In this document: in pieces, positions 1 to 64,000 of the stretch
Numbering within the stretch: position 1 is the stretch's first letter
How the letters are laid out: every line of letters starts with the position of its first letter
Assembly: GCF_007750855.1 (NCBI RefSeq)
Contig: NZ_CP036291.1
Span: 3,410,001 to 3,474,000, forward strand
Length of the DNA stretch: 64,000 bases
Direction: 5' to 3'
Source of the DNA: Pirellulimonas nuda
Lineage (GTDB): Bacteria; Planctomycetota; Planctomycetia; Pirellulales; Lacipirellulaceae
Notes under the pieces: generated by a model
What the model was told of the DNA's origin: nothing
Database searches by the model: none
The model's input: the letters and a program-made list of their open reading frames with translations, nothing else
Made by a program: the position numbers and the translations under genes

Positions 1-480
1 AAACGAACTCGGAGGCAGAAGTCGAGGAGAGGAAAACCTGGTTACCGACAGGAGATGGGGCTTGAAGGTGAATATTCTTACGCAGAAACATGGCGGTGCG
101 CCGCATCGGCCCGCCGCAGGGACCCTCCCGGCGGGGCGGGTCCTCGCGCCGGCGACGACCGCCGTACCGCAGCCCTCCCGAGCGGCCCAGACCGCGAGGC
201 GAGACCGGGCCGCCGCGGTTCGCGGCCGCCGGCGGCCCGTCGGGCCGCTGACGCCGCCAACGGCCCGCTCTTCGGCGGCGGCCCAACTACCAGCAGCCCG
301 GGTCGGGAGGCGCCACGGTTGGCGTCAGCAGGGCGACCGGACTCCGCCCGATCTTCATCAAAATGATGATTTCTAAGAATTCTTGCTAACAAGTGTGAGC
401 TTTTTGGGGCCTTCTTACGTTTCTCAGTTGAGGCGTCCATCATCCACGAGGTCATCCCTATAACCGCCGCAAGGAGAGAC
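1..480. other. Upstream region without a recognisable gene
   Basis: Very GC-rich stretch ahead of the first clear gene. Short open frames exist on both strands, but their predicted products are rich in Arg, Pro and Ala, overlap each other and match no family I know. The last 15 bases hold the purine-rich ribosome site (aaggagagac) of the regulator gene. From about 361 to 430 the sequence becomes AT-richer, which would suit a promoter, but I could not define one. Confidence 0.5.
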
Positions 481-2109
481 ATGTCTTACGTGTCCGCGGA
501 ACAGGTTGGATCGCGACCGCAACCGCCGGTCGCTGTCGTGACACCCAAATCGGCGTTCGTAAAACCCGTCGCGGCCCCGGCAGAGCGGCGGCCACTGATC
601 GTGCTGGGGATCGCCAGCTCGGAAGCCGCCCTGGCCATCGAGCGGCGGCTCCAGGGGCTGGGGTGTGCTTGCCGCGTCGCGCACACCTACGACCGTCTGG
701 AGGCACTGATGGCCGAAGGCGCGGAATGCGGCGCGATCCTCGACACCCATCTTTGCGGCAAGCCGACGCTCGCGATGCGTCACTGCTACCCGCGATTGAT
801 GCAGACGACGCCGGTCCTCTACCGGGTCCCAGACGAAGAGGAGTCCTTTGAAGAAGTCCTCGCGGCGGTCCGGGCCGGCGCCTACGACGTGATGTTCGGG
901 CTGAGTGGGCTGCACAAGCTTGACGGGCTCGTCTCCGAGGCGACTTTCTCGCGCCGCCCCGCGGAGCCTCCGGCCCAGGGACTGGGCGATCGTGGCTCCT
1001 CCGCCACCGAGCCGGCCGACAGCCGCGCCAGCATCTCCCACGCCCGCGGGTTAGAGGCGGCGCACGAGCACGCAGAAAAAGAGCTCGCCAAGCTCCTGAT
1101 CGGCGACAGCCCGGCGATGGACTGCATCCGCCGGCGGATCGTCGAGGTCGCCGAGACGAACGCCTCGGTGATGATCTGCGGGGAGAGTGGCACCGGCAAA
1201 GAGTTGGTGGCTCAGGCCATCCACCAGTTTAGCCGCGTTTCGGCCGGCCCGTTCGTCCCGGTCAACATGGCGGCGATCCCTCAGGGGCTGGCCGAGAGCC
1301 TGCTGTTCGGGCACGCCAAGGGGTCGTTTACGTCCGCGGCGAAGGACCAGACAGGGTACTGCCAGTCGGCCGACGGGGGGACGCTGTTCATGGACGAGAT
1401 CTCCGAGATGGAGGTCGCGATCCAGCCCAAGCTGCTGCGGTTCCTGCAGACCGGGGTCGTCCAGCCGATCGGCGCCCCAAGACCGACCGCGGTCGCGACC
1501 CGCATCATCACGGCCACTAACCGCGATCCCGGCGAGCTGGTCCGTTCGGGGCAGCTCCGCGAGGACCTCTTCTACCGGTTGCATGTCGTCCCGATCTCGA
1601 TCCCGCCGCTGCGGGAGCGGCCCGGCGATATCCGTCAGCTGGCGGCGGTGTTTCTTGACCGGTACGCCGCCGAGCACCGCAGGCCTGCCCGCGGGTTCAC
1701 CGAGGAGGCGCTGGCGGCCCTCGAGCGGCTGCCGCTGCCGGGCAACGTCCGGCAGCTCGAGAATCTCGTGGAGCAGATCGTGATTTTCACGCGGGGCGCG
1801 CTCGTCACGGTGAGCGACATCCCTACGGCGTTCTCGGGCGGACCGGGGGCGGTGCGGACCGGCGCACAACCCACTGGCCCGCAACGTCGCGGCGACGCCG
1901 CGACCCCCGACGCCGGGCCGGCGGCCCCGACCCTCAAGCGGTTCCAGCAGCAAGAACGGGCGGCGATCCTCGAGGCGCTCCAGCAGTCGCGCGGGCACGT
2001 GGTTGACGCCGCGGAGCTGCTGGGGCTGAGCCAAGCGACCGTGTATCGTAAGATAAAGGAATACCAGATCCCCCGCGAGCGTAGGCGTCGCAAGCCCAAG
2101 CCCCGCTGA
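481..2109 (+). CDS. Sigma-54-dependent transcriptional regulator with atypical receiver domain
   Basis: NtrC-family activator of 542 residues. Residues about 38-155 resemble a response-regulator receiver, but I find only one acidic residue (in AILDTHL) where phosphorylation would occur and no N-terminal acidic pair, so phosphorylation is uncertain. The AAA+ domain follows: Walker A GESGTGKE at 234-241, the sigma-54 contact loop GSFTSA at 281-286 (canonical GAFTGA), and Walker B LFMDE at 302-306. A Fis-type helix-turn-helix ends the protein (about 494-530). The start has a good ribosome site, AAGGAGAG. Regulators of this type (PrsR-like) control exopolysaccharide and PEP-CTERM genes elsewhere. 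Its position at the head of the polysaccharide locus, and a sigma-54-like promoter at 30043, fit that role here. Direct targets are inferred. Confidence 0.9.
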   Translation: MSYVSAEQVGSRPQPPVAVVTPKSAFVKPVAAPAERRPLIVLGIASSEAALAIERRLQGLGCACRVAHTYDRLEALMAEGAECGAILDTHLCGKPTLAMRHCYPRLMQTTPVLYRVPDEEESFEEVLAAVRAGAYDVMFGLSGLHKLDGLVSEATFSRRPAEPPAQGLGDRGSSATEPADSRASISHARGLEAAHEHAEKELAKLLIGDSPAMDCIRRRIVEVAETNASVMICGESGTGKELVAQAIHQFSRVSAGPFVPVNMAAIPQGLAESLLFGHAKGSFTSAAKDQTGYCQSADGGTLFMDEISEMEVAIQPKLLRFLQTGVVQPIGAPRPTAVATRIITATNRDPGELVRSGQLREDLFYRLHVVPISIPPLRERPGDIRQLAAVFLDRYAAEHRRPARGFTEEALAALERLPLPGNVRQLENLVEQIVIFTRGALVTVSDIPTAFSGGPGAVRTGAQPTGPQRRGDAATPDAGPAAPTLKRFQQQERAAILEALQQSRGHVVDAAELLGLSQATVYRKIKEYQIPRERRRRKPKPR

Positions 2110-2204
2110 GTGCGAGGCGCCCGTCTCGCGACGCGCGTTTCCGCGGCCAGAGTCCCCACCCCAGCCCCCCGCCCTTAACTGCCTTCCGATCGAGCGCGTT
2201 ACCC

Positions 2205-4457
2205 ATGGCCTACGAACCACGCGAAGTCCGATTGGCCCCCGAGTCGCCGCTGGTGCTCGACCGGATGCGTCCCGCCGCCGCGACGCCTGCGGGTGAAGAC
2301 GCGGTGCAAGACTCGTTCGTGCTGGAGGTGATCCGCAAACGCTGGTGGCTGCTGGCGCTGTGCGCCCTGGCCGGGGCGGGCGGGGCCTACTTTTTGGCGC
2401 AAGAGTTCGGCAAACAGACCGCCGTCGTCCACGGCAGCCTGATGTACGGCGGCCTGCCGCTGCCTCCGGGTCCGTCGGTCTACCAGCCCCCCAGCCTGAC
2501 GACCTACCAAGAGATCTTGTTCTCGATCCCGAGCATGCAGCGGATCTGCGATCAGCACGGTCTGGAGATGCCCCCCGGTCGCCTAGCGGAGATGTTCAAG
2601 TGCAAGGTCGGCCGCGGCTCGAGCATCATGGAGCTCCAGCTGCAATGGGCCAACCCGGCGGATGGCGTGGCGATGGTCAATGACACGATGCAGCTGCTGA
2701 TCGACGAAGCGGCGCGTCGGCGCAAGGCAGTCCTCGGCGAGCACATGCGGCACGTCGAGTCGGTCCAGCTCACCGCCCGCAGCGAGGTCGACCAGGCCGA
2801 GAAGCGGCTCCGCGACGCCCGCCGCGCCCGCGCCGAGCTGCTCAGGGAGCAGGGGCTCGCGAGCGACCCAACCGACGACTTCTCGGCTCAGCGCGAGCGG
2901 ATGCTCGACACTCAGGCCGCCCTCGAGCAGCTCGCCGTGAGCAAGAAGAGCCTCGAAGAGCAGCTTCGTCAGACGGACGGACAGATCCTAGGCGCTCTGG
3001 GGCGGCTGCAGCAGGCCCACGTCAACGCGCGGGTCCAGTTCCTGGATGGAGTAATGCAGCGTTACCGCCAGGGGACCAAGACCTGGGACAATCTCAATCA
3101 ACTCAAGAACCGGCTCGAGGCGTTGTCCAAGGCGCCGCTTGATTCGGTCGCCAGCTACACGGACTGGAAAACGAAGCTAGCTCAGATCGATCTCGAGGCG
3201 CCCCCGGTTGCGGGCGCCGTCAACGTCGCCGCGCTGGGAGGCTTAGACCGCGACCTCCAGTCGCTCACCAGTCGCCGGGTCCAGCTAGAGTACGGCTTGA
3301 TCCCGCTGCAGCACCAGCAGGTGATGCTCGAAACGCGTCTGGCGGACATCGAGGCGCCCTCCGCGGCGCCCGAGGCGACCGGCGCGGCCATGCCGCTGAG
3401 CGTGGGGGAGGAGTTCGGCGAGGAGGAACGGCAGCTGGCGGCCGCCGAGAACCGGTACAACCTCGTGAAACAACAGCTGGAGAACATGCGGCAGGTCGAG
3501 GCGTGCCGCACGCAGGAGTTTTCGGTGCACATGCCCGCCAGCCTGGCGACGACCCAGGTCGACTCGAACAAGAAGAAGATGTTCGTGATGTTCGCGGCGG
3601 CAATCGCGGGCGCCTTGGCGCTGCCGGTGTTCGGGGTCGAGTGGCTCGCGCGGCGGCAGAGCCCGGTGGTGCAGTTCGCCAGCCGCTGGGGCCTCCCGGT
3701 GATCGCCGAGCGGCTGCTGGCCAACTACCAGATCGGCAAGAACGACGCCCCCGACTGGCGGTTCGACCAGGCGGTGCGGATGGCGACCCTCCGCATCCAG
3801 CAGTCGGCCAACCGGTCAGGGTTCGTGGTGCTTTTCAGCAACTTAGGGCAGACGGCCCCCCCTGCGCGTCTGATGACGGCGATCGCCGAGTGCCTGGCGC
3901 ACCGTGAAGAGCGGGTGCTGGTGGTCGACGCGATGTGCCCGTCGCTCGGGCGTCGGCCCGCCGCTAGGCCGAGCCATGCGCCGCACCAGCGGCTGCTGCC
4001 CCTCACCAATCCGAACGGTCAGCGATTGACGGCCGCGCCAAGTTCGCAATCGAGTGACGGCTCGACCGACGAACAGGCGGCCAACGACACCGCACTGGCC
4101 ACCCGCTACGGGCTCTCCGAATTCCTCTCTCGGGAGTGCGAAGATGTCGCCGACCTGATCCAGCCGACCGGCTGCCCCGGGGTCGACCAGATCTCGGCGG
4201 GAGACATGGAGTTTCCCCGCGAGGCGATGGCGTCAAGCTGCTTTTCGGAGCTCTTCGAGCACTGCCGCAACACGTACTCGGTGATCCTGGTGGCCGGCCC
4301 GCCAGTCGTCGCCCGCGCCGACTTTCAGATGCTCGCCGCCCGGGCCGACGGGATCTTGCTCGCCGCCAGCGGCGCCGCGGTCAAGGACCCCGCCAGCCGG
4401 GCGGCGGTCCAGGACCTGATCGAACTCCGCGCTCCCATGCTCGGCATCGTAAGCTAG
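2205..4457 (+). CDS. Wzc/GumC-like polysaccharide chain-length protein with degenerate kinase domain
   Basis: Inner-membrane polysaccharide co-polymerase of 750 residues. Transmembrane helices lie at about 47-66 (after RKRWW) and 459-481, flanking a long periplasmic region with predicted coiled coils (residues about 180-260 and 380-430, rich in Glu, Gln, Arg and Leu). The cytoplasmic C-terminal part resembles the BY-kinase/ParA-like domain of Wzc. Where Walker A should be, the sequence reads SNLGQTAPPARL, without the GKS/T lysine; a later strand, VLVVDAM, resembles Walker A'. There is no Tyr-rich tail. I therefore expect a chain-length/export scaffold without tyrosine autokinase activity. It follows the regulator by 95 bp and precedes the ABC exporter, consistent with one transcription unit. 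Confidence 0.85.
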   Translation: MAYEPREVRLAPESPLVLDRMRPAAATPAGEDAVQDSFVLEVIRKRWWLLALCALAGAGGAYFLAQEFGKQTAVVHGSLMYGGLPLPPGPSVYQPPSLTTYQEILFSIPSMQRICDQHGLEMPPGRLAEMFKCKVGRGSSIMELQLQWANPADGVAMVNDTMQLLIDEAARRRKAVLGEHMRHVESVQLTARSEVDQAEKRLRDARRARAELLREQGLASDPTDDFSAQRERMLDTQAALEQLAVSKKSLEEQLRQTDGQILGALGRLQQAHVNARVQFLDGVMQRYRQGTKTWDNLNQLKNRLEALSKAPLDSVASYTDWKTKLAQIDLEAPPVAGAVNVAALGGLDRDLQSLTSRRVQLEYGLIPLQHQQVMLETRLADIEAPSAAPEATGAAMPLSVGEEFGEEERQLAAAENRYNLVKQQLENMRQVEACRTQEFSVHMPASLATTQVDSNKKKMFVMFAAAIAGALALPVFGVEWLARRQSPVVQFASRWGLPVIAERLLANYQIGKNDAPDWRFDQAVRMATLRIQQSANRSGFVVLFSNLGQTAPPARLMTAIAECLAHREERVLVVDAMCPSLGRRPAARPSHAPHQRLLPLTNPNGQRLTAAPSSQSSDGSTDEQAANDTALATRYGLSEFLSRECEDVADLIQPTGCPGVDQISAGDMEFPREAMASSCFSELFEHCRNTYSVILVAGPPVVARADFQMLAARADGILLAASGAAVKDPASRAAVQDLIELRAPMLGIVS

Positions 4458-4498
4458 GATGCCCGCGGCAGGCGACGACATTCACGCGCCCAAGCCGC

Positions 4499-4550
4499 CA
4501 CCCCTCCCACCCCCCCCGCCCCCGCCCCCGTCCCCGTCCCCGTCCCCGCG
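4499..4550 (+). repeat. Pyrimidine-rich poly-C simple-sequence tract
   Basis: An almost uninterrupted run of C with a few T, A and G, ending in repeats of the unit gtcccc. It sits in the 107-bp gap between the chain-length gene and the ABC permease, just before the permease start. Homopolymer tracts of this kind slip during replication. Here it would change the leader length, not a reading frame. Confidence 0.8.
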
Positions 4551-4564
4551 CAAATCCAATCGAC

Positions 4565-5548
4565 ATGCCCGACGCGTCAACCCCCACGCTGACAGGATTC
4601 GCGCAAGACGACGGGGCGGCGGTCACGCCGCCGACGGGCGCGGCTCCGGTCTCTCCGGACGAGACGGTCGGCCACGTCACGTCCGTCGGTCCGGCTGCCC
4701 GCGCCACCGTCGCGGCGCCGACGGACCTAGTGATCGAGCCACGCAGCGGCTGGATCCCGGTCGATTTTGGCGAGTTGTGGCGCTTCCGGGAGCTGATGTT
4801 CTTCTTGGTGTGGCGCGACGTGAAGGTGCGTTACAAGCAGACGGTGCTGGGAGTCGCCTGGGCGGTGTTGGTGCCCATCTTTAGCGTCACGATCTTCACG
4901 GTGATCTTCGGGAACTTCGCCGGCCTCAAGAAAACGCTGCCCCCGGATTTGGTGCAGGCCTACCCGGTCTACGTCTACGCGGGCCTGCTGCCGTGGCTCT
5001 TCTTCTCAAACGCGGTGTCGCTGGGGGGGATGTCGCTGGTGAACCAGCAGCAACTGCTCACCAAGATTTACTTCCCGAGGCTATTCGTGCCGTCTGCGAC
5101 AGTCACGGGCTCGCTGGTCGACATGGGACTCTCGTTCTGTGTTTTCGCCGCGATGATGGCGATCTACGGCGTGGCGCCTTCGCCGCTGATCGTGCTGCTG
5201 CCGTGCCTTGTGTTGCTGGTCTGGGCGGCCTCGCTGGGGATCGCCTACCTGCTGTCGGCGCTAACAGTGAGTTACCGAGATTTTCGGTTCGTGATCCCGT
5301 TCATGGTGCAGGCGTGGCAGTTCCTCAGCCCGGTGGTGTACCCGACGTCGATCATCCCCGAGCGATACCGCCTGCTGTATGCACTCAACCCACTCGCCGG
5401 GATCATTGAGGGCTTCCGCGGCGTGATCTTCGGGACGCCAATCCCTTGGGGGATGCTTGCGGTCTCCACCCTCTCCTCGCTCTTCCTGCTGGTGTTCGGG
5501 ATGCTGTACTTCCGGAAGACGGAACGGCGGTTCGCCGACATCGCATAA
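4565..5548 (+). CDS. Polysaccharide ABC exporter, permease subunit (Wzm-like)
   Basis: ABC-2 type transport permease of 327 residues. After a hydrophilic N-terminal extension of about 75 residues comes the family signature region around LMFFLVWRDVKVRYKQTVLG, then about six hydrophobic segments (for example WAVLVPIFSVTIFTVIFG and the pair near the C-terminus) and a short basic tail. An in-frame open frame extends upstream to 4136, but that part overlaps the preceding gene. The ATG at 4565, giving MPDASTP, is the first sensible start. The next gene encodes the ATPase, 60 bp downstream, so the pair forms a Wzm/Wzt exporter that moves lipid-linked polysaccharide across the inner membrane. Confidence 0.9.
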   Translation: MPDASTPTLTGFAQDDGAAVTPPTGAAPVSPDETVGHVTSVGPAARATVAAPTDLVIEPRSGWIPVDFGELWRFRELMFFLVWRDVKVRYKQTVLGVAWAVLVPIFSVTIFTVIFGNFAGLKKTLPPDLVQAYPVYVYAGLLPWLFFSNAVSLGGMSLVNQQQLLTKIYFPRLFVPSATVTGSLVDMGLSFCVFAAMMAIYGVAPSPLIVLLPCLVLLVWAASLGIAYLLSALTVSYRDFRFVIPFMVQAWQFLSPVVYPTSIIPERYRLLYALNPLAGIIEGFRGVIFGTPIPWGMLAVSTLSSLFLLVFGMLYFRKTERRFADIA

Positions 5549-5608
5549 GTTCTCACATAGACACTTATTGCACTCCAAACATACCGTCTCTCCACGCGTC
5601 GCAACTCC

Positions 5609-6937
5609 ATGACCCAGCCCATCATCTCCGTCGAGAATCTCGGCAAGGCCTACCGGCTAGGACAGCGCGAGGAGAAGTACCCGACGTTTCGCGACGCACT
5701 GGTTGGGGCGGCGAAGGCGCCCTTAAGGCGGTTCCGCAATCTCAGCGGTGGGGGCGGCGAGGAGGAGCTATTCTGGGCGCTCAAAGACGTCTCGTTCGAG
5801 GTGCAGCAAGGGGAGGTCGTCGGCATCATCGGCCGCAACGGCGCCGGCAAGAGCACCCTACTGAAGGTCCTCAGCCGGATCACCGAGCCGACAACCGGCC
5901 GGGCAGTGCTGCGGGGCCGGGTCGCGTCGCTGCTGGAGGTCGGCACGGGGTTCCACCCCGAGCTTACCGGCCGCGAGAACATCTACTTGAACGGTTCGAT
6001 CCTGGGGATGAAGAAGCGAGAGATCGACCGCAAGTTCGAAGAGATCGTGGCGTTCGCGGAGGTGGAAAGGTTCCTCGACACGCCGGTCAAGCGGTATTCG
6101 AGCGGCATGTACGTTCGCTTGGCCTTCGCGGTCGCGGCCCACTTGGATCCGGAGATCCTGATCGTTGATGAAGTGCTTGCGGTGGGGGACGCGCAGTTTC
6201 AAGAAAAGTGCCTGGGGAAAATGCAGGAGGTTTCCGAAGGAGGTGGTCGAACAGTGTTGTTTGTGAGTCACAACATGGCGGCCGTACGTCGGCTCTGCAA
6301 CCGATGCATCGTCTTGACAGACGGCGAGATCGAAGTCGTGGGGCAGACCGCGGATGCGATCGACCGCTATTTAATGGGATCACAGCGCAATGCATCCAAA
6401 GCGGTAGCACGCTGCTCGGACCAAGGGAGCCGCGCAGCTATCCAGATTAGCGAAGTGAAAGTCTGCAATCAGCTCGGCGATCCAACGGCTCGTGTGCGAT
6501 CAGGAGACGACGTCTACCTGTCGATAACAACCTCCAGTAGTAAGTCGCTAGATCAAGCCGAACTGATTACACGAATTACTGACGGCGCAGGCAATCTCAC
6601 CACAACCCTCAACACCCGACTTACACTGCCATACCAAAGGATCGAAGAAGGCAAGACGACCTGGCAATGCCATATCCAACACCTCTACCTTACAGAAGGC
6701 GTCTACCACGTATCAGTTGCGGCGAAGGATGAGCTGAAAACTTGGGACAGCCAGGATTCCTGCGTGGAATTTGAGATTGAGGGGTCTGTCAACGAAAAGT
6801 TAGCAAAAAACCCAATGCGTCGATTCGGATTCCTCCTGCCTCCCCATGAGTGGAAGCTCGATATTTGCAACGACTCGACGGACTCCGATGGCGAAGTTTC
6901 TGGGCAGCAATTGTGCCAACCAAGGACCGAGCTATGA
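5609..6937 (+). CDS. wzt: Polysaccharide ABC exporter, ATPase with Wzt-type C-terminal domain
   Basis: ATPase of 442 residues. Walker A GRNGAGKST lies at 75-83; a signature-like YSSGMYVRLAFA and a Walker B ILIVDEVLAVGD follow, with the H-loop at VSHNMAA. Residues from about 270 to the end form a beta-rich C-terminal domain typical of Wzt proteins that recognise the modified end of the glycan before export. Base composition changes inside the gene: the ATPase half is GC-rich like the upstream genes, while the half after about 6250-6400 is clearly AT-richer, like the following cassette. The stop overlaps the next start (ATGA at 6934-6937), so translation is probably coupled. Confidence 0.93.
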   Translation: MTQPIISVENLGKAYRLGQREEKYPTFRDALVGAAKAPLRRFRNLSGGGGEEELFWALKDVSFEVQQGEVVGIIGRNGAGKSTLLKVLSRITEPTTGRAVLRGRVASLLEVGTGFHPELTGRENIYLNGSILGMKKREIDRKFEEIVAFAEVERFLDTPVKRYSSGMYVRLAFAVAAHLDPEILIVDEVLAVGDAQFQEKCLGKMQEVSEGGGRTVLFVSHNMAAVRRLCNRCIVLTDGEIEVVGQTADAIDRYLMGSQRNASKAVARCSDQGSRAAIQISEVKVCNQLGDPTARVRSGDDVYLSITTSSSKSLDQAELITRITDGAGNLTTTLNTRLTLPYQRIEEGKTTWQCHIQHLYLTEGVYHVSVAAKDELKTWDSQDSCVEFEIEGSVNEKLAKNPMRRFGFLLPPHEWKLDICNDSTDSDGEVSGQQLCQPRTEL

Positions 6938-7902
6938 AATCAGTTCCAGACGTAGCGCTCGTCGGCGCCATGAAAGCGGGCACAACTACTCTTGCAAACA
7001 TCATGAGCGGCCATCCGCGGCTTGCGGTTGCAAACGCAAATCAACCGGGAACGATAAGGAAAGAGCCAGGGTACTTTAGCCGAGACGATCGCTACGCAAA
7101 GGGGCCAGACTGGTACGAGTCGCATTTTGCGCATGCCCTGGACGGACAATTAACCGTTGACGCCTCAACGTGTTATAGCCGCAGCCGGCAGTTTCCCCAC
7201 GCAATGCATCGTCTCCATCGGGCAAATCGGCGGGCGAAGCTAATCTACATACTGCGGCACCCCGTCGAACGCACCTACTCGCACTATTTACAGTACGCAC
7301 GTCAGGCCTACTTTCGCGGTGACAACGTCCTCACGATAGGCGAATACCTGCAAGAGGATGCGACGGTTATCGCCGCGAGCTTCTACGATGATGAAATTCA
7401 GCATGTCCTGCGCCACTTCGGTCCTGACTCGCTACTCTGCCTTCGATTTGAAGACCTGCAAACGAAGCCACGCGTGGTTCTAGAGAGAATATCTCGACAT
7501 CTTGACATTGAACCTTTTCAATTGGACGAAAGCATGCCATCACTCAACTCGCATGATAAGTCAATTGAACGTTTAGCTGAGTCGGAAGCGATGAATAGGC
7601 TTCTCAAGTCGCCGCTGGCGCAAGCGATCAAGCCGCTACTTCCGGAACTGCTTCGTCGTCACGCGCGGAATTCTTTTCGTCGACTCGTAGTAGGGAATCA
7701 GGTTGGTCGCCGTGCCACCAAGGACATTCAAGGGCATGCTAGCCCACTAGATTCTGAGACAAGGCATCTACTTCATGAGGTACTCGACCCTCACACGCTC
7801 CGACTGGGCGATATCTTGCAATGGGATGTCAGCAACTGGACTCTCAATACTAATCCTGGAGGAGAAGCAGACCCTCTAGTCGAGTCTAGCACCGTCCGAT
7901 GA
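6934..7902 (+). CDS. Sulfotransferase family protein (polysaccharide modification)
   Basis: Sulfotransferase-fold protein of 322 residues. Near the N-terminus it has the 5'-phosphosulfate loop GAMKAGTTTL and, about 100 residues later, the 3'-phosphate motif around LRHPVERTYSHYL. These mark PAPS-dependent transfer of sulfate to a hydroxyl group, presumably on the sugar chain exported by the adjacent ABC system. An upstream in-frame start at 6850 lies within the Wzt gene. The ATG at 6934 overlaps the Wzt stop by 4 bp and places the P-loop-like motif at the expected distance from the N-terminus. The 3' end overlaps the following membrane-protein gene by 4 bp. The gene is AT-richer than the locus backbone. 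Confidence 0.88.
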   Translation: MKSVPDVALVGAMKAGTTTLANIMSGHPRLAVANANQPGTIRKEPGYFSRDDRYAKGPDWYESHFAHALDGQLTVDASTCYSRSRQFPHAMHRLHRANRRAKLIYILRHPVERTYSHYLQYARQAYFRGDNVLTIGEYLQEDATVIAASFYDDEIQHVLRHFGPDSLLCLRFEDLQTKPRVVLERISRHLDIEPFQLDESMPSLNSHDKSIERLAESEAMNRLLKSPLAQAIKPLLPELLRRHARNSFRRLVVGNQVGRRATKDIQGHASPLDSETRHLLHEVLDPHTLRLGDILQWDVSNWTLNTNPGGEADPLVESSTVR

Positions 7903-9284
7903 GTCCTTTTGCCCACATCATGCTGCTATGCTGGTTGCCTGCAATCTTGCTGGCTTCAGGCTACGTGAACGGGCAGAAGCTCGTGGTATTTGCCGTAGTG
8001 TTCGGGTGGCTGGCGCTCCCTAATGGGGGATATGATCTCGCTGGGCTGCCCGACTACACAAAGACGTCTGCTACCACACTGGCCCTGGTGCTTGTCGCCT
8101 TTTTGCTCGGCAATCAGCAAGTATCTGCACCTCGCTTCCAATGGTTTGACTTGCTGCCAATCGCCATTTGCGTGGCCCCTCTATTCTCCTCCATCTCAAA
8201 CGGCTTAGGGCTGTATGATGGAGTATCCGCTATCCTTTTGACATCGTTCACCTACGGCTTTCCGTACGCCATCGGAAGGACACAACTCTGCAATCAGAAC
8301 GGCCTGCGGATGCTCTGCATCGGTATCCTAGCAGGGAGCCTCATCTACGTTCCACTATGCCTCTTGGAGATGCGGTTAAGCCCTCAGTTGCACAATTGGA
8401 TTTACGGCTACTCGCACCGCTGGAATGCCGGCGGGCATCGCTTGGGTGGCTGGCGTCCGATCGTCTTCTTGGATGGCGGGCTGCAACTTGCGATGTGGAT
8501 GTCTACCGCGACGCTGATCGGAGGTTGGCTGTGGCGGAAGGGCGTTTGGCGATCATCATTCGGCATAGGGGCGGGCAAGTTGACGCTCACCTTGCTGGCG
8601 ACAGCATTGCTCTGCAGGTCTGCCGGGGCGCTAGTGCTTCTATGCGGTGGCGCGTTGGTGCTCTGGGTCACTGATCTCAGCCGATCGAAAACTGCGCTCG
8701 CGGCGCTCCTGCTCATGCCACCCACTTACATGACGGTACGCACCATCGGCGAGTGGAGCTGGCAGCCAGCCGTAGAAGTTGCCAGAGCGCTCGGCGAAGA
8801 CCGCGCCAATTCGCTGCGAGTGCGGTTTGAGAATGAAGACCTCCTCTTGCAGAAGGCGATCGAGAAGCCGCTATTTGGGTGGGGAGGGTGGGGCCGCAGT
8901 CGCGCGGTCGACGCCGACGGGAAGGATTGCATTACCGACGGCATGTGGATTATCCAGCTCGGCGAGCATGGGTTTTTTGGGCTCATCAGTACCTTTGCAC
9001 TCTTTATACTTCCGCTTGCAATGATGCTCTGGAACTACCCAAGCAAGAGGCTTTGCGATCCTGAACTTGCCGCCCCATTGGTCTTATCAGTCTCAATGAT
9101 TCTGATCTCCATCGACAACCTGATGAATGACATGCCGAATCCAGTTTACATCGTTGGAATTGGTGCCGTGGTTGGCTTCGCCGCTGGAGGAAGACGGCAG
9201 TCACACGTCACCGTCGATGAGACCCAACGAAGGCTGGACCATGGCGCCATATTGCCGCGGAGCCTCTCCTATTCGACCAAGTGA
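7899..9284 (+). CDS. O-antigen ligase/polymerase-like integral membrane protein
   Basis: Hydrophobic protein of 461 residues with about 10-12 membrane segments. It begins with a short helix (MLLCWLPAILLASGYVNG) and has a large loop around residues 150-190 containing RLSPQLHNWIYGYSHRWNAG, the usual place of the active-site loop in Wzy/WaaL proteins. A KPLFGWGGWGR segment in the C-terminal half resembles the conserved part of O-antigen ligase-like proteins. It could polymerise repeat units or ligate the finished chain; sequence alone does not separate these. Its ATGA overlap with the sulfotransferase gene indicates a shared transcript. Confidence 0.78.
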   Translation: MSPFAHIMLLCWLPAILLASGYVNGQKLVVFAVVFGWLALPNGGYDLAGLPDYTKTSATTLALVLVAFLLGNQQVSAPRFQWFDLLPIAICVAPLFSSISNGLGLYDGVSAILLTSFTYGFPYAIGRTQLCNQNGLRMLCIGILAGSLIYVPLCLLEMRLSPQLHNWIYGYSHRWNAGGHRLGGWRPIVFLDGGLQLAMWMSTATLIGGWLWRKGVWRSSFGIGAGKLTLTLLATALLCRSAGALVLLCGGALVLWVTDLSRSKTALAALLLMPPTYMTVRTIGEWSWQPAVEVARALGEDRANSLRVRFENEDLLLQKAIEKPLFGWGGWGRSRAVDADGKDCITDGMWIIQLGEHGFFGLISTFALFILPLAMMLWNYPSKRLCDPELAAPLVLSVSMILISIDNLMNDMPNPVYIVGIGAVVGFAAGGRRQSHVTVDETQRRLDHGAILPRSLSYSTK

Positions 9285-9529
9285 TAGGGCGTAAACGCAA
9301 ACGGGGCAAGTACAGTCCACCGATCTCAAGCTAAACGTGATTCTCCTCAGGGTTTCGGGAGAAGATCGGCGAGAAACCGGTTGGTCTGCTCGTCCAAGCG
9401 TTTTGAGAACGCCAGTAATCGTCCGCTAGCGCGAATCGAATGGCCCAGCAGAACAGATGTAGGCCAGATCGAAGCTAGCTACAGCATCGCAAAATACACA
9501 TTTCCTTCCGTACGATGTATGAGTCTTAG

Positions 9530-10510
9530 ATGCCTTCAGCTTTACACGATCGAATCCTCCGACGAGCGATAAGGCCCAACCGTGTCGGGCGTTCCATTTC
9601 CTCCCTTAGCTTGCTTGCGGGGTGGGAGTCCCTCAGCCGGTTCACATCCAGATATTCTGGGTACACTCCTGATATTGTCCGGCTGGAGCAAGTTGTTCCG
9701 ACGTCGAATGCTGCAGGCACTTCAAAACTAGTAATGAGTTCCTCGGATGGCAATGACCACGTCGTCCGCAAGTTGTGGAGGTTCGGCACAGATGCGTTTG
9801 AGGCTCCGCTACCAAGCGTCTTTCGAATGCTAGTGCGTGATGCGTCATCGGTTTTCATTGTTGGAGCCAACTCGGGCTTCTACGCGCTGCAAGCAGCTAG
9901 CGCGTCGCTAAACGCCGAGGTTCACGCATTCGAACCCTATCCTCCCGCGTTTGGACTTCTGAGTAGAAACATCGGGCTCAATGATTTGACAGACCGGATC
10001 ACCACTTGGCCGATTGCTTTAGGTGATCGCGAGTGCACCAGCGAATTATTGGTGCCCGAACCTCGATTCGGTAGTGTAATGGAAACTTCTGCGAGTCTCG
10101 CTGCGGACTTCAACCAGAACGTCGGCGAGCGGATTGAGGTGCCAGTAACGACTGTTGACGCATTCGCCGCAGAAAGAAAATGCGGTCCGTCGGTGCTTCT
10201 CATTGACGTCGAAGGATTTGAATTGCAAGTGATCCGCGGCGCCGTAAACACACTCCGAGAATCAAAGCCCTACCTGATCGTCGAGGTGTTCGCTGATCGT
10301 GTCACCGATGTCGATGAACTCGACGACATAAGAAAGTCCGCGCACTATGAGTGCTGGGAGCTTGGGAAGAAGACTCTAACGCGACGTAGCAGCGTGGCGG
10401 CCTGCACTTCACATCCGAATCAGATTTGGGTGCCGGAGTCGAGTCGCAGGGAATTCGTGCGGATTATTGAATCAATCGAGGTGCTTTCGTGCCGAGAGAA
10501 TTGTGGCTAA
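9530..10510 (+). CDS. FkbM-family methyltransferase (first of three)
   Basis: SAM-dependent O-methyltransferase of 326 residues. Motif I is IVGANSGFYAL; an acidic residue ends the next strand (HAFEPYPP); the FkbM signature LLIDVEGFELQVIRGA follows near residue 220. Such enzymes methylate hydroxyls of sugars or small molecules. With two sulfotransferases and many glycosyltransferases nearby, a polysaccharide substrate is likely. The gap of 245 bp from the previous gene shows no other gene and could hold a separate promoter. The N-terminal start is uncertain: no strong ribosome site precedes 9530, and a later ATG in the frame would shorten the protein by about 70 residues. Confidence 0.85.
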   Translation: MPSALHDRILRRAIRPNRVGRSISSLSLLAGWESLSRFTSRYSGYTPDIVRLEQVVPTSNAAGTSKLVMSSSDGNDHVVRKLWRFGTDAFEAPLPSVFRMLVRDASSVFIVGANSGFYALQAASASLNAEVHAFEPYPPAFGLLSRNIGLNDLTDRITTWPIALGDRECTSELLVPEPRFGSVMETSASLAADFNQNVGERIEVPVTTVDAFAAERKCGPSVLLIDVEGFELQVIRGAVNTLRESKPYLIVEVFADRVTDVDELDDIRKSAHYECWELGKKTLTRRSSVAACTSHPNQIWVPESSRREFVRIIESIEVLSCRENCG

Positions 10511-10567
10511 GTTGTCACATTGTGGGACGCGAATGCCCATTGCCCCCAGTTCTAGTACGATCCTGTC

Positions 10568-11680
10568 ATGCGTAGGCCTTTACGTCTAACTTGGGTACTC
10601 AGCAGGGGCAATCTCTCTGGCGGCACCAAGTCGAATCGTCTCATTGCAGAAGCCATGGTGCGGCGGGGACACGATGTCACCCTTGTCCATTCCACGGCCG
10701 GCAAGCAATGGCCGTCGATATACCGGGTGCGGAGCCTCTATCGTCGAGTCGCAAGCGAAATAAGAAACGCTACGGTCAACCGCGTGCACCATCTGGAGCA
10801 GTCTACGGCCAGGCTGTTGCCAGTTCGGTCACGGCCTATTCGCGCAGAACACGTGCCTGACGCGGACTTTGTTTTTGCCACTTGGTGGGAAACTAGAGAG
10901 TGGATCGATTCCTGGCCGGCGAGCAAGGGGAGAAAAGCCTACTTTATTCGCCACCATGAGCTTCACGGAGGCCCCCTAGATCGCGTTCGGGCAACCTACC
11001 GAATGCCCGGCGCCAAGTTTGTGATAGCGCGATGGCTTCAAAGACTGATGGCCGAGGAGTACGGCGATCCAGCAAGCGTTCTGATACCAAATGGAGTTGA
11101 TCGTTCACAATTCAGCGCTCCGCCAAGGGATAGACAGAGAGTTCCGACGGTGGGATTTATGTATGGGCAGGGATGGAAAGGCGGTGAGACGGCCGTTGAG
11201 GCTTTGCGATTCGTTCAGCAACGCTTCAAAGACTTGCGAGTCGTTGCAATGACTCCGTCACATCAAATCAAGCACCTGAGGAGCCTTGTCAACTGTGTCA
11301 TACACTATCGCCCAGCTCAAAATCTGATTCCCACGCTGTATCGGCAGGCCGACTGTTGGCTACTTCCATCTACCACAGAAGGATTCGGAATGCCTGGCCT
11401 TGAGGCGGCGGCTTGTCGATGCCCAATAGTTTCAACTCGTTGCGGCGGTCCCGAAGACTATGTGATAGATGGAGTCACAGGACACCTTGTTCCTGTGGGC
11501 GATCCGAAAGCAATGTGCGATGCTCTTTGCCGGATCTTATCGTTGGACAATGCCGCTTGGAGACAGATGAGTGAAGCGAGCTATGACCGTTCGCGGCAAT
11601 TCGACTGGGACCATTCGGCGCAATTGCTTGAAGAGGCGTTGTTTAGTCGACTGTACGAGCGCTCGGCACTAGATCCTTAA
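10568..11680 (+). CDS. Glycosyltransferase family 4
   Basis: GT-B fold enzyme of 370 residues. The N-terminal half opens with LTWVLSRGNLSGGTKSNRLIAEA, the acceptor-domain glycine-rich loop of GT4 enzymes. The C-terminal half has the nucleotide-sugar part: VLIPNGVD, VGFMYGQGWKGGETAVEA, then the E-x7-E motif in STTEGFGMPGLEAAACRCPIV, followed by GGPEDYVIDGVTGHLV. It should add a sugar from an NDP-donor to a growing glycan with retention of configuration. It follows the FkbM gene closely and converges on the next gene with 74 bp between them. Confidence 0.9.
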   Translation: MRRPLRLTWVLSRGNLSGGTKSNRLIAEAMVRRGHDVTLVHSTAGKQWPSIYRVRSLYRRVASEIRNATVNRVHHLEQSTARLLPVRSRPIRAEHVPDADFVFATWWETREWIDSWPASKGRKAYFIRHHELHGGPLDRVRATYRMPGAKFVIARWLQRLMAEEYGDPASVLIPNGVDRSQFSAPPRDRQRVPTVGFMYGQGWKGGETAVEALRFVQQRFKDLRVVAMTPSHQIKHLRSLVNCVIHYRPAQNLIPTLYRQADCWLLPSTTEGFGMPGLEAAACRCPIVSTRCGGPEDYVIDGVTGHLVPVGDPKAMCDALCRILSLDNAAWRQMSEASYDRSRQFDWDHSAQLLEEALFSRLYERSALDP

Positions 11681-11754
11681 GCCCCTTCGGCTGAACACGA
11701 TCAACAGCGATCGACTGGATATCATCGAAGCTGCGCTACGCCGGGCGCATCGAC

Positions 11755-13041
11755 TTAGGCAGGTTCGATGGAACTGGGCGGCTTTTCTCCCTTTCCACGA
11801 ACCCATTTGTACACGTCGTTGACCTTCAATGCTTTGACCGCCCATGTAAATTCGGTGCGCGCCTTCCTCATTCCTGCGATTGCCATGTTCTCCAGACAGC
11901 TTGGATCATCGCACAAATGAGTTAATCGGACACGCAATTGCTCGACGATGGCTCGGCGTTCGCCGATATCCAGCCCAAATGCGGTATCTCGATCAATAAG
12001 TTCCGCGGGACCGCCATAGTTGACTACGATCGGCACGCATCCCATCGCCATCGCTTCCAAGACTACCCCGCCTCCGAATTCCCGGACGCTTGGAAACGAG
12101 AGAACATCGGCATCCCTCAGGTACTCAAACACGCGCTCATGAGGGACATTACCAACTAGCCTTACGGCACCTTGCTGCTCCAGCTTCGCTACCTTTTCTT
12201 CAAGCATAGGGCGCTGAGGTCCTTCGCCGACAATCGTTAATTCGGCTCGGCCAGTGTTCAACAGGTCCCAAGCCGCGTCGATTACCATGTCCGCCCCCTT
12301 GTAGGGGACGAGTCGCCCGAGAAATAGCATCCGCAATGGCCGACCGGCGGCTCGTCGGAGTGATTGGGGAAAACGACCAGGATCGATGGCGTTCTCAGGA
12401 ATGTAAAAGGCCTTATGATGGTACTGGGATGGGATCTGCGCCAGCGTATCTCGGGATGCGACGATGAGCGCCGAACTATGGCGAAGCGTTGAGCTATGGT
12501 AAGGCATCAATTTATAGGCTTGTCTCAGCGGCGCCAGCCATTCCTTCTCTTGTTTCCGCTCTTCTTGAAACCACTTGGGCCACGGCACGCCGCCATTCAA
12601 GGGGCCCAACACAAATGGAACACCGGCCGATTTGCAATCCGATGCCAGACGGGATGGTATAGTCGGACTCAACGGAGTCAGCCGGTGCACGATATCGAAC
12701 TCGCCCGCCTTGATGCGTTCGCAAAACTTTCGCCAAACAAGGTGCTCAAAATAGTAGTAGCCAATCGACTTCAGAGCGGTCACGGTCGTCCAGCCTTTTC
12801 CCTTACCTCCGCGAAGAAGTTGCGTGACTTTATGGAGAGGTCGTGCTACCGGCTCCGAATCGATGATCGTTAACTCCTCGTTGCTTAGACACTGCGAGGC
12901 ACGTATTGCGGACTCATTTCGCACCTGTGTCACCAGATGCACATCCGCAACCTCGCGTAATGCCATGGCGTGGCACCAGCCAACGAGAGGTACGCTTGTC
13001 CACTGTGGGTTCGCTGCTTCGGCAATAAGCAAGACGCGCAT
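11755..13041 (-). CDS. Glycosyltransferase family 4
   Basis: GT-B enzyme of 428 residues. It starts with MRVLLIAEAANPQW; the C-terminal domain carries FLGRLVPYKGADMVIDA, LTIVGEGPQRPMLEE and the E-x7-E stretch SVREFGGGVVLEAMAMGCVPIV, followed by YGGPAELI. The middle motif VLGPLNGGVPWP resembles the corresponding motif VIGPMNGNMSYP of the GT4 protein at 45711, so the two belong to the same subgroup. It is transcribed towards the previous gene. Acceptor and donor sugars cannot be told from sequence. Confidence 0.9.
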   Translation of the reverse strand: MRVLLIAEAANPQWTSVPLVGWCHAMALREVADVHLVTQVRNESAIRASQCLSNEELTIIDSEPVARPLHKVTQLLRGGKGKGWTTVTALKSIGYYYFEHLVWRKFCERIKAGEFDIVHRLTPLSPTIPSRLASDCKSAGVPFVLGPLNGGVPWPKWFQEERKQEKEWLAPLRQAYKLMPYHSSTLRHSSALIVASRDTLAQIPSQYHHKAFYIPENAIDPGRFPQSLRRAAGRPLRMLFLGRLVPYKGADMVIDAAWDLLNTGRAELTIVGEGPQRPMLEEKVAKLEQQGAVRLVGNVPHERVFEYLRDADVLSFPSVREFGGGVVLEAMAMGCVPIVVNYGGPAELIDRDTAFGLDIGERRAIVEQLRVRLTHLCDDPSCLENMAIAGMRKARTEFTWAVKALKVNDVYKWVRGKGEKPPSSIEPA

Positions 13042-13124
13042 AACAGGCCATCAAAATTTGCAGCGTATTCCGGAGCCTTACGAATCGCGCCAGAGTGAAA
13101 GTTCGTGAACGGAAACTAGGTTCG

Positions 13125-13312
13125 GCAGGGCTCGGCAGTTGCCGACCTTCTTATTCAGAAGTACGAGGACGCAGCGGTAGTAGCTGAGCAACGAAGCGAC
13201 GCATTCTGCAACCCAACGGCGGGCCGGCTCTTCGCGCGATCGTTTCTCGCTCAGCTCCCGACCACGCGTCTTTAGGTGGACGCGATCGCCACGCCGCTTG
13301 AACCGGCTCCGA
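13125..13312 (-). pseudogene. IS5-family transposase C-terminal remnant
   Basis: Translating the minus strand gives RRGDRVHLKTRGRELSEKRS, then VAECVASLLSYYRCVLVLLNKKVGN. This aligns closely with the IS5-type remnant at 61016-61540 (HLKSRGQEQREKR, then VQRVASWLNRYRRILVRWEKKVEN) and matches the C-terminal end of IS5-family DDE transposases (normally xxSWLNRFRRLLxRWEKxxENY). Only about 60 codons survive, and several conserved residues have changed. It is an old, diverged fragment between the GT4 gene and the beta-helix gene. Confidence 0.7.
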
Positions 13313-13933
13313 CTTGCGTGTCAGTCATCCCCCATTTCTGTGCAAATGCTCCCGGCTCGTACAGATAGCAGCGGGCTCCGCAGCGTGTGCGTCTGAAGGT
13401 CTCGAGCAGCAGCCGATCGCCAAACCAACCGCATTCCTCTTTGAGACCCTCATACAACCGTCCAGATAGACCGCGAACCGCTACAGATCAAGGCTCCGGC
13501 GATATTGTGTTAGGGGTTCTTAGTCGGGTGCGGATTGATCGCTTGTCCGCCAGTTTGCTGAGCTGATCGAGTTCTTGCCGCTTTCTCCCCCCCACACTTC
13601 GGCGACTTGGTAATTGACCAGCCAAGGCTCTGCAAGTTCAAGTCGACCTTTTGCGGGCCCAACTATGGTAGGTGGGCACCCTAAGGCGTGTGCGGGTGAC
13701 TGGGTTACAGCGGTTCGATCGCCCGCCAGACCGCGTCCGGCATCCGCCAGCACGATCCCCGAGACTCCCTCTGCATCGCCGTTACCCGCATGCCCAGGAG
13801 AGGAACCAACAGCGCGGAAATAGGTACGCATGGGAGCAATCAAGCGGTTCGGATCGTAAACAGGATTAGTCCTTCGTCGGACGAGCACCGAGGCTGAGAT
13901 CCGCCCCCCCTGGTCGGGGGTGCCCGACTGTCA
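13313..13933. other. Decayed intergenic stretch
   Basis: No intact gene is recognisable. Short minus-strand frames (13272-13457, reading through CGWFGDRLLLETFRR and CYLYEPGAFAQKWGMTD, and 13520-13888) look like pieces of former genes because of their balanced amino-acid make-up, but I cannot assign a family. IS debris lies on one side and the beta-helix gene on the other. Confidence 0.4.
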
Positions 13934-13948
13934 TTGCACGTTGTGCAA
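13934..13948. promoter_or_regulatory. Perfect inverted repeat, possible operator
   Basis: TTGCAC-GTT-GTGCAA is a perfect 6-bp inverted repeat with a 3-bp spacer, about 375 bp upstream of the chosen start of the beta-helix gene. The size and symmetry fit the binding site of a dimeric regulator. No regulator gene is adjacent, and a chance occurrence is possible. Confidence 0.3.
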
Positions 13949-14323
13949 ACAGGATTCCGCCGACTCTTGCGGGCTTCGTTTCTCTACTTTCGGATCATCG
14001 TACTTGCGGGAGTGTGCGAATTTGCTAGGATAACCGCTAAATTGGGCAAATTACAGCCGACCTTGCCGCCCGCTTGCACAAATCCCGCCCGCTTCCACTC
14101 GGTCGAACCCGCTGATATTGCGAGGTGGCATATGCTTTCACTGGCAGCGTCCCTTTTTCAGATTCCGCTCATCCTAAGCCTGCTAGTTCATCCATCGACT
14201 GGCCTGATTTCAGCGGCCATCGGTTTTGTCAGTGCTGGGATCAACGCTACGGGGCCGCCAGGCGAACAATCCGATAGCGGAGCATCGCCTCGAATACGGA
14301 AACTCTTCAAAGAGAAGCACCTC

Positions 14324-16453
14324 ATGTCCATCCGAGATCTGGTCACGCGATTTGCACAAGGAGTGATCGCCGATTCCGGCACTTCGACTAACTCGAGACG
14401 CCGACCGACCAGATCGTATCGTAGCTCCTTCCGGTTCGAGCACCTGGAATGCCGCCAGCTGATGGCCGTAACCACAGACGTCGATGGCTGGACCGTGGTC
14501 TCGCCGTCGGCCGACTCCAGAGTGATTTACGTCAGCAGCAGCTTAGGGAATGATGCAAACGATGGCCTCAGCGAAGCTACACCAAAGGCGACTGTGTCGG
14601 CCGGCACCGCGCTAATGCGAGACGGCTATCCAGATCACTTGCTGTTTAAGCGTGGAGATGTTTGGACAAATGAGAACCTGGGTAGCATTTCAAGCGGACG
14701 AAGCGCCGAAGAGCCCAAACTGATCGGCGCCTATGGCTCAGGGGAAAGGCCAGTATTCTTGGCAGACCCATCCAGGGAATTCTCAAATAACATCAAAACG
14801 AAGCAGTATATTGCCATAATTGGACTCCACATGGAGCCTAATGACCGTGAGCATAATGATTTCGGAAAATACGGTCTCCGATTCGCTGTGGAAGGGAACG
14901 GCAACTTCCTCGTCGAAGACAACTATATCGGAGGTTTTGCCTACAACCTTAGCTTTGTCATTCCTGCGACCGACGTCGATGCTTGGGGCGGGCTCGTGAT
15001 ACGGCGGAACGTCATCGCCGATGCCTGGAGCGCCACATCTCACTCTCAAGGGCTATTCATCAGCCGCGCTCAAAGCGTTCTGTTAGAGGAGAACGTTTTC
15101 GACCACAACGGTTGGCACAAAGACTATGCAACCGGATCCGGAATCGTGACGGAGGCGGAGCCGACCATTTTCAACCATAACGTCTACATCTCCGAAAGAA
15201 CTCGCGACATCACCATACGCGGTAACATCTTCTCTCGCGGCTCAAGCATGGGCACGAAGATGGATGTCGATGCTGGCACCCACACAATTGAGAATAATCT
15301 CTACGTCGGCAACGGCATGATCGCTCAGTTCGGAGAGGGCTCCGACGACCTAAGTGAAGAAGTCGATGGCAACATTTTCTATATCAGCAACAATGTCATG
15401 GTGGAAGGCACGGCCCGTGCTCAGCCGAACGGACTTGGTGCCGTATTTCAAAACATCGTCGGGGGATACTTTCAGGACAACTTCATTGGACAACGAGGTA
15501 CCGAAGGTGGCGACGGCGGGTATGCGTTGGCATTCTTGGACCTGACGGACGGGCGAGGTATTAACAACTTTGCGATCGACAGCAACATCATTCACGACTG
15601 GCGAGCGCCGACAAGATTGGATGACCCCGAAGCAAGAGCAAAAGATGGCAGGGACGATACGCAGCACTCGGTCAGTGGAAATACATTCAGCAACAATATG
15701 CTGATTGAAGACAGCTCGTCCGCGAGCCCTCTTCTTGAGACCGACTGGACTTCAACTGACGAAGCCACCTACGGAAGCAATACTTACTATCGCTCAGGTG
15801 CGACGTCAGACGCGTTGCTGACAACGGATAGTTCCGGAGTATCGACCGGAGATTGGCAGGCCACGTACGAGCCAGATGCTGTTTTCGAAAAGCCTAGCTT
15901 CGTAGATCCTGCTCGAACGACTGTCAGCTACGCTGCGACGCTTGGGCTAACAAGCTTCGACGCCCTTGCGAATCAATGGAAGCTGCAATCGCGGGAGACA
16001 TGGAATGCAAATTTAAAAGCGGCTGCCATTAACGAATACATTCGCAGCGGATTTGAAGTAGATGAGGTCGGAGTCAGTCCGCTACCCAATCCACAGCTTG
16101 ACACTCCCGAGCCAAATGGCGAAGAAGCTGGCTCGGATTCTGCTCTGCCAACTCTGCACGACGACGCGTCGCAACAAACAACTCAATACCCAACGCAGAA
16201 CCAGAGTCAAGTACAACAAGGCCTTCGACAACAGCGAGCCTGGACTCAGCACCAGGGAGTCCTTTCGCAGGATGAAGAGCCTCTCACTGAGCCTTGGCAT
16301 GCAGGTTCTCATGGCCTTGACGAGCCCGTGGCGACTGCTCTCTATGGCTTCGTCTATGCTTCTTCGATGGAAGATGATGATGAGGTGGAGGAAGACGAAT
16401 TCGAGGTCCCGCTTGGCATTAGTGCTGTCGAGCTCGCCTTTTCAGAACTCTAG
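14324..16453 (+). CDS. Secreted right-handed beta-helix repeat protein with planctomycete N-terminal motif
   Basis: Protein of 709 residues from the ATG at 14324 (ribosome-site-like AGAGAAG). The frame is open further upstream, so a longer start is possible. The Arg/Ser-rich N-terminus is followed by FEHLECRQLMAV near residue 45, the short motif that precedes many extracellular planctomycete proteins. The body has parallel beta-helix features: the opening YVSSSLGNDANDGLSEATPK, typical of carbohydrate-active beta-helix proteins, then repeated Asn- and Ile-rich turns (for example ITIRGNIFSRGSS and YISNNVMVEG). No catalytic set was identified. It may bind or cleave the exopolysaccharide. The tail is strongly acidic (DDDEVEEDEFE). 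The stop codon lies right at the edge of IS66 debris, so the C-terminus may be truncated or altered. Confidence 0.75.
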   Translation: MSIRDLVTRFAQGVIADSGTSTNSRRRPTRSYRSSFRFEHLECRQLMAVTTDVDGWTVVSPSADSRVIYVSSSLGNDANDGLSEATPKATVSAGTALMRDGYPDHLLFKRGDVWTNENLGSISSGRSAEEPKLIGAYGSGERPVFLADPSREFSNNIKTKQYIAIIGLHMEPNDREHNDFGKYGLRFAVEGNGNFLVEDNYIGGFAYNLSFVIPATDVDAWGGLVIRRNVIADAWSATSHSQGLFISRAQSVLLEENVFDHNGWHKDYATGSGIVTEAEPTIFNHNVYISERTRDITIRGNIFSRGSSMGTKMDVDAGTHTIENNLYVGNGMIAQFGEGSDDLSEEVDGNIFYISNNVMVEGTARAQPNGLGAVFQNIVGGYFQDNFIGQRGTEGGDGGYALAFLDLTDGRGINNFAIDSNIIHDWRAPTRLDDPEARAKDGRDDTQHSVSGNTFSNNMLIEDSSSASPLLETDWTSTDEATYGSNTYYRSGATSDALLTTDSSGVSTGDWQATYEPDAVFEKPSFVDPARTTVSYAATLGLTSFDALANQWKLQSRETWNANLKAAAINEYIRSGFEVDEVGVSPLPNPQLDTPEPNGEEAGSDSALPTLHDDASQQTTQYPTQNQSQVQQGLRQQRAWTQHQGVLSQDEEPLTEPWHAGSHGLDEPVATALYGFVYASSMEDDDEVEEDEFEVPLGISAVELAFSEL

Positions 16454-16789
16454 ACGAGGCACGCTCGTGGCCAGCGTGGTGGCAACGACCGGGACGTTTG
16501 GGCATACCTCAGGGACGTGGTGAGCGGACGGTGAAACCCACAGCGACCGCGGCGTCGCCGGCCCCAGCTTCCGGCGCCACGCATAGAATGACGCGACCGA
16601 CACCCCCTCTGCCAAGCAGAAATCGGCCGTGCTCTGCTCCGAACGGCTGTGACGCGTCAAACGCTCACGCCACAACTCCGCTCGCTCCGGACCGGTGCTC
16701 CGCGCCATCGCTAACTCCTGCTGACCTCTCGGGGAATCGATCCCGGTAGGCTAGCAGGGGCGTCAACCGTGGTTGTGGTGGGCGCTTAC
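16454..16789 (-). mobile_element. IS66-family left-end fragment (tnpA 5' part), copy A
   Basis: On the minus strand this starts with a typical IS66 terminus GTAAGCGCC (16789 downwards) and continues into a tnpA start reading MARSTGPERAELWRERLTRH, then SFYAWRRKLG, the helix-turn-helix region of IS66 TnpA. The frame runs to 16442, across the end of the beta-helix gene. tnpB and tnpC are absent. About 200 bp are directly repeated in copy B, in the same orientation. Confidence 0.75.
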
Positions 16790-16995
16790 CATAGAATGAC
16801 GCGGCCGACACCCCCTCCGCCGCACAGAACCCGGCCGTGCTCTGCTCTGAACGGCTGTGACGCGTCAAACGTTACCGCCACAACTCCGGTCGCTCCGGAT
16901 CACTGCTCCGCGCCATCGCTACCTCCTGCTGACCTCTCGGGGCATCAATCACGGTAGGCTACAGGGGCGTCAACGTGGTTGTGGTTGGCGCTTAC
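16790..16995 (-). mobile_element. IS66-family left-end fragment, copy B
   Basis: A second IS66 left end, beginning with GTAAGCGCC at 16995 on the minus strand and about 85-90% identical by eye to the first 200 bp of copy A. Its tnpA frame (MTRHSRSEQSTAGF) is cut off right after SFY, exactly where copy A's terminus begins. This implies that one IS66 element inserted into the tnpA of another. Its outer end abuts the truncated IS3 element at 16996. Confidence 0.7.
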
Positions 16996-17457
16996 GCCCG
17001 ACGCCAGGCGTAGTACGCGCTGCGGCTCACGCCCAGGACGCCGCAGGCCTCCAGCGCCGACGCGGCGTTGGCGGCGACGATCGCTTCCATGGCGGCGTAG
17101 ACCTCCGTTATTCGCTGCGGCCGAAAATAATCAACGCTTTTTTTTAGCACGTCCCGCTCACGCTCGACCTCCAGCTCATGGACACGCGTCTCCAAGGCGC
17201 CCGCCACAGGCCCGCTCTCGGCGAGCAGCTCACGCTTCCAGCGGTACAGCACGTTAGCGTGCGACACCCCCAGACGCTCGGCTACCGAACTAGCCTTGTG
17301 ACCGTCCAGCAGCATCTGCACCGCTTCCTGCTTGAACTCCGGAGTGAATACGCGGCGTCCCGACTTTGCGGGCTGTGGCTTCTTGCGTGGCATGGCGGCA
17401 ATCCTTTCGCCGGCCATTCTAAGCTCCTCACCTGTCCGTCAATTCCGCTCCACCTCA
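16996..17457 (-). mobile_element. Truncated IS3-family element with fused orfA-orfB
   Basis: Left end of the same IS3-family element that is complete at 37560-38833: TGAGGTGG terminus at 17457 (minus strand), all of orfA, and the first part of orfB, cut at 16996 by the IS66 end. The A-tract at the orfA/orfB junction has 8 A here (plus strand 8 T near 17138-17145), against 7 in the complete copy. The two frames are therefore joined in one open frame (reading ERERDVLKKSVDYFRPQR), which reproduces the product of ribosomal frameshifting. A 12-bp in-frame deletion (LRRV) is also visible just before. It cannot be active because most of the DDE domain is missing. Confidence 0.9.
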
Positions 17458-17487
17458 GCAGGCCACAACGGGCTGCAAGCGAAGTCT

Positions 17488-18390
17488 TCAAGTGTGGTTC
17501 TGTTGAGCGTTTACATTGATTGCAACAAAATCAGTTATTCCGAGATGCGACGAACTCTCTGACTCTACAAGACGCGTGCGCCATGGTGTTTTCAAGATCC
17601 CAAAAGTCTGATATCCATGGCTCTTGAGAACGACTCGCATCTCTTCGAAGTCAGAGTTCCATCCCTTAGTATGTTCGAATACGACCAACCTGGGGATCTT
17701 CGAGGCAAATGCAGGAATTAGCGACCGAATAACTTGAGGCTCGTGCCCCTCTACGTCAATCTTAATCAGAGAGGGCCATTTCTTGAGCTTGGTTCTCTTC
17801 AGCAGTTCTGAAGCCGTAATGACCTCGACCACTTCCGCTGACCACTCGTCAGCTCCAGATCGCTCCTTAACACCTTGACAATCAAATCTGGCCCTACCCC
17901 GATTTCCCTTAGGAATCATCAATGATAACTTACCTCCCTGATCGCTGATGCCAACTCTATGGACTTCGGTTTGCGACTTTGCAAGCCTGCGAAGATTCTT
18001 GCCGAGCACATCCGCCAATGCAGATTGAGGCTCGATCGCTACAACATGAAGTCTTGGATTGGACCTTAGCATCTGGTAGGAAGTGGTGCCAGCGTTGGCG
18101 CCAATATCCCAAAACACGTCGTCTTCTCTAGTCGAGCGCGATAAGATTTCGGACACTTCCGGATCAAAGCTTTGCAGCATGCAAAAATGGCGACCGACAA
18201 GATCGGACGCATCGATTGCGATGTCCTCATCATTCCAATGCAAGAGGACCCACTGTTGATGACGCGTCCACCGGTGATTTGAGAGCAGATCTAGCAGCCG
18301 ATGTCGCCCGTGTTTTATTGGGAGCGATCGAAGAAACAGACTTAAGAGCCTATCATATGCGGAAGGAGCCCATTGCTTGAGTTGAGTCAC
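17488..18390 (-). CDS. FkbM-family methyltransferase (second of three)
   Basis: SAM-dependent methyltransferase of 300 residues. Motif I DVFWDIGANAGTTSYQM lies in the first half; the acidic strand end is HVVAIEPQ; the FkbM signature is SLIKIDVEGHEPQVIRSL. The N-terminal 80 residues, with HRLLDLLSNHRWTRHQQW and FDPEVSEILSRS, are like those of other polysaccharide-locus FkbM proteins. Its 3' end lies 30 bp from the truncated IS3 element. It is separated by 63 bp from the next FkbM gene upstream on the same strand, so the two are probably co-transcribed. Confidence 0.88.
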   Translation of the reverse strand: MTQLKQWAPSAYDRLLSLFLRSLPIKHGRHRLLDLLSNHRWTRHQQWVLLHWNDEDIAIDASDLVGRHFCMLQSFDPEVSEILSRSTREDDVFWDIGANAGTTSYQMLRSNPRLHVVAIEPQSALADVLGKNLRRLAKSQTEVHRVGISDQGGKLSLMIPKGNRGRARFDCQGVKERSGADEWSAEVVEVITASELLKRTKLKKWPSLIKIDVEGHEPQVIRSLIPAFASKIPRLVVFEHTKGWNSDFEEMRVVLKSHGYQTFGILKTPWRTRLVESESSSHLGITDFVAINVNAQQNHT

Positions 18391-18453
18391 TGCAGTTCAG
18401 GCCTTCAAATTGGGAGCTTCAGTGTAGACTGACGCCCGGCATGCCAATCTCGA

Positions 18454-19410
18454 TTAGTTGTCCGACGTAGCTGGGGTAGCCACTTGAGGCAGTCGCTCAA
18501 TTCTTGGATCGAGTTTGTGAATCCAAAGCCAATTGTTACATGCCTTGTCAGGCATAGGAGAATCTACAGAGACAAGTGACAAATGGTAGCGCAAGCCGCG
18601 TCGTCGTGTAGAAAGCCAGAACCCCTGGAAACCAAGGTCGGTCAAGTAGGACGCAATCTCTGCTTGGCTCGACTGTGCCCTTTGCAGATGCCTCTCAACA
18701 CACTCCAACACTATTATAGGCGTATTCTCCACAAGCATGTCTCGAGATCCCCGCAACACCTCCATTTCCAATCCCTCAACATCAATCTTGATGACCATCG
18801 ACTGAGACTCGCTTGCGTCTACAATATCAGGAAGACGACGAACATCGACCTTTATGGCTGCGGTCACGGAGGACCGGTCAGTGAGCGGCACATTCGCAAG
18901 TGTTCCCGATCCAGTGTGATTATCGAAGACACTAAGTGTTAGATTTCCAGTGTTACTGCCTACAGCGACGGGATGAATACTTACGAAACTGTTCAAGCTG
19001 TTTTGCTCAATCGTGGCCTGTAAACGGTTCACACATGTAGGATTTGGTTCAATAGAATGCACTTTCCCTCCGTGGCCTACGATCGACGCGGCCAAGAGTG
19101 ATAGCATTCCGTAGTTGGCACCAACATCGATGAACGTGTCACCTCGCCTCAGTGCGGCTAGCAAGGCGAGTTGCGTATCCAGTTCGTAATATCGACCGAG
19201 AAAAAATGTCAGCCGATCAGACCAATTGGATAGGTCTAAATCCATCTGGTAGCCGTGCCACTTTCCCCGCATAGTGACGACCCGCGCGTCTTTCCATCGC
19301 TTATTCGTACGATCTCGCCCAACGCCGGCAATTGTGCAAAGTTTGCCCCAGCCCGGGCATTCAATGCGAGTCAGAGGCAAGATCAGGAACGGCAATATTG
19401 GCGTTGACAC
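18454..19410 (-). CDS. FkbM-family methyltransferase (third of three)
   Basis: SAM-dependent methyltransferase of 318 residues. Motif I is TFIDVGANYGMLSLLAASIVG, followed by KVHSIEPNPTCVNRL; the family signature is MVIKIDVEGLEMEVLRGS. The C-terminal part (LTDLGFQGFWLSTRRRG) resembles the lid region of FkbM enzymes. It is not a close copy of its neighbour at 17488, so the pair looks like two acquired enzymes with different target hydroxyls, not a recent duplication. The annotated start is the longest in the frame; the region before residue 60 is poorly conserved and the true start could be later. Confidence 0.87.
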   Translation of the reverse strand: MSTPILPFLILPLTRIECPGWGKLCTIAGVGRDRTNKRWKDARVVTMRGKWHGYQMDLDLSNWSDRLTFFLGRYYELDTQLALLAALRRGDTFIDVGANYGMLSLLAASIVGHGGKVHSIEPNPTCVNRLQATIEQNSLNSFVSIHPVAVGSNTGNLTLSVFDNHTGSGTLANVPLTDRSSVTAAIKVDVRRLPDIVDASESQSMVIKIDVEGLEMEVLRGSRDMLVENTPIIVLECVERHLQRAQSSQAEIASYLTDLGFQGFWLSTRRRGLRYHLSLVSVDSPMPDKACNNWLWIHKLDPRIERLPQVATPATSDN

Positions 19411-19531
19411 GCTTGAACTCTCCGATTAGCTGTAATTTCCTATCCTATCCCAGCCAGGTCTTCGCGACACGGTGTCAAGGACCGCCCGAATGAAGACGGC
19501 ACCGCCTTCTAACGATTCATGGAAGCTCAGG

Positions 19532-20647
19532 TTAGGTGGATCTTGCTATAACAGCGCCCCACTGCTGGCGCCACGCCTCCGAGACGTAACTGTTCCATAC
19601 GTCAACCGCATTCCGACTGATGCGAAGCCGTTCTTTCTCGTCCAACATGTACCGCTTGCACTTGCTGCCGAGGTCTTCTAAGTCCCAACGAACTGGCACG
19701 TAAGTTTCATAAGGAAGGTAGATATTCGGATTAGTTTCGATGTGACTCATGTCTGGCTTTAATAGCATCGCACCGCAAAGAACAGCCTCAAAGTCGCGCC
19801 AGCAGACTTCTCCGTAACCGAACGGGCTAAAGCACATCTTGCTGGCTCTCAGCTCGCGCAAGAATGTTACGCGTGGCACGCGGGTCGTTTCTATTAACGC
19901 GTTGGGTAACTGCAGCGCTTGCACAGCATCAAGGCAACGTCGGCGCATGTGTCCGTACCAAGTGGAAGCAGTGTCGGGAACATGCATGCGGCAGTGTAGG
20001 CCAATCAGTCGATCGTGATTCTCGTGGTGCTTTCTGCTAAGTTCTCTTATCAGTCGAGAGCTCGTCGCAAAATTCCACCCGACGTAGAGCTTCTTGTCGA
20101 TGAGTGACTGGTCGACACCCGCCCCACGCGGAGGTAGCAGCTTCGGATCCCACTGTGCCTCATATTCTACGAGGTTTGTGTCACACATTCCCGTAGCGTA
20201 CGAAGATCTGTCGATGAGCGCTTGCTTCTTTACGTACAAGTCAACAAAATCAAAGATGTACGGGTTGGGCAGGTGAAGCGGCGCAAACCAGTCCAGGTAT
20301 ATGACGCGCGCCTCGGGGCGAACCGCTCGCACCTGATCGATCAGTCGGACGGTCTCGTCCTTGGGTGTGTTCCACTTTGTCTGTAAGAGTACTGTGTCGA
20401 AGGGCAACTTCTTCCAATAGCAACACGGAAGGGCGCTTTCACGCTTGACTTCCCACACTTTATCACCAATGGAACCGGCCCGGCCATCAAAGATCGGATC
20501 GACTTGCGCGCCGGGTATTTGACCTCTTTCCGAGAACACCAGGAATCGTCCGGCTGGACGGGGAAGAACGTGCAGCAATGCTTCGTCCCGTAGAGTCCGT
20601 ACTGCCCTGGATAGCCGAACTTTCATGAATTGATTGCTTCCTGCCAT
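19532..20647 (-). CDS. Glycosyltransferase, CgeB/exostosin-like
   Basis: Protein of 371 residues that looks like a GT-B glycosyltransferase of the CgeB/exostosin-like group. The C-terminal half contains KMCFSPFGYGEVCWRDFEAV, then LCGAMLLKPDMSHIETNPN and YETYVPVRWDLEDL, typical of the nucleotide-sugar-binding part of these enzymes. The N-terminal half has a Rossmann-like segment (VRPEARVIYLDWFAP). A second in-frame ATG at 20626 follows an AGGA at 12 bp, so the first 7 residues may not be made. Donor and acceptor are unknown. This is the last gene of the AT-richer cassette; the genes beyond it return to high GC. Confidence 0.7.
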   Translation of the reverse strand: MAGSNQFMKVRLSRAVRTLRDEALLHVLPRPAGRFLVFSERGQIPGAQVDPIFDGRAGSIGDKVWEVKRESALPCCYWKKLPFDTVLLQTKWNTPKDETVRLIDQVRAVRPEARVIYLDWFAPLHLPNPYIFDFVDLYVKKQALIDRSSYATGMCDTNLVEYEAQWDPKLLPPRGAGVDQSLIDKKLYVGWNFATSSRLIRELSRKHHENHDRLIGLHCRMHVPDTASTWYGHMRRRCLDAVQALQLPNALIETTRVPRVTFLRELRASKMCFSPFGYGEVCWRDFEAVLCGAMLLKPDMSHIETNPNIYLPYETYVPVRWDLEDLGSKCKRYMLDEKERLRISRNAVDVWNSYVSEAWRQQWGAVIARST

Positions 20648-20744
20648 ATGGACTAATATGCCAAACGGGATTAGCGGTGCCTCGTCGCTTAAGCCAATCT
20701 GATACCTTGGGATTGCATGAGAGACTTACTCCGGGCTCTTCCTG

Positions 20745-21800
20745 TTAAACTCGCGTCCGGTGTCCTTGCTTGGAAGGCGTGCCGATCGCGTGCTGGCTGT
20801 ATTCAATCAACTGCGTGCGGGAACCGCGCAGGCGATTCCATGAGTATTGGAGCGATCCAAGCGTTTGGGGCCACTTGGCCAGCACGCAGGCCGTTGAATA
20901 GAGCAAGGCCGATGCCCACGGATCGCGATGCCGGCGCATCCGGCTAGCACTGGTTTTTGCAATCAGCAGCACGTAGGCGAGCGCCGTGGCGATCAGCGAT
21001 GCGCCACCGGTAAAGGGCCAGACGGCAAAGGCGATGAACGGCAGCAGCGCCCAAAACCAGATGCTCACGAGCTTCCGCCAGCGGTGCCGTTCGGTGAGCG
21101 ATCCGTGCAGCGCGGCGACCTCCGCGTAGGCGTGCCCGCCGCGGACGGTCCGCCTCCACCATTGGCGGAATGTCGACATGCGAATGTCGTGGTAGGTCAT
21201 CTCAGAATCGAGGCGCCAAATCTTCCAGCCGTTCTTGCGCAGGCGTGTGCAAAGCTCCGGCTCTTCGCCGGCGATTAGGGTCTCGCGATAGCCGCCAACC
21301 TCCTCGAAAGCGTCCCGACGAAAGAGGGCGTCGCCCCCACAGGAGTGGGTCTCGCCGGCGAGCGTTTCCCACTCCATTTCAGTAAGCCGATGGTAGACGT
21401 TGAGGTGCGGATGGGTCTCGCGTCGGCGGCCACAGACGACGGCCGCCTGCGGCTTAGAGTTTAGAAAGGCCAAGCCGGCTCGCATCCAGCCGCCAATCAC
21501 TTCACAGTCGCCATCGACGAACTGCACAAACTTCACATTGGGGGCAAGCTGCTGCAAACGCCTGAACCCGGCGTTGCGCGCCCGAGCCGCAGTAAAGCCG
21601 CCCCGCGTGTCGAGCTGTACGGCGTCGACGCCTAGCGCTTGGGCGACCGCGAGGCTATTGTCGCTAGAGCCCGAGTCGACGTAAACCACGTGGTCCAGAT
21701 CTCGCACCAGCGACTCCAAGCAGGCCCGGAGCCGTTCACCCTCGTTGCGGCCAATGGCGATGGCCCCCACTTTCGTTCTGATGTCTTGGGCGGCAGTCAA
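20745..21800 (-). CDS. Glycosyltransferase family 2 with C-terminal membrane segment
   Basis: GT-A enzyme of 351 residues. It begins VGAIAIGRNEGERLRACLES after a short lead, has the metal-binding DGD in VQFVDGDCEVIGGW, and GGDALFRRDAFEEVGGYRE, typical of GT2 enzymes. A hydrophobic stretch around WFWALLPFIAFAVWPFTGGA gives one or two membrane helices near residues 250-290. The frame is open to 21923, but I place the start at a TTG (21800): it overlaps the upstream sulfotransferase stop as TTGA, and AGGAGG lies 7 bp before it. The gene is probably translationally coupled to that sulfotransferase. Confidence 0.87.
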   Translation of the reverse strand: MTAAQDIRTKVGAIAIGRNEGERLRACLESLVRDLDHVVYVDSGSSDNSLAVAQALGVDAVQLDTRGGFTAARARNAGFRRLQQLAPNVKFVQFVDGDCEVIGGWMRAGLAFLNSKPQAAVVCGRRRETHPHLNVYHRLTEMEWETLAGETHSCGGDALFRRDAFEEVGGYRETLIAGEEPELCTRLRKNGWKIWRLDSEMTYHDIRMSTFRQWWRRTVRGGHAYAEVAALHGSLTERHRWRKLVSIWFWALLPFIAFAVWPFTGGASLIATALAYVLLIAKTSASRMRRHRDPWASALLYSTACVLAKWPQTLGSLQYSWNRLRGSRTQLIEYSQHAIGTPSKQGHRTRV

Positions 21801-22741
21801 GCCATCGCCTCCTGTCGCATTGCGTCGGCGAGCAGGGAGGCGCTCAAGCCTGGCCGCCACTCGAGCGGATGGCGGCTCACGACTTCTCGGAACCGCTCGC
21901 ACGAGAGCGGCGACGAGAGCCAACCACCGAGCACACGGAGGTCATCGTCGAAGGCCTTGAGAAGGCGTGCCTCGGTCTCGGGGCGGAGCTCGGGTTTGGC
22001 GGGCAGCCTCCAGAGCGACTTAACGCGATCACGCACTCTCTTCGGAACGAGCGTCCTGCGTAGCCAGGAAATGCCGGGGGCGTGTACGACGGCGTCTCGC
22101 AGTCGGCTGGTCCGCAGCCGCTCGTTTGAGCGGTTTTGGGCGGCGACTTCATCATTCCAGGCGGGTTTCTGTCCAAGACCGAGGAAGTCGGTGATCCGCT
22201 CAAGCTCTCCCTGCGGCGTCACCTTCAGCCGCTCGAAGAACACCGGAAGCACCTGGCATGGGCCGAACGCTTCCAGGTAGGGCGCCAGCTGGCGGGCATA
22301 GCGACCGTAGTCGATCAACCCGGGAAAGGCGTCGATCGCGTCGTCGATTGAGAGGTTGACGTTGCGGACCGACCACTCGTGCATGTATTGCGAAACGAGG
22401 CGATCGACCGGATGCCGCATCACGTAGATGAGCTTCAGACGCGGAAATGCCGCGTGCATCCGTTCCACCGTAGCGGGATACGTCGGAAGCTTCGTGTAGT
22501 GCGTGCTGGATTCCCCGCGCAGGTCCCCGGGCCGCGCGTCGTCGAACAGGCCGCGGTACCAGTTTTCTCCGCGTGCGTAGACCTCGTCGTCGGAGAAGTA
22601 GCAAGGCTCCTTGGGCGTGCACATGAAGACGCCCGGCTGCGCAGCGAGCTGCTCGTGCAGTGTGGATGTCATGCACTTCATCGCGCCAATGACGATGAAG
22701 TCAGGACCGCACTCGGTTGCTTTTTGGGGCTCGGTGGTCAT
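21797..22741 (-). CDS. Sulfotransferase family protein (second)
   Basis: PAPS-dependent sulfotransferase of 314 residues. The 5'-phosphosulfate loop GAMKCMTSTLHEQL is near residue 18, KEPCYFSDD follows, and the 3'-phosphate motif is YVMRHPVDRLVSQYMHEW. The RGESSTHYTKLPTY segment is typical of heparan-sulfate-like and bacterial polysaccharide sulfotransferases. Unlike the first sulfotransferase at 6934, this one is GC-rich and sits in the conserved part of the locus, so sulfation may be a core property of the polymer. It abuts GT2 genes on both sides, with 4-bp or shorter spacing, in a tight operon. Confidence 0.88.
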   Translation of the reverse strand: MTTEPQKATECGPDFIVIGAMKCMTSTLHEQLAAQPGVFMCTPKEPCYFSDDEVYARGENWYRGLFDDARPGDLRGESSTHYTKLPTYPATVERMHAAFPRLKLIYVMRHPVDRLVSQYMHEWSVRNVNLSIDDAIDAFPGLIDYGRYARQLAPYLEAFGPCQVLPVFFERLKVTPQGELERITDFLGLGQKPAWNDEVAAQNRSNERLRTSRLRDAVVHAPGISWLRRTLVPKRVRDRVKSLWRLPAKPELRPETEARLLKAFDDDLRVLGGWLSSPLSCERFREVVSRHPLEWRPGLSASLLADAMRQEAMA

Positions 22742-22742
22742 C

Positions 22743-23732
22743 TCAAGACTGGCGATCCGACGGTTTGTGGGGCTTCATCGGTGACCACGCGTTCGTCCAG
22801 ATGTCCCGCCATTCGGCACGGCAGACGCTGCTTGGTCGGTTACCGACGAGCTCGCGGGCGAGCGAGATCGTCCGGCCGCCGTGCCACAGCGCATTGGCGA
22901 TCCACAGGCGGTGGCGGCCGTAGAACTTGGCGTAGTAACGGTTGCGTGAGAGGTACCAGTAGCGGGGCCGTCGCTCGCGCTTGGCGGCGAGTGATTTCAA
23001 CGGGTTGCTCCGCCCACGCAAGTGCACCACGCGGGCGTCTGGGTAGTGTACCACACGCCACCCCGCTTGCCGGGCAAGTCGGCAGTAGTCGGCGTCGTCG
23101 AAGTAGAGGTAGTAGCCCTCGTCGAGCAAGCCGCAAGCTTGGAAGACCTCACAGCGGATTAGGGCGCACGCGAAGCTGATCCACTCGGCGTCGTGCGGCG
23201 CGTCTGCGATCGGTAGGGCGCCGTGCCCTCTCCGGAAGCAGCGGCTGACCGGGCCGGTCGCTGCCGAGTGAATGAACTCGTGCAGCGGCGTGAAATCGAG
23301 AAACGCGCTGGTCTGGGGCGTGCCATCAGGCCACTCGAGCCGCGGCCCGAGGATACCCACGTCGGGTCGCGCGTCGAGGGCCGAGCAGAGGGCACGCAAG
23401 GCCCCTGGCCGGACGATCGTGTCGGCGTTGAGCAGCATGAGGTACTCGGGCGGCGTCTCAGAGGCCATCGCCGGACCCAGGATCACGTTGTTGCCCCCAG
23501 CAAATCCACGATTGGGGGAGACCGCCACGACCGACGCCCAATCACCCCATCCGTTCTCGTCGATCGCGTGGTTCAGTTGTGTAACCGACTCCGGGCCTGT
23601 TCCGTTCTCGCAGACCTGAACGCGCGCGTCCGGCACTTCCCCAACCTGGGGTGCGATCGATCGCAGGCAGTCGATCGCGAGATCCGCCGACCGGTAGCAC
23701 ACGATCACAACCAACAGTTTCGTGGGGCCCAC
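22743..23732 (-). CDS. Glycosyltransferase family 2 (rhamnosyltransferase-like)
   Basis: GT-A enzyme of 329 residues. It opens with LLVVIVCYRSADLAIDCLRS, then VVAVSPNRGFAGGNN and LMLLNADTIVRPGALRAL (the DxD-like NAD motif), and later the GGRT/YFDDADYCRLARQAGW region typical of GT2 enzymes of the WcaA/rhamnosyltransferase type. I place the start at a GTG (23732) with GGGGAG 9 bp upstream, just after the stop of the epimerase gene. An ATG at 23765 in the same frame would add 11 residues and overlap the epimerase gene by 29 bp. With an RmlC-type epimerase nearby, transfer of a deoxyhexose is plausible but unproven. Confidence 0.88.
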   Translation of the reverse strand: MGPTKLLVVIVCYRSADLAIDCLRSIAPQVGEVPDARVQVCENGTGPESVTQLNHAIDENGWGDWASVVAVSPNRGFAGGNNVILGPAMASETPPEYLMLLNADTIVRPGALRALCSALDARPDVGILGPRLEWPDGTPQTSAFLDFTPLHEFIHSAATGPVSRCFRRGHGALPIADAPHDAEWISFACALIRCEVFQACGLLDEGYYLYFDDADYCRLARQAGWRVVHYPDARVVHLRGRSNPLKSLAAKRERRPRYWYLSRNRYYAKFYGRHRLWIANALWHGGRTISLARELVGNRPSSVCRAEWRDIWTNAWSPMKPHKPSDRQS

Positions 23733-23736
23733 TCGG

Positions 23737-24693
23737 CTATGCTCCCCGATCGCGGGCGGGCTCATCGGGGCATTGGTAGTAGTCGGCGACCTGGTCCCAA
23801 GCCTCACTTTCGCACCAATCTAGCGTACCGTCGTCGGCCGGCATTGTGTTGATGCGGACGCGCGGCTCTGAGAAGTCGATCTGATCGGCGAGTTCAAGGC
23901 CACACGGCAAAGAAAGCCGCGTCCCGATCTCCTTCGCGAATCGAGTTGCGAACGCCCCCTGGCTCTCGACGTAGCCGCTCGGGTTGCGGGTCGAGTAGCC
24001 AGAGTCTTCCGGCAACCCGCCGACGAACGTCGCGTAGGCCTTTGCAAGCAGCGAGACGTGGACGTTGTCGCGCACGTAGGCCGGCGTCTGTACACGGGCA
24101 ACCTCCCCCGCCTGCCAGCACCGCATCAGGTAGGCCGTAAACCGCGGCTCTTCGAGCGGCCCGAACGGGTTCGAGATCACGAACTTGCCGAGCGCCATCC
24201 GGTGTTGCTCGGCAAAGAATCGGAAAGTCGACGCCGTAAGCGCCTTGGAGAGCCCGTAGGGGCTGAAGCTCCCCATCGGCTCGCTCCCGGCGCCCTCGTG
24301 CTCTTCGAAGACGCTGCCTGTGATCACGATCCGTCGGCACCCCGACTCGACCAATGCGCGGATAACCGTGTTGAGATTGCGCGTGTTGTGCTGCAGGGCA
24401 GTGGCGTAGTCGAACTCTGGGCTCTTGTAGTCGGTGACCTCGGCCCCGTGATGGCAGAGGACATCTGGCCGGAAGTCGCGGATCAGATCCACCATCGTCG
24501 CGTCGCCGAACCGGCAGCCGAACAACAGCCGGCAGGCGTCGGGGAGCATCGTTATGCGCCGCCCCCGCAGCCCCTCGTAACTGTCGGCGGACGGGCGGGT
24601 CATCGTGGCGCAGACCTCGTGCCCGGCCTCCACCAGTGCGCGGACAAACCAGCTTCCCGTGAACGAGCTAGCGCCTGTCAGGACGATCTTCAT
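23737..24693 (-). CDS. NAD-dependent sugar epimerase/dehydratase
   Basis: Short-chain dehydrogenase of the extended type, 318 residues. The nucleotide-binding motif is at the N-terminus (MKIVLTGASSFTGSWFVRAL), and the catalytic Ser and YxxxK are in SFSPYGLSKALT. A substrate-binding segment ISNPFGPLEEPRF follows. Such enzymes act on NDP-sugars by 4-epimerisation, 4-reduction or 4,6-dehydration. The frame extends to 24765, but the ATG at 24693 gives the canonical N-terminus. It lies 4 bp before the GT2 gene, so its product sugar is probably used by that enzyme. Confidence 0.87.
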   Translation of the reverse strand: MKIVLTGASSFTGSWFVRALVEAGHEVCATMTRPSADSYEGLRGRRITMLPDACRLLFGCRFGDATMVDLIRDFRPDVLCHHGAEVTDYKSPEFDYATALQHNTRNLNTVIRALVESGCRRIVITGSVFEEHEGAGSEPMGSFSPYGLSKALTASTFRFFAEQHRMALGKFVISNPFGPLEEPRFTAYLMRCWQAGEVARVQTPAYVRDNVHVSLLAKAYATFVGGLPEDSGYSTRNPSGYVESQGAFATRFAKEIGTRLSLPCGLELADQIDFSEPRVRINTMPADDGTLDWCESEAWDQVADYYQCPDEPARDRGA

Positions 24694-24898
24694 GCATGCA
24701 AGAGGGGAGAGTTTGCTCGGACGGAATCGGTAGGCGCCCGGTCGCAAACCGGACAGCAGCCGCATACGGGCTCAGTTTAACCACTGCGTCCTGGCCGGCC
24801 ATACGGAAATTAGCCGCACTTGCACGGCTCCTCGACCTGATAATTTCTCGAAACTGTCGCCCTCAGCGGCCGCGGCCGATCGGACAGGAGAACACGAC

Positions 24899-25456
24899 CT
24901 AAGCGATCGATTCAGGCCAGTGGTAGCCGGGATCGAAATCCGGCGCGCCGGCGTCCTTTTCTGAGAGCGAAACGGGCCGCCTCGGCCACTCGATTGCAAA
25001 CCTGGGGTCGTCCCAGCGAACGATCCGTTCGGATTCGGGCGCGTAGAACTGGTCAACTAAGTACAGCGCTTCGGCGTCGGCCGAGAGCGTCAAGAAGCCG
25101 TGAGCAAATCCGTGCGGCACGTACATCATCAGCCGGTTGTCGGCGGAAAGCTCGGCTCCGAACCACTTCCCGTGTGTGGGGGAGTGGGGGCGAAGATCAA
25201 CGATGCAATCCCAGAGCGAGCCGCGGACACACCGCACGAGCTTCGTTTCCGCGTTCGGCGGGAGCTGATAATGCAGGCCCCGCAGCGTGCCGGGCGTGGC
25301 GGTCAGTGAGTTGTTGGCCTGCACGTATTCGGTCACGAGCCCGTGGGCGGAGAACTCCCGCTCGCAGAAAATCCGGGCGAAAAACCCACGCTGGTCCCCG
25401 CGGAGTTCGGGCTCAATCAGGAACGCACCGTCGAGTTCGGTAGGGTGAAACAGCAC
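24899..25456 (-). CDS. rfbC: dTDP-4-dehydrorhamnose 3,5-epimerase family (RmlC-like)
   Basis: Cupin-fold sugar 3,5-epimerase of 185 residues, the usual length. It shows DQRGFFARIFCEREF, VQANNSLTATPGTLRGLHYQ (with the catalytic His), LWDCIVDLRPHSPTHGKW, and YVPHGFAHGF followed by YLVDQFYAPESERIVRWDDP. Known enzymes convert dTDP-4-keto-6-deoxyglucose to the L-lyxo-keto sugar in dTDP-L-rhamnose synthesis. RmlA, RmlB and RmlD are not in the window; the two neighbouring epimerases could supply related steps. The chosen GTG start has AGGAG 8 bp upstream; a TTG at 25474 is an alternative. Confidence 0.88.
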   Translation of the reverse strand: MLFHPTELDGAFLIEPELRGDQRGFFARIFCEREFSAHGLVTEYVQANNSLTATPGTLRGLHYQLPPNAETKLVRCVRGSLWDCIVDLRPHSPTHGKWFGAELSADNRLMMYVPHGFAHGFLTLSADAEALYLVDQFYAPESERIVRWDDPRFAIEWPRRPVSLSEKDAGAPDFDPGYHWPESIA

Positions 25457-25543
25457 GCCGACAGCTCCTCTCAAGGCATGGGAATCGAGCGACCGCCGAA
25501 GCCGCCCGTGAACGCGCCGCTGCGCATGATTCGATTCTCGGGG

Positions 25544-26569
25544 TCAAGACGCCCCGGCGGTAGCCGCTGGCTGTAGCTTGCCGAGGGTCTTGCGTAGGGA
25601 CCGGAGACGGACGAACTGCTCCCCTTCGAAATCGTCTCGGCTAAAGCCCTTGCTGACCATGTGGGCGTGGAGCTCGCGCATCCCGCGCTCTAGGTCGTAC
25701 TCGAGTCGAAACGTCGGGAGCAGCTGACCCAGCTTGTCGAACTTAACCCGGTAGTTTCGCGGGTCTTCGCCTACCTCGCCGGTGTAAGCCACCTCGGCCG
25801 TCGGGATCAGGTTCTGCACCATGTCGCCGACGTCACGAACCTGATAGTTGGCGTCGTTGCCGCCGATATTGACGGCCTGGTTGTGGATCACCTCAGCCGG
25901 AGCTTCGACGAACGCCAAGAAAGCCCGTGCGATGTCGCGACAGTGGATTAAGGGCCGCCAAGGTGAGCCGTCCGACTGGATCCGGATCTCGCCGAAGGCC
26001 AGCGCCGAAGCGAGTAAGTTATTCACCACCAAGTCGATCCGCAGCATCGGCGAGTCGCCGTACGCGGTGGCGTTGCGGAGGTAGGCCGGGGTAAAGCCGT
26101 CGCCCGCTAGCTCCCCAACGAGCCGCTCGGTGTCGATCTTGCTCTGGGCGTACGCGGTTATTGGATTGAGCGGATCAGTCTCCGAAAGATCGAGCTTCTC
26201 GCCAGCCCCGTAGACTGAACACGACCCCGAAAACAAGTACCGCTGCACCCCAGCGCGTTTGGCTCGGCGAGCCAGTTCCACCGAGGCGTCACGATTGACC
26301 CGCAGCGTGAGTTCCGGGTCGAGCTGGCCCATGGGATCGTTGCTGATCGCAGCAAGGTGGCAAATCGCGTCCAGCCCCTCCAATTGTGATTCCGTGAGCT
26401 GGCTGACGTCACATCGCAGCTCTCGGTCGGGCTGAACCAGCGGCTCCCACTGGCAGCCAGCAAACAGCCCGAGGTCGCAGCCGACCACCTGGTGCCCGGC
26501 GGCCTTGAGCACATCGACGAGGTGCGCGCCGATATAACCGAGGTGACCGGTGACAAGTACATTCGCCAT
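25544..26569 (-). CDS. NAD-dependent epimerase/dehydratase
   Basis: Extended short-chain dehydrogenase of 341 residues. N-terminal [19 protein letters not shown] binds NAD(P); [17 protein letters not shown] and [16 protein letters not shown] are typical of NDP-sugar epimerases; catalytic YxxxK is in [12 protein letters not shown]. The C-terminal part has [14 protein letters not shown], as in the CDP-/dTDP-sugar subgroup. It is transcribed with the RmlC-like gene 88 bp downstream, so both probably act on the same deoxysugar pathway. This is the first gene of the leftward run, and its promoter should lie in the 26570-27338 gap. Confidence 0.88.
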
Positions 26570-27338
26570 CAAGAGGTCCTGGGGCTAACTTCGGGGGTGC
26601 GGGGCTATCGGGTCGAGTACTCAAACGTGGTTGCCACCGGCGTGTCTCGTCGAACTCGGCTGCCTCAAGCCGTCGCTGGAGACGGACCGGCGGGCGGCTC
26701 GCAATAATCGCCCTTCGAGGCTCTCGCCCAGGGGGATCCTCCGGGCGCCGCTCTGGAAGACGCCCTGGTTGCGCTGCGGTCTTCAAGCATAGCAAGCGGT
26801 TTGCGGTAGTGCACCGCTTGCCACCGGTTTTCGCCGGCACGGGAGTGTTGGCACGCTCAGAAGCCCTGTTTGGAAGATCCGGAATATGCCAGTTTGGCGT
26901 AACAAGAAACGGGCGGAGTAACTCCGGCTACATCATCCGGCCTCTAAGAAAGCCCATAGAAGGCGAGCATTGCGCGACGCTCAAGTTTGTCCATCCCACC
27001 GATGTGGCCCCGCGTGAGGCGTTTTTCGCCGGGCCGAATTCGGGCGGCATGCCTCTCCAGGACACAACCGCAAAAACTACCCATACAGTGAAGTTGGCCC
27101 GGCAAATTCTCAATATAAAAAACTTCCGGCCGTGCCGCGGGGCGCCCGCAAAATCCTCACCGAGTCGCGGGCCAATGCCCCAGATACGTGCCCAAACTGC
27201 TTGATGCATCCTGCGCCGCGGTTATCATCGGGGTCGGGTACAAGGCTGTCCGCCCCCGTGCGCCAAGTGCCTCCCCGGCCTGACACACGCATGCCCCGCC
27301 GGGAGCGATCCCCCCTCCCTTTCCTCCTCCGCCCTTGA
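26570..27338. other. Divergent intergenic region
   Basis: Between the leftward epimerase operon and the rightward GT2 gene. I see no convincing gene. It should contain promoters for both directions. A TTGGCACG at 26848-26855 resembles a sigma-54 -24 element, but the downstream GC is one base too far (11 instead of 10). Confidence 0.6.
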
Positions 27339-28328
27339 GTGAGTGACGTGCCCGACTCCCGCCGCTACCTGCTGATCACCCCGTGCCGCGACGAGGCAGA
27401 TTATATCCGCCGCACGCTCGCGTCGGTCGCCAGCCAGACGACGCTCCCTGCGAAATGGGTCATCGTCGACGACGGCTCCACCGACGCGACTCCTCAAATC
27501 CTGACCGAAGCCGCGGCGGCGTACTCCTTCATCCAGGTCATCCGGTTCGAGCCGGGACGCCCGCGGAGCGTCGGGCCCGGCGTCATTCAAGCGTTCAACG
27601 AAGGGCTCGCCGCGGTCAACCTCGACCAGTACGACTACGTCTGCAAGCTCGACGCCGACCTGGAGTTCGGGCCGCGGTACTTCGAGCGGCTCATGGAGGT
27701 GTTCGAAGCCGACCCGTGGCTGGGGACCTGCTCGGGCAAGACCTACCTAAACGACAAGCACGGCGAACGCGAAGAGCACATCGGTGACGAGAACTCGCAC
27801 GGCTGCGCGAAGTTCTACCGCACCGAGTGCTTCCGCGAGATCGGCGGCTTTGTTCCCTACCTCGGCTGGGATGGAATCGACGGCCACAAATGCCGCTTGC
27901 AGGGCTGGAAAGCCACCTCCCTGTACGACCCTGAGCTGAAGATCCTCCACCTGCGGCGGATGGGCTCCAGCCACCTCGGGTTCTGGCACGGTCGCAAACG
28001 GTGGGGCCGCTACAAGCACTTCATCGGGTCGTCCTGGTACTACGTGCTGGCGGCCAGCGTGTTCCGCATGCGGGAGATCCCGTACGTGGTTAGCGGCCTG
28101 GGGATCATGGTGGGCTACCTGCAGGCGGTCCTCAGCGGCGCCGAGCGTTACGAGGACGTCGCGTGCCGCGAGGAGATCCGCCGGTTTGAAAGAGACTGCC
28201 TCCTACGCAGAAAGTCGCGGACTCTGGCCGACTACCACACTCGGATCGAACAGGCCCACCCGGAACGACTCGCGATGCACCAGCGCCGCCGGCGGCCGCT
28301 CGAAAGACCCGCGCTCGCCGACGCTTGA
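27339..28328 (+). CDS. Glycosyltransferase family 2
   Basis: GT-A enzyme of 329 residues. It opens LLITPCRDEADYIRRTLASVASQT, then WVIVDDGSTDATPQIL, KLDADLEFGPRYFERLM (DxD), and ECFREIGGFVPYLGWDGIDG (acceptor loop with the catalytic acid). The tail, after a hydrophobic patch around YVVSGLGIMVGYLQAVL, is basic. Start codon is GTG (a second GTG three codons later is equally possible), with a pyrimidine-rich leader and no clear ribosome site. It faces the next gene tail to tail. It is likely to be a polysaccharide chain-building enzyme; sugar specificity is unknown. Confidence 0.88.
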   Translation: MSDVPDSRRYLLITPCRDEADYIRRTLASVASQTTLPAKWVIVDDGSTDATPQILTEAAAAYSFIQVIRFEPGRPRSVGPGVIQAFNEGLAAVNLDQYDYVCKLDADLEFGPRYFERLMEVFEADPWLGTCSGKTYLNDKHGEREEHIGDENSHGCAKFYRTECFREIGGFVPYLGWDGIDGHKCRLQGWKATSLYDPELKILHLRRMGSSHLGFWHGRKRWGRYKHFIGSSWYYVLAASVFRMREIPYVVSGLGIMVGYLQAVLSGAERYEDVACREEIRRFERDCLLRRKSRTLADYHTRIEQAHPERLAMHQRRRRPLERPALADA

Positions 28329-28371
28329 GGCGCGGGCCGGCGGTCGAGGAAACGGCCTGCACCTAGCTTGC

Positions 28372-29634
28372 TCACCGGGCGGCCTCGACCCCCATCGCTT
28401 CCTCCGCGACCGTTGCCGACCCAGCCCCACGGAGTTTATCGCGGTAGCGGTCCAGCAGCGGGTCCAGGCAGGTGCGTACGTTGAAGCGCTGGAGCACGTG
28501 CGCACGTCCGGCCGCGCCGAGCCGCTCGCGGAGCACGGCGTCCTGCTGCAACTTCTCGAGCGCCGCTGCTAGTTGCTGGGCGTCCTCGGCCTCGACCAGC
28601 AGACCTGTCTCCCCGTCCAACACAAGATCGGGGATGCCAACCAGCCGGGTCGAGACGACCGGGATCTCGCAGGCCATCGCTTCCATGAGCGTTTGAGGAA
28701 GCCCATCGACATCCTGGTCCGCGGCCCACACGCAGGGGAGACAGAAGACGTCGCCCCAATGGTAGAACGAGGGGAGGTCTTCTTGCGCGACCGCCTTACC
28801 CGTAATCGCGACGTGCTCGGCCAGCCCCAGCTCTTGGACGAACGTTTGCAGCTGGGCCGCGAGCGGCCCAGAACCACCGATGACGCACTCAATCTCGACG
28901 CCGCGATCGAGCAGCAACCGGCACGCCTCCAGCATGTACCGGTAGCCCTTCTTCTCGACCAGCCGGCTCACGCTGACGATTTTAAACGGACCGCCGCGTC
29001 CCGTCTTTCGCTCCGGGACAAAGTGAGTTGTGTCGATGCCGCAGTAGGCGATGAACAGCTGTTCGGGGCGCGCTCCTTGTGCGAGGAAGAACTCCCGGTG
29101 GAACTCCGAGATGCAGACGATAAATTCGGCTCGCCGGATCTTGTCGCCCAGGGCCACACGGTCGCGGAACAGGTCGCACGCGTGGCCCGTAAAGCTGAAG
29201 GGCTTGCCCAGCAGCCAAGCGCCATACATTCCGATCGTTGCGCCCGAGTGGGCCCATTGGGAATGGAGGTGCGTCATCTCGGAGCGGCGCAGCGACCGTG
29301 CCCAGTGGCACGCCACCAGAAAATGGGCGATCCCGGCTAGTCGACCCCGCAGGCTCTCCCGCTCTCCGGTCAGGGCGTTCCAGCCCGCCGCGAAACAGCG
29401 CGTCCCAAATATGAACGGCGCCAACACCGCCGACCAGATTACCGGCAACAGCGGCAGCGGGTACAAGTAGTGCGTCTGCCGGCTGATCTCATTCGCCCAA
29501 TCCGAGGTGTGGAACAGCCGTCCCGGCCGGCGCATCGCGTGCAGCCGATAGGGGATCCCTGCCCGATCGAGCTGCCGCAGCTCGTTCGCTACCGTAGCGT
29601 TGCCAACGCCATCGGTGGTGATGTAGTGAATCAT
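28372..29634 (-). CDS. Glycosyltransferase family 4
   Basis: GT-B enzyme of 420 residues from the ATG at 29634 (MIHYITTDGVGN). The N-terminal domain includes HLHSQWAHSGATIGMYG and FSFTGHACDLFRD. The C-terminal domain has FKIVSVSRLVEKKGYRYMLEA, CVIGGSGPLAAQL and, near residue 330, the E-x7-E region DGLPQTLMEAMACEIPVVST followed by GIPDLVLDGETGLLV. This arrangement is typical of WcaL/AmsK-type enzymes in colanic-acid-like loci. The GC content matches the conserved part of the locus. Confidence 0.9.
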   Translation of the reverse strand: MIHYITTDGVGNATVANELRQLDRAGIPYRLHAMRRPGRLFHTSDWANEISRQTHYLYPLPLLPVIWSAVLAPFIFGTRCFAAGWNALTGERESLRGRLAGIAHFLVACHWARSLRRSEMTHLHSQWAHSGATIGMYGAWLLGKPFSFTGHACDLFRDRVALGDKIRRAEFIVCISEFHREFFLAQGARPEQLFIAYCGIDTTHFVPERKTGRGGPFKIVSVSRLVEKKGYRYMLEACRLLLDRGVEIECVIGGSGPLAAQLQTFVQELGLAEHVAITGKAVAQEDLPSFYHWGDVFCLPCVWAADQDVDGLPQTLMEAMACEIPVVSTRLVGIPDLVLDGETGLLVEAEDAQQLAAALEKLQQDAVLRERLGAAGRAHVLQRFNVRTCLDPLLDRYRDKLRGAGSATVAEEAMGVEAAR

Positions 29635-30042
29635 GGCAGGCCTTCGGGCGTGGGTCCGAGTCGCCAACGGATGAGCAGTTGTCCGACAAGCCGTCCAGCA
29701 CGAACCGTGCAGAACATTGGTGAGGAGCGTATCGACCCAGGTTCGCGTTGGCTAGTTGACGTGGAAGAAAGAGGCAACTCGGCCGGTTGTCGTTCGCTAG
29801 CCCCGGGATGGCGAGCAGCAGCGATTCTAGGAACGGCGGAGCCGAAATATTCAAGGGCACGAATCACGGTGCGATTCTCATTTTGATAAGAAACTTCGCA
29901 ACTCGTCAAAAGTAGTCCAAAATAGATAGGTCGCGGATGGGACCCGCACAGGGAATTCCCCTAGTCAGACCGCCAGCACTTGGCCTTATTTTCAGCCGGC
30001 AACCCAGAATCGCACGAAATAAAGGGCGTCAAACGCTGCCTG
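29635..30042. other. Intergenic region, no gene seen
   Basis: No gene is supported. It separates the leftward GT4 gene from the PEP-CTERM transcription unit and should hold the GT4 promoter. AT content rises from about 29860 onwards. Confidence 0.5.
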
Positions 30043-30059
30043 TTGGCACATAAAGTGCT
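30043..30059 (+). promoter_or_regulatory. Sigma-54 (-24/-12) promoter candidate
   Basis: The sequence TTGGCACATAAAGTGCT fits the sigma-54 consensus TTGGCACG-N4-TTGCW, with the invariant GG (30045-30046) and GC (30057-30058) exactly 10 bp apart and two mismatches elsewhere. It lies about 95 bp upstream of the PEP-CTERM gene at 30153. A sigma-54 activator is encoded at 481. PEP-CTERM genes of other bacteria are driven by such promoters together with a PrsR-type activator. Confidence 0.65.
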
Positions 30060-30152
30060 CGAGTTTTTTCTGCGGGCGTATTACGCGTTAGATGCTCGTC
30101 GACGTGCGATTCTCTTTTGATGTTCTTCATTGCCGATTCAGGAAATTTTCCC

Positions 30153-30932
30153 ATGCGTGCCCTGCTCCTCTGCCTTGTCCTGGTTTTACCTGCGGCGAAC
30201 GCGAACGCTCTGTCGGACTTCGGAACTATCGATATCAAGTACCTCGGCCAGGCCAGCGGCCTTTCTGCCGCCAACGGCGGGCGGTTCAATTGGGAGTACA
30301 AGAACCTGAACTCGTCGTCGGTACCTGCGAGCCGAATCGAATCAATTTATGACACCAACAAACTATTTACCTTCTGCGTCGAACTCGGTGAGACCATCCT
30401 CGGCAGCGGGTTCCACACCTACACGATCCGCAACGTTACCGACGGCCCACTCGATTCGGCCGGCACCGGCTTCGGTGCAGGAGCGACGATGAGCGACGCT
30501 CAAGCCACACAAGTAGAGCTGCTGTCCAAGAACTACCTCTTGAAGGCGGCGGGCGGCACCCTCGCCGGCCTGCTGGGAAGCGGCACCAACGCCCAAGCCG
30601 CCGGGTCGTTCCAGCTGGCGGTATGGGAAATCGTCTTTGGCGACGGCAACGCCAACACGGCGCTTGGCGGCACGACCCTCGACAACGACGCCACCATCAA
30701 GAGCAACGCTCAGGCCCTGCTCGACTCGCTGGTTGCGGCCGGCAGCCTGGCGCCGGCGTTGGACGTCGCCAATCTCAAGGTGCTCGTGCTGACCAATTCC
30801 GAGGGCAACGGCGTTGCCCAGGACCAGCTGATTGTGGTCGCGGTCCCCGAGATGGCCTCGATCATGACTTGGGCGTGCCTCACGGGCGTGCTCGGGGTGG
30901 TGGCCCGTCGCCGCCGTGCGGCCGCCGCCTGA
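30153..30932 (+). CDS. PEP-CTERM sorting-signal protein
   Basis: Exported protein of 259 residues. It starts with a clear signal peptide (MRALLLCLVLVLPAANANA). The mature part is small-residue-rich, with a FCVELGETI segment and many Asn, Gly, Ala and Thr residues. The C-terminus has the tripartite sorting signal: a VPEMAS motif near residue 231, a hydrophobic helix (MTWACLTGVLGVVA) and a terminal RRRR cluster. The PEP motif is a variant (PEM). The ATG at 30153 is preceded by AGGA at 10 bp; an upstream in-frame ATG at 30117 would put extra residues before the signal peptide. The exosortase gene follows within 250 bp. Confidence 0.87.
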   Translation: MRALLLCLVLVLPAANANALSDFGTIDIKYLGQASGLSAANGGRFNWEYKNLNSSSVPASRIESIYDTNKLFTFCVELGETILGSGFHTYTIRNVTDGPLDSAGTGFGAGATMSDAQATQVELLSKNYLLKAAGGTLAGLLGSGTNAQAAGSFQLAVWEIVFGDGNANTALGGTTLDNDATIKSNAQALLDSLVAAGSLAPALDVANLKVLVLTNSEGNGVAQDQLIVVAVPEMASIMTWACLTGVLGVVARRRRAAAA

Positions 30933-30992
30933 AGCGCCCCAGGCCCCACTCCAGAATCCGTGTTGGCCCTTCAAACCGCAAAACCAAACCGT

Positions 30993-31025
30993 CCCTGCTG
31001 AGTTTTCAGCAGGGATTTTTCTTTG
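30993..31025 (+). terminator. Rho-independent terminator
   Basis: Perfect 9-bp stem CCCTGCTGA/TCAGCAGGG with a 4-base loop, followed by ATTTTTCTTT. It lies 60 bp after the PEP-CTERM stop and separates that gene from the exosortase gene. Confidence 0.9.
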
Positions 31026-31176
31026 CCGTTGATCGTCCGCAGACACCGGCTCATCATGTAAGATGGCGACGCCCTCCTGACATGGCCCGGAAGCCAGCGT
31101 GAGGAGGTTTCGCGATCTATGAGTCAACAGCTACCGTAAGACCTTGGGCGGCCCCCTCCGGGGAACTGTGCAAACG

Positions 31177-34100
31177 ATGGGAAAGTCGATGTCGAGTACA
31201 GAGAGATCGCAGAGATCCGGCGTCTGGGCTTGGCTCGCTCCAGCGGCGCTGCTCGCGATCGCGGTATGGGCCTACTGGCCGACACTCGTCCGGGTGACCG
31301 AGGCGTGGGCGTCCGACCCCGACTACTCACACGGCTATTTGGTCGTCCCGATCGCGCTGTTTTTCCTCTGGCTGCGGCGGGATCGCCGCCCGCGGCTTGA
31401 ATGGGGGCTATTTCCCACTGGACTGGTGTTGCTGGCGATCGCCGGCTTAATGCGGCTGGTCGCGTCGCGGTTCTACCTGTTTGAAATCGACACCTGGAGC
31501 GTCCCGCTGTGGGTCGCCGGAGTCGTGTGGACGCTGTGGGGCTGGCCCGCACTCCGCTGGGCCCTCCCGTCGATCGCGTTCCTCTGGTTCGCGACCCCGC
31601 TGCCGGGCACCGTGGCGCTCGCGCTGAGCGTGCCGCTGCAGAAACTCGCGGCGCAGCTGAGCGGGGTCGCCTTGCAGATCTGCGGGCTGCCGGCGATCGT
31701 CGAGGGGACGACGATCCTGCTGGGTGACGAGTCGCTGGAGGTCGCCCGTGCATGCAGCGGTCTACGGATGTTCTACGGCATCACGGCGCTCGCTTTCGCC
31801 AGCATTATCATCATGCGTCCGGGATGGTGGAAGGCCATCGCCGCGGTGCTAGCCATCGCGCCGGTCGCCGTCTTGATGAACGTGCTCCGCATCACGGCGA
31901 CGGGGGTGCTGACCTACAGTTTCCCTGGGGCCGGGATTGAGAAGCAAGTCCACGACTGGGCCGGCCTGTTGGTCCTGCCGCTGGCGATGCTTGTGTTTAT
32001 GGGGCTTCTAGCGCTGTTCGACCGCGTAGCGACAAGCTGGAGTGCGGACCCGCGCCGCACCGCACCCTGGCTGCTCGGGGCCGCGGCGGGCTGCATCGCG
32101 CTGGTGGCATTGGGGGCCTGGCGGTACCAGACAGAGCGGGAGCGTTCGCTAGCGACTCTTCTGACCGCCTCGGCCCGGTATGAGGAAGAAGGGGACCTCG
32201 ACGAAGCGATCCGTTTCCTGAACCGCTACACGCTCGCCAGGCCGGAGGACGCGGCCGAGCAGGTCCATCTCGCGGAGCTATTTGCGAAGGCCGCCGACAC
32301 CCCTGGCCGTAAGATTCGGGCCGTGGAGCTACTGCGCAGTGCCTACCTAGCCGATCCCTCACGCCGCGACCTCGGCATCTGGGCGGTGGAGCTGGCTCTC
32401 GAGACCGAGACCTTCGGCCCCGCGCTCGAGCTGCTCGGGGCAATGCAGGCCGACCCGGCCGGCGCCCAAGACCCCGAATTGCTCCAGAAACGGGCCGAGG
32501 TCTTGCTGGCCTACATGAACGCCCCACAGGGGCAGCGTCAAACCAAGATCTCTTGGGGCGACGTCGCCGAGGCCTTGCAAGATTCGCTGGCCGGGGAAGG
32601 CTACCCCGCCTCGCACGCGGTCGCGCTGGCGGTCGTAACCCGCGATCGGCTAGCCGAGCCGGACGCGGCCCAGCGGGCTCAGGCGGCCAATGCGGTCATC
32701 AATCAGCTAGTCGCGGAGCGGCCCGAGGACGCTGAAGCGCTTTTCGCCCGTTACCGCTACGCCCGGGCGTACGGGCCGGCGGCCGAAGGCTTCGATCCAG
32801 ACGCCGACCTCGACAAGGCTCTAAAGCACCGCGCCGGCGCCCCCCCCCAGCCCCGCGCAGAGCTGCTGATCACTGCAGCCGATCGCAGTCGGGCGGACGA
32901 CCCAGCAGCGGCTCGCAAGCTGCTGGAGGAGGCCATCAAAGCAGACCCCGCGGCTGTGCCGGCCTACCTGGCGCTCGCCGAGCTCGCCCGCAACGAGGGA
33001 GGGCCGGTCGACGGATGGCAAGAGGCGGTCGTCGTACTCCGCCGCGGTCTAGCAGCCAACGAAGACGCGCCCCTGGCGTTGTCGTTCGGCCTCGCCAAAC
33101 TGCTTGTCGAAGGGGGAGAGCACGCCGAAGCGGCCGAGCAAATCAAAGAGATCCGCGTGTATGTCGATCGCATTAAGGACCCGGCGCTTCGCGGGTACGC
33201 TAGGCTAGAGATCGCGGTGGTCGACGCGATGCAGGCAGCCCGCGCGAAGCGGACCGCCCAAGCAGCCGCTACGCTGGCCGCCGCGCTGCGGCGGGCCGAT
33301 GTAACGGCCGCCGCCGAACAGCGCTACGCCGAACCCGTGGCCGATGCCTGGCGGCGGCTCGCCGGCTGGTACGCCGAGCTCGACCGCAGCGACGCGGCGC
33401 TGGCTGCCTGGCGGAGGGTCGTGGCGCTGGCGCCCACTTCCGCCGCGGCCCAGGCGGCCGTGATCGACGCCGCGATCGACGCCGGGGACACCGAGGCAGC
33501 GGTCGCCGCCAGCCGCGAACAGGTGCAGAAATCACCCGATTCCGGCGTCGCTTGGCTTCGGCTCGCGCAAGCGTTGCTCGCCGACCAGCTCCGGCTCCCT
33601 CCCGCCTCCCGAAAACTGGCCGCCGTCGAGCAGGCCGCCCAAAAGGCGGCCGAGCTCAAGGCCCCCAGCGTCTCGTTGGCCCTCGCGTTCGTCGACCTGC
33701 GTCGCGCCCAGGACCGCCGCCCGGAGGCCGCGCAGTCCCTGAAGCGGGTCTTGGAGAAGGACCCGGCTCAACCAGAGATCTGGCAGTCGCTGGCCACGCT
33801 CGAAATCGAGCAGGAGAACTACGACGAGGCCCTTGCCGCGATCGGAGCGCTGACGGAACAGGGCGGCGACATCTCCACCGCCGAGGCCCTGCGGGCGACG
33901 GTCCTGATCTCCACAGGCCGGGGGCCCGAAGCGGCCGAGCGTCTCGCCAAGGCGCGCGCCAGCGCCCGCGGCGACGATCAGGTCGTCTTGACCCTGCTAG
34001 CCGCGGCCCTAGAGCGTCAGATGGATCGCAGCGACGCCGCGCGGACGATGCTGTCTGCCGCCCGCGACGCCGATCCAACGAATCTGCGGTACGTGCAGGC

Positions 34101-36432
34101 GCTGGCCCAGTACGCCCTGGCTGACCGCGATTGGGCCGCGCTCGCGGGCTGGGAGACCAAGCTCCGCGGGCTGGAGGGTGAGGAAGGGACCCAGTGGAAA
34201 GCGTGCCGCGCCCTGCGGCTGTTGATGTCAGGAACCAAGCCCGACGCAATACAGCTCGCCGAGTGTGAAAAGCTCGCTGAGCAGATCATCGAGACGCGGC
34301 CGCGATGGGCGACCGGCCCGTTCTTGCTGTCACAGGTTGCCCTGCAACAAGGCGACTCAGAGCGGGGCCTTGCGCAGCTGCAGCGGGCCTGGGAACTCGG
34401 AAAACGCGACAGCGTCAGCGCAGAACAAATGGTCGCGTTGCTCTCGGCCGCCGGTCGCCGGGAAGACCTCGAGCGGTTCGCGGCCGAGTTGGGCGACCTC
34501 CCCCTCATGGCGCCGGCGGTCTACGACTTAGTGATCCCGTCGCTGCTGGGCTCGGCCCGCGGGGGCGCCGCCCTCGACAAGGCCCGGCAGTGGGCCGAGG
34601 AAAACCCCGAGGACCCCGGTGCGCAGCTGCGGTTGGGGCGGGCGCTGCTCTTCAGCAGCGCGGCTCTGCAGGGTGCGTCCGCCCGCTCAGAGCAAATGTC
34701 GCAGGCCGAAGCGGCGTTCCGCGAGGCGGTCCGGCTTGGGCCGGACCGCCTTGACGCCTGGATGGCGCTGTTTGGGTTCATGCTCCAAACCGAGCGACCA
34801 GAGGGAGCTTCCGAGGTCATTAGCCAGTTTAAGCAGTCGGCCGAGATCGACCCCCTCCCCAAACAGCTTGCGCTCGCGCAGCTCTGGGCGGCGTCCGGGC
34901 AGGTCGCCGCCGCGGTCCACCACTGGCGCGCAGCGAGCGACCTCGCGGAACAGCAGCCCGGGTCCCCGCAAAGCGCGGCCGCGCAGGCCCAGGCCGCAGC
35001 GTTCTTCATGAACAGCAGCCCCCCGCTAGCCCAGCGTTATTGCCGTCAGGCTCTGGCGTCCGACCCCGACGCCATTCAGCCGAGGATTTTGCTAGTTCAA
35101 CTGCTCGGCCAGCGGCGGACGCCCGAATCGGTCGCCGAAGCGCTCGAACTAGTCGGGCGGATCCCCGAGGAGCCAGCAAGCATCGCGGTCGAAAAAGCGA
35201 GGCTGCATGCCCTACTCCTCGCCGAGCGAGACGAAGAAGGTGACATCGCCGAGGCGATTTCGCTTATCGAATCACTCCCCAGCCGGGGTGTGGTTGAACG
35301 GCGTCTTTTGGCGGACCTGTACGAACAGGCGGGCCGTATCGGAGCTGCCTACGAACAGCTGGATGAGTTGGCCGACGAGCGCCCACAGCAAATAGCGGAT
35401 CTCGTGCGATTGCTGCGATTCTGGCAAACGCACTTGCAAGCCGACCGCCAATTCGCCGGCCGCATCGCATCGGCGCTCGGCCAATTGGGTAGGTTGCCCA
35501 GTGGGCTCGCGGAACAGCTACGCTGGCAGCTGCGTTTGGCCGCGACCGAGCAGGCCGGTGGAGCGACCGGCGAAGTTGGATCCGCGGACGGAGAGAGCGC
35601 CGTTTCGACGACAGCCACAGAATCGACGGACGTTGCCGCTGGCTCGCCGGCCATCGATCCCGAGGTCCAGCGGGAGGTGCTGGGCAATTTCTGGCGCGGA
35701 GCAGTGGCGCGTCGCGCGCTCGAGGATCCTAATTCGGCGCCCGGACTGCTCGTGGGAGCCTACCGCGCCATGCTCGACGAGGGGTGCCTGGCGGGGGTCG
35801 AAGCCACCGCCCTCAACCCACCGGCCCAATCCATCTCACCCACCTACGCGGCGCGGCTGCTGGCGAACGTAGAGATGATGTCGCCCCCGGCCGACCCGGC
35901 CCACATCGATCTGGCCGAAAAGCTGCTGGACCAGCAGTTGGCCGCTAGCCAGGACGACTTGGCTCTGCTCCGCGACGCCGCCGACCTGGCGGCTGTAACC
36001 GGACGCAACGAGCGGGCCGAATCTCTTTACCGGCGGATGCTTGCCGTCGAGCCGACCAACGCCAACGCTTGCAACAACCTCGCCAGCCTCTGGATCGAAG
36101 ACCCCCGGCGCTGGGACGCGGCCCGTAAGCTTGTCGAGCAGGGCCTCGCCGCTCACCCCGACGACGCGTCGCTGCTCGACACGAAGGGTCAGCTGCTGCT
36201 GCTCGCTGGCGAGGCCGACGCCGCGGTCGAGGCGCTGGGCGTTGCGCTCCGGGTCGATCCCTCATCAGCCACCGCCCACCTCCATCGGGCGCGGGCCATC
36301 GACGAGATGGGCCAACAAGCAGAGGCGAGCGAGGCGGTCCTGGCAGCGCTCGCCTTGGGGATCGCCAACGAGACGAAGCTCCCGGCGGATGCGAAACTGC
36401 TCGAACAGCTGCGAGAGAAGTTTAGTCTCTAG
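31177..36432 (+). CDS. xrtU: Exosortase (XrtU type) fused to a very long TPR region
   Basis: Protein of 1751 residues. Residues about 20-310 are a multi-spanning exosortase: the family segment DPDYSHGYLVVPIALFFLW near residue 46, the catalytic Cys193 in VARACSGLRMF, Arg238 in MNVLRITATG and His259 in QVHDWAG. These enzymes cleave the PEP-CTERM signal and anchor the protein. From about residue 325 to the end there is a chain of TPR-like repeats (for example YEEEGDLDEAIRFLNRY and, near the C-terminus, NACNNLASLWIEDPRRWD), about 1400 residues, presumably extracytoplasmic. A linker of about 45 residues rich in Glu, Ser and Thr lies near residue 1470. Stand-alone exosortases are about 200-550 residues. 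The frame is open from 31144; the ATG at 31177 or 31189 is the likely start. Confidence 0.9.
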   Translation: MGKSMSSTERSQRSGVWAWLAPAALLAIAVWAYWPTLVRVTEAWASDPDYSHGYLVVPIALFFLWLRRDRRPRLEWGLFPTGLVLLAIAGLMRLVASRFYLFEIDTWSVPLWVAGVVWTLWGWPALRWALPSIAFLWFATPLPGTVALALSVPLQKLAAQLSGVALQICGLPAIVEGTTILLGDESLEVARACSGLRMFYGITALAFASIIIMRPGWWKAIAAVLAIAPVAVLMNVLRITATGVLTYSFPGAGIEKQVHDWAGLLVLPLAMLVFMGLLALFDRVATSWSADPRRTAPWLLGAAAGCIALVALGAWRYQTERERSLATLLTASARYEEEGDLDEAIRFLNRYTLARPEDAAEQVHLAELFAKAADTPGRKIRAVELLRSAYLADPSRRDLGIWAVELALETETFGPALELLGAMQADPAGAQDPELLQKRAEVLLAYMNAPQGQRQTKISWGDVAEALQDSLAGEGYPASHAVALAVVTRDRLAEPDAAQRAQAANAVINQLVAERPEDAEALFARYRYARAYGPAAEGFDPDADLDKALKHRAGAPPQPRAELLITAADRSRADDPAAARKLLEEAIKADPAAVPAYLALAELARNEGGPVDGWQEAVVVLRRGLAANEDAPLALSFGLAKLLVEGGEHAEAAEQIKEIRVYVDRIKDPALRGYARLEIAVVDAMQAARAKRTAQAAATLAAALRRADVTAAAEQRYAEPVADAWRRLAGWYAELDRSDAALAAWRRVVALAPTSAAAQAAVIDAAIDAGDTEAAVAASREQVQKSPDSGVAWLRLAQALLADQLRLPPASRKLAAVEQAAQKAAELKAPSVSLALAFVDLRRAQDRRPEAAQSLKRVLEKDPAQPEIWQSLATLEIEQENYDEALAAIGALTEQGGDISTAEALRATVLISTGRGPEAAERLAKARASARGDDQVVLTLLAAALERQMDRSDAARTMLSAARDADPTNLRYVQALAQYALADRDWAALAGWETKLRGLEGEEGTQWKACRALRLLMSGTKPDAIQLAECEKLAEQIIETRPRWATGPFLLSQVALQQGDSERGLAQLQRAWELGKRDSVSAEQMVALLSAAGRREDLERFAAELGDLPLMAPAVYDLVIPSLLGSARGGAALDKARQWAEENPEDPGAQLRLGRALLFSSAALQGASARSEQMSQAEAAFREAVRLGPDRLDAWMALFGFMLQTERPEGASEVISQFKQSAEIDPLPKQLALAQLWAASGQVAAAVHHWRAASDLAEQQPGSPQSAAAQAQAAAFFMNSSPPLAQRYCRQALASDPDAIQPRILLVQLLGQRRTPESVAEALELVGRIPEEPASIAVEKARLHALLLAERDEEGDIAEAISLIESLPSRGVVERRLLADLYEQAGRIGAAYEQLDELADERPQQIADLVRLLRFWQTHLQADRQFAGRIASALGQLGRLPSGLAEQLRWQLRLAATEQAGGATGEVGSADGESAVSTTATESTDVAAGSPAIDPEVQREVLGNFWRGAVARRALEDPNSAPGLLVGAYRAMLDEGCLAGVEATALNPPAQSISPTYAARLLANVEMMSPPADPAHIDLAEKLLDQQLAASQDDLALLRDAADLAAVTGRNERAESLYRRMLAVEPTNANACNNLASLWIEDPRRWDAARKLVEQGLAAHPDDASLLDTKGQLLLLAGEADAAVEALGVALRVDPSSATAHLHRARAIDEMGQQAEASEAVLAALALGIANETKLPADAKLLEQLREKFSL

Positions 36433-36505
36433 CGGCGCCTAGTCGTAGCGCCGCCCCCTCAATATTCCACTAGCAAGCAGTCATCACTCATCCCAGAGGC
36501 AGGTT

Positions 36506-37192
36506 GTGAAGACACGTTTTCCTTGGATCGCTGCCGCCGCGCTGACGGCGGTCGTCGCCCTGACCGTTGGCCCCGCGGTGCTTCACGGCAGCTATTCCAA
36601 CCGCTGGGGCGTCCCGGCGTCGCGATTGCGGGCGGCCGAGTCGATCGGCGCTTTCCCGAGCAAGATGGGCGCGTGGGAGGTGTTCGAAGAAGGCAAGCCG
36701 CTCAGTGAAGGCGTCCAGCGGGAGCTGGGGCTCGCGGGCTACGTTCATCGCTACTACCGCCACGCGGAATCGGGCAAGGTTGCGATGCTGCTGCTGATGG
36801 TCGGCCAGCCGGGCCCCTTGGTGCGGCATCCCCCCGACATCTGCTACGGCAGTCGGGCCAACAAGCTGCTCAACGGAGAACGCATGGAGGTCGCGGACGC
36901 CGACTCTGATCGGGCCAGTGAGTTCCGGGTGCTGACCTACAAGCCTAACACGCGGCTCCGCGAGGACTTTCGCGTCGCATTCGCCTTCACGAGCGACGGG
37001 ACATGGGCCGCGCCGGGCGCCCCCCGGGTCGTCTACGGGGGCGAGCCGCTGGTTTACAAGGTGCAGATCCAGCTCCCGCTGTCCGACATTGACCCGGACG
37101 ATCAGCGAGTACTCTTGAAGCAGCTGCTCGGAGAGTTTGTCGCTGCGTTTGACCGCTATCAGGCCGAGAACGACGAACCGAGTGGGGGCTAA
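36506..37192 (+). CDS. Exosortase-associated EpsI-family protein
   Basis: Protein of 228 residues with one N-terminal hydrophobic segment (FPWIAAAALTAVVALTVGPAV) and a periplasmic domain. The EpsI signature is HPPDICYGSRANK near residue 108 (family form H-P-x-x-C-Y). EpsI-like proteins accompany exosortases, often fused to them, and are needed for EPS or sorting functions; their exact activity is not established. It starts with GTG 73 bp after the exosortase-TPR gene. A GC-rich inverted repeat (GCGGCG/CGCCGC) lies between the two, without a T-run, so read-through is expected. Confidence 0.87.
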   Translation: MKTRFPWIAAAALTAVVALTVGPAVLHGSYSNRWGVPASRLRAAESIGAFPSKMGAWEVFEEGKPLSEGVQRELGLAGYVHRYYRHAESGKVAMLLLMVGQPGPLVRHPPDICYGSRANKLLNGERMEVADADSDRASEFRVLTYKPNTRLREDFRVAFAFTSDGTWAAPGAPRVVYGGEPLVYKVQIQLPLSDIDPDDQRVLLKQLLGEFVAAFDRYQAENDEPSGG

Positions 37193-37559
37193 TGCGGTCC
37201 AATCACCCACGCAGGAATCGTTTGTTGATCAAACGATTCGTCAGCCTAGCCTGCCAAAATGCGTTTCGTTTGGCTCCCTCCAGCTTGGTTCGTTCGATTC
37301 GCCAGGCCAGCGTCGATTGACGACATCCAGTGCCAATACCGTCGCGGCTCCTCGTGACTCGCCTCAGGCCCGCGTACCGTCACCCTAACGCCGCTACCAG
37401 CCGGCGGCGACGGCCGAAGGGCCGCCTACTTCTAGACGCCGACTGTGCTTGTAAGCGGCCGCAATCCCGTTGGAGGCGATCGCGATCGGTTAGGCGTCCG
37501 CTTTGGGCACGTAAGCGGCTGGAACCCGTCAACCACCTACCGGTGGCTATCCGGCAGGC
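37193..37559. other. Intergenic region with possible IS66-like end
   Basis: No gene seen. Two copies of GTAAGCGGC (at 37452 and 37511) resemble IS66-type termini, and the second continues as GGAACCCGTCAACC up to the IS3 insertion at 37560. It may be the left end of an older element into which the IS3 element jumped. Confidence is low because nothing recognisable of its genes remains beyond the IS3 element. Confidence 0.35.
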
Positions 37560-37599
37560 TGAGGTGGTGCGGAATTGACGGACAGGTGAGGAGCTTAGA

Positions 37600-37923
37600 A
37601 TGGCCGGCGAAAGGATTGCCGCCATGCCACGCAAGAAGCCACAGCCCGCAAAGTCGGGACGCCGCGTATTCACTCCAGAGTTCAAGCAGGAAGCGGTGCA
37701 GATGCTGCTGGACGGTCACAAGGCTAGTTCAGTAGCCGAGCGTCTGGGGGTGTCGCACGCCAACGTGCTGTACCGCTGGAAGCGTGAGCTGCTCGCCGAG
37801 AGCGGGCCTGTGGCGGGCGCCTTGGAGACGCGTGTCCATGAGCTGGAGGTCGAGCTGCGTCGGGTCGAGCGTGAGCGGGACGTGCTAAAAAAAGCGTTGA
37901 TTATTTTCGGCCGCAACGAGTAA
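37600..37923 (+). CDS. IS3-family transposase OrfA
   Basis: Protein of 107 residues: a helix-turn-helix domain (TPEFKQEAVQMLLDGHKASS, then GVSHANVLYRWKRELLAE) and a C-terminal leucine-zipper-like coiled coil (ALETRVHELEVELRRVERER). OrfA binds the terminal repeats. Its end contains the sequence CTA AAA AAA GCG, where ribosomes can shift by -1 into orfB to make the OrfAB transposase. The start is ATG (MAGERIAAMPRKK); an internal ATG after 8 codons is the alternative. Confidence 0.93.
   Translation: MAGERIAAMPRKKPQPAKSGRRVFTPEFKQEAVQMLLDGHKASSVAERLGVSHANVLYRWKRELLAESGPVAGALETRVHELEVELRRVERERDVLKKALIIFGRNE
37887..37893 (+). promoter_or_regulatory. Programmed -1 frameshift slippery site of IS3
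   Basis: Seven consecutive A in the context CT-A-AAA-AAA-G at the end of orfA. A -1 shift here gives AAA AAA AGC GTT GAT and runs into the orfB frame, producing a fused OrfAB. The truncated copy at 16996 carries 8 A at the same place and is fused without frameshifting, which supports the assignment. Confidence 0.8.
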
Positions 37924-37940
37924 CGGAGGTCTACGCCGCC

Positions 37941-38798
37941 ATGGAAGCGATCGTCGCTATCAACGCCGCGTCGGTGCAGGAGGCCTGCGGCATCTTGGGC
38001 GTGAGCCGCAGCGCGTACTACGCTTGGCGTCGGGCCGAGCCGACAACACGTGACGAGCAGGACTCGGAACTGCTGCCCTTGGTGCGTACGGTCTTCCAGA
38101 AGCACAGCCGCCGCTACGGGGCGCGTCGGATCGCCGCGGAGCTCAGCGACATGGGCCACGCGTGCGGCCGGCGTCGCGTCGCGAAGCTACTGGAGATGCA
38201 GGGCCTGCGGGCAATCCAGCCGAAGTCCTACAAGCCCCGCACCACCGAGAGCCGCCACCGCTTGGGCTACAGCCCCAACCTACTCTTGGAGGCCGAGCAG
38301 CCAACGAGCATCAACCAACTATGGGTGGGAGATATTACCTACGTGCCGATCGTCGGCGGGGTGTTCAGCTACCTGGCGACACTGATGGACCGTTTTTCGC
38401 GGCGCATCGTCGGCTGGGAGCTCGGCCAAGACATGACCGAACAACTCGTGCTGGCGGCGCTTACCGCCGCGATCCGCTCACGTGGCCCGGGCGCTGGGCT
38501 GATCCACCACACCGATCGGGGCGGCCAGTACGCGGGCGCCGAGTACCGGGCCGTGCTGCGACGCGCCGAGATGCGTCAGAGCATGAGCCGCGCCGGAGAC
38601 TGCTACGACAACGCCTTCATGGAATCTTGCTTCGGGACCTTCAAGACCGAACTCGAAATGACCGAGTACCAAGACCATGCCGAGGCGCGTGGCGAGATCG
38701 CCAGCTACGTCGCCTACTACAACCTCGAAAGAAAGCACTCCGCTCTCAGCTACCTCTCTCCCCACCAATTCGAGAACATCAAACGGCCGGCCAATTAA
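37941..38798 (+). CDS. IS3-family transposase OrfB (DDE integrase)
   Basis: Catalytic part of 285 residues. An N-terminal helical segment (GILGVSRSAYYAWRR, HTH_21 region with YGARRIAAEL) precedes the rve-type integrase core. The DDE triad is visible: D in LWVGDITYVPI, D in LIHHTDRGGQYAG and E in FKTELEMTEYQDHAEARGEI. The end is YLSPHQFENIKRP. It is normally expressed as the OrfAB fusion by frameshifting. The protein is identical to the copy at 62717 except for about one residue (Ser to Asn before YVAYYN). Confidence 0.95.
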   Translation: MEAIVAINAASVQEACGILGVSRSAYYAWRRAEPTTRDEQDSELLPLVRTVFQKHSRRYGARRIAAELSDMGHACGRRRVAKLLEMQGLRAIQPKSYKPRTTESRHRLGYSPNLLLEAEQPTSINQLWVGDITYVPIVGGVFSYLATLMDRFSRRIVGWELGQDMTEQLVLAALTAAIRSRGPGAGLIHHTDRGGQYAGAEYRAVLRRAEMRQSMSRAGDCYDNAFMESCFGTFKTELEMTEYQDHAEARGEIASYVAYYNLERKHSALSYLSPHQFENIKRPAN

Positions 38799-39040
38799 GC
38801 TCCTCACCTGTCCGTCAATTCCGCACCACCTCAGGCTACTCGCGGGTTTGGCCAACCTCGCTAATCGCTTGGCCGATTATCAAATTGCGAAACGGCGAGG
38901 TGATGCAGCCGTCCTGCGCACCCCAACTACCAGAAACTTCTGCTTGGACTGTTGCATCTACCCGCAGGGTCGCTAAACTAACGGGAAGTGTTCAGTAGGG
39001 TGGCTCGTCGATCCGGGCACGCTGACTCGCAGGATTCGCA

Positions 39041-39514
39041 GTGCTGACTATCCAAGATCATTCGATCAGCGCCCCGCTCCGATCACATTGTGGATTGGCG
39101 CGTACTGTGGCTGCACTAGTCATGGCATGCTTTCTTTGTGGCGATGCGAGTGGCAGTATCGTCCTGAAACCGTTGCCGCCGCTGACCCATCCCGACTCTT
39201 GCTCTCGTGTGTCGGAGGATCTTGAGTCGGGCGCCGCGTCGAGTTCTGGCGCCGCTCCTCACTGCCAGCACTTGCCGTCGCGTCCCGATGCACCGGAACC
39301 GCAGCGGTTTTCCAAGTTTGCTGGGGATCGCCCTACTACAACCACTTCTTCGTCGTCATCGTCGGTGGGCGGATACGGCGCCGTGGCAATTCAATCCGCG
39401 CCAGTCAGTCTGCTCATACTCCCTGATCCGGCGGGTTCTGTCTCGGGCGAGCGTCGCCCCGCACTCCCGTCGCCGTTCATCCAGAGACTCCTTCGTCCCC
39501 CGCAAGTCGTTTAG
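39041..39514 (+). CDS. Small secreted protein of unknown function
   Basis: Predicted product of 157 residues. The N-terminus has a signal-peptide-like hydrophobic segment (TVAALVMACFLCGDASGS). The rest is rich in Pro and Ser, with a run of Thr/Ser (TTTTSSSSSS) and a conserved-looking end, SLLILPDPAGSVSGERRPAL, followed by PFIQRLLRPPQVV. I know no family. The balanced C-terminal half and the position 83 bp upstream of a PEP-CTERM gene, in the same direction, argue for a real gene, possibly part of the exosortase system. No sorting signal is present in it. The start codon choice is uncertain. Confidence 0.5.
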   Translation: MLTIQDHSISAPLRSHCGLARTVAALVMACFLCGDASGSIVLKPLPPLTHPDSCSRVSEDLESGAASSSGAAPHCQHLPSRPDAPEPQRFSKFAGDRPTTTTSSSSSSVGGYGAVAIQSAPVSLLILPDPAGSVSGERRPALPSPFIQRLLRPPQVV

Positions 39515-39597
39515 ACTTCTGCGCGAAGGCGTGCGCTCAAGTAATCGCGCGCTTGGACAGTTTTTGGATTTCCCAAATTGATTCAGGAGTAGTAACG

Positions 39598-40422
39598 ATG
39601 CGATATCTAGTAGTATTTTCTTGTTCGATCGTCGCGGCAGCCGCGATGACCGGTTCGACGCTTGCGTCGATCGCAGTCCAGTCGCAAGACGGTAAGATCT
39701 ATAGCGTAGCGACCACGGGCGGTTCGGCCGGTTTGGCCACGGAGATCGGGTCTTTCACGGACGTAGGCCCGTCTACGGCAACGAAGGTCAGCCCTAACTC
39801 CCTGGCGAACTATCAGGGGAGCTTCTTCCGCAGCGACTTCGCCCCGACGTCCGGCGTTAACACGCTCTACAAGGGCAACTCTGCGTTCCTGACGCCCCTG
39901 GACGGTTCGGCTTCCAACAACGAGTTTGCTGCTGGCGGCATGCTGGGCAGCGAGTATCACTACATCGACGCAGCCTCAAATCTGCGTAAAGTGGACGTCA
40001 CTGCGGGCGTCCCGACTTCCACCCTCGTGGCCGACCTCGGTACACTCGGTGATTTCGGCGACCTTGCGTTCGGCAACGGTGTGCTGTACGTCTCCCACGG
40101 CACCGGCGTCAATCAAAAGCTCTCTGTCTTTGACACGTTAGGGAATCTGCTCACGTCGTACGACAAGGATCGGTACGCCGGCTTGGCCTTTGACCATGGC
40201 ATCCTCTACGGTGTAACGGGCGGGGCCAGTTTGCTGTACGAAATCGTTCTGGGCGGCGCCGACACGTTTATCGCGGCCGTCGCGACGGCCGGCGGAACGG
40301 CCATTTTTGGTACGGACGCAGCCTCTGCGGTCCCGGAGGTGTCGAGCCTGCTGGTGTGGGGTAGCCTGCTGATCCCGGTCGGATTGTCTGCCGGCCGTCG
40401 CTACCGCCGGCGTCTCGCGTAG
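39598..40422 (+). CDS. PEP-CTERM sorting-signal protein
   Basis: Exported protein of 274 residues. The signal peptide is RYLVVFSCSIVAAAAMTGSTLAS. The mature part has repeated short segments such as GDLAFGNGVLYVSHGTG and GLAFDHGILYGVTGG, which resemble beta-propeller blades. The C-terminus carries VPEVSS near residue 245, a hydrophobic helix (LLVWGSLLIPVGLSAG) and a basic end RRYRRR. AGGAG lies 9 bp before the ATG at 39598, so the longer frame from 39553 is not used. It ends before a strong terminator. Confidence 0.88.
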   Translation: MRYLVVFSCSIVAAAAMTGSTLASIAVQSQDGKIYSVATTGGSAGLATEIGSFTDVGPSTATKVSPNSLANYQGSFFRSDFAPTSGVNTLYKGNSAFLTPLDGSASNNEFAAGGMLGSEYHYIDAASNLRKVDVTAGVPTSTLVADLGTLGDFGDLAFGNGVLYVSHGTGVNQKLSVFDTLGNLLTSYDKDRYAGLAFDHGILYGVTGGASLLYEIVLGGADTFIAAVATAGGTAIFGTDAASAVPEVSSLLVWGSLLIPVGLSAGRRYRRRLA

Positions 40423-40454
40423 CGCAGACGATCCGCAACGACGCGGTTGTTACT

Positions 40455-40492
40455 CAGCCGGCGAGGACCAGTTCCTCGCCGGCTGTTTTTTT
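40455..40492 (+). terminator. Rho-independent terminator
   Basis: Stem CAGCCGGCGAGGA pairing perfectly with TCCTCGCCGGCTG, 5-base loop, followed by seven T. It ends the PEP-CTERM gene at 39598. Confidence 0.93.
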
Positions 40493-40875
40493 GCGCCCGT
40501 CATCTGCCCCGAACGTCGGCTGCCGGGACAGGATCTCGACAGCGGATCGTCGTTCGGATCCGGCTAAGCAGGGCGGGCGCCCCGTTGCGTGCCCGTGTTT
40601 CGCTAGGAACCGTCGAACGGCAGGCAACCACCGCGCCGGCCACCACCGAGCCGCTACCGCTCTGGTTTCTGCAGCGGAATATGGCGTCAGGGCACGCTTT
40701 GTGAATCGCTGCACGTCCCGTCGTCTGCCTAGCCGCCGCTCTAATCAGTTGCTTCGCAAAAACTGGCGGCTCCTGGAGCTCAAGCATTGCAGCTCTGCCA
40801 ACGTGGTCGGCCGATCGTCCATATGCGACGACGGACGCATCATTGGACCGCGGCGCACCCCCTGTCACTCACGAC
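40493..40875. other. Intergenic region, no gene seen
   Basis: Between the terminator and the 3' end of the leftward lipoprotein gene. Open frames on both strands overlap each other and match nothing I recognise. Confidence 0.5.
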
Positions 40876-41514
40876 TCAGCGGGTGATCAAGTCTCTGGTG
40901 AGCGGCGAGATCATTGGCCGCTTCGCCCGCGCTTCCGCGGTGCTTTCCCGCAGCTTCATAGGCTCCGGCACCGGGGGCGTGAAGATCGCCCAAGGATTCT
41001 CCGGGGAAAGAGGCAAGCGGTGGACCTCCAGCCCGGTCGGGGGAGGCAGCACGCCGGGGCGATCGCTGGGAGACGCCGGCTCGGCCGGCCAAAGATTATT
41101 TGTCGGAGGCCCAGTCGGAGGCCCAGTCGGAGGCCCAGTCGGAGGCCCAGTCGGAGGCCCAGTTGGAGGCCCAGTTGGAGGCCCGACGGGAGCCGACGAA
41201 GGGGGCGACGGCGGGGCAATGATCGGCTCGGGCAAGGCGGCCGGCGTCGGGATCGTGTCGTAATATTCTAGCACCGGCGGCAAGCAGGGCTCGCAGTGCC
41301 ACCCCTCGGGCAGCGGCCGCCAGCAGGTCGGCTTGTAGCCCCCATACGGCCCGCTGACCCCACATGGGCACTCCCGGACCGCTTCTTCGCCTACGGCGCG
41401 GTAGAGCGCCCGGGCGTCGGTCGGGCAATGCCGCTCGGCCCAGTAAGCGGCGCACCCCCCGCTGAGCGGGATGACGCCGGCCAGCAGCATCAACAATCCG
41501 CGATGGTTGTGCAT
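40876..41514 (-). CDS. Proline-rich repeat lipoprotein
   Basis: Predicted lipoprotein of 212 residues. The signal peptide ends in a lipobox (VIPLSGGC), and the mature N-terminus contains several Cys (HCPTD, ECPCG, TCW, HCEPCLPP). The middle is a run of seven GPPT units encoded by a 12-bp tandem repeat. The C-terminal part (TGLEVHRLPLSPENPWAIF) is conserved-looking. Function unknown; I infer an envelope component of the export system because it lies directly after the Wza-like gene on the same strand (82 bp apart) and was probably co-transcribed. The ATG at 41514 lacks a good ribosome site, so the longer frame to 41619 cannot be excluded. Confidence 0.7.
   Translation of the reverse strand: MHNHRGLLMLLAGVIPLSGGCAAYWAERHCPTDARALYRAVGEEAVRECPCGVSGPYGGYKPTCWRPLPEGWHCEPCLPPVLEYYDTIPTPAALPEPIIAPPSPPSSAPVGPPTGPPTGPPTGPPTGPPTGPPTGPPTNNLWPAEPASPSDRPGVLPPPTGLEVHRLPLSPENPWAIFTPPVPEPMKLRESTAEARAKRPMISPLTRDLITR
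41105..41188 (-). repeat. 12-bp tandem repeat, seven units
   Basis: Seven head-to-tail copies of GGAGGCCCAGTC (plus strand); the fifth and sixth end in TT instead of TC, and the seventh diverges. It encodes (TGPP)n in the lipoprotein. Unit length is a multiple of three, so copy-number change would alter the length of the proline-rich spacer without shifting the frame. Confidence 0.95.
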
Positions 41515-41596
41515 GATTGATTCGCCAAGCGTTCGCGGGCCAGTTGCAGGTTCCACGCGGCGCATGGCGCCCCGTCCCAGCTGTGCACGCAAGCCG

Positions 41597-42697
41597 CTAG
41601 AAGCCCCCCCCAAACCCATTGTTCCCGTTGTTCTGATTGAAGAACTTGATCCGCTGGGCGGTCTGAGTCCCCAGCAGCGTCACGCCGAACATCCGCTCGA
41701 TCGGCGAGATCACCTTGGCCAGCTGCGTGTCGAACGCGATCAGCTTGTCCTCGGCGATGAACACCCGGTCCCCCGGCATCAGCTGGTAGTTGGTCGTGAT
41801 ATCGCCCCGCTGGGTGATGCCCGGCCAATCGATCGCCAGCAGCTGGTCGCCGCCGCAGTCGTTCTTGCCGGGGCGAGCGATCCACATCCGGGTAGAGCTG
41901 GTCCCGCTGAGACCCTGTACCTGGCTGATCGCGTCGAGCGCGGTCTCGTTGCCGGTGATCGGGAACTGGATCAGCTGGTCGCCGAGCCCCGCGCCCTGCG
42001 TGACCACGTAGAAGACCTTGCTGTTGTAGCCATAGACGTCGACGGCCACTTCCGGGTTCTCGAACTGGCTAGCGAGGCTCGCCTCGATCGCCGATTTGGC
42101 TTGCTCGATCGTCATGCCGACGACCCGCACGCGGCCATAGACGCCGAGGTTCACCGTGCCGTCCATGCAGACGAGGTGCTCTCCGGCGACATCCTGGCGC
42201 GTCGCGATGCTGGTCAACGTGACCCAGACCTTGGGTTCCCGGGCGGTCTCGGCGAGCCGCTCTCGCACCGCTTGCTGCGCCTCCGGGATCGTCATGCCGG
42301 CGATCACCAGCGGACGGTATTCTTCTTTGCTGGTGTCGAACCCCAGGCCGAGCACGAGCGTGCCGTCGATGCCGATCGTGTACTCGCGACCCAGAATCCC
42401 CGGCGCTCCTCCCAGCGACGACTCGTCCGGCAGCCCGTTCGCCTCGATCTGCAAGGTGTCCAGCGGCCGCAGCCGGTAGGGCTGCTTTGGCATCAGATTG
42501 ACCGCCTGGATCGTCAGCACGTCGGGGGGCTCGATCACGTAGTCGGGCAGGATCACCTTCTCATGCTCGCGAGCGACCCCCTGGGGGACGGGCGTGTAGG
42601 GGCCCGGCTGGTGCGCGACGGGCTTTAGCACCCGGCAGCCGGGAAGCACGCAGCACGCCAGCGCCAAGGTCGCGACTAGCCTGGCGGAGATTCTCAT
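41597..42697 (-). CDS. Polysaccharide export outer-membrane lipoprotein (Wza/OPX-like)
   Basis: OPX-family lipoprotein of 366 residues. The signal peptide ends VLPGC. A polysaccharide-export domain (PPDVLTIQAVNLMPKQPY, then RLRPLDTLQIEANG and EYTIGIDGTLVLGLG) is followed by a second export-like repeat (DGTVNLGVYGRVRVVGMTIEQAKSAI) and an SLBB-like segment (VFYVVTQGAGLGDQLIQFPIT). The end is Asn/Gly-rich. It should form the outer-membrane channel for the exopolysaccharide and work with the GumC-like protein at 2205. The ATG at 42697 gives a proper signal peptide; the frame from 42763 does not. Confidence 0.9.
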   Translation of the reverse strand: MRISARLVATLALACCVLPGCRVLKPVAHQPGPYTPVPQGVAREHEKVILPDYVIEPPDVLTIQAVNLMPKQPYRLRPLDTLQIEANGLPDESSLGGAPGILGREYTIGIDGTLVLGLGFDTSKEEYRPLVIAGMTIPEAQQAVRERLAETAREPKVWVTLTSIATRQDVAGEHLVCMDGTVNLGVYGRVRVVGMTIEQAKSAIEASLASQFENPEVAVDVYGYNSKVFYVVTQGAGLGDQLIQFPITGNETALDAISQVQGLSGTSSTRMWIARPGKNDCGGDQLLAIDWPGITQRGDITTNYQLMPGDRVFIAEDKLIAFDTQLAKVISPIERMFGVTLLGTQTAQRIKFFNQNNGNNGFGGGF

Positions 42698-42963
42698 TGA
42701 ACAATGCCCCGGGTCGGCGAGATCGACAGTTCCGTCTGCGGCGCCCTTTCGGCCGCAAGTCATAGCCGGCGCATCCGCGCCTACCGGGATCTATCGGCAA
42801 AACCCGCAAATCCCTTGAGAACCAAAAACCGGCCCGCCGATCTAAGTCCTGAGCGGCCTGGACGTCGGCCGGCCCGCGGCCGCCACCGACCAGGGACATT
42901 AGGGGGCCCGATCCCCTGCCCCGGCCGCACCGTACGTTTCCGCCAACTACCGAGGAACCGCCG

Positions 42964-43368
42964 ATGACCCGCTTGCCAATCCTGCTGGCGACGCTGGCGC
43001 TAGCCGCGATCTGCTCCGACGCGTCCGCGCAGCGCGGTTCGGGTCAGTCGCCGCGTTACACCCCGGCCACCCCGACCCTCAGCCCCTACCTCGGGCTGCT
43101 CAGCAACCAGGGTGGGGCGCTGCCGAACTATTTTGCGTTGGTCCGCCCGCTCCAGAAGCAGCAGGCAATCAACCGCGATCAAACCCTCGCCCTGCAGCGT
43201 CAAGAAGTCCAGATCGAGCGCACGCGGCAGGAGTTTGGGCAGCTTGAGGTCCGCCCAACCGGCACCGCCGCGTGGTTCAACAACCCGCCACAATCGGGCG
43301 GGTTCCAGAACCGGTCGCACTACTTTGGGCAGTGGGACTCCCGTGCGAACGTGGGGCGGCGGCGTTAG
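42964..43368 (+). CDS. Small exported protein, unknown function
   Basis: Product of 134 residues with a standard signal peptide (MTRLPILLATLALAAICSDASAQ). The mature protein contains TPTLSPYLGLLSNQGGALPNYF, then an amphipathic Gln/Arg-rich helix (QKQQAINRDQTLALQRQEVQI), and ends in WFNNPPQSGGFQNRSHYFGQ. I have no family name for it. GAGGAA lies 7 bp before the ATG. It is divergent from the Wza-like gene, so the 266-bp gap between them should hold promoters for both, and a role in the envelope or export system is likely. Confidence 0.75.
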   Translation: MTRLPILLATLALAAICSDASAQRGSGQSPRYTPATPTLSPYLGLLSNQGGALPNYFALVRPLQKQQAINRDQTLALQRQEVQIERTRQEFGQLEVRPTGTAAWFNNPPQSGGFQNRSHYFGQWDSRANVGRRR

Positions 43369-44046
43369 CCATGCGACCCTCGACCGTTTCGCCGTCGATT
43401 CTAGGGGCCGTCCTGTGCGCCTCGCCGACGCCGCCTCTCGTCCAGCACGACTGTCGCCGAGGCCGCTGCGCCCACGGGCGCGTTCCGGTGCCTCGGTGAC
43501 GCTGCCGCAGGGCAACCGCTCGGCAGAAGTCTGGCGCCCGCTGCTCGCTTGTCGCCGCGAGGAGCTCGCATCTGAACGCTCCTTACAATGCCAGTCCCGG
43601 GTACGACGCCTGCCGAGGGGCGACGAGCCGCCGCTGCTGTTGGTGCGCCGCGAATCGGCGGGTCGGCGCCCGAACGGGTCAGCAGGATCGTGGACTGAAG
43701 CCAGCGGATCAACTCTTCGGATCGCGACGCCAGCGGCAAAGCCGCTGGGCGCCCCCTGCCCAACTTGGTTGTCCATCCCGGGATAGGAGCACTTGCAAAG
43801 GTCACCCCGGCGGCAAGCCGCCTTCCCGCTGCTGCCCAGGCTGCCGCCCCGGGCGCCTACCATTTCCTGCATGCCAGATCGGGATGGAGCCGTTTTTTGC
43901 ATTTTTCCGTGGATAGGCGCTTGAAACAGTTGCGGGTATCAGCCATGATCGCGTTGGGTGGATCTTCGGCACAGATCCCCCAACTCCTCACCGGGGACGC
44001 AATAAGGCGTCAACGACCAAGAGATATCAACCAAGGACTCGACCTA
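43369..44046. other. Intergenic region, no gene seen
   Basis: Frames on the minus strand (up to 300 codons, 43000-43902) overlap the preceding gene and have a shadow-like composition. The last 200 bp are AT-richer and probably hold the promoter of the PEP-CTERM gene; I could not identify a clear -24/-12 or -35/-10 pair. Confidence 0.5.
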
Positions 44047-44694
44047 ATGACGACCACAACACGTTGCTCCTTCTTGGCCTTCGCGGTCGCCGCGTCGGCA
44101 TTGCTATCTGGCACTGCTTCGGCCGGTTTGATCGAGATCGGCTTCACCGGCCTAAATATCTCGTACGACGGGTCGGCGATCTCGACCACCGGCGGTATCG
44201 ACCCGCTCACCTCGGTCTCGATCACCAACGACTCCGTCGCCGTCGCCGGATCGCCCTTCGGCTCTGACATCGACATCACGCTGTCGATCCCCGGCGTCAC
44301 GGGCATCGCCACGACCGGCGGCACGGTTGGGACCGTCGGATCGGGCTCGCTGCTGCTCGGCCTGCCGGGCGCCGATGGGTTGTCTCTGCTGCTGGACCCC
44401 GCTTCGATCACGTTCGTGAACGTCGCGTCGACAGTCCAGTTCGCATTCGGTGGAACCGTGGCCGCGATTTCGAGCCAATCCCTCCCAGGTGGGATCGTCA
44501 TTGGCGACCCCGTTTCCGTGACCTTTGCGACGTCCGTCGTCCCGGGCACGCTGACCGAGATCGGCGGCACGGTGACCGGCTTCCGGGCGACCGGCACCGG
44601 CGAGATCGAGGCGCAGATGGTTCCTGAGCCCGCCACCGCCGTGTTGCTGGCCGTTGGCGTCGCAGCCGTCGGCCTACGACGTCGGCGCCGCTAG
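44047..44694 (+). CDS. PEP-CTERM sorting-signal protein
   Basis: Exported protein of 215 residues. The signal peptide is TRCSFLAFAVAASALLSGTASA. The mature part is Gly-, Thr- and Ser-rich with few charged residues (for example GVTGIATTGGTVGTVGSGSL). The C-terminal sorting signal is canonical: VPEPATAVLLAVGVAAVGLRRRRR, with the PEP motif, hydrophobic helix and basic end. AAGGA lies about 9 bp upstream of the ATG at 44047. A frame open from 43765 has no plausible signal peptide. A terminator follows within 40 bp, so this is a single-gene unit. Confidence 0.93.
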   Translation: MTTTTRCSFLAFAVAASALLSGTASAGLIEIGFTGLNISYDGSAISTTGGIDPLTSVSITNDSVAVAGSPFGSDIDITLSIPGVTGIATTGGTVGTVGSGSLLLGLPGADGLSLLLDPASITFVNVASTVQFAFGGTVAAISSQSLPGGIVIGDPVSVTFATSVVPGTLTEIGGTVTGFRATGTGEIEAQMVPEPATAVLLAVGVAAVGLRRRRR

Positions 44695-44730
44695 CTCCGG
44701 CCGCTGCGAACTTTTGCGACCCGTGCGAGA

Positions 44731-44759
44731 GCGTCCCACCAGCTGGGACGCTTTTTTTT
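44731..44759 (+). terminator. Rho-independent terminator
   Basis: Stem GCGTCCCA/TGGGACGC with a short loop, followed by eight T. It ends the PEP-CTERM gene at 44047. Confidence 0.92.
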
Positions 44760-45710
44760 GCGCCGTTCGGCGGGGAAGCCTTTCTACTCCGGGTCCGCCG
44801 ACTCGCTGCGCTATTGATCACCTCACCTGGCGCAGTTGCCGAGCCCGATCGCTGGTCCCGGTCCTGCGACGCGCGGTGTTTGGCCGGTCCCGACTGCGGC
44901 TCCGGAGGTGGTCAGTGAGTTGTGACGCCGAACGCACATTTTGTGTAGCGATTGTCAGTCCCCGAACCGGCGGGGTCCGTGGGGGCCTGGGTTGTCTCTT
45001 GTGAGAAAACGGTCGACTCTCCTGACGCGTTCGCAGCCATGCGTAGGACCGTTGGGATCGGTAGCGCCGGTCGTGTGACCGACGCAAGTTCGACTGCCAA
45101 TTGGACCATTCGTCACGCGCGTCGCCTGTCGACGCCGTTCTTCTGTCGTCTTCCACTCCGCCTCACAGCTGGCCTTGAAGCCCGTGTTATGACCGCTGCG
45201 TCGAGCGGCTGTTGACCGCACCTGTTCCGATCGAGAGCCCCAGCCTGGCGGCGCGTTTCTGCTGGGTTCTTTTGGTCGAGGCTCGCTACCTCGGCCCCTT
45301 TCAGCCCAGCAGACGCCCGGCCGAATCCCTCGGACTGACGGTGTGGGAGACGGCACAACGCGCGGAAACTCAGTAGCGTCTGGACCGCTTCGTTACCTCG
45401 GAGTGACCGTACGAACTTCCATAGGCTGTTCTTGGGTGCTCCGACGCGTCGATTCACTCTTCATTAGACCGGAAAGCGAGTCCTCCCGGTTAACCAGCGA
45501 CTCGTCGCAATCTCGCCAATGCGTCACCTAGCAGGCGAGCTACCTCGGCTGGCGGGCTGGCTCATCGTTCGCTCCGTAAGTTCGAGAGGAGTGAACTCCG
45601 TCAGGCAGCGATCTACGCGGAATTTCTATAAATTCTTCGTCAAGGCCAATCTGAGGTTATAATCGGTCGATTCTCAGTTCTCCTACCTTCTCCTGGTGTT
45701 ACGAGCTCTG
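44760..45710. other. Long intergenic stretch, no gene seen
   Basis: About 950 bp without a recognisable gene. Minus-strand frames at 44818-45156 and 45113-45457 are rich in Arg and Ser and match nothing I know. AT content rises near 45620-45690, just before the GT4 gene, which suggests its promoter. Confidence 0.45.
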
Positions 45711-47078
45711 ATGAGTGCACCGCGTTCCACGGCGCCAGATTCGGTCTCGTTGCCGACGTCTGACCGACCAGGCGAGCAGTTACGGGTGCTGATCGTCACC
45801 GAGAACGCTTCGCAGCGACACGGCGGCGAGTCGATCCTGCCCCTGCACTGGTTCCTAGGGTTGCTGAGGGCGAATGTCGACGTGCGGCTGCTGATGCACG
45901 CCCGCCACGAGCGCGAGGTCGTTGAGTTGCTTGGCGAGAATGCTTTCCGCGTACACTTCGTGCCGGACACCCTCTCACAGAAAATCCTCTGGACTCTGAG
46001 CAGGCCTCTACCACACAACGTCAAGGTGTTCACGACCGTCTGGTTTATGCACCTGATCACGCAGTTCACCCAGCGCCGCGTGGCGCGACGAATGATCGCG
46101 CAACACCAGATCAATGTCGTTCATGAGCCCATCCCCGTGTCGCCGCGTCTGCCCAGCATGATGTATGACCTGGGCGCTCCGGTGGTGATTGGACCCATGA
46201 ACGGCAACATGAGCTACCCGCCTGGATCCCGCCGCCCGTTGTTCCAGGAGCCGATATTCAGGCCGCTTGCGCGCAGTTTTACGAGCCTGGCGAACTGGCT
46301 CATCCCGGGAAAGCGACGGTCGGCGCTGCTGTTGGTTGCCAACGAGCGGACCCGCCAGGGCCTGCCCCGCAACTGCAGCGCTCGTGTCGAGACCCTCGTC
46401 GAGAACGGCGTGGATCCCGAGGTTTGGCGGCGCCCCGACGATCTCCCCACGCGACCGGACGGCGTGCTGCGTCTGGGCTTCTCGGGACGTCTGTTGGACT
46501 GGAAAGGGGTAGACGTCGTGCTGGCCGTCCTCGCCGAACTGCGAAAGCAGTCCCCGGCGGTAGAGCTTTGGATCGTGGGCGACGGTCCGGAGCGGAAGCG
46601 GTTAGGTCGGCAGGCAGAGCATCTTGGCCTGGTTGGTGCGGTTACGTTCCACGGCTGGGTCGGACAGAACGAGTGTGCGCGGCTGTTGTCGCAATGCGAC
46701 GTGTTCGTGTACCCCAGCGTGATGGATTGCGGGGGCGCGGTGGTGCTCGAGGCGATGTCGCTCGGGTTGCCGGTAGTGGCGCTGAATTGGGGGGGGCCCG
46801 CCGATTACGTCCGGCCCCCATTTGGAGTAGCGATCGACCCGGCGCCGCGACGGCAGGTCATCGCGGAAATGGTGAAGGCGATCCAGAGCCTGACGCCCGA
46901 GAAGAGACGCCGGATGGGAGCGGCCGCACAAAAAGAGATTGCCGATCACTACGCGTGGCCCGCCAAGATTCAGGAGATCCTCGCCAAGTACAAGGATGCC
47001 TGTGGTGCCGACACACACACACCCAAGGCCGAAGGGACCGCTGAAAGCTTATGCGTCGAGTCATCACCGTCAGCCTAG
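45711..47078 (+). CDS. Glycosyltransferase family 4
   Basis: GT-B enzyme of 455 residues. N-terminal LRVLIVTENASQRHGGESIL is followed by VVIGPMNGNMSYPPG, the mid-domain motif shared with the GT4 protein at 11755. The C-terminal domain has LGFSGRLLDWKGVDVVLAVL, LWIVGDGPERKRLG and the E-x7-E stretch in MDCGGAVVLEAMSLGLPVVA, followed by WGGPADYV. The first start of the frame (a GTG at 45696) is five codons earlier; the ATG at 45711 gives MSAPRST. Its 3' end overlaps the next gene by 28 bp. Confidence 0.9.
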   Translation: MSAPRSTAPDSVSLPTSDRPGEQLRVLIVTENASQRHGGESILPLHWFLGLLRANVDVRLLMHARHEREVVELLGENAFRVHFVPDTLSQKILWTLSRPLPHNVKVFTTVWFMHLITQFTQRRVARRMIAQHQINVVHEPIPVSPRLPSMMYDLGAPVVIGPMNGNMSYPPGSRRPLFQEPIFRPLARSFTSLANWLIPGKRRSALLLVANERTRQGLPRNCSARVETLVENGVDPEVWRRPDDLPTRPDGVLRLGFSGRLLDWKGVDVVLAVLAELRKQSPAVELWIVGDGPERKRLGRQAEHLGLVGAVTFHGWVGQNECARLLSQCDVFVYPSVMDCGGAVVLEAMSLGLPVVALNWGGPADYVRPPFGVAIDPAPRRQVIAEMVKAIQSLTPEKRRRMGAAAQKEIADHYAWPAKIQEILAKYKDACGADTHTPKAEGTAESLCVESSPSA

Positions 47079-48007
47079 GGGCTTCCAGCCTGCCGTACGC
47101 CGCCCTCTGCATCGGCAGCCTTGCCGACAACCTCGTTGCAGACGAGCAGATCCGCCTCCTCACGGACACTCAGCGCGATCAGGAGGAGCTCGGCCGGGCG
47201 TTTTCCGCACACCCCCGGATCAAGGTTCTGCTTTCCGATAACCTCTGGGAGGACGATGGCAATCCGATGCGTAAGTACGCGGGGTTGGAAAGACTCCGCC
47301 GCGGCCATCCTTGCTGGCGCAAGCTGACGGACCCGATGCTTTTGGCGCGCGACGGCGACGAGGTCATCGTTATCGATCCCGATGTCTACTTCCCGCGGCG
47401 GTTTGATTTCGAGACCGTCGGGGACGGAACGCTCCGTCTGATGTGGCAAAAACCCAACTGCCTGTTGCCGTTCTCGGTGGTGCAGAAATTATTCGACAAC
47501 CGAGTCGCTATGGCCGACCATGTGGACATCGGCATCGCACAGTACCGATCGCCCCTTGACCTGGATTGGCTGGACTGGCTGGTGGATTCGCTCGGCGATT
47601 TGCCGCCGATCATGCACGTCGAGGCGGTCCTCTGGTCGGGCCTCGCCATGCGTATGGGGGGCGGGTATTTGAATCCGGATCGCTGGCAGTGCTGGTCGAA
47701 CACGCAGTGGAAGCGGGCCCGCAGGCGGGCCGGCGCCTCGCCGCTGCAGATGCTCAAGGGCGAGGACCTGCGCCAATGCCTGGCTTTTCATGCCGGGGGC
47801 ACAGCCAAGTCCTGGTTGGCCGCCCCGGGCGCCGGGGCGTTGCTGAAGCAGCTGGCCGGCGCTCCGGCCGCCCTACCCCCCGTGGACACGACTCTCCTAC
47901 CGTTCGTGCCGTTCAAACTGGAGAAGTTTCGGTGGCTGCGGAAGCGTGCCTCGATCCTTCGATCGCTGGGATACTACAAGGTGACCGGAGGCCGTCCGCC
48001 GGATTGA
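47051..48007 (+). CDS. Putative GT-A glycosyltransferase (GT8-like)
   Basis: Product of 318 residues. The N-terminus (RVITVSLGASSLPYAALCIGSL) and VIVIDPDVYFPRRFDF, a DxD-type metal-binding motif, resemble nucleotide-sugar transferases of the GT8/Nucleotid_trans kind. VDIGIAQYRSPLDLDWLDWL and VEAVLWSGLAMRMGGGYLNP could form the acceptor side. I do not recognise a precise family. The 28-bp overlap with the preceding GT4 gene indicates joint translation and supports a role in the same glycan. Confidence 0.65.
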   Translation: MRRVITVSLGASSLPYAALCIGSLADNLVADEQIRLLTDTQRDQEELGRAFSAHPRIKVLLSDNLWEDDGNPMRKYAGLERLRRGHPCWRKLTDPMLLARDGDEVIVIDPDVYFPRRFDFETVGDGTLRLMWQKPNCLLPFSVVQKLFDNRVAMADHVDIGIAQYRSPLDLDWLDWLVDSLGDLPPIMHVEAVLWSGLAMRMGGGYLNPDRWQCWSNTQWKRARRRAGASPLQMLKGEDLRQCLAFHAGGTAKSWLAAPGAGALLKQLAGAPAALPPVDTTLLPFVPFKLEKFRWLRKRASILRSLGYYKVTGGRPPD

Positions 48008-48079
48008 GCGGCGGCAGTCCACCCTTGAGGCGGCCGCGTCGTCGCTTCGGGTGAGCAAGAGAGCCTGCCGGCTTGGCAT

Positions 48080-48330
48080 GCGAAGATCGGTCCGGCGGCG
48101 CCTCCGTGGTGTTCGACGTGTTCAGCCGCTGGGTCGTCGGCTCGGTGCTGAACGACTCGCTGGCGACGCCGCCGGCCTCCGGGGCCTCCGGGGCGTCGTG
48201 GCGGGCGATCCAAAGAAGAAGTCTGGTGGGCGAGCTACTGCTCTACAGCGACCGCGGTTGCCAGCACACCGCGGACGCCCGTCAGAAGACGCTCCAGGGG
48301 CGGGAATGCACTTGCGGGGAACAGCGTGGC
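48080..48330 (+). pseudogene. IS3-family OrfB fragment (integrase core)
   Basis: The frame starting near 48073 reads VVFDVFSRWVVGSVLNDSLA and LLLYSDRGCQHTADARQKTL, corresponding to the first and second Asp of an IS3/rve integrase core (usual forms VxDLFSRxVVGW and LLHHSDRGSQYAS). The region between is shortened, and everything before and after is lost. It is not the same element as the intact IS3 at 37560. Confidence 0.7.
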
Positions 48331-48356
48331 GGCACGCACCGCGGCTACGTTCCCGG

Positions 48357-49265
48357 CTACGCATTGATAAACGCTAACACCTGTTGGGCAAAATTCAGGT
48401 TGGCTCGTCGGCACTCCTCGAGCGCATCTGGATACACGCGAGCAGACTTCAACGAGCAGTCTAAGTCGTCATCGAGGAAGGCCGGTTCGTGTCGAAACTT
48501 CCTGAATTTTACGGAGAAGGGATCGAACACGACCGCCCTGCGTCCCATGAGAATCGCCCAGTAGGCGCCGTGATACGAGTTGGTCACCACCGTCTCTCCA
48601 GACCCTAGGAATCGAAGGATCTCTGATAGGACCGGCGTGCTGTTGTTGGACATAGATGGAAATCGGGACAGCTGCTTGAGTCGGCCTTCTTTCGTGTGCC
48701 ACGCATGATGATAGACCACGACCTCGTGCTGGACCGGGTACTCAAGACTCAGGTCCGGAAGCATGCAGCTTGCGCACGGCACCCACCCGTACTCAGCTTG
48801 ATCGTCCCTCAGGCCAACGAGTAAACGCTCGCTTCGGAAGCGTGGGGATTGGTCCTGATGCAACGAGCGGTCGTTGAAGCCGGCGCCCCACACGACGACC
48901 TTGCCCGCCTTGAGCTGCATGATCTTGTCAATCTGACCACTAAACGCGGTTCTGCCCAGCAACCCGCCACCGCCGATGACGATGGTCCCGTTGGTGCTCT
49001 CGATCCTTTTCAGATCCCTCCGCGTGAGGGACCTTATGTCTTGCTTTCTCGAATGTGTTAGGAATCCAAAGTACCGCTGGGGAGCCGAAAACCAGTCGCC
49101 CAGGTTCGATGGGTCAACGCGGTACACACAGAGAAGCGAGCGGTCCTCCGGCAGCTCCGTTCGGCGAAGCAGCGGTTCGCTCAAGCGGCGCAGGCTGGGG
49201 TTTCGTTTGAGGCGATCCCAAGAGCTGAAGTTGCGGATCCAGCCGCTGAGACGATTTGGTTCCAT
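48357..49265 (-). CDS. Polysaccharide pyruvyl transferase family-like protein
   Basis: Product of 302 residues from the ATG at 49265. VYRVDPSNLGDWFSAPQRYF near the N-terminus, GTIVIGGGGLLGR and ETVVTNSYHGAYWAILMGRRAVVFD near the C-terminus match the pattern of the CsaB/polysaccharide-pyruvyl-transferase family (N-terminal GNxGD, GGGGL, and SxxHGLxxALLxG). Family members add pyruvate ketals to sugars, giving negative charge to the polymer; some are plain glycosyltransferase-like. It lies 52 bp after the GMC oxidoreductase gene on the same strand. Its stop at 48357 lies close to IS3 debris. Confidence 0.75.
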   Translation of the reverse strand: MEPNRLSGWIRNFSSWDRLKRNPSLRRLSEPLLRRTELPEDRSLLCVYRVDPSNLGDWFSAPQRYFGFLTHSRKQDIRSLTRRDLKRIESTNGTIVIGGGGLLGRTAFSGQIDKIMQLKAGKVVVWGAGFNDRSLHQDQSPRFRSERLLVGLRDDQAEYGWVPCASCMLPDLSLEYPVQHEVVVYHHAWHTKEGRLKQLSRFPSMSNNSTPVLSEILRFLGSGETVVTNSYHGAYWAILMGRRAVVFDPFSVKFRKFRHEPAFLDDDLDCSLKSARVYPDALEECRRANLNFAQQVLAFINA

Positions 49266-49317
49266 CAAGATGGGTCCGTCCGGGGTCCTGGAGCGTGGAG
49301 AACTGGAGTGAACCCCA

Positions 49318-50925
49318 TTAGCTGAGCCGCTCCTTGACATGATCGGCCAAACGCAAGGCAAGTGCAATAATCGTCAGCGTCGGATTGAACGTGCCCCCGG
49401 TGGGGAACACCGAGCTGCCCGCCACGTAGAGGTTGGCGACCCCATGCACGCGGCAGTTCTCGTCGACAACACCCAGACTCGGGTCCCGATGCATGCGGGT
49501 CGTCCCCATGTGGTGCTGGTCCCCACGCATATCGCTTGGCCATTCACGCTCGTCGTCAGGAACGGTCGACCTTAGTCGGCCGAATCCGGCGCGGCACAGC
49601 TCCTCCTCCAACAACCGGTTCCCAGTGGCGACGCCGCGTCTGTCTTCCGCCGTCAGCCGCCAATCGACCGCGACCTTCCGCAGGCCGAACACGTCGAGGT
49701 CGTCGCCAAGCCGAACGCGGCTATCCGGATGCGGCATCTGCTCGGCCGTGCACTTCAGGGGAATGGACGCCATCGGCGCCGGGGGCTTATTGCGGCCGTA
49801 GAAGATCCGGCGTGCGGTGTACCTGGCGAGGCCCGGGAAGGTCCTTAGAACTTGTCCCAGATCACGCAGCGTCTCTGCGCCGTGATCGGCTCGTTCCTTC
49901 AAGTCGGACCACTTCAAAGGAACGAGTCGCGAGAGTGCATCCATCTCGGGGAGTCTTGGGTATTGGAACCGCCACCTTACGTTCGGCAGCTTGCGTTCAC
50001 GCCTCGTTTCGTCGGAAAGGCTGATGTACGACACAAACCGCCGGGCGCCGCTGCGATTGTATTTGGCGCCCTGCTCGCCGGTTTGGAACGTCAGGTCCGC
50101 GTAGGGGTCGGCGAGATCGAGGAAGCCGCCCGAGTACTCCAGGTGGAGCATGAAGAACCGTCCGACGAGGTCGTGCTCGTTTCCTAGGCCGACGCCAGCG
50201 TCGTTCTCGGAGAGCAAGAGCAGGCGCGCGTTCTCGATCCCACCCGCCGAAAGCACGTAGATGCGCGCCCGGATGGTGAAGCGACCATCGGGGAGGACGC
50301 CGACATGGAGCTGTCGCACGGCGCCGCAATCCTCGCTGGCGTCGAAACGCAGCCCATTGGCGTGCAGGTAAACGCTCAGATTCTTAGATTTTTGCAGTTC
50401 TCGCTTGTAGTGACGCCCAAACCGCGTAGCCGCGGCCTGCTGCAGAACCCGGCAAGCGAGGTGCGGGCCGCGGAACGGCTCGGGGATCACGCCCGGCTCG
50501 AGACCCCAATCGGCAAGTGCATAGCCAGAGGGGCCGAGCCTGAGGACCGAGTGCGCCCGCGCGTACCACGGCTCGAGGTAGGACAGCGAGAATGGCCAGC
50601 CGGAGTACGGGACGCCCTCGCGTGCTTCGAAATCAAGTGCATGCGGCATGTCGCACCAAACGCGGCCCCAATGGTTGGTCGTGCCGCCGAAATAGCGAAG
50701 CCGCGAGGCCCGGAATTTTTCATAAGGCCGTCCGATATCGCTGCCTGCATACAGATCCTGCGTGGCCTGCTCCATCTTGGCGCCGCCGCTCTCGAGCAGG
50801 ATCACCCGGAAGCCGGAGTTGGTGAACTCACGCGCCAAACTAATCCCCGCGGCGCCTCCCCCTAAGATGCAGACCTCGGTTTCAAGGACGGTTCCTGTCG
50901 GCACCGAACGTGCGTCTATCAACAT
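49318..50925 (-). CDS. GMC-family FAD-dependent oxidoreductase
   Basis: Flavoprotein of 535 residues. The FAD-binding motif is CILGGGAAGISLAREFTNSG near the N-terminus, followed by ILLESGG and FGGTTNHWGRVWC. YVLSAGGIENARLLLLS and, at the end, HHMGTTRMHRDPSLGVVDEN, then VANLYVAGSSVFPTGGTFNP, are the GMC C-terminal signatures with the active-site His. These enzymes oxidise alcohols, often sugars. In this setting it may oxidise a sugar residue of the exopolysaccharide or its precursor; that is inference. It is probably transcribed with the pyruvyl-transferase-like gene. Confidence 0.88.
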   Translation of the reverse strand: MLIDARSVPTGTVLETEVCILGGGAAGISLAREFTNSGFRVILLESGGAKMEQATQDLYAGSDIGRPYEKFRASRLRYFGGTTNHWGRVWCDMPHALDFEAREGVPYSGWPFSLSYLEPWYARAHSVLRLGPSGYALADWGLEPGVIPEPFRGPHLACRVLQQAAATRFGRHYKRELQKSKNLSVYLHANGLRFDASEDCGAVRQLHVGVLPDGRFTIRARIYVLSAGGIENARLLLLSENDAGVGLGNEHDLVGRFFMLHLEYSGGFLDLADPYADLTFQTGEQGAKYNRSGARRFVSYISLSDETRRERKLPNVRWRFQYPRLPEMDALSRLVPLKWSDLKERADHGAETLRDLGQVLRTFPGLARYTARRIFYGRNKPPAPMASIPLKCTAEQMPHPDSRVRLGDDLDVFGLRKVAVDWRLTAEDRRGVATGNRLLEEELCRAGFGRLRSTVPDDEREWPSDMRGDQHHMGTTRMHRDPSLGVVDENCRVHGVANLYVAGSSVFPTGGTFNPTLTIIALALRLADHVKERLS

Positions 50926-51043
50926 TGATCACTGACCTCTTTAGGTCCATCCGGGTTTCTCGTGGGTAGACCGCGAGTTTCCCGGGAAAGGAGAGCCCAT
51001 GCAAGACAAGGACTCGTACCGGCGCCCCAGGAGAGCTGCAAAG

Positions 51044-51757
51044 TCAGGAGTTTAGCAGTTGGAGGCGTCGGACTGGGCTCCAGGCGATGTGGTCGGCGGC
51101 GGCCCTGACGGGCAGGTCGGGGTTGGAGAGGAGCAGGTGGATCGAGATGGCCGCGTTTACGATCGCCCAATGGCGGGCCCAGCGGCGTGCCGAGAGGCCG
51201 GGGCGGCGGGGGGGAGGACGGTCTTTGCCCCACCAGCGGTCCTGCAAGAAGTGCAGGCCGTGCTCGATCCGCCCGTGGCCGCGGACGCGCAGCGCGATGC
51301 GGAAGCCGGGCAGGCCGAGCGTCTCGCGGAGGTAATCGGCGCTCTCTAGATCGACCCGCACACGGCGGATATCTTCCAGCACCCGTTTGATCGGTGGATT
51401 GGGCGGCGGGGGGGCGGCCCCCTGCTCACGGCTCGTCTTGGCCGTCTTGCGGTCCACCGCCACTACCCCTCCGCTGGCCGCGTCGGCTAGGCGGGCCCGG
51501 AGCCACTGGTCGAGCGCCTGCTGGAGGTCATCGACGCGGCAGCGGGGGAGCGTGCGGCTGATCGTTGTGGCGCAGGGGGCGCGTCGCGGTCGAATCCCAG
51601 CGGCTCTTTGAGGCGGTCCCAGTGGACCGTCACCCACCGCACCAGCACCTGCATCTCACGGATCCGCGCCAGCATGCCCAGCAGCATCAGCACGACCATG
51701 CCCGCCAGCGGATGACGCAGGCCACGTCGGCAGCGGGGCTCCTCTGGGCAAAAAAAA
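51044..51757 (-). pseudogene. ISAs1-family transposase, frameshifted and internally deleted
   Basis: The minus strand reads PRCRRGLRHPLAGMVVLMLL, then LARIREMQVLVRWVTVHWDR, and after a frameshift DDLQQALDQWLRARLADAAS with VVAVDRKTAKTSREQG. Following a large deletion the end is RVRGHGRIEHGLHFLQDRWW, then the C-terminus. These are the conserved pieces of ISAs1/H-repeat transposases (family form RxHWxIENxLHWxLDVxFxED). About half of the usual 370-380 residues are left, in two frames. It marks the left edge of the IS-rich island. Confidence 0.8.
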
Positions 51758-53199
51758 CGCCTCCAGAAGAGTTACTGCATGCATCGCCAAGCTCCTTCAA
51801 CCAAGAAGTCCCCCGGCAACGCTTTCCTACGCCACTCCCCTCAACGCGGTTCTGGGAAAAAAGACTTCGCAGTTCTTTTGCCCGTTCACCTCGAGCGGTC
51901 GGCACAACGCCGTATGCAGCTTGGCTGCACACACTTAAGGGCCGTTGCAACTCTTGAAACATCCCAATCAGCGCACGGTCAGCACCTACTCCGCCATCCG
52001 GGTTCGGTGACTGCGGCAGTACAGCACCCGGTTCGTGCGTGCGCCGATCGCCGCACCACCGTTAGTACCTCTACGGGTTCGCTCACGCGGGAGGCAGGAC
52101 GATGTCCACCGAATTATTTGGGCCGCGACCAACGGGTCTGAACGGCGACAGCGAGGAGCTGTTTGATCGACCGTCCACCGTAGGCTCCCTTGCGGACGGC
52201 GGCCGCGGCGCGGCGCCTCCCACCACGGCCGGCGACGCGGCGGCCCCGAAGCTCCGCGGCCGCCGCGTACGTCCCAGCTGGAGGGTCGACGCTTGCAACC
52301 TGCCGCACTTCCTCGTGCGCGGGTCCAGAACCTTCTTCGGACCGCTCTTCCGTAGCGTCTCTTCCTCGATAAGGGATATGGCTTCGCGCTTCTGTGCGCT
52401 CAGCATCAGTGCCGTCGCTGCACGCTCCACATCCGACCCCTTCGACAGAAGAAGAGCGAGCACCGCAAATCTGGTCAACGGGCTCTACGAAGGCTCGTCG
52501 AGCCCAGCGCCGCACGGCTCATTCATTACTTCCGCTTCCTCGTTCCGCCGGAAGCGAAGGTCGAAGAGCAAGAGGAGCCGGTCTATCGCATGCTTACTCC
52601 GTTCCGGTGGCGGATCCTTGGCATTCTGCGCAGGCTATCGGTGAGACGCGACCGACGATCTACGCCAAGCTCAGGCTACGAAACGATGCGAAAATCGGCG
52701 TCCTCCCCCGAAAGCCACGGTGGCGTCGTCGTCAGGTTCGCGCTCCCGAGCAATTGGCAGATTGTGAGGCTTCGGCAAGGTGTAGCGACGCATTCGCCGG
52801 CATTTCAAGTATCCGAGCCCGGCGGCACTTCGCCGATCGGCCCCACGGCGTCGCCGGCCCCCCTCGAAAATTTGATTGCCCCACTCAAATTGTATAATCT
52901 TCAACGCCTCGTGCGGCGTAAGCATCGCACGCATTGATGTTCCGGGGAAGACATTCGGAGTCCTCTGATGGGAAGTGCAAACGCGGCTCGGCGCCACGCC
53001 CAACAATTGAACCCTTCGCTGGCAAAGTGTGCGCGATTGTCGTCTGCCGGCGCGGCGGTGGATGCCCCGTTGGAACAGCGAAACCGGGCGGTGGTCAAGG
53101 TGGCCTAACGACATCGGCGAGCGGCAGCGCCCGCCGTCCGACTACCTCGCGGTACTTGTAGCGAACTGGTTATCGAACCCAATCGAGAAAGGAATTCCG
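51758..53199. other. Island leader region without a clear gene
   Basis: About 1.4 kb before the large conflict protein. The plus-strand frame 52102-52644 begins with a good ribosome site (GGGAGG, 7 bp before ATG, MSTELFGPRPTG), and its first 70 residues have plausible composition. Further on it becomes Ser/Arg-rich, as if frameshifted; I could not assign it. The other frames overlap each other. The promoter of the large gene should lie here; the region after 52860 is AT-richer. Confidence 0.4.
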
Positions 53200-56100
53200 A
53201 TGTCGCACGAATCCTCCGCGGCTTCCCAGGCTGTCCGTCTCGGCGCAGAAGATGGCCAAGACGAGGTCGCTACCCAACTCCGAAGGCACCTCGATGAAGA
53301 CTTTCATGCGATTGTGCGAGAAGCATTCCAGCTTTGGTGCGGCGGCGGCCGGTTTCAAATCGTGAAGGACTTTCAGGGCGGCCATAGCGGCGCCGCCGTG
53401 CTGAAAGTGGATCTCTCCTACGAGCCGGGTACGGAGGGAGAATTGCCCGGCGGCGGCTATATCCTGAAGGTTTATCGACACAAGCCTTCCTCGGAAGACG
53501 CCACTGAGCGTAAGCGGCACGACGAGGCGACCGGACTAACGCACGGCGATGCCATCCGCATCCCACAACTCATGCGTGAGCATTCCGCCGAGGACGAGGG
53601 CCGGACGAGAAGCGTGCTGCTCTATCAGATTGCCGGCGAAAGCTCGACGCGACTAACGACACTTCAGAACGCCGCCCATCAACTCCACGAGTTCAGCGGA
53701 GGGCTTGCGCTTGGGATCCTCAGGCAATGGGCGCGTGGGGCTGGAACTGCGATGAGCGGCCGCGAATTGCTCGAGGCCTGGCTGAAGAGCCTCGATCGTA
53801 GCTCGCGACCCAATGTTCACAAACTGATCGAGGGCGTGTTCGCCGGCAAAGCGCAGATGTACGCCGCCGGCAAATCTCTCGTCAATCCGCTTTGGCTCTA
53901 CGCCCAATGCGGCGAAGAAAACGATCGGGAGGTGCACTTTCCTGGGTTTCTGCACGGTGACCTGCACCTCGAAAACGTGCTGGTTGAACGCAAGAGCGAA
54001 GACGATCCGCCGTTCTGGCTTATAGACTTCGCGCTTGCGAGGAACGAGGCTCCGATTGGTTTCGACCAGAGCTACTTGGAGGTCTCGTTGATACTTTGCT
54101 GCCTGCGTGATCCCACTCCAGAGCAGGTCGCCAATTTGTGCGACGCGGTCGAGCAGGCGCCGGGCAAGGAGCGCGTCCCCCACGACAATCGCGGCCTGCT
54201 GGAGATGCTACGCGGCGTCCGCGACGCCATCGCGCGGTGGCACGAAGAGTCAGCCTTGGGACGTTCGGACGAGGTCCGGCGGCAGTTTGTCCTGTCCCGC
54301 GTGGCCGCTGGACTCAACTGGGCCGACAAGGACGGCATGTCTGAAAGCAATCGCCTCGTGGCGCTGTACTACGCCGCATGGAACGCGCGTCGCTACGTGG
54401 AAGAATTCATTCCGCAAGTGTGGCAGCGGCTGCAGGATGGTGACACCGCGGTCCACGACGTGCAAACAAGCGCCGATGAAGCGGATCTATGGCAGCGCAT
54501 TTGGAACGCCACAAGCGGCTTCGACAGCAGGCAGACCCGGTTCGTGTTGATAGCCGACCGCCAACTGCCATCCGAGCAACTCCGCAGCATCGGCTTGCTG
54601 CCGTGGTCGGCAGTGATCGACCTTGATGCGGAAAGCGATGAGTCGGGGCTGCATCGCTCGGCCGTCGACACGTTGAGGCGCCGCCGGGCGGTGCGAGAGT
54701 TCAGCCTGGCCGGAGAGCTTATCGACTTCGACCGCGGTACTGCTTGGATGATGGCGGCCGGCTGGAAGAGGCGCGGCGAGGCTGTCCCCTCACTCGACGA
54801 TTGGCGCGTCACGCATCGGAGGAACGTCCGCGGATTTCTGGAACGCTTCCGCGATTCGGTCGGCTCGATGCAGACCGTCGTGGTCATCTTGCCGCGTCTC
54901 GACGACGGAAGCGCCGACGACCGTGAGAGGCTCGACCTGCTTGCAGACGTGGTGAACGAGGCTTTCGGCAAATCGGCGTCCGTGATTCAACTTGGGGCGC
55001 ACAAGCCGCTCTCGCCCCTCGTTGTCGAGCATATTCCGCTGCAGGGTTCGCTGTTCCTGCGCAATATCGCGGACATGTTTGGTAGCGAGCGTGCCTCCGA
55101 GAACGTATCGCTACCCAGCATCGAGGACGGCGACGTCGAGATCTCGATGGAGAGTCTCCGTGAGTTTGAAGAGGATCTGGAACTCCTGCATTCGCGATTG
55201 CTCAGCGATCCGGAAGGACTCCCGGAAGAAGGCGATTCAGAGTTCTGGCGCGGCAGCCCGCCCACGTGGCACGACATTAACGCCAATTTCGACGTGCCAC
55301 GCGACGCGGAGGCGTCGATTGAGAAGCAACTCCGCGCGGCGCTTACCGACCGTCGCATCTACACAGTGGAACTGCGGCACCAACCAGGCTCGGGCGGCAC
55401 GACTCTTGCCCACCGTTTGGCGTGGAATCTGCGGAGAGAACACCCCGTCGCCATCTTACGCAAGCGATCCCAATACACCGCAGATCTGATCGGGAAGCTG
55501 TTCCACACGACCGGCCTGCCGGTACTGTTGGTCGCGGACGCTGGCACGATCACCGACGCGGAACGACTCGACCTGATGAGCGACCTGCGGGATCGAAACT
55601 GCCGCTTGGTCATGCTCTATGTGAAGCGCGTCTTCGGATCGAACGCGGAAACGGACGAGGGCAAGCGCACGCACGAGCGGAGCAGAGTCGACTTGAGCGA
55701 CCCGATGTCGGAGCGTGAATCCGGCAGGTTCTTCGAAGCCTTCTCGTCGTTTACAGACGACAGCCGACGCATTTCCGAGCTCAAGAAGATAACCGACGAG
55801 AAGGACTACCGGCGGTATCGGTCTCCGTTCTTTTACGGCTTGATCACTTTCGAACGCGATTTCAAGTCCGTTCAGAATTTCGTTCGGGCCCACACGAGTC
55901 AAATCAGTCGGAATACACGCGAGGCTCTTGAGTACCTTTCGTTGCTCACACGATTCTCGAAGATCTCCGTTCACGAGAGCCTCGTCAAGCGATTGATGAA
56001 TCTAAGGTCGCGCAACTTCGCATCGCTGCGCGAAGCGATCGGCGACGGGCCGTGGGGGCTGCTGCTTTCGCAGGACGGCCGAGTCAAGATCTTACACCCC

Positions 56101-59100
56101 GTTATTGCCGAGGAAGTCCTCCGCCACTTCTCTGAGAATGAAGACTGGCGTCTTGACCTCGCCGACCTGTCGATGCGGCTGATCGAGGACCTGGCGAATC
56201 GCGTCGGCTCGTCTGCCGAAGAAGTCATCGAACTGATTGCCCAATTGTTCATAAACCGCGAGGACGCGCCGTCGAACGCCACTGACGATCTGTCGGAGCA
56301 GCGGAAGTTCTCCGAACTAATCGACACGATCGACTTCGCCGGCAGCGAGCGACGGGCGAGCCGCGCCATGGCCGGCCAGCGCGTTCTTGAAACACTCGTT
56401 GATAATTTCGACCGTCAGTCTCACTTCTGGAATCATCTAGGGCGCCACCGGACTCACCGACTCAGCAAGAACTTCGACGTGGCCGTCGACAACCTGGATA
56501 CGGCGATTCGTCTCGAACCAAATTCGTCAGTTCATCACCATCAACGCGGGTCGATCCTGAGGTACTGGATCAAGAAGGACCTGGTGGACGCCCTGCGGCG
56601 GCAGCAACGAACTAATGATCCGGACGCGGTGACGCCGGTGACCATGCTCAATTCGATCCAAGAGCGATTTGAAGACGCCCAAGCCTCATTTGCCGTCGCC
56701 CGGGACATTGCGCAGTACGAGGAGTACTCGTACGTCACGGAGATCCAGATGATCCTGGCGGTCGCCAAGATGCTCAAGCGAGCGGCCAAATCTGGATCGA
56801 TGCAGGAACTTCAGTCGAAGGATAGCGTCGTCGGAGAGTGGCTAGCACAGAATATGACGACAGCCGAAGATCTCTTTCATGCCGCCCGCGAGGTGCATGG
56901 CCGCTATGACGTCCGACAGTCGTCGTACTTGCGTGGTTGCCTCCGCGACATGGATATCCTGAACGGGAACCTGCTCAAAGTAATCAAAGACTGGGAGGCG
57001 GCGTTGAGCGTCGGGGCGACCAATCCAAAGTCGCGGCGGGGTCTGGCCCACGTCTATGTGGCTAAGTCGAGCAGAGACCGCTCCAGAATGCCCCAGCGCG
57101 ATGCTCGGCGCGTAACGCAACTGATTGAGAAGAACCTGAGCAACGGGGGAGATGAAGCAGACTATCGGTTGTGGTTCAATGCGTATTGCGTGCTCCCAGA
57201 GTTCGATCTTGAGCACGCGATTTATCGCTTGCAACAATGGTCGGATAGGCACGACAAGGCGCTACGTGCCAACTATTACCTGTATGTGCTTGAATTCGTC
57301 GCCTGGTTTCATGGCGAACGGCTCGACGCCGAGGAGCTGTTGGAGTACGAACATCGCATGCAGGAGGCTGCTGGCCACTTCCCGCGAATCCGCAGCTACG
57401 AATGGCTAGGATTCGAGGGCGGCTCTTGCCCGATCGTGGGTGAAGACAGCCTAGGAGACTGGGTCGACCTCAAAACCGCGCAGGAAGCCGACGCCCCACG
57501 GCGGTTTTGGTCGAGCACCTCGCCGTTACGCCGGATTAACGGTGTGATCGACCGGATGAACGGCCCGCAGTCCGGAAGAATCCTCATCGGCGATTCGGCG
57601 ACGGCATTCTTTGTTCCCGGTACAAGGTTCTGGGCTTCATCGGACCGGCACAAGAAAGTGAACTTCTTCCTGGGCTTTAGCTACAACGGACTCCGCGCTT
57701 GGATGGTTGAAGAGGGCCACGTCGAGAACGGGGATCGACGGAAAGTGACTGACGATCCAGTGCGTTCGCCGCTCGGCGCCGAACTGGCGCCGCCGGCCGA
57801 GTTGATCGGCGCGGGGGCTCGCCAGGCCTTGATGACAGGCGTCCGCCAGTTTCTGCTGGACATGCTTGAGATCAGGGAGGTTCGGGACGAGCCGCTGTTG
57901 TTGACCGAAATCTGTGACCGACTTGACTCCGCACTGAACTCGGATAATACGCTCGAACGCCTGGGGTTCGGCTCGCTCGAAAGCCTAGTGGCGACGTTTC
58001 ACGACCTCAGAATTGCAAGTGACGAAGGTGACGGCGCCGAGTTGCGACGCCGCGGCGGGAGCGACCGACGAGCCGACGCACCTCGGGTGACGGCCACCGG
58101 CCGAATTAGACTCATTAATGCTACGGAAAGGTTCGGTTACATCGAACCGGATCGCGGCGAGCAGGACTATCGATTCACCCCCGACGCCCTCCACGCAGCG
58201 CAGTGGGCCGATTTGCGGAAAGGTCAGCGCGTGTCGTACGTGGCGTCTCGCAACGGTCGCACTCTTCTGGCAAAGAATGTGTCCCTTAGCAGATTTGAGA
58301 GCCATCCTATTGCGCAGGTGACGCTTGATCTACGCGAGCAGGCGGCTGCATTCGTTAAAGAGCGGTTGTACCAGGCGATGATCGACCTACAAACGGTTTC
58401 GATTGCTCAGCTGGAGAACGGGCTTCGTCGCGAAGTACTTGGCGGTATGACCGTCCGCAATGCGCTTGGGTATCCGTCGCTTGAAGACTTTCTGGATCGG
58501 GCGACGCCCGACGTGCAGCTCGGCGCCAGTAAACAGGGGGATGGCTCCGTAACCGTCTTCTTGACGCCAAGGCCCAAACCTCTACCGGGCCTGGGCGAAG
58601 CGCTGATCACTGCCGCCGTTGACGACGAGTCGCCGCATGCTCAGACCGCGTTGGCCACGAAGCGATCCGTGGGCCAGCCGCTATTGAAGGACGCCTCTGC
58701 AACGAGGGCCGAGTTATTGGTCCAAGTTTGCGATGCAGCTTACGCGCTGCTCACGAGTGAGCCACATAAACCGTGGTACCTGACCGATCTCTCCCCTAAG
58801 ATTCGCAGCACTTTGAAACTGTCAGGACTACCCCTGAAGAAGCAACTTGGCCGGCCGTTGAGTGCGGTGCTCAGCGCCGACGGACGTTTCGAACTGCCGA
58901 CTAATGGACCTTCGGCCACGGTCCAATTAGCCGCAGGTCCCAGGACTCAATGCCATGAGAAGCGCTACGGTGGCCCTGCTCCCAAGAAGCAAGAGGCGAC
59001 GGAGGTCCGCGTTCAACAGGACCGCCGGCGAGCCATTCAACTCGCAATCGAGATCGTTCAAACCGAGCCCGAAGGCCTTCTCGTTTCGAGGTTGGCCAGC

Positions 59101-59556
59101 CTGGTAGCTCAGGAATTTGGTCGGGAAGTTCCGCTCCGTGTGCGATTGGGAATGGGATTCACGCATCTCTTGCAGTCAGACAATCGCTTCGAGATTACTG
59201 CCGCGGGTCCGGATGCATTTGCTCGGTTGTCTACAAATCACTCCGCGGTTGTGCGATTAGATGGAGCCGGCTCGAGAGAAGTTGTCGGACCCGAGCCGAC
59301 ACTCGTTGATCAAGAATCTATCCCCCGCTACATTCGCAGGATCGTGCAGGACGCGGAGCCCAACGGTATCCCCATGGTAGAGTTGGGCAATATGATTCGC
59401 GGGCATCTGGCCGATAACGCCGAAGTCATCGCTCCTTTACGGCAAATCCTGGGAGGGACGTTATCCACGTACATCGAACACGAGGTACAAGGAGTGGGCA
59501 TCGTCGGCGAGAAACCCCGTCAATCGGTCCGCGTTTCTTCCGTGAGACCAAAATAG
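53200..59556 (+). CDS. Giant SAMD9-like STAND NTPase with kinase-like, cold-shock and OST-HTH domains
   Basis: Protein of 2118 residues; AAAGGA precedes the ATG at 53200. Residues 40-400 look like a kinase/aminoglycoside-phosphotransferase fold: Gly-rich GGHSG (60-64), Lys90 in ILKVYR, HGDLHLEN (252-259), IDF (275-277). Residues 420-610 are Rossmann/SIR2-like (LPWSAVIDLDAESDESGL). The P-loop domain has FWRGSPPTW (682-690), Walker A PGSGGTTLA (729-737) and Walker B VLLVADA (775-781), closely resembling vertebrate SAMD9. A helical/TPR region follows (1000-1430), then an OB-like part with VNFFLGFSYNG (about 1455-1510). Next come a winged helix (1550-1610), a cold-shock domain (TGRIRLINATERFGYIEPD, 1633-1700), and four more OST-HTH/LOTUS-like units near 1717, 1836, 1944 and 2041. 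The design suggests an RNA- or infection-sensing STAND protein, with a phosphotransferase domain as effector or regulator. Biological role is inference. Confidence 0.8.
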   Translation: MSHESSAASQAVRLGAEDGQDEVATQLRRHLDEDFHAIVREAFQLWCGGGRFQIVKDFQGGHSGAAVLKVDLSYEPGTEGELPGGGYILKVYRHKPSSEDATERKRHDEATGLTHGDAIRIPQLMREHSAEDEGRTRSVLLYQIAGESSTRLTTLQNAAHQLHEFSGGLALGILRQWARGAGTAMSGRELLEAWLKSLDRSSRPNVHKLIEGVFAGKAQMYAAGKSLVNPLWLYAQCGEENDREVHFPGFLHGDLHLENVLVERKSEDDPPFWLIDFALARNEAPIGFDQSYLEVSLILCCLRDPTPEQVANLCDAVEQAPGKERVPHDNRGLLEMLRGVRDAIARWHEESALGRSDEVRRQFVLSRVAAGLNWADKDGMSESNRLVALYYAAWNARRYVEEFIPQVWQRLQDGDTAVHDVQTSADEADLWQRIWNATSGFDSRQTRFVLIADRQLPSEQLRSIGLLPWSAVIDLDAESDESGLHRSAVDTLRRRRAVREFSLAGELIDFDRGTAWMMAAGWKRRGEAVPSLDDWRVTHRRNVRGFLERFRDSVGSMQTVVVILPRLDDGSADDRERLDLLADVVNEAFGKSASVIQLGAHKPLSPLVVEHIPLQGSLFLRNIADMFGSERASENVSLPSIEDGDVEISMESLREFEEDLELLHSRLLSDPEGLPEEGDSEFWRGSPPTWHDINANFDVPRDAEASIEKQLRAALTDRRIYTVELRHQPGSGGTTLAHRLAWNLRREHPVAILRKRSQYTADLIGKLFHTTGLPVLLVADAGTITDAERLDLMSDLRDRNCRLVMLYVKRVFGSNAETDEGKRTHERSRVDLSDPMSERESGRFFEAFSSFTDDSRRISELKKITDEKDYRRYRSPFFYGLITFERDFKSVQNFVRAHTSQISRNTREALEYLSLLTRFSKISVHESLVKRLMNLRSRNFASLREAIGDGPWGLLLSQDGRVKILHPVIAEEVLRHFSENEDWRLDLADLSMRLIEDLANRVGSSAEEVIELIAQLFINREDAPSNATDDLSEQRKFSELIDTIDFAGSERRASRAMAGQRVLETLVDNFDRQSHFWNHLGRHRTHRLSKNFDVAVDNLDTAIRLEPNSSVHHHQRGSILRYWIKKDLVDALRRQQRTNDPDAVTPVTMLNSIQERFEDAQASFAVARDIAQYEEYSYVTEIQMILAVAKMLKRAAKSGSMQELQSKDSVVGEWLAQNMTTAEDLFHAAREVHGRYDVRQSSYLRGCLRDMDILNGNLLKVIKDWEAALSVGATNPKSRRGLAHVYVAKSSRDRSRMPQRDARRVTQLIEKNLSNGGDEADYRLWFNAYCVLPEFDLEHAIYRLQQWSDRHDKALRANYYLYVLEFVAWFHGERLDAEELLEYEHRMQEAAGHFPRIRSYEWLGFEGGSCPIVGEDSLGDWVDLKTAQEADAPRRFWSSTSPLRRINGVIDRMNGPQSGRILIGDSATAFFVPGTRFWASSDRHKKVNFFLGFSYNGLRAWMVEEGHVENGDRRKVTDDPVRSPLGAELAPPAELIGAGARQALMTGVRQFLLDMLEIREVRDEPLLLTEICDRLDSALNSDNTLERLGFGSLESLVATFHDLRIASDEGDGAELRRRGGSDRRADAPRVTATGRIRLINATERFGYIEPDRGEQDYRFTPDALHAAQWADLRKGQRVSYVASRNGRTLLAKNVSLSRFESHPIAQVTLDLREQAAAFVKERLYQAMIDLQTVSIAQLENGLRREVLGGMTVRNALGYPSLEDFLDRATPDVQLGASKQGDGSVTVFLTPRPKPLPGLGEALITAAVDDESPHAQTALATKRSVGQPLLKDASATRAELLVQVCDAAYALLTSEPHKPWYLTDLSPKIRSTLKLSGLPLKKQLGRPLSAVLSADGRFELPTNGPSATVQLAAGPRTQCHEKRYGGPAPKKQEATEVRVQQDRRRAIQLAIEIVQTEPEGLLVSRLASLVAQEFGREVPLRVRLGMGFTHLLQSDNRFEITAAGPDAFARLSTNHSAVVRLDGAGSREVVGPEPTLVDQESIPRYIRRIVQDAEPNGIPMVELGNMIRGHLADNAEVIAPLRQILGGTLSTYIEHEVQGVGIVGEKPRQSVRVSSVRPK

Positions 59557-59652
59557 GTCGCTCTCGGCGACCGATCGGCCAGGGAGATCCCACAACGACG
59601 CCAGGTGAAACGTCCTTTGAATTATTCTCAATCAACATGAGCGAGTTCAGTC

Positions 59653-60423
59653 ATGCTTGGATACGTCGCTGGCAAGCTGTTTGAGATCGCAGGCAAAGCC
59701 GCAGTTGATTCGGGAATCGATGAGATCGTGACCAACCGGAGGTGGCTATCTCACGCCATTGGTGCGCGTACTCTTTGGGCGAATCGCTCGATTCGAGTGT
59801 CTATTGCGGAGATCTTGCGGCTTAAGTCCGGACAGAAGTATGTTCTTGTGCAGAACGCGCGGCAATCGGAACGCGTTACGCCGATCGGCGGAGTGATCCG
59901 GTGTTTTCCGAGCGGCTTGGCCCACCTGCAAGACAAGTTGCAGTACGTACCGGAGGTCTCCGGCGGGGACCGGCAGTTCGACCTGCGAGGGTTCGTCATT
60001 GGGAAGCGGTTTCCGGCCTTCTTGTCTTGGCTTTATTCCGAGCAAGGGCGGGAGCGCCAGGCACTATCTCGCGAAATTGTGGAAGAGTTAAAGGAGGTGG
60101 GAGACCACGGAATCGCGGACGCGGTAACGCGGCCCGAGTATAGGCTCGTTCGCATGGTCCACGAGGGCCCGGTTCCGGTAAAAGGCGTGGAGTATTGGCA
60201 GTATCGATTGTTCTACGTTTACGAACTTGAGAAGGAACACGCGGAGTCAAAAGGACTCGCCGATGCGATTGTCGCGGCAGCCAACAAATCGAAGGGTTTG
60301 GTATTGGTTAGCAACGGCGAAATCCAGAAAGGCCGTGCGAAGAACGGCAAGCTCGTTGGCGATTCAAGCGGCTACCTGTTTGGGTCGACGGCGGCGGGGG
60401 CTAAGCCAACGCCTTACCGATGA
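59653..60423 (+). CDS. SMODS-associated NUDIX-like protein
   Basis: Product of 256 residues. A short N-terminal amphipathic or membrane-proximal helix (MLGYVAGKLFEIAGKAAVD) precedes a NUDIX-like domain: SIRVSIAEILRLKSGQKYVLV, then RVTPIGGVIRCFPSGL, DLRGFVIGKRFPAFLSWL and a Nudix-box-like ALSREIVEELKEVG. This order matches my memory of the S-NUDIX family found next to SMODS nucleotidyltransferases in CBASS-like systems, where it is thought to sense or process a nucleotide-derived ligand. No SMODS/CD-NTase gene is present here; the only partner is the giant NTPase 96 bp upstream on the same strand. The Nudix box is not fully canonical, so hydrolase activity is uncertain. Confidence 0.7.
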   Translation: MLGYVAGKLFEIAGKAAVDSGIDEIVTNRRWLSHAIGARTLWANRSIRVSIAEILRLKSGQKYVLVQNARQSERVTPIGGVIRCFPSGLAHLQDKLQYVPEVSGGDRQFDLRGFVIGKRFPAFLSWLYSEQGRERQALSREIVEELKEVGDHGIADAVTRPEYRLVRMVHEGPVPVKGVEYWQYRLFYVYELEKEHAESKGLADAIVAAANKSKGLVLVSNGEIQKGRAKNGKLVGDSSGYLFGSTAAGAKPTPYR

Positions 60424-60454
60424 GCTGATGGTCAGACTTGCAGAGGCTCACTAA

Positions 60455-60985
60455 GGGCGCGCGGGATGAACGATCGGGCGCTCCCGAGCTTCGGCGGCCA
60501 TTTGCGGCAGCTGAAAAGTCCCCGCTTCCATCCGCTTGTACGATAACGCCAAGCCGTCGCCGTGCCAGTACAATATCTTCGGCTTGTCGCGGCGGCGGTT
60601 GACGAACAGGAATAGATGACCCGAGAGGGGGCCTTGCTCCAGTACCCCGCCCACCAGGCCCTGCAGGCCGTCGAACCTTCTTCCGCATGTCAGTCGGGCC
60701 ACTCGCGACGAAGAACTGCGTGCCGGCCGCAACGCTCAGCATGGCGCCGTTCTCCGAGGTGCAATCACGCCGAGCACGGAGCCCAGTTGACTCGGCCCGA
60801 TGTCTGCCGGGAAGCGGAACGTGAACCCGCTGGGCGTGGTCTGCTCTAGTCGTTCGGCGCCCACCGGGTCGCGGTCGGCGGCCAAGCCACCGGGTGGCTC
60901 GACCACGCCACCCGGGATCAGCTCCACCCTCGCCGGCTCGGCGTCGCGCTGCTGGAGCGATCGTCGCTACGCATAGTACTGGCCT
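60455..60985 (-). pseudogene. IS66-family remnant: tnpA 3' end and tnpB with frameshift
   Basis: The minus strand from 60985 reads a tnpA tail (GGVVEPPGGLAADRDPVGAE, TPSGFTFRFPADI, SQLGSVLGVI), then a TnpB start (SGPTDMRK), and, after a frameshift, the rest of TnpB: FDGLQGLVGGVLEQGPLSGH, LFLFVNRRRDKPKILYWHGD, GLALSYKRMEAGTFQLP. TnpB is the IS66 Orf2 protein, normally about 115 residues. tnpC and the tnpA 5' part are missing. It may be complementary to the tnpA 5' fragments at 16454-16995, but a common origin is not shown. Confidence 0.85.
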
Positions 60986-61015
60986 GCTCCCACACCTGTT
61001 CGGCACGTCGATTGC

Positions 61016-61540
61016 CTAGAACCTATCCCAGAACCTCATGAACTGCGCCAGAGGATGTGAGCGAAGACAAGATGGAGCAGCGATTGGTAGTTTTCGACCT
61101 TCTTTTCCCAGCGCACGAGGATGCGGCGGTAACGGTTGAGCCACGAGGCGACACGCTGGACGACCAGGCGTCGGGCCCGTTTGCCGCGCGTGCGTTTCTC
61201 GCGCTGCTCCTGCCCGCGAGACTTGAGGTGGAGCGTGTAGTGGCGGCGTTGAAGCCGAGCACGGAGGGGTCGCGAGTCGTACCCCTTGTCGAGACACAGA
61301 TGCTGCCGACGGCCCGTTCGCGGAGGCGCCGCAGCGGGACGCTGTCGAGCGTCTCGAAGAGAAGCCGCTGATCGCGAGTGTTGGCCCCGCTCTCCGCCAA
61401 CCCCAGAGGCGTCCCGCGGCGGTCGGTAAGGATCGACCGCTGGACCCCCAGCTCGCCACGATCAGTGGGCTTTATCCCCGCCGAGCGGCGCCTTGGTCAT
61501 CGACCCGTCAACGCTGCACCACCTCAGACGCTCTGCCAGT
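61016..61540 (-). pseudogene. IS5-family transposase remnant with frameshifts
   Basis: The minus strand contains DGSMTKAPLGGDKAH (with the first catalytic Asp), then in other frames GVQRSILTDRRGTPLGLAES, CVSTRG, LHLKSRGQEQREKRTRGKRA and VASWLNRYRRILVRWEKKVE. These are consecutive IS5-family landmarks, but at least two frameshifts and a stop separate them. A more decayed relative of the C-terminal part lies at 13125-13312. Confidence 0.85.
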
Positions 61541-61787
61541 TCCAGCTGTCACGGGGCGCTCAAACAGTACCAGCGACAGGCGCTTGAAACAGGGCCACTA
61601 AGGCGGTTTGCCGCGTAGGCTGCATTGCTTTCGTCTGAGCAATGGAACTGATCGCATGGCGAACCGATTGAAGGTGGCTAAAGTGTTGTCCATTAGTACT
61701 ACAGCGCTACGTTGATCTTGTTTGCGTTTGGGCGATCGGCCATGTTGTTGGTGTCGCAGGGGGGCGACCTGGCGCAGGGCCGCTAGC
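61541..61787. other. Short spacer between IS remnants
   Basis: No gene seen. The part from about 61690 probably contains the left end of the IS701-type element, but I could not define its terminal repeat. Confidence 0.4.
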
Positions 61788-62684
61788 ATGGACGCCGATG
61801 AGATCCGCCGTTTGAAGCCGGAATTGACGAGTTACTTGCACGAATTCGACGCCTGTTTCTCGCGTCGAGATACTCGTGCGCACTTGCCAACCTACGTCGA
61901 AGGCCAACTCTCCGAACTGCCCGCGAAGAGTTGCGAGCCGATGGCGCTGGCCGCCGGAGTGGCGCCGCGGACGCTGCAAGAGTTCCTGGCCCAGCACCGC
62001 TGGGACGAAGACGCCGTGCGCCGGCGACTCCAAGAGATCGTCCTCCGAGATCATGCGGGGCCGCACTCGATCGGCCTGATCGACGAAACGAGCGACGTCA
62101 AGAAGGGGGACAAGACGCCCGGCGTGCAGCGGCAGTACTGCGGCTGCGTCGGCAAGCAGGAGAACGGCATCGTCACGGTCCACTTGGGCTACGCGACCGG
62201 CGACTTCCACGCGCTGGTCGACGGCGAGTTGTTCTTGCCGGAGAGTTGGTCGGAGGACCGCCAGCGGTGTCGGGCCGCCGGCATTCCCGAGGACATGGTC
62301 TACCGCTCCAAGTGGAAGATCGCCCTGGAGCTTTGCGATCGGGCCGCGGCCCACGGCGTGATGTTCGACTGGCTGACGTTCGACGAAGGCTACGGCGGAA
62401 AGCCGCTGTTTTTGCAGGGCTTGGACGGTCGAAAGCAACGCTTCGTCGCCGAGGTCCCGACGACGTTCTCGTGTTGGACCGACCGGCCGCGCGTGACGGA
62501 GCGACCCTTTCGCCGCGGCGGTCGCGGCCGGCCCCGCAAGGTCCCGCGGTTGGTCGCCGCAGCGAGCGCCCCGCAGAGCGTGCAAGACCTCGCCGAGAAC
62601 TGGCCCGAGCTGCGCGATCAAGCGTGGACCCGGTACTACGTGAAGGACGGCGAGAAGGGGCCGCTCGTGTGGGAGGCGAAGTGA
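61788..62684 (+). pseudogene. IS701-family transposase, 3' end removed by an IS3 insertion
   Basis: Product of 298 residues instead of the usual 400-450. It begins MDADEIRRLKPELTSYLHEF and shows HSIGLIDETSDVKKGDKTPG (first catalytic Asp), VQRQYCGCVGKQENGIVTVH and FDWLTFDEGYGGKPLFL (second Asp), typical of the DDE_5/IS701 family. The frame ends on the TGA of the IS3 terminus at 62682, so the catalytic Glu and the C-terminus are absent. A frame open from 61722 gives an alternative start 22 codons earlier. Confidence 0.9.
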
Positions 62685-63628
62685 GGTGGTGCGGAATTGA
62701 CGGACAGGCGAGGAGCTTAATTGGCTGGCCGTTTGATGTTCTCGAATTGGTGGGGAGAGAGGTAGCTGAGAGCGGAGTGCTTTCTTTCGAGGTTGTAGTA
62801 AGCGACGTAGTTGGCGATCTCGCCACGCGCCTCGGCATGGTCTTGGTACTCGGTCATTTCGAGTTCGGTCTTGAAGGTCCCGAAGCAAGATTCCATGAAG
62901 GCGTTGTCGTAGCAGTCTCCGGCGCGGCTCATGCTCTGACGCATCTCGGCGCGTCGCAGCACGGCCCGGTACTCGGCGCCCGCGTACTGGCCGCCCCGAT
63001 CGGTGTGGTGGATCAGCCCAGCGCCCGGGCCGCGTGAGCGGATCGCCGCGGTAAGCGCCGCCAGCACGAGTTGTTCGGTCATGTCTTGGCCGAGTTCCCA
63101 GCCGACGATGCGCCGCGAAAAACGGTCCATCAGTGTCGCCAGGTAGCTGAACACCCCGCCGACGATCGGCACGTAGGTAATATCTCCCACCCATAGTTGG
63201 TTGATGCTCGTTGGCTGCTCGGCCTCCAAGAGTAGGTTGGGGCTGTAGCCCAAGCGGTGGCGGCTCTCGGTGGTGCGGGGCTTGTAGGACTTCGGCTGGA
63301 TTGCCCGCAGGCCCTGCATCTCCAGTAGCTTCGCGACGCGACGCCGGCCGCACGCGTGGCCCATGTCGCTGAGCTCCGCGGCGATCCGACGCGCCCCGTA
63401 GCGGCGGCTGTGCTTCTGGAAGACCGTACGCACCAAGGGCAGCAGTTCCGAGTCCTGCTCGTCACGTGTTGTCGGCTCGGCCCGACGCCAAGCGTAGTAC
63501 GCGCTGCGGCTCACGCCCAAGATGCCGCAGGCCTCCTGCACCGACGCGGCGTTGATAGCGACGATCGCTTCCATGGCGGCGTAGACCTCCGTTACTCGTT
63601 GCGGCCGAAAATAATCAACGCTTTTTTT
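62682..63628 (-). mobile_element. Truncated IS3-family element (complete orfB, orfA lost)
   Basis: Third copy of the IS3 element of 37560, opposite orientation. The orfB-side terminus (TGAGGTGGTGCGGAATTGAC) is at 62682; the other end breaks off at 63628, inside the A-tract at the orfA/orfB junction, next to unrelated sequence. orfA and the left inverted repeat are missing. Confidence 0.92.
62717..63574 (-). CDS. IS3-family transposase OrfB (truncated element)
   Basis: 285-residue integrase, intact and almost identical to OrfB at 37941 (one visible change, Asn for Ser before YVAYYN), with the DDE residues in WVGDITYVP, HHTDRGGQY and FKTELEMTEY. Without orfA and the frameshift site it can only be translated from its own ATG, if at all. 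It could still be complemented in trans by nothing on this element, so it is probably inactive. Confidence 0.92.
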   Translation of the reverse strand: MEAIVAINAASVQEACGILGVSRSAYYAWRRAEPTTRDEQDSELLPLVRTVFQKHSRRYGARRIAAELSDMGHACGRRRVAKLLEMQGLRAIQPKSYKPRTTESRHRLGYSPNLLLEAEQPTSINQLWVGDITYVPIVGGVFSYLATLMDRFSRRIVGWELGQDMTEQLVLAALTAAIRSRGPGAGLIHHTDRGGQYAGAEYRAVLRRAEMRQSMSRAGDCYDNAFMESCFGTFKTELEMTEYQDHAEARGEIANYVAYYNLERKHSALSYLSPHQFENIKRPAN

Positions 63629-63884
63629 ATCGGGTATGGATGGAGTAGTTGTGTCTGTCCCAGGAACGTGGTCCGATGATGAGACCGGGTTTGGGACGGA
63701 ATGTCGGACTCTAATCTAGTGACGCGACGGGCCATTCATTCCGGGGCCGGCCGAGAGGTCTTATGGGCCACGAGCCCGTTTTTTTAATTGGCCGCCCCCA
63801 CGGCCCACCCGGCTGGGCTTCGAGCCCGAAGAGGTAGTTGCCGAACGGCCCGGCTCGTCCGTCACGCTTGATGAGGGCATCGCC

Positions 63885-64000
63885 ATGAAGCGGTTCATTG
63901 GGCTCGACGTCCACAAGGCGGTCGTCGAGGTGTGCGTCATCGACGAGAAGGGGGAGCGGGTCTTTCGCCGCCGGATCGATTGCACGCGGGAGGCCTTGCT
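63885..64000 (+). CDS. IS110-family transposase, N-terminal part (runs off the window)
   Basis: An open frame from the ATG at 63885 to the window end reads MKRFIGLDVHKAVVEVCVID and EKGERVFRRRIDCTREAL. The GLDVHK start with its Asp is the hallmark of IS110-family DEDD transposases, which are guided by a bridge RNA encoded in the flanking non-coding region. The 250 bp before it could hold the left end of that element. Completeness cannot be judged here. Confidence 0.85.
   Translation, partial: MKRFIGLDVHKAVVEVCVIDEKGERVFRRRIDCTREAL

Follow-up and report, generated by a model that had tools for sequence, protein, structure and literature searches.

An exosortase fused to a long TPR array in Pirellulimonas nuda and related planctomycetes

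Introduction

A single open reading frame in the genome of Pirellulimonas nuda joins an exosortase to about 1400 residues of TPR repeats, and this raises the question of what a protein-sorting enzyme would do with such an arm and on which side of the membrane the arm lies. Exosortases are bacterial enzymes that putatively cut surface proteins and anchor them. The TPR parts of PgaA, AlgK and BcsC tie to the exopolysaccharide export machine or to the outer membrane.

In the literature consulted, TPR proteins are connected to exosortases through gene neighbourhood, phylogenetic profiling and a single floc mutant. The first description of PEP-CTERM systems, in its accessible part, linked the TPR lipoprotein PrsT to them and treated fusions of EpsH as Rosetta stones (PMC1569441). 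In the available part of a later paper, floc formation requires prsT, a TPR gene found in PEP-CTERM systems, and the mutant loses its flocs (PMC9850573). Among the titles and abstract openings listed from one open-licence collection, none described an exosortase-TPR fusion, which is weak evidence of absence.

Domain organization of the fused protein

The window is the whole stretch of 64,000 nucleotides that was analysed. The fused gene within it starts with ATG at 31177, ends with a stop codon at 36432 and holds no internal stop; an in-frame TTG lies upstream at 31144. A frame of six codons plus stop (31119-31139, + strand) follows a GAGGAGG stretch just upstream of the gene, and may be either a leader peptide or a chance frame. 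The features of the gene are as follows.

31177..36432, + strand: fused exosortase-TPR gene, 1751 aa (open reading frame; same fusion in 13 genomes)
31252..32016, + strand: exosortase (EpsH) domain, residues 26-280 (PF09721, TIGR02602)
31753..31755, + strand: Cys193, catalytic (invariant in 76 of 76 relatives)
31888..31890, + strand: Arg238, catalytic (invariant in 76 of 76 relatives)
31951..31953, + strand: His259, catalytic (invariant in 76 of 76 relatives)
32062..32118, + strand: ninth membrane helix, residues 296-314 (clear by one hydropathy scale and weak by the other)
32164..35559, + strand: main TPR array, residues about 330-1461 (Pfam, AlphaFold2)
35560..35658, + strand: poorly predicted linker, residues about 1462-1494 (AlphaFold2 pLDDT mostly below 50; low conservation)
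35659..36357, + strand: C-terminal TPR block, residues about 1495-1727 (conservation, Pfam)

The exosortase domain was recognized by Exosortase_EpsH (PF09721; E 3.8e-57, 194 bits against a cut-off of 25.7) and by TIGR02602 (132.2 bits, exceeding the cut-off of 105.55). Among 25 of the 28 families matched, every one of the eight named subtypes (XrtA, B, C, D, N, T, V and W) scored below cut-off, with 153 against 400 for XrtD and 134.8 against 208 for XrtA. The catalytic set Cys193, Arg238 and His259, named in a first-pass annotation of this DNA, is present as stated there. A sequence search for a solved relative of the exosortase domain gave none up to E 1.

A short charged loop follows helix eight and leads to the ninth helix, at the position where the separate TPR proteins of relatives carry their N-terminal anchor. 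The TPR part then runs for about 1400 residues after the exosortase domain and this helix. Several Pfam TPR models match the protein, with the best stretches between residues 722 and 1721. In two AlphaFold2 runs, each with the window protein and one relative, TPR-type helices were predicted from about residue 320 on, about 75-80 of them in the TPR part. The scores formed blocks of 69-94 over residues 321-650 and were mostly 60-87 over residues 561-1751, and the longest stretches below 50 in this part lay near 1402-1443 and 1459-1492. Residues 1-288 scored below 50, and the model of the exosortase half is unusable. The annotated passage of the catalytic part into a very long TPR chain was borne out as regards the single intact frame and the length, but the run is not unbroken, since the ninth helix separates the two parts and the poorly predicted linker lies inside the chain.

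The 50 Foldseek matches listed for the TPR half, LbcA (8sxf_C) among them, were long TPR-type proteins of many functions with low query TM-scores (0.13-0.24), and therefore support the TPR fold and allow no function to be read from them. Residues 1608-1727, with N1633, N1634 and H1703, are among the best conserved of the TPR part. Conservation is spread along the whole array, and a putative binding site cannot be picked out with safety.

Side of the membrane

When the window protein was scanned by itself, hydropathy gave seven segments before helix nine, including one at 164-182, and missed the helices at 54-66 and 107-122; its parity would place the TPR part inside. When hydropathy was averaged over 76 relatives on two scales, eight clear peaks were obtained, with exosortase helix centres near 27, 59, 85, 115, 137, 205, 227 and 270, and the segment 164-182 was weak on one scale and absent on the other. 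The domain thus shows the eight membrane helices of the exosortase family, with the catalytic residues predicted at the outer face, by a sequence-based count with which the single-sequence scan disagreed.

Charges in the loops gave the same orientation. K+R in loops assigned inside and outside was 23% versus 5% in the 13 fused rows, 23% versus 5% in 43 separate exosortases with TPR and 20% versus 4% in 20 exosortases of other type; the sides were assigned manually and with knowledge of the charges of the window protein, whose row is therefore no independent test. The separate TPR proteins have a basic N-terminus, one helix and then the TPR part: over 43 proteins, the 25 residues preceding the helix gave a K+R/D+E of 231/69 and those following it 134/154, with the bias failing individually in 6 of 43. 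Around helix nine of the fused proteins the ratio was 38/26 before and 45/52 after; K+R alone was no higher before the helix than after, and the net bias failed in 4 of 13.

If the TPR part were cytoplasmic, it could regulate the enzyme from inside. Such a placement would agree with the parity of the single-sequence scan and with the four fused proteins whose charge bias at helix nine is contrary to expectation. We nevertheless regard it as very improbable, since it conflicts with the eight-helix average, with the loop charges of all three sets of rows and with the basic-then-hydrophobic anchor of the separate TPR proteins. From the eight-helix average together with the loop charges, the catalytic residues and, past helix nine, the TPR arm are probably on one side of the membrane, the outer one. 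The outer location proposed in the first-pass annotation is accordingly supported by hydropathy and charge counts, but the structure prediction lent it no support. The annotation had also named, as findings that would speak against it, a frameshift or an assembly join of two genes, and a cytoplasmic TPR part absent in relatives; as to the latter, the best evidence points to the outer side, and 13 carriers were found.

Distribution and origin of the fusion

The distribution was determined in three draws of genomes. In the order-level draw of 396 genomes, an exosortase of this kind was detected at E<=1e-45 in 95, seven of which had it in an open frame of more than 1700 aa. The class-level draw of 397 genomes gave 152 with such an exosortase at E<=1e-38, at least 11 of the long kind. 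These two draws overlap, and combined they contain 13 fused genomes of nine genera and four family groups, one of which (f22) lies outside the window's order, so that at least two orders of one class are represented. Of the 392 genomes in the phylum draw, three matched at E<=1e-45: the window's own and two in which the exosortase is unfused. Aeoliella straminimaris (Planctomycetia, Pirellulales, Lacipirellulaceae) carries the fusion. The conservation across planctomycetes that the annotation had asked about was thus found within the class. A frameshift or misjoined contigs are ruled out by the identical architecture in 13 genomes, and the fusion is therefore neither chance nor assembly error.

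A further exosortase was detected at E<=1e-8 in all 13 carriers (below the curated cut-off in G021, G006, G555 and G515), and the fused exosortase therefore looks accessory in its cells.

The exosortase tree, built on 76 rows, placed all 13 fused rows in a single clade (support 100/100) within the TPR-bearing group. In the TPR tree (56 rows) they again formed one clade, with support of 100 by one quick test; this tree came from a quick search under a simpler model, and 26 of its rows, the window's among them, were flagged for odd composition. Several independent fusions are not supported by either tree, and from the single clade in both the fusion probably arose once. Inside the fused clade both trees conflict with taxonomy: G012, which belongs to the window's family, pairs with G567 and G649, which come from a different order, and the window is paired with G021, a congener of G012. 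This disagreement is most easily read as a sign of later transfer of the fusion between lineages, with duplication and loss as a possible alternative.

Gene organization in unfused relatives

The 79 exosortase loci that were classed comprise 13 fused, 44 with a separate TPR gene and a kinase, and 22 that have a kinase but lack a TPR gene; none of the 79 combines a separate TPR gene with the absence of a kinase. One locus labelled as separate-TPR type (L072) was dropped, leaving 43, and L053, L071 and L072 were excluded from trees and counts because they hold exosortases of other types or a TPR gene distant from the exosortase. In the exosortase tree, five rows of the TPR-less type A (L039, L088, L099, L110 and L121) fall with the TPR type, and their assignment as lacking TPR is unsafe because contigs or stretches end near the gene. 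In 42 of the 43 separate-TPR loci the order on one strand is exosortase, Wzc-type kinase, TPR protein, EpsI-like; the remaining one has no EpsI match. The separate TPR proteins are mostly 1437-1680 aa long, with extremes of 1147 and 1765. TIGR01007 was above cut-off for the kinase of the one relative tested, and in two relatives AAA_31 was above and Wzz below cut-off. In most relatives of this exosortase clade, the two halves are thus separate, with a Wzc-type kinase between them.

At the fused loci, a match to the Wzc-type kinase above 60 bits was found in none of the 13 (14-20 kb each, 64 kb for the window), and an EpsI-like frame lies downstream on the same strand in all 13, although the match is only 43 bits in L085 and the frame is 1.4 kb away in L034.

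36506..37192, + strand: EpsI-like protein (DUF3485), 228 aa (PF11984)

PF11984 gave 24.9 bits on the window protein, just below the cut-off of 26.1, and 45.5 and 41.7 bits, above cut-off, on the EpsI-like proteins of two relatives. Judged from the gene order in relatives and from the missing kinase match, the fusion unites genes one and three of a conserved operon, and removal of the kinase gene would be the simplest route to it. A move of the kinase elsewhere in the window was considered and rejected, since only weak matches were found (25-34% over 73-115 residues, E 8e-6 to 2e-4). Weak kinase-like matches lie at 4110-4451, the end of an open reading frame (2205-4457, + strand, 750 aa) that has no Pfam match at E<=0.01; this end weakly resembles the Wzc-type kinases of the relatives.

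Loss of the kinase gene could also have joined two neighbours neutrally, the TPR part being an envelope scaffold unrelated to sorting. In most relatives the proteins are indeed separate, and TPR proteins of similar size occur without an exosortase match within 14-18 kb (L064, L070). This explanation is improbable in our estimate, because 13 genomes from four family groups have retained the fusion intact, each half gives one clade, and the catalytic residues are all kept. By Rosetta-stone logic, the single origin and the retention of a stable fusion argue that the exosortase and the TPR protein act together.

Candidate substrates and their tails

Two frames on either side of the fused gene were identified as candidate substrates.

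30117..30932, + strand: candidate substrate, tail VPEMASIMTW...RRRR (open reading frame, tail search, profile; sub-threshold thioester match)
39553..40422, + strand: candidate substrate, tail VPEVSSLLVW...RRYRRR (open reading frame, tail search, profile)
37556..38837, no strand given: IS3-type insertion element (42-bp terminal inverted repeats; transposase frame 37941-38798, + strand), between the EpsI-like gene and the second candidate

Both candidates have a hydrophobic start and end in a tail motif, a hydrophobic run and arginines, and neither matches the canonical PEP-CTERM tail (TIGR02595/PF07589) at E<=0.01. A third neighbour (44008-44694) matches the canonical tail model. Among PE-tailed frames, the pattern PExxxxxxW (W-tail) was read from the rows in 16 of 19 at fused loci, and occurred in 15 of 21 at separate-TPR loci and in 0 of 3 at TPR-less loci. 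Of the 16 W-tails of fused loci, 13 have a residue other than P after PE, but P follows PE in 13 of the 15 of separate-TPR loci. A W-tailed neighbour is present at eight of the 13 fused loci, and none was found at the other five within the stretch searched.

A profile was made from 13 of the 19 tails of fused loci, omitting three without W (one from the window, two from L034) and three near-copies. It was used to scan 24 chosen genomes, half of them carrying the separate-TPR type and half carrying neither type by the order-draw cut-off. Matches at E<=1e-5, taken as scored by the profile, were found in 9 of 12 separate-TPR genomes versus 1 of 12 with neither (Fisher p 0.003); the 12 genomes with neither type all belong to the window's family. 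Within that family the counts were 5 of 6 with the separate-TPR type versus 1 of 12 without. One genome with neither type at the cut-off used (G002) gave two matches.

Among fused carriers, 12 of 13 had a match at E<=0.05, seven of them having given rows to the profile; the remaining carrier, G515, had none at this level. The top matches often adjoin the fused gene. Eight consecutive ones do so in G012, and G567 and G649 have a single strong match each beside it. In G551, G555 and G494 matches are on contigs other than that of the fused gene, and G038, which also has a separate-TPR system, gave 63 matches at E<=5, most of them elsewhere. Of the W-tails of G012, the eight that adjoin the fused gene are PE-M/L/A, and three read at other places in that genome are PEP. 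The eight consecutive genes (L133, 5538-13285) have very similar tails and bodies that are only partly alike.

In the window genome, where 150 of 393 candidates were scored and the stronger matches were read, all six matches at E<=1e-5 lie within 3.40-3.64 Mb, and the fused gene is at 3.44 Mb; two of the six were in the profile and four were not. Reading of these places gave seven W-tail proteins, none of the seven with the third P; one W-tail found by reading is absent among the listed profile matches. The next-best match is far from the fused gene and lacks the W. The chance of four independent matches within 200 kb on either side is about 1e-5, a figure that is too small because of local gene copies. 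Canonical PEP tails gave at least 149 matches at E<=5 across the chromosome (150 of 337 candidates scored).

By these comparisons the PExxxxxxW tail tracks this exosortase clade, and we infer the pairing of tail and enzyme from them; the W-tail is likely the recognition signal of the clade. As a candidate recognition code, it may set the fused-exosortase channel apart from the canonical channel within one cell. We tentatively entertain a wider reading, which has a little less than an even chance in our estimate: a private, horizontally moving sorting cassette composed of the enzyme with its client-binding arm, EpsI and a few substrates with PE-[M/V/A/I/L]-xSxxxW, which would operate alongside the resident PEP exosortase but orthogonally to it, and would do without the polysaccharide-linked tyrosine kinase that accompanies the unfused form.

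The candidate at 30117-30932 (+ strand) and another candidate substrate of fused exosortases (L085, 18116-18892) share FC[V/I]...QLAVWEIV. The thioester domain TED is the sole Pfam match of both at E<=5 (E 0.023 and 0.07, respectively) and is below cut-off; the two proteins are possibly covalent adhesins sorted by an exosortase. In another genome (G000, C1:3514000-3528000, L124), W-tail and canonical PEP-tail genes stand side by side in one cluster.

Comparison with known systems and proposed role of the TPR arm

The fused locus shares with the PEP-CTERM/exosortase (EpsH) system the domain with invariant Cys/Arg/His, the EpsI-like neighbour, PEP-like tails and the exopolysaccharide setting. 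It differs in the TPR part of about 1400 residues, in the lack of a Wzc-type kinase at the locus and in the tails beside the gene, which are PExxxxxxW and mostly without the third P. PrsT (TIGR02917) is likewise a large TPR protein genetically tied to an exosortase system, and its model is the highest-scoring TPR equivalog for the fused and for one separate form; the scores of 119 (fused) and 168.3 (one separate relative) are both far below the cut-off of 312.2. Unlike PrsT, the TPR protein is encoded with, or fused to, the exosortase. By eye, the N-termini of the separate forms show a helix anchor and no canonical lipobox.

Two-part exosortases have precedents. Fusions of EpsH to CAAX-protease-like domains are recorded in the accessible part of the first description (PMC1569441), whereas the partner in the fused gene is TPR. 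Exosortases of the XrtD type also have a second part in the chain, the XrtD profile including an EpsI-like part, whereas in the fused loci EpsI is separate and the partner is TPR. For LbcA-CtpA and NlpI-Prc, TPR adaptors are proposed, in the accessible part of the source, to carry clients to C-terminal-processing proteases (PMC8764530). The working mode that we propose, a TPR coil delivering clients to an envelope protease, is shared with these pairs, but their enzymes are unrelated and their adaptor is a separate protein.

We lean modestly toward the explanation that the fused protein is a sorting enzyme with a built-in periplasmic TPR adaptor and a small private substrate set. We infer the adaptor role from the location of both halves on the same side, the downstream EpsI-like gene, the TPR-protease precedents and the PrsT links. 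The TPR coil would bind exported precursors, or EpsI, and hold them at the active site; the PExxxxxxW tail of the held precursor would be cut and the body handed on. The first-pass annotation had suggested that the arm could gather PEP-CTERM substrates, the EpsI-like protein or the export complex into one platform; of these possible partners, an EpsI-like protein is encoded downstream at 13 of 13 fused loci and candidate substrates are encoded near 8 of 13. The fusion would set the ratio of enzyme to adaptor at 1:1, and the protein may form a small accessory sorting channel beside the other exosortase(s) of the cell. The fusion also puts exosortase and TPR on a single polypeptide, which makes the pair accessible to expression and testing.

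The main rival to the adaptor role is that the arm tethers the exosortase to the exopolysaccharide export machine or to the outer membrane, and not to substrates. The window is rich in exopolysaccharide genes (glycosyltransferases, sulfotransferases, ABC export, pyruvyl transferase), including a Poly_export match at 41597-42763, and in the separate-TPR loci the TPR gene comes after the Wzc-type kinase. One separate TPR protein matches PgaA weakly (45.5 bits against a cut-off of 366.65), and the predicted helices may form a coil reaching far across the periplasm. Yet the fused loci are without exactly the polysaccharide kinase while keeping exosortase and EpsI, and TPR matches of such kind are generic; we give the tether roughly one chance in four.

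Toward the end of the window, a protein of 2175 aa (53029-59556, + strand) has TCAD9 and STAND NTPase matches and is without a PADLOC match. It is followed by a SMODS-associated NUDIX protein (59653-60423, + strand) that matches PADLOC effectors, and the two genes together are a possible anti-phage system.
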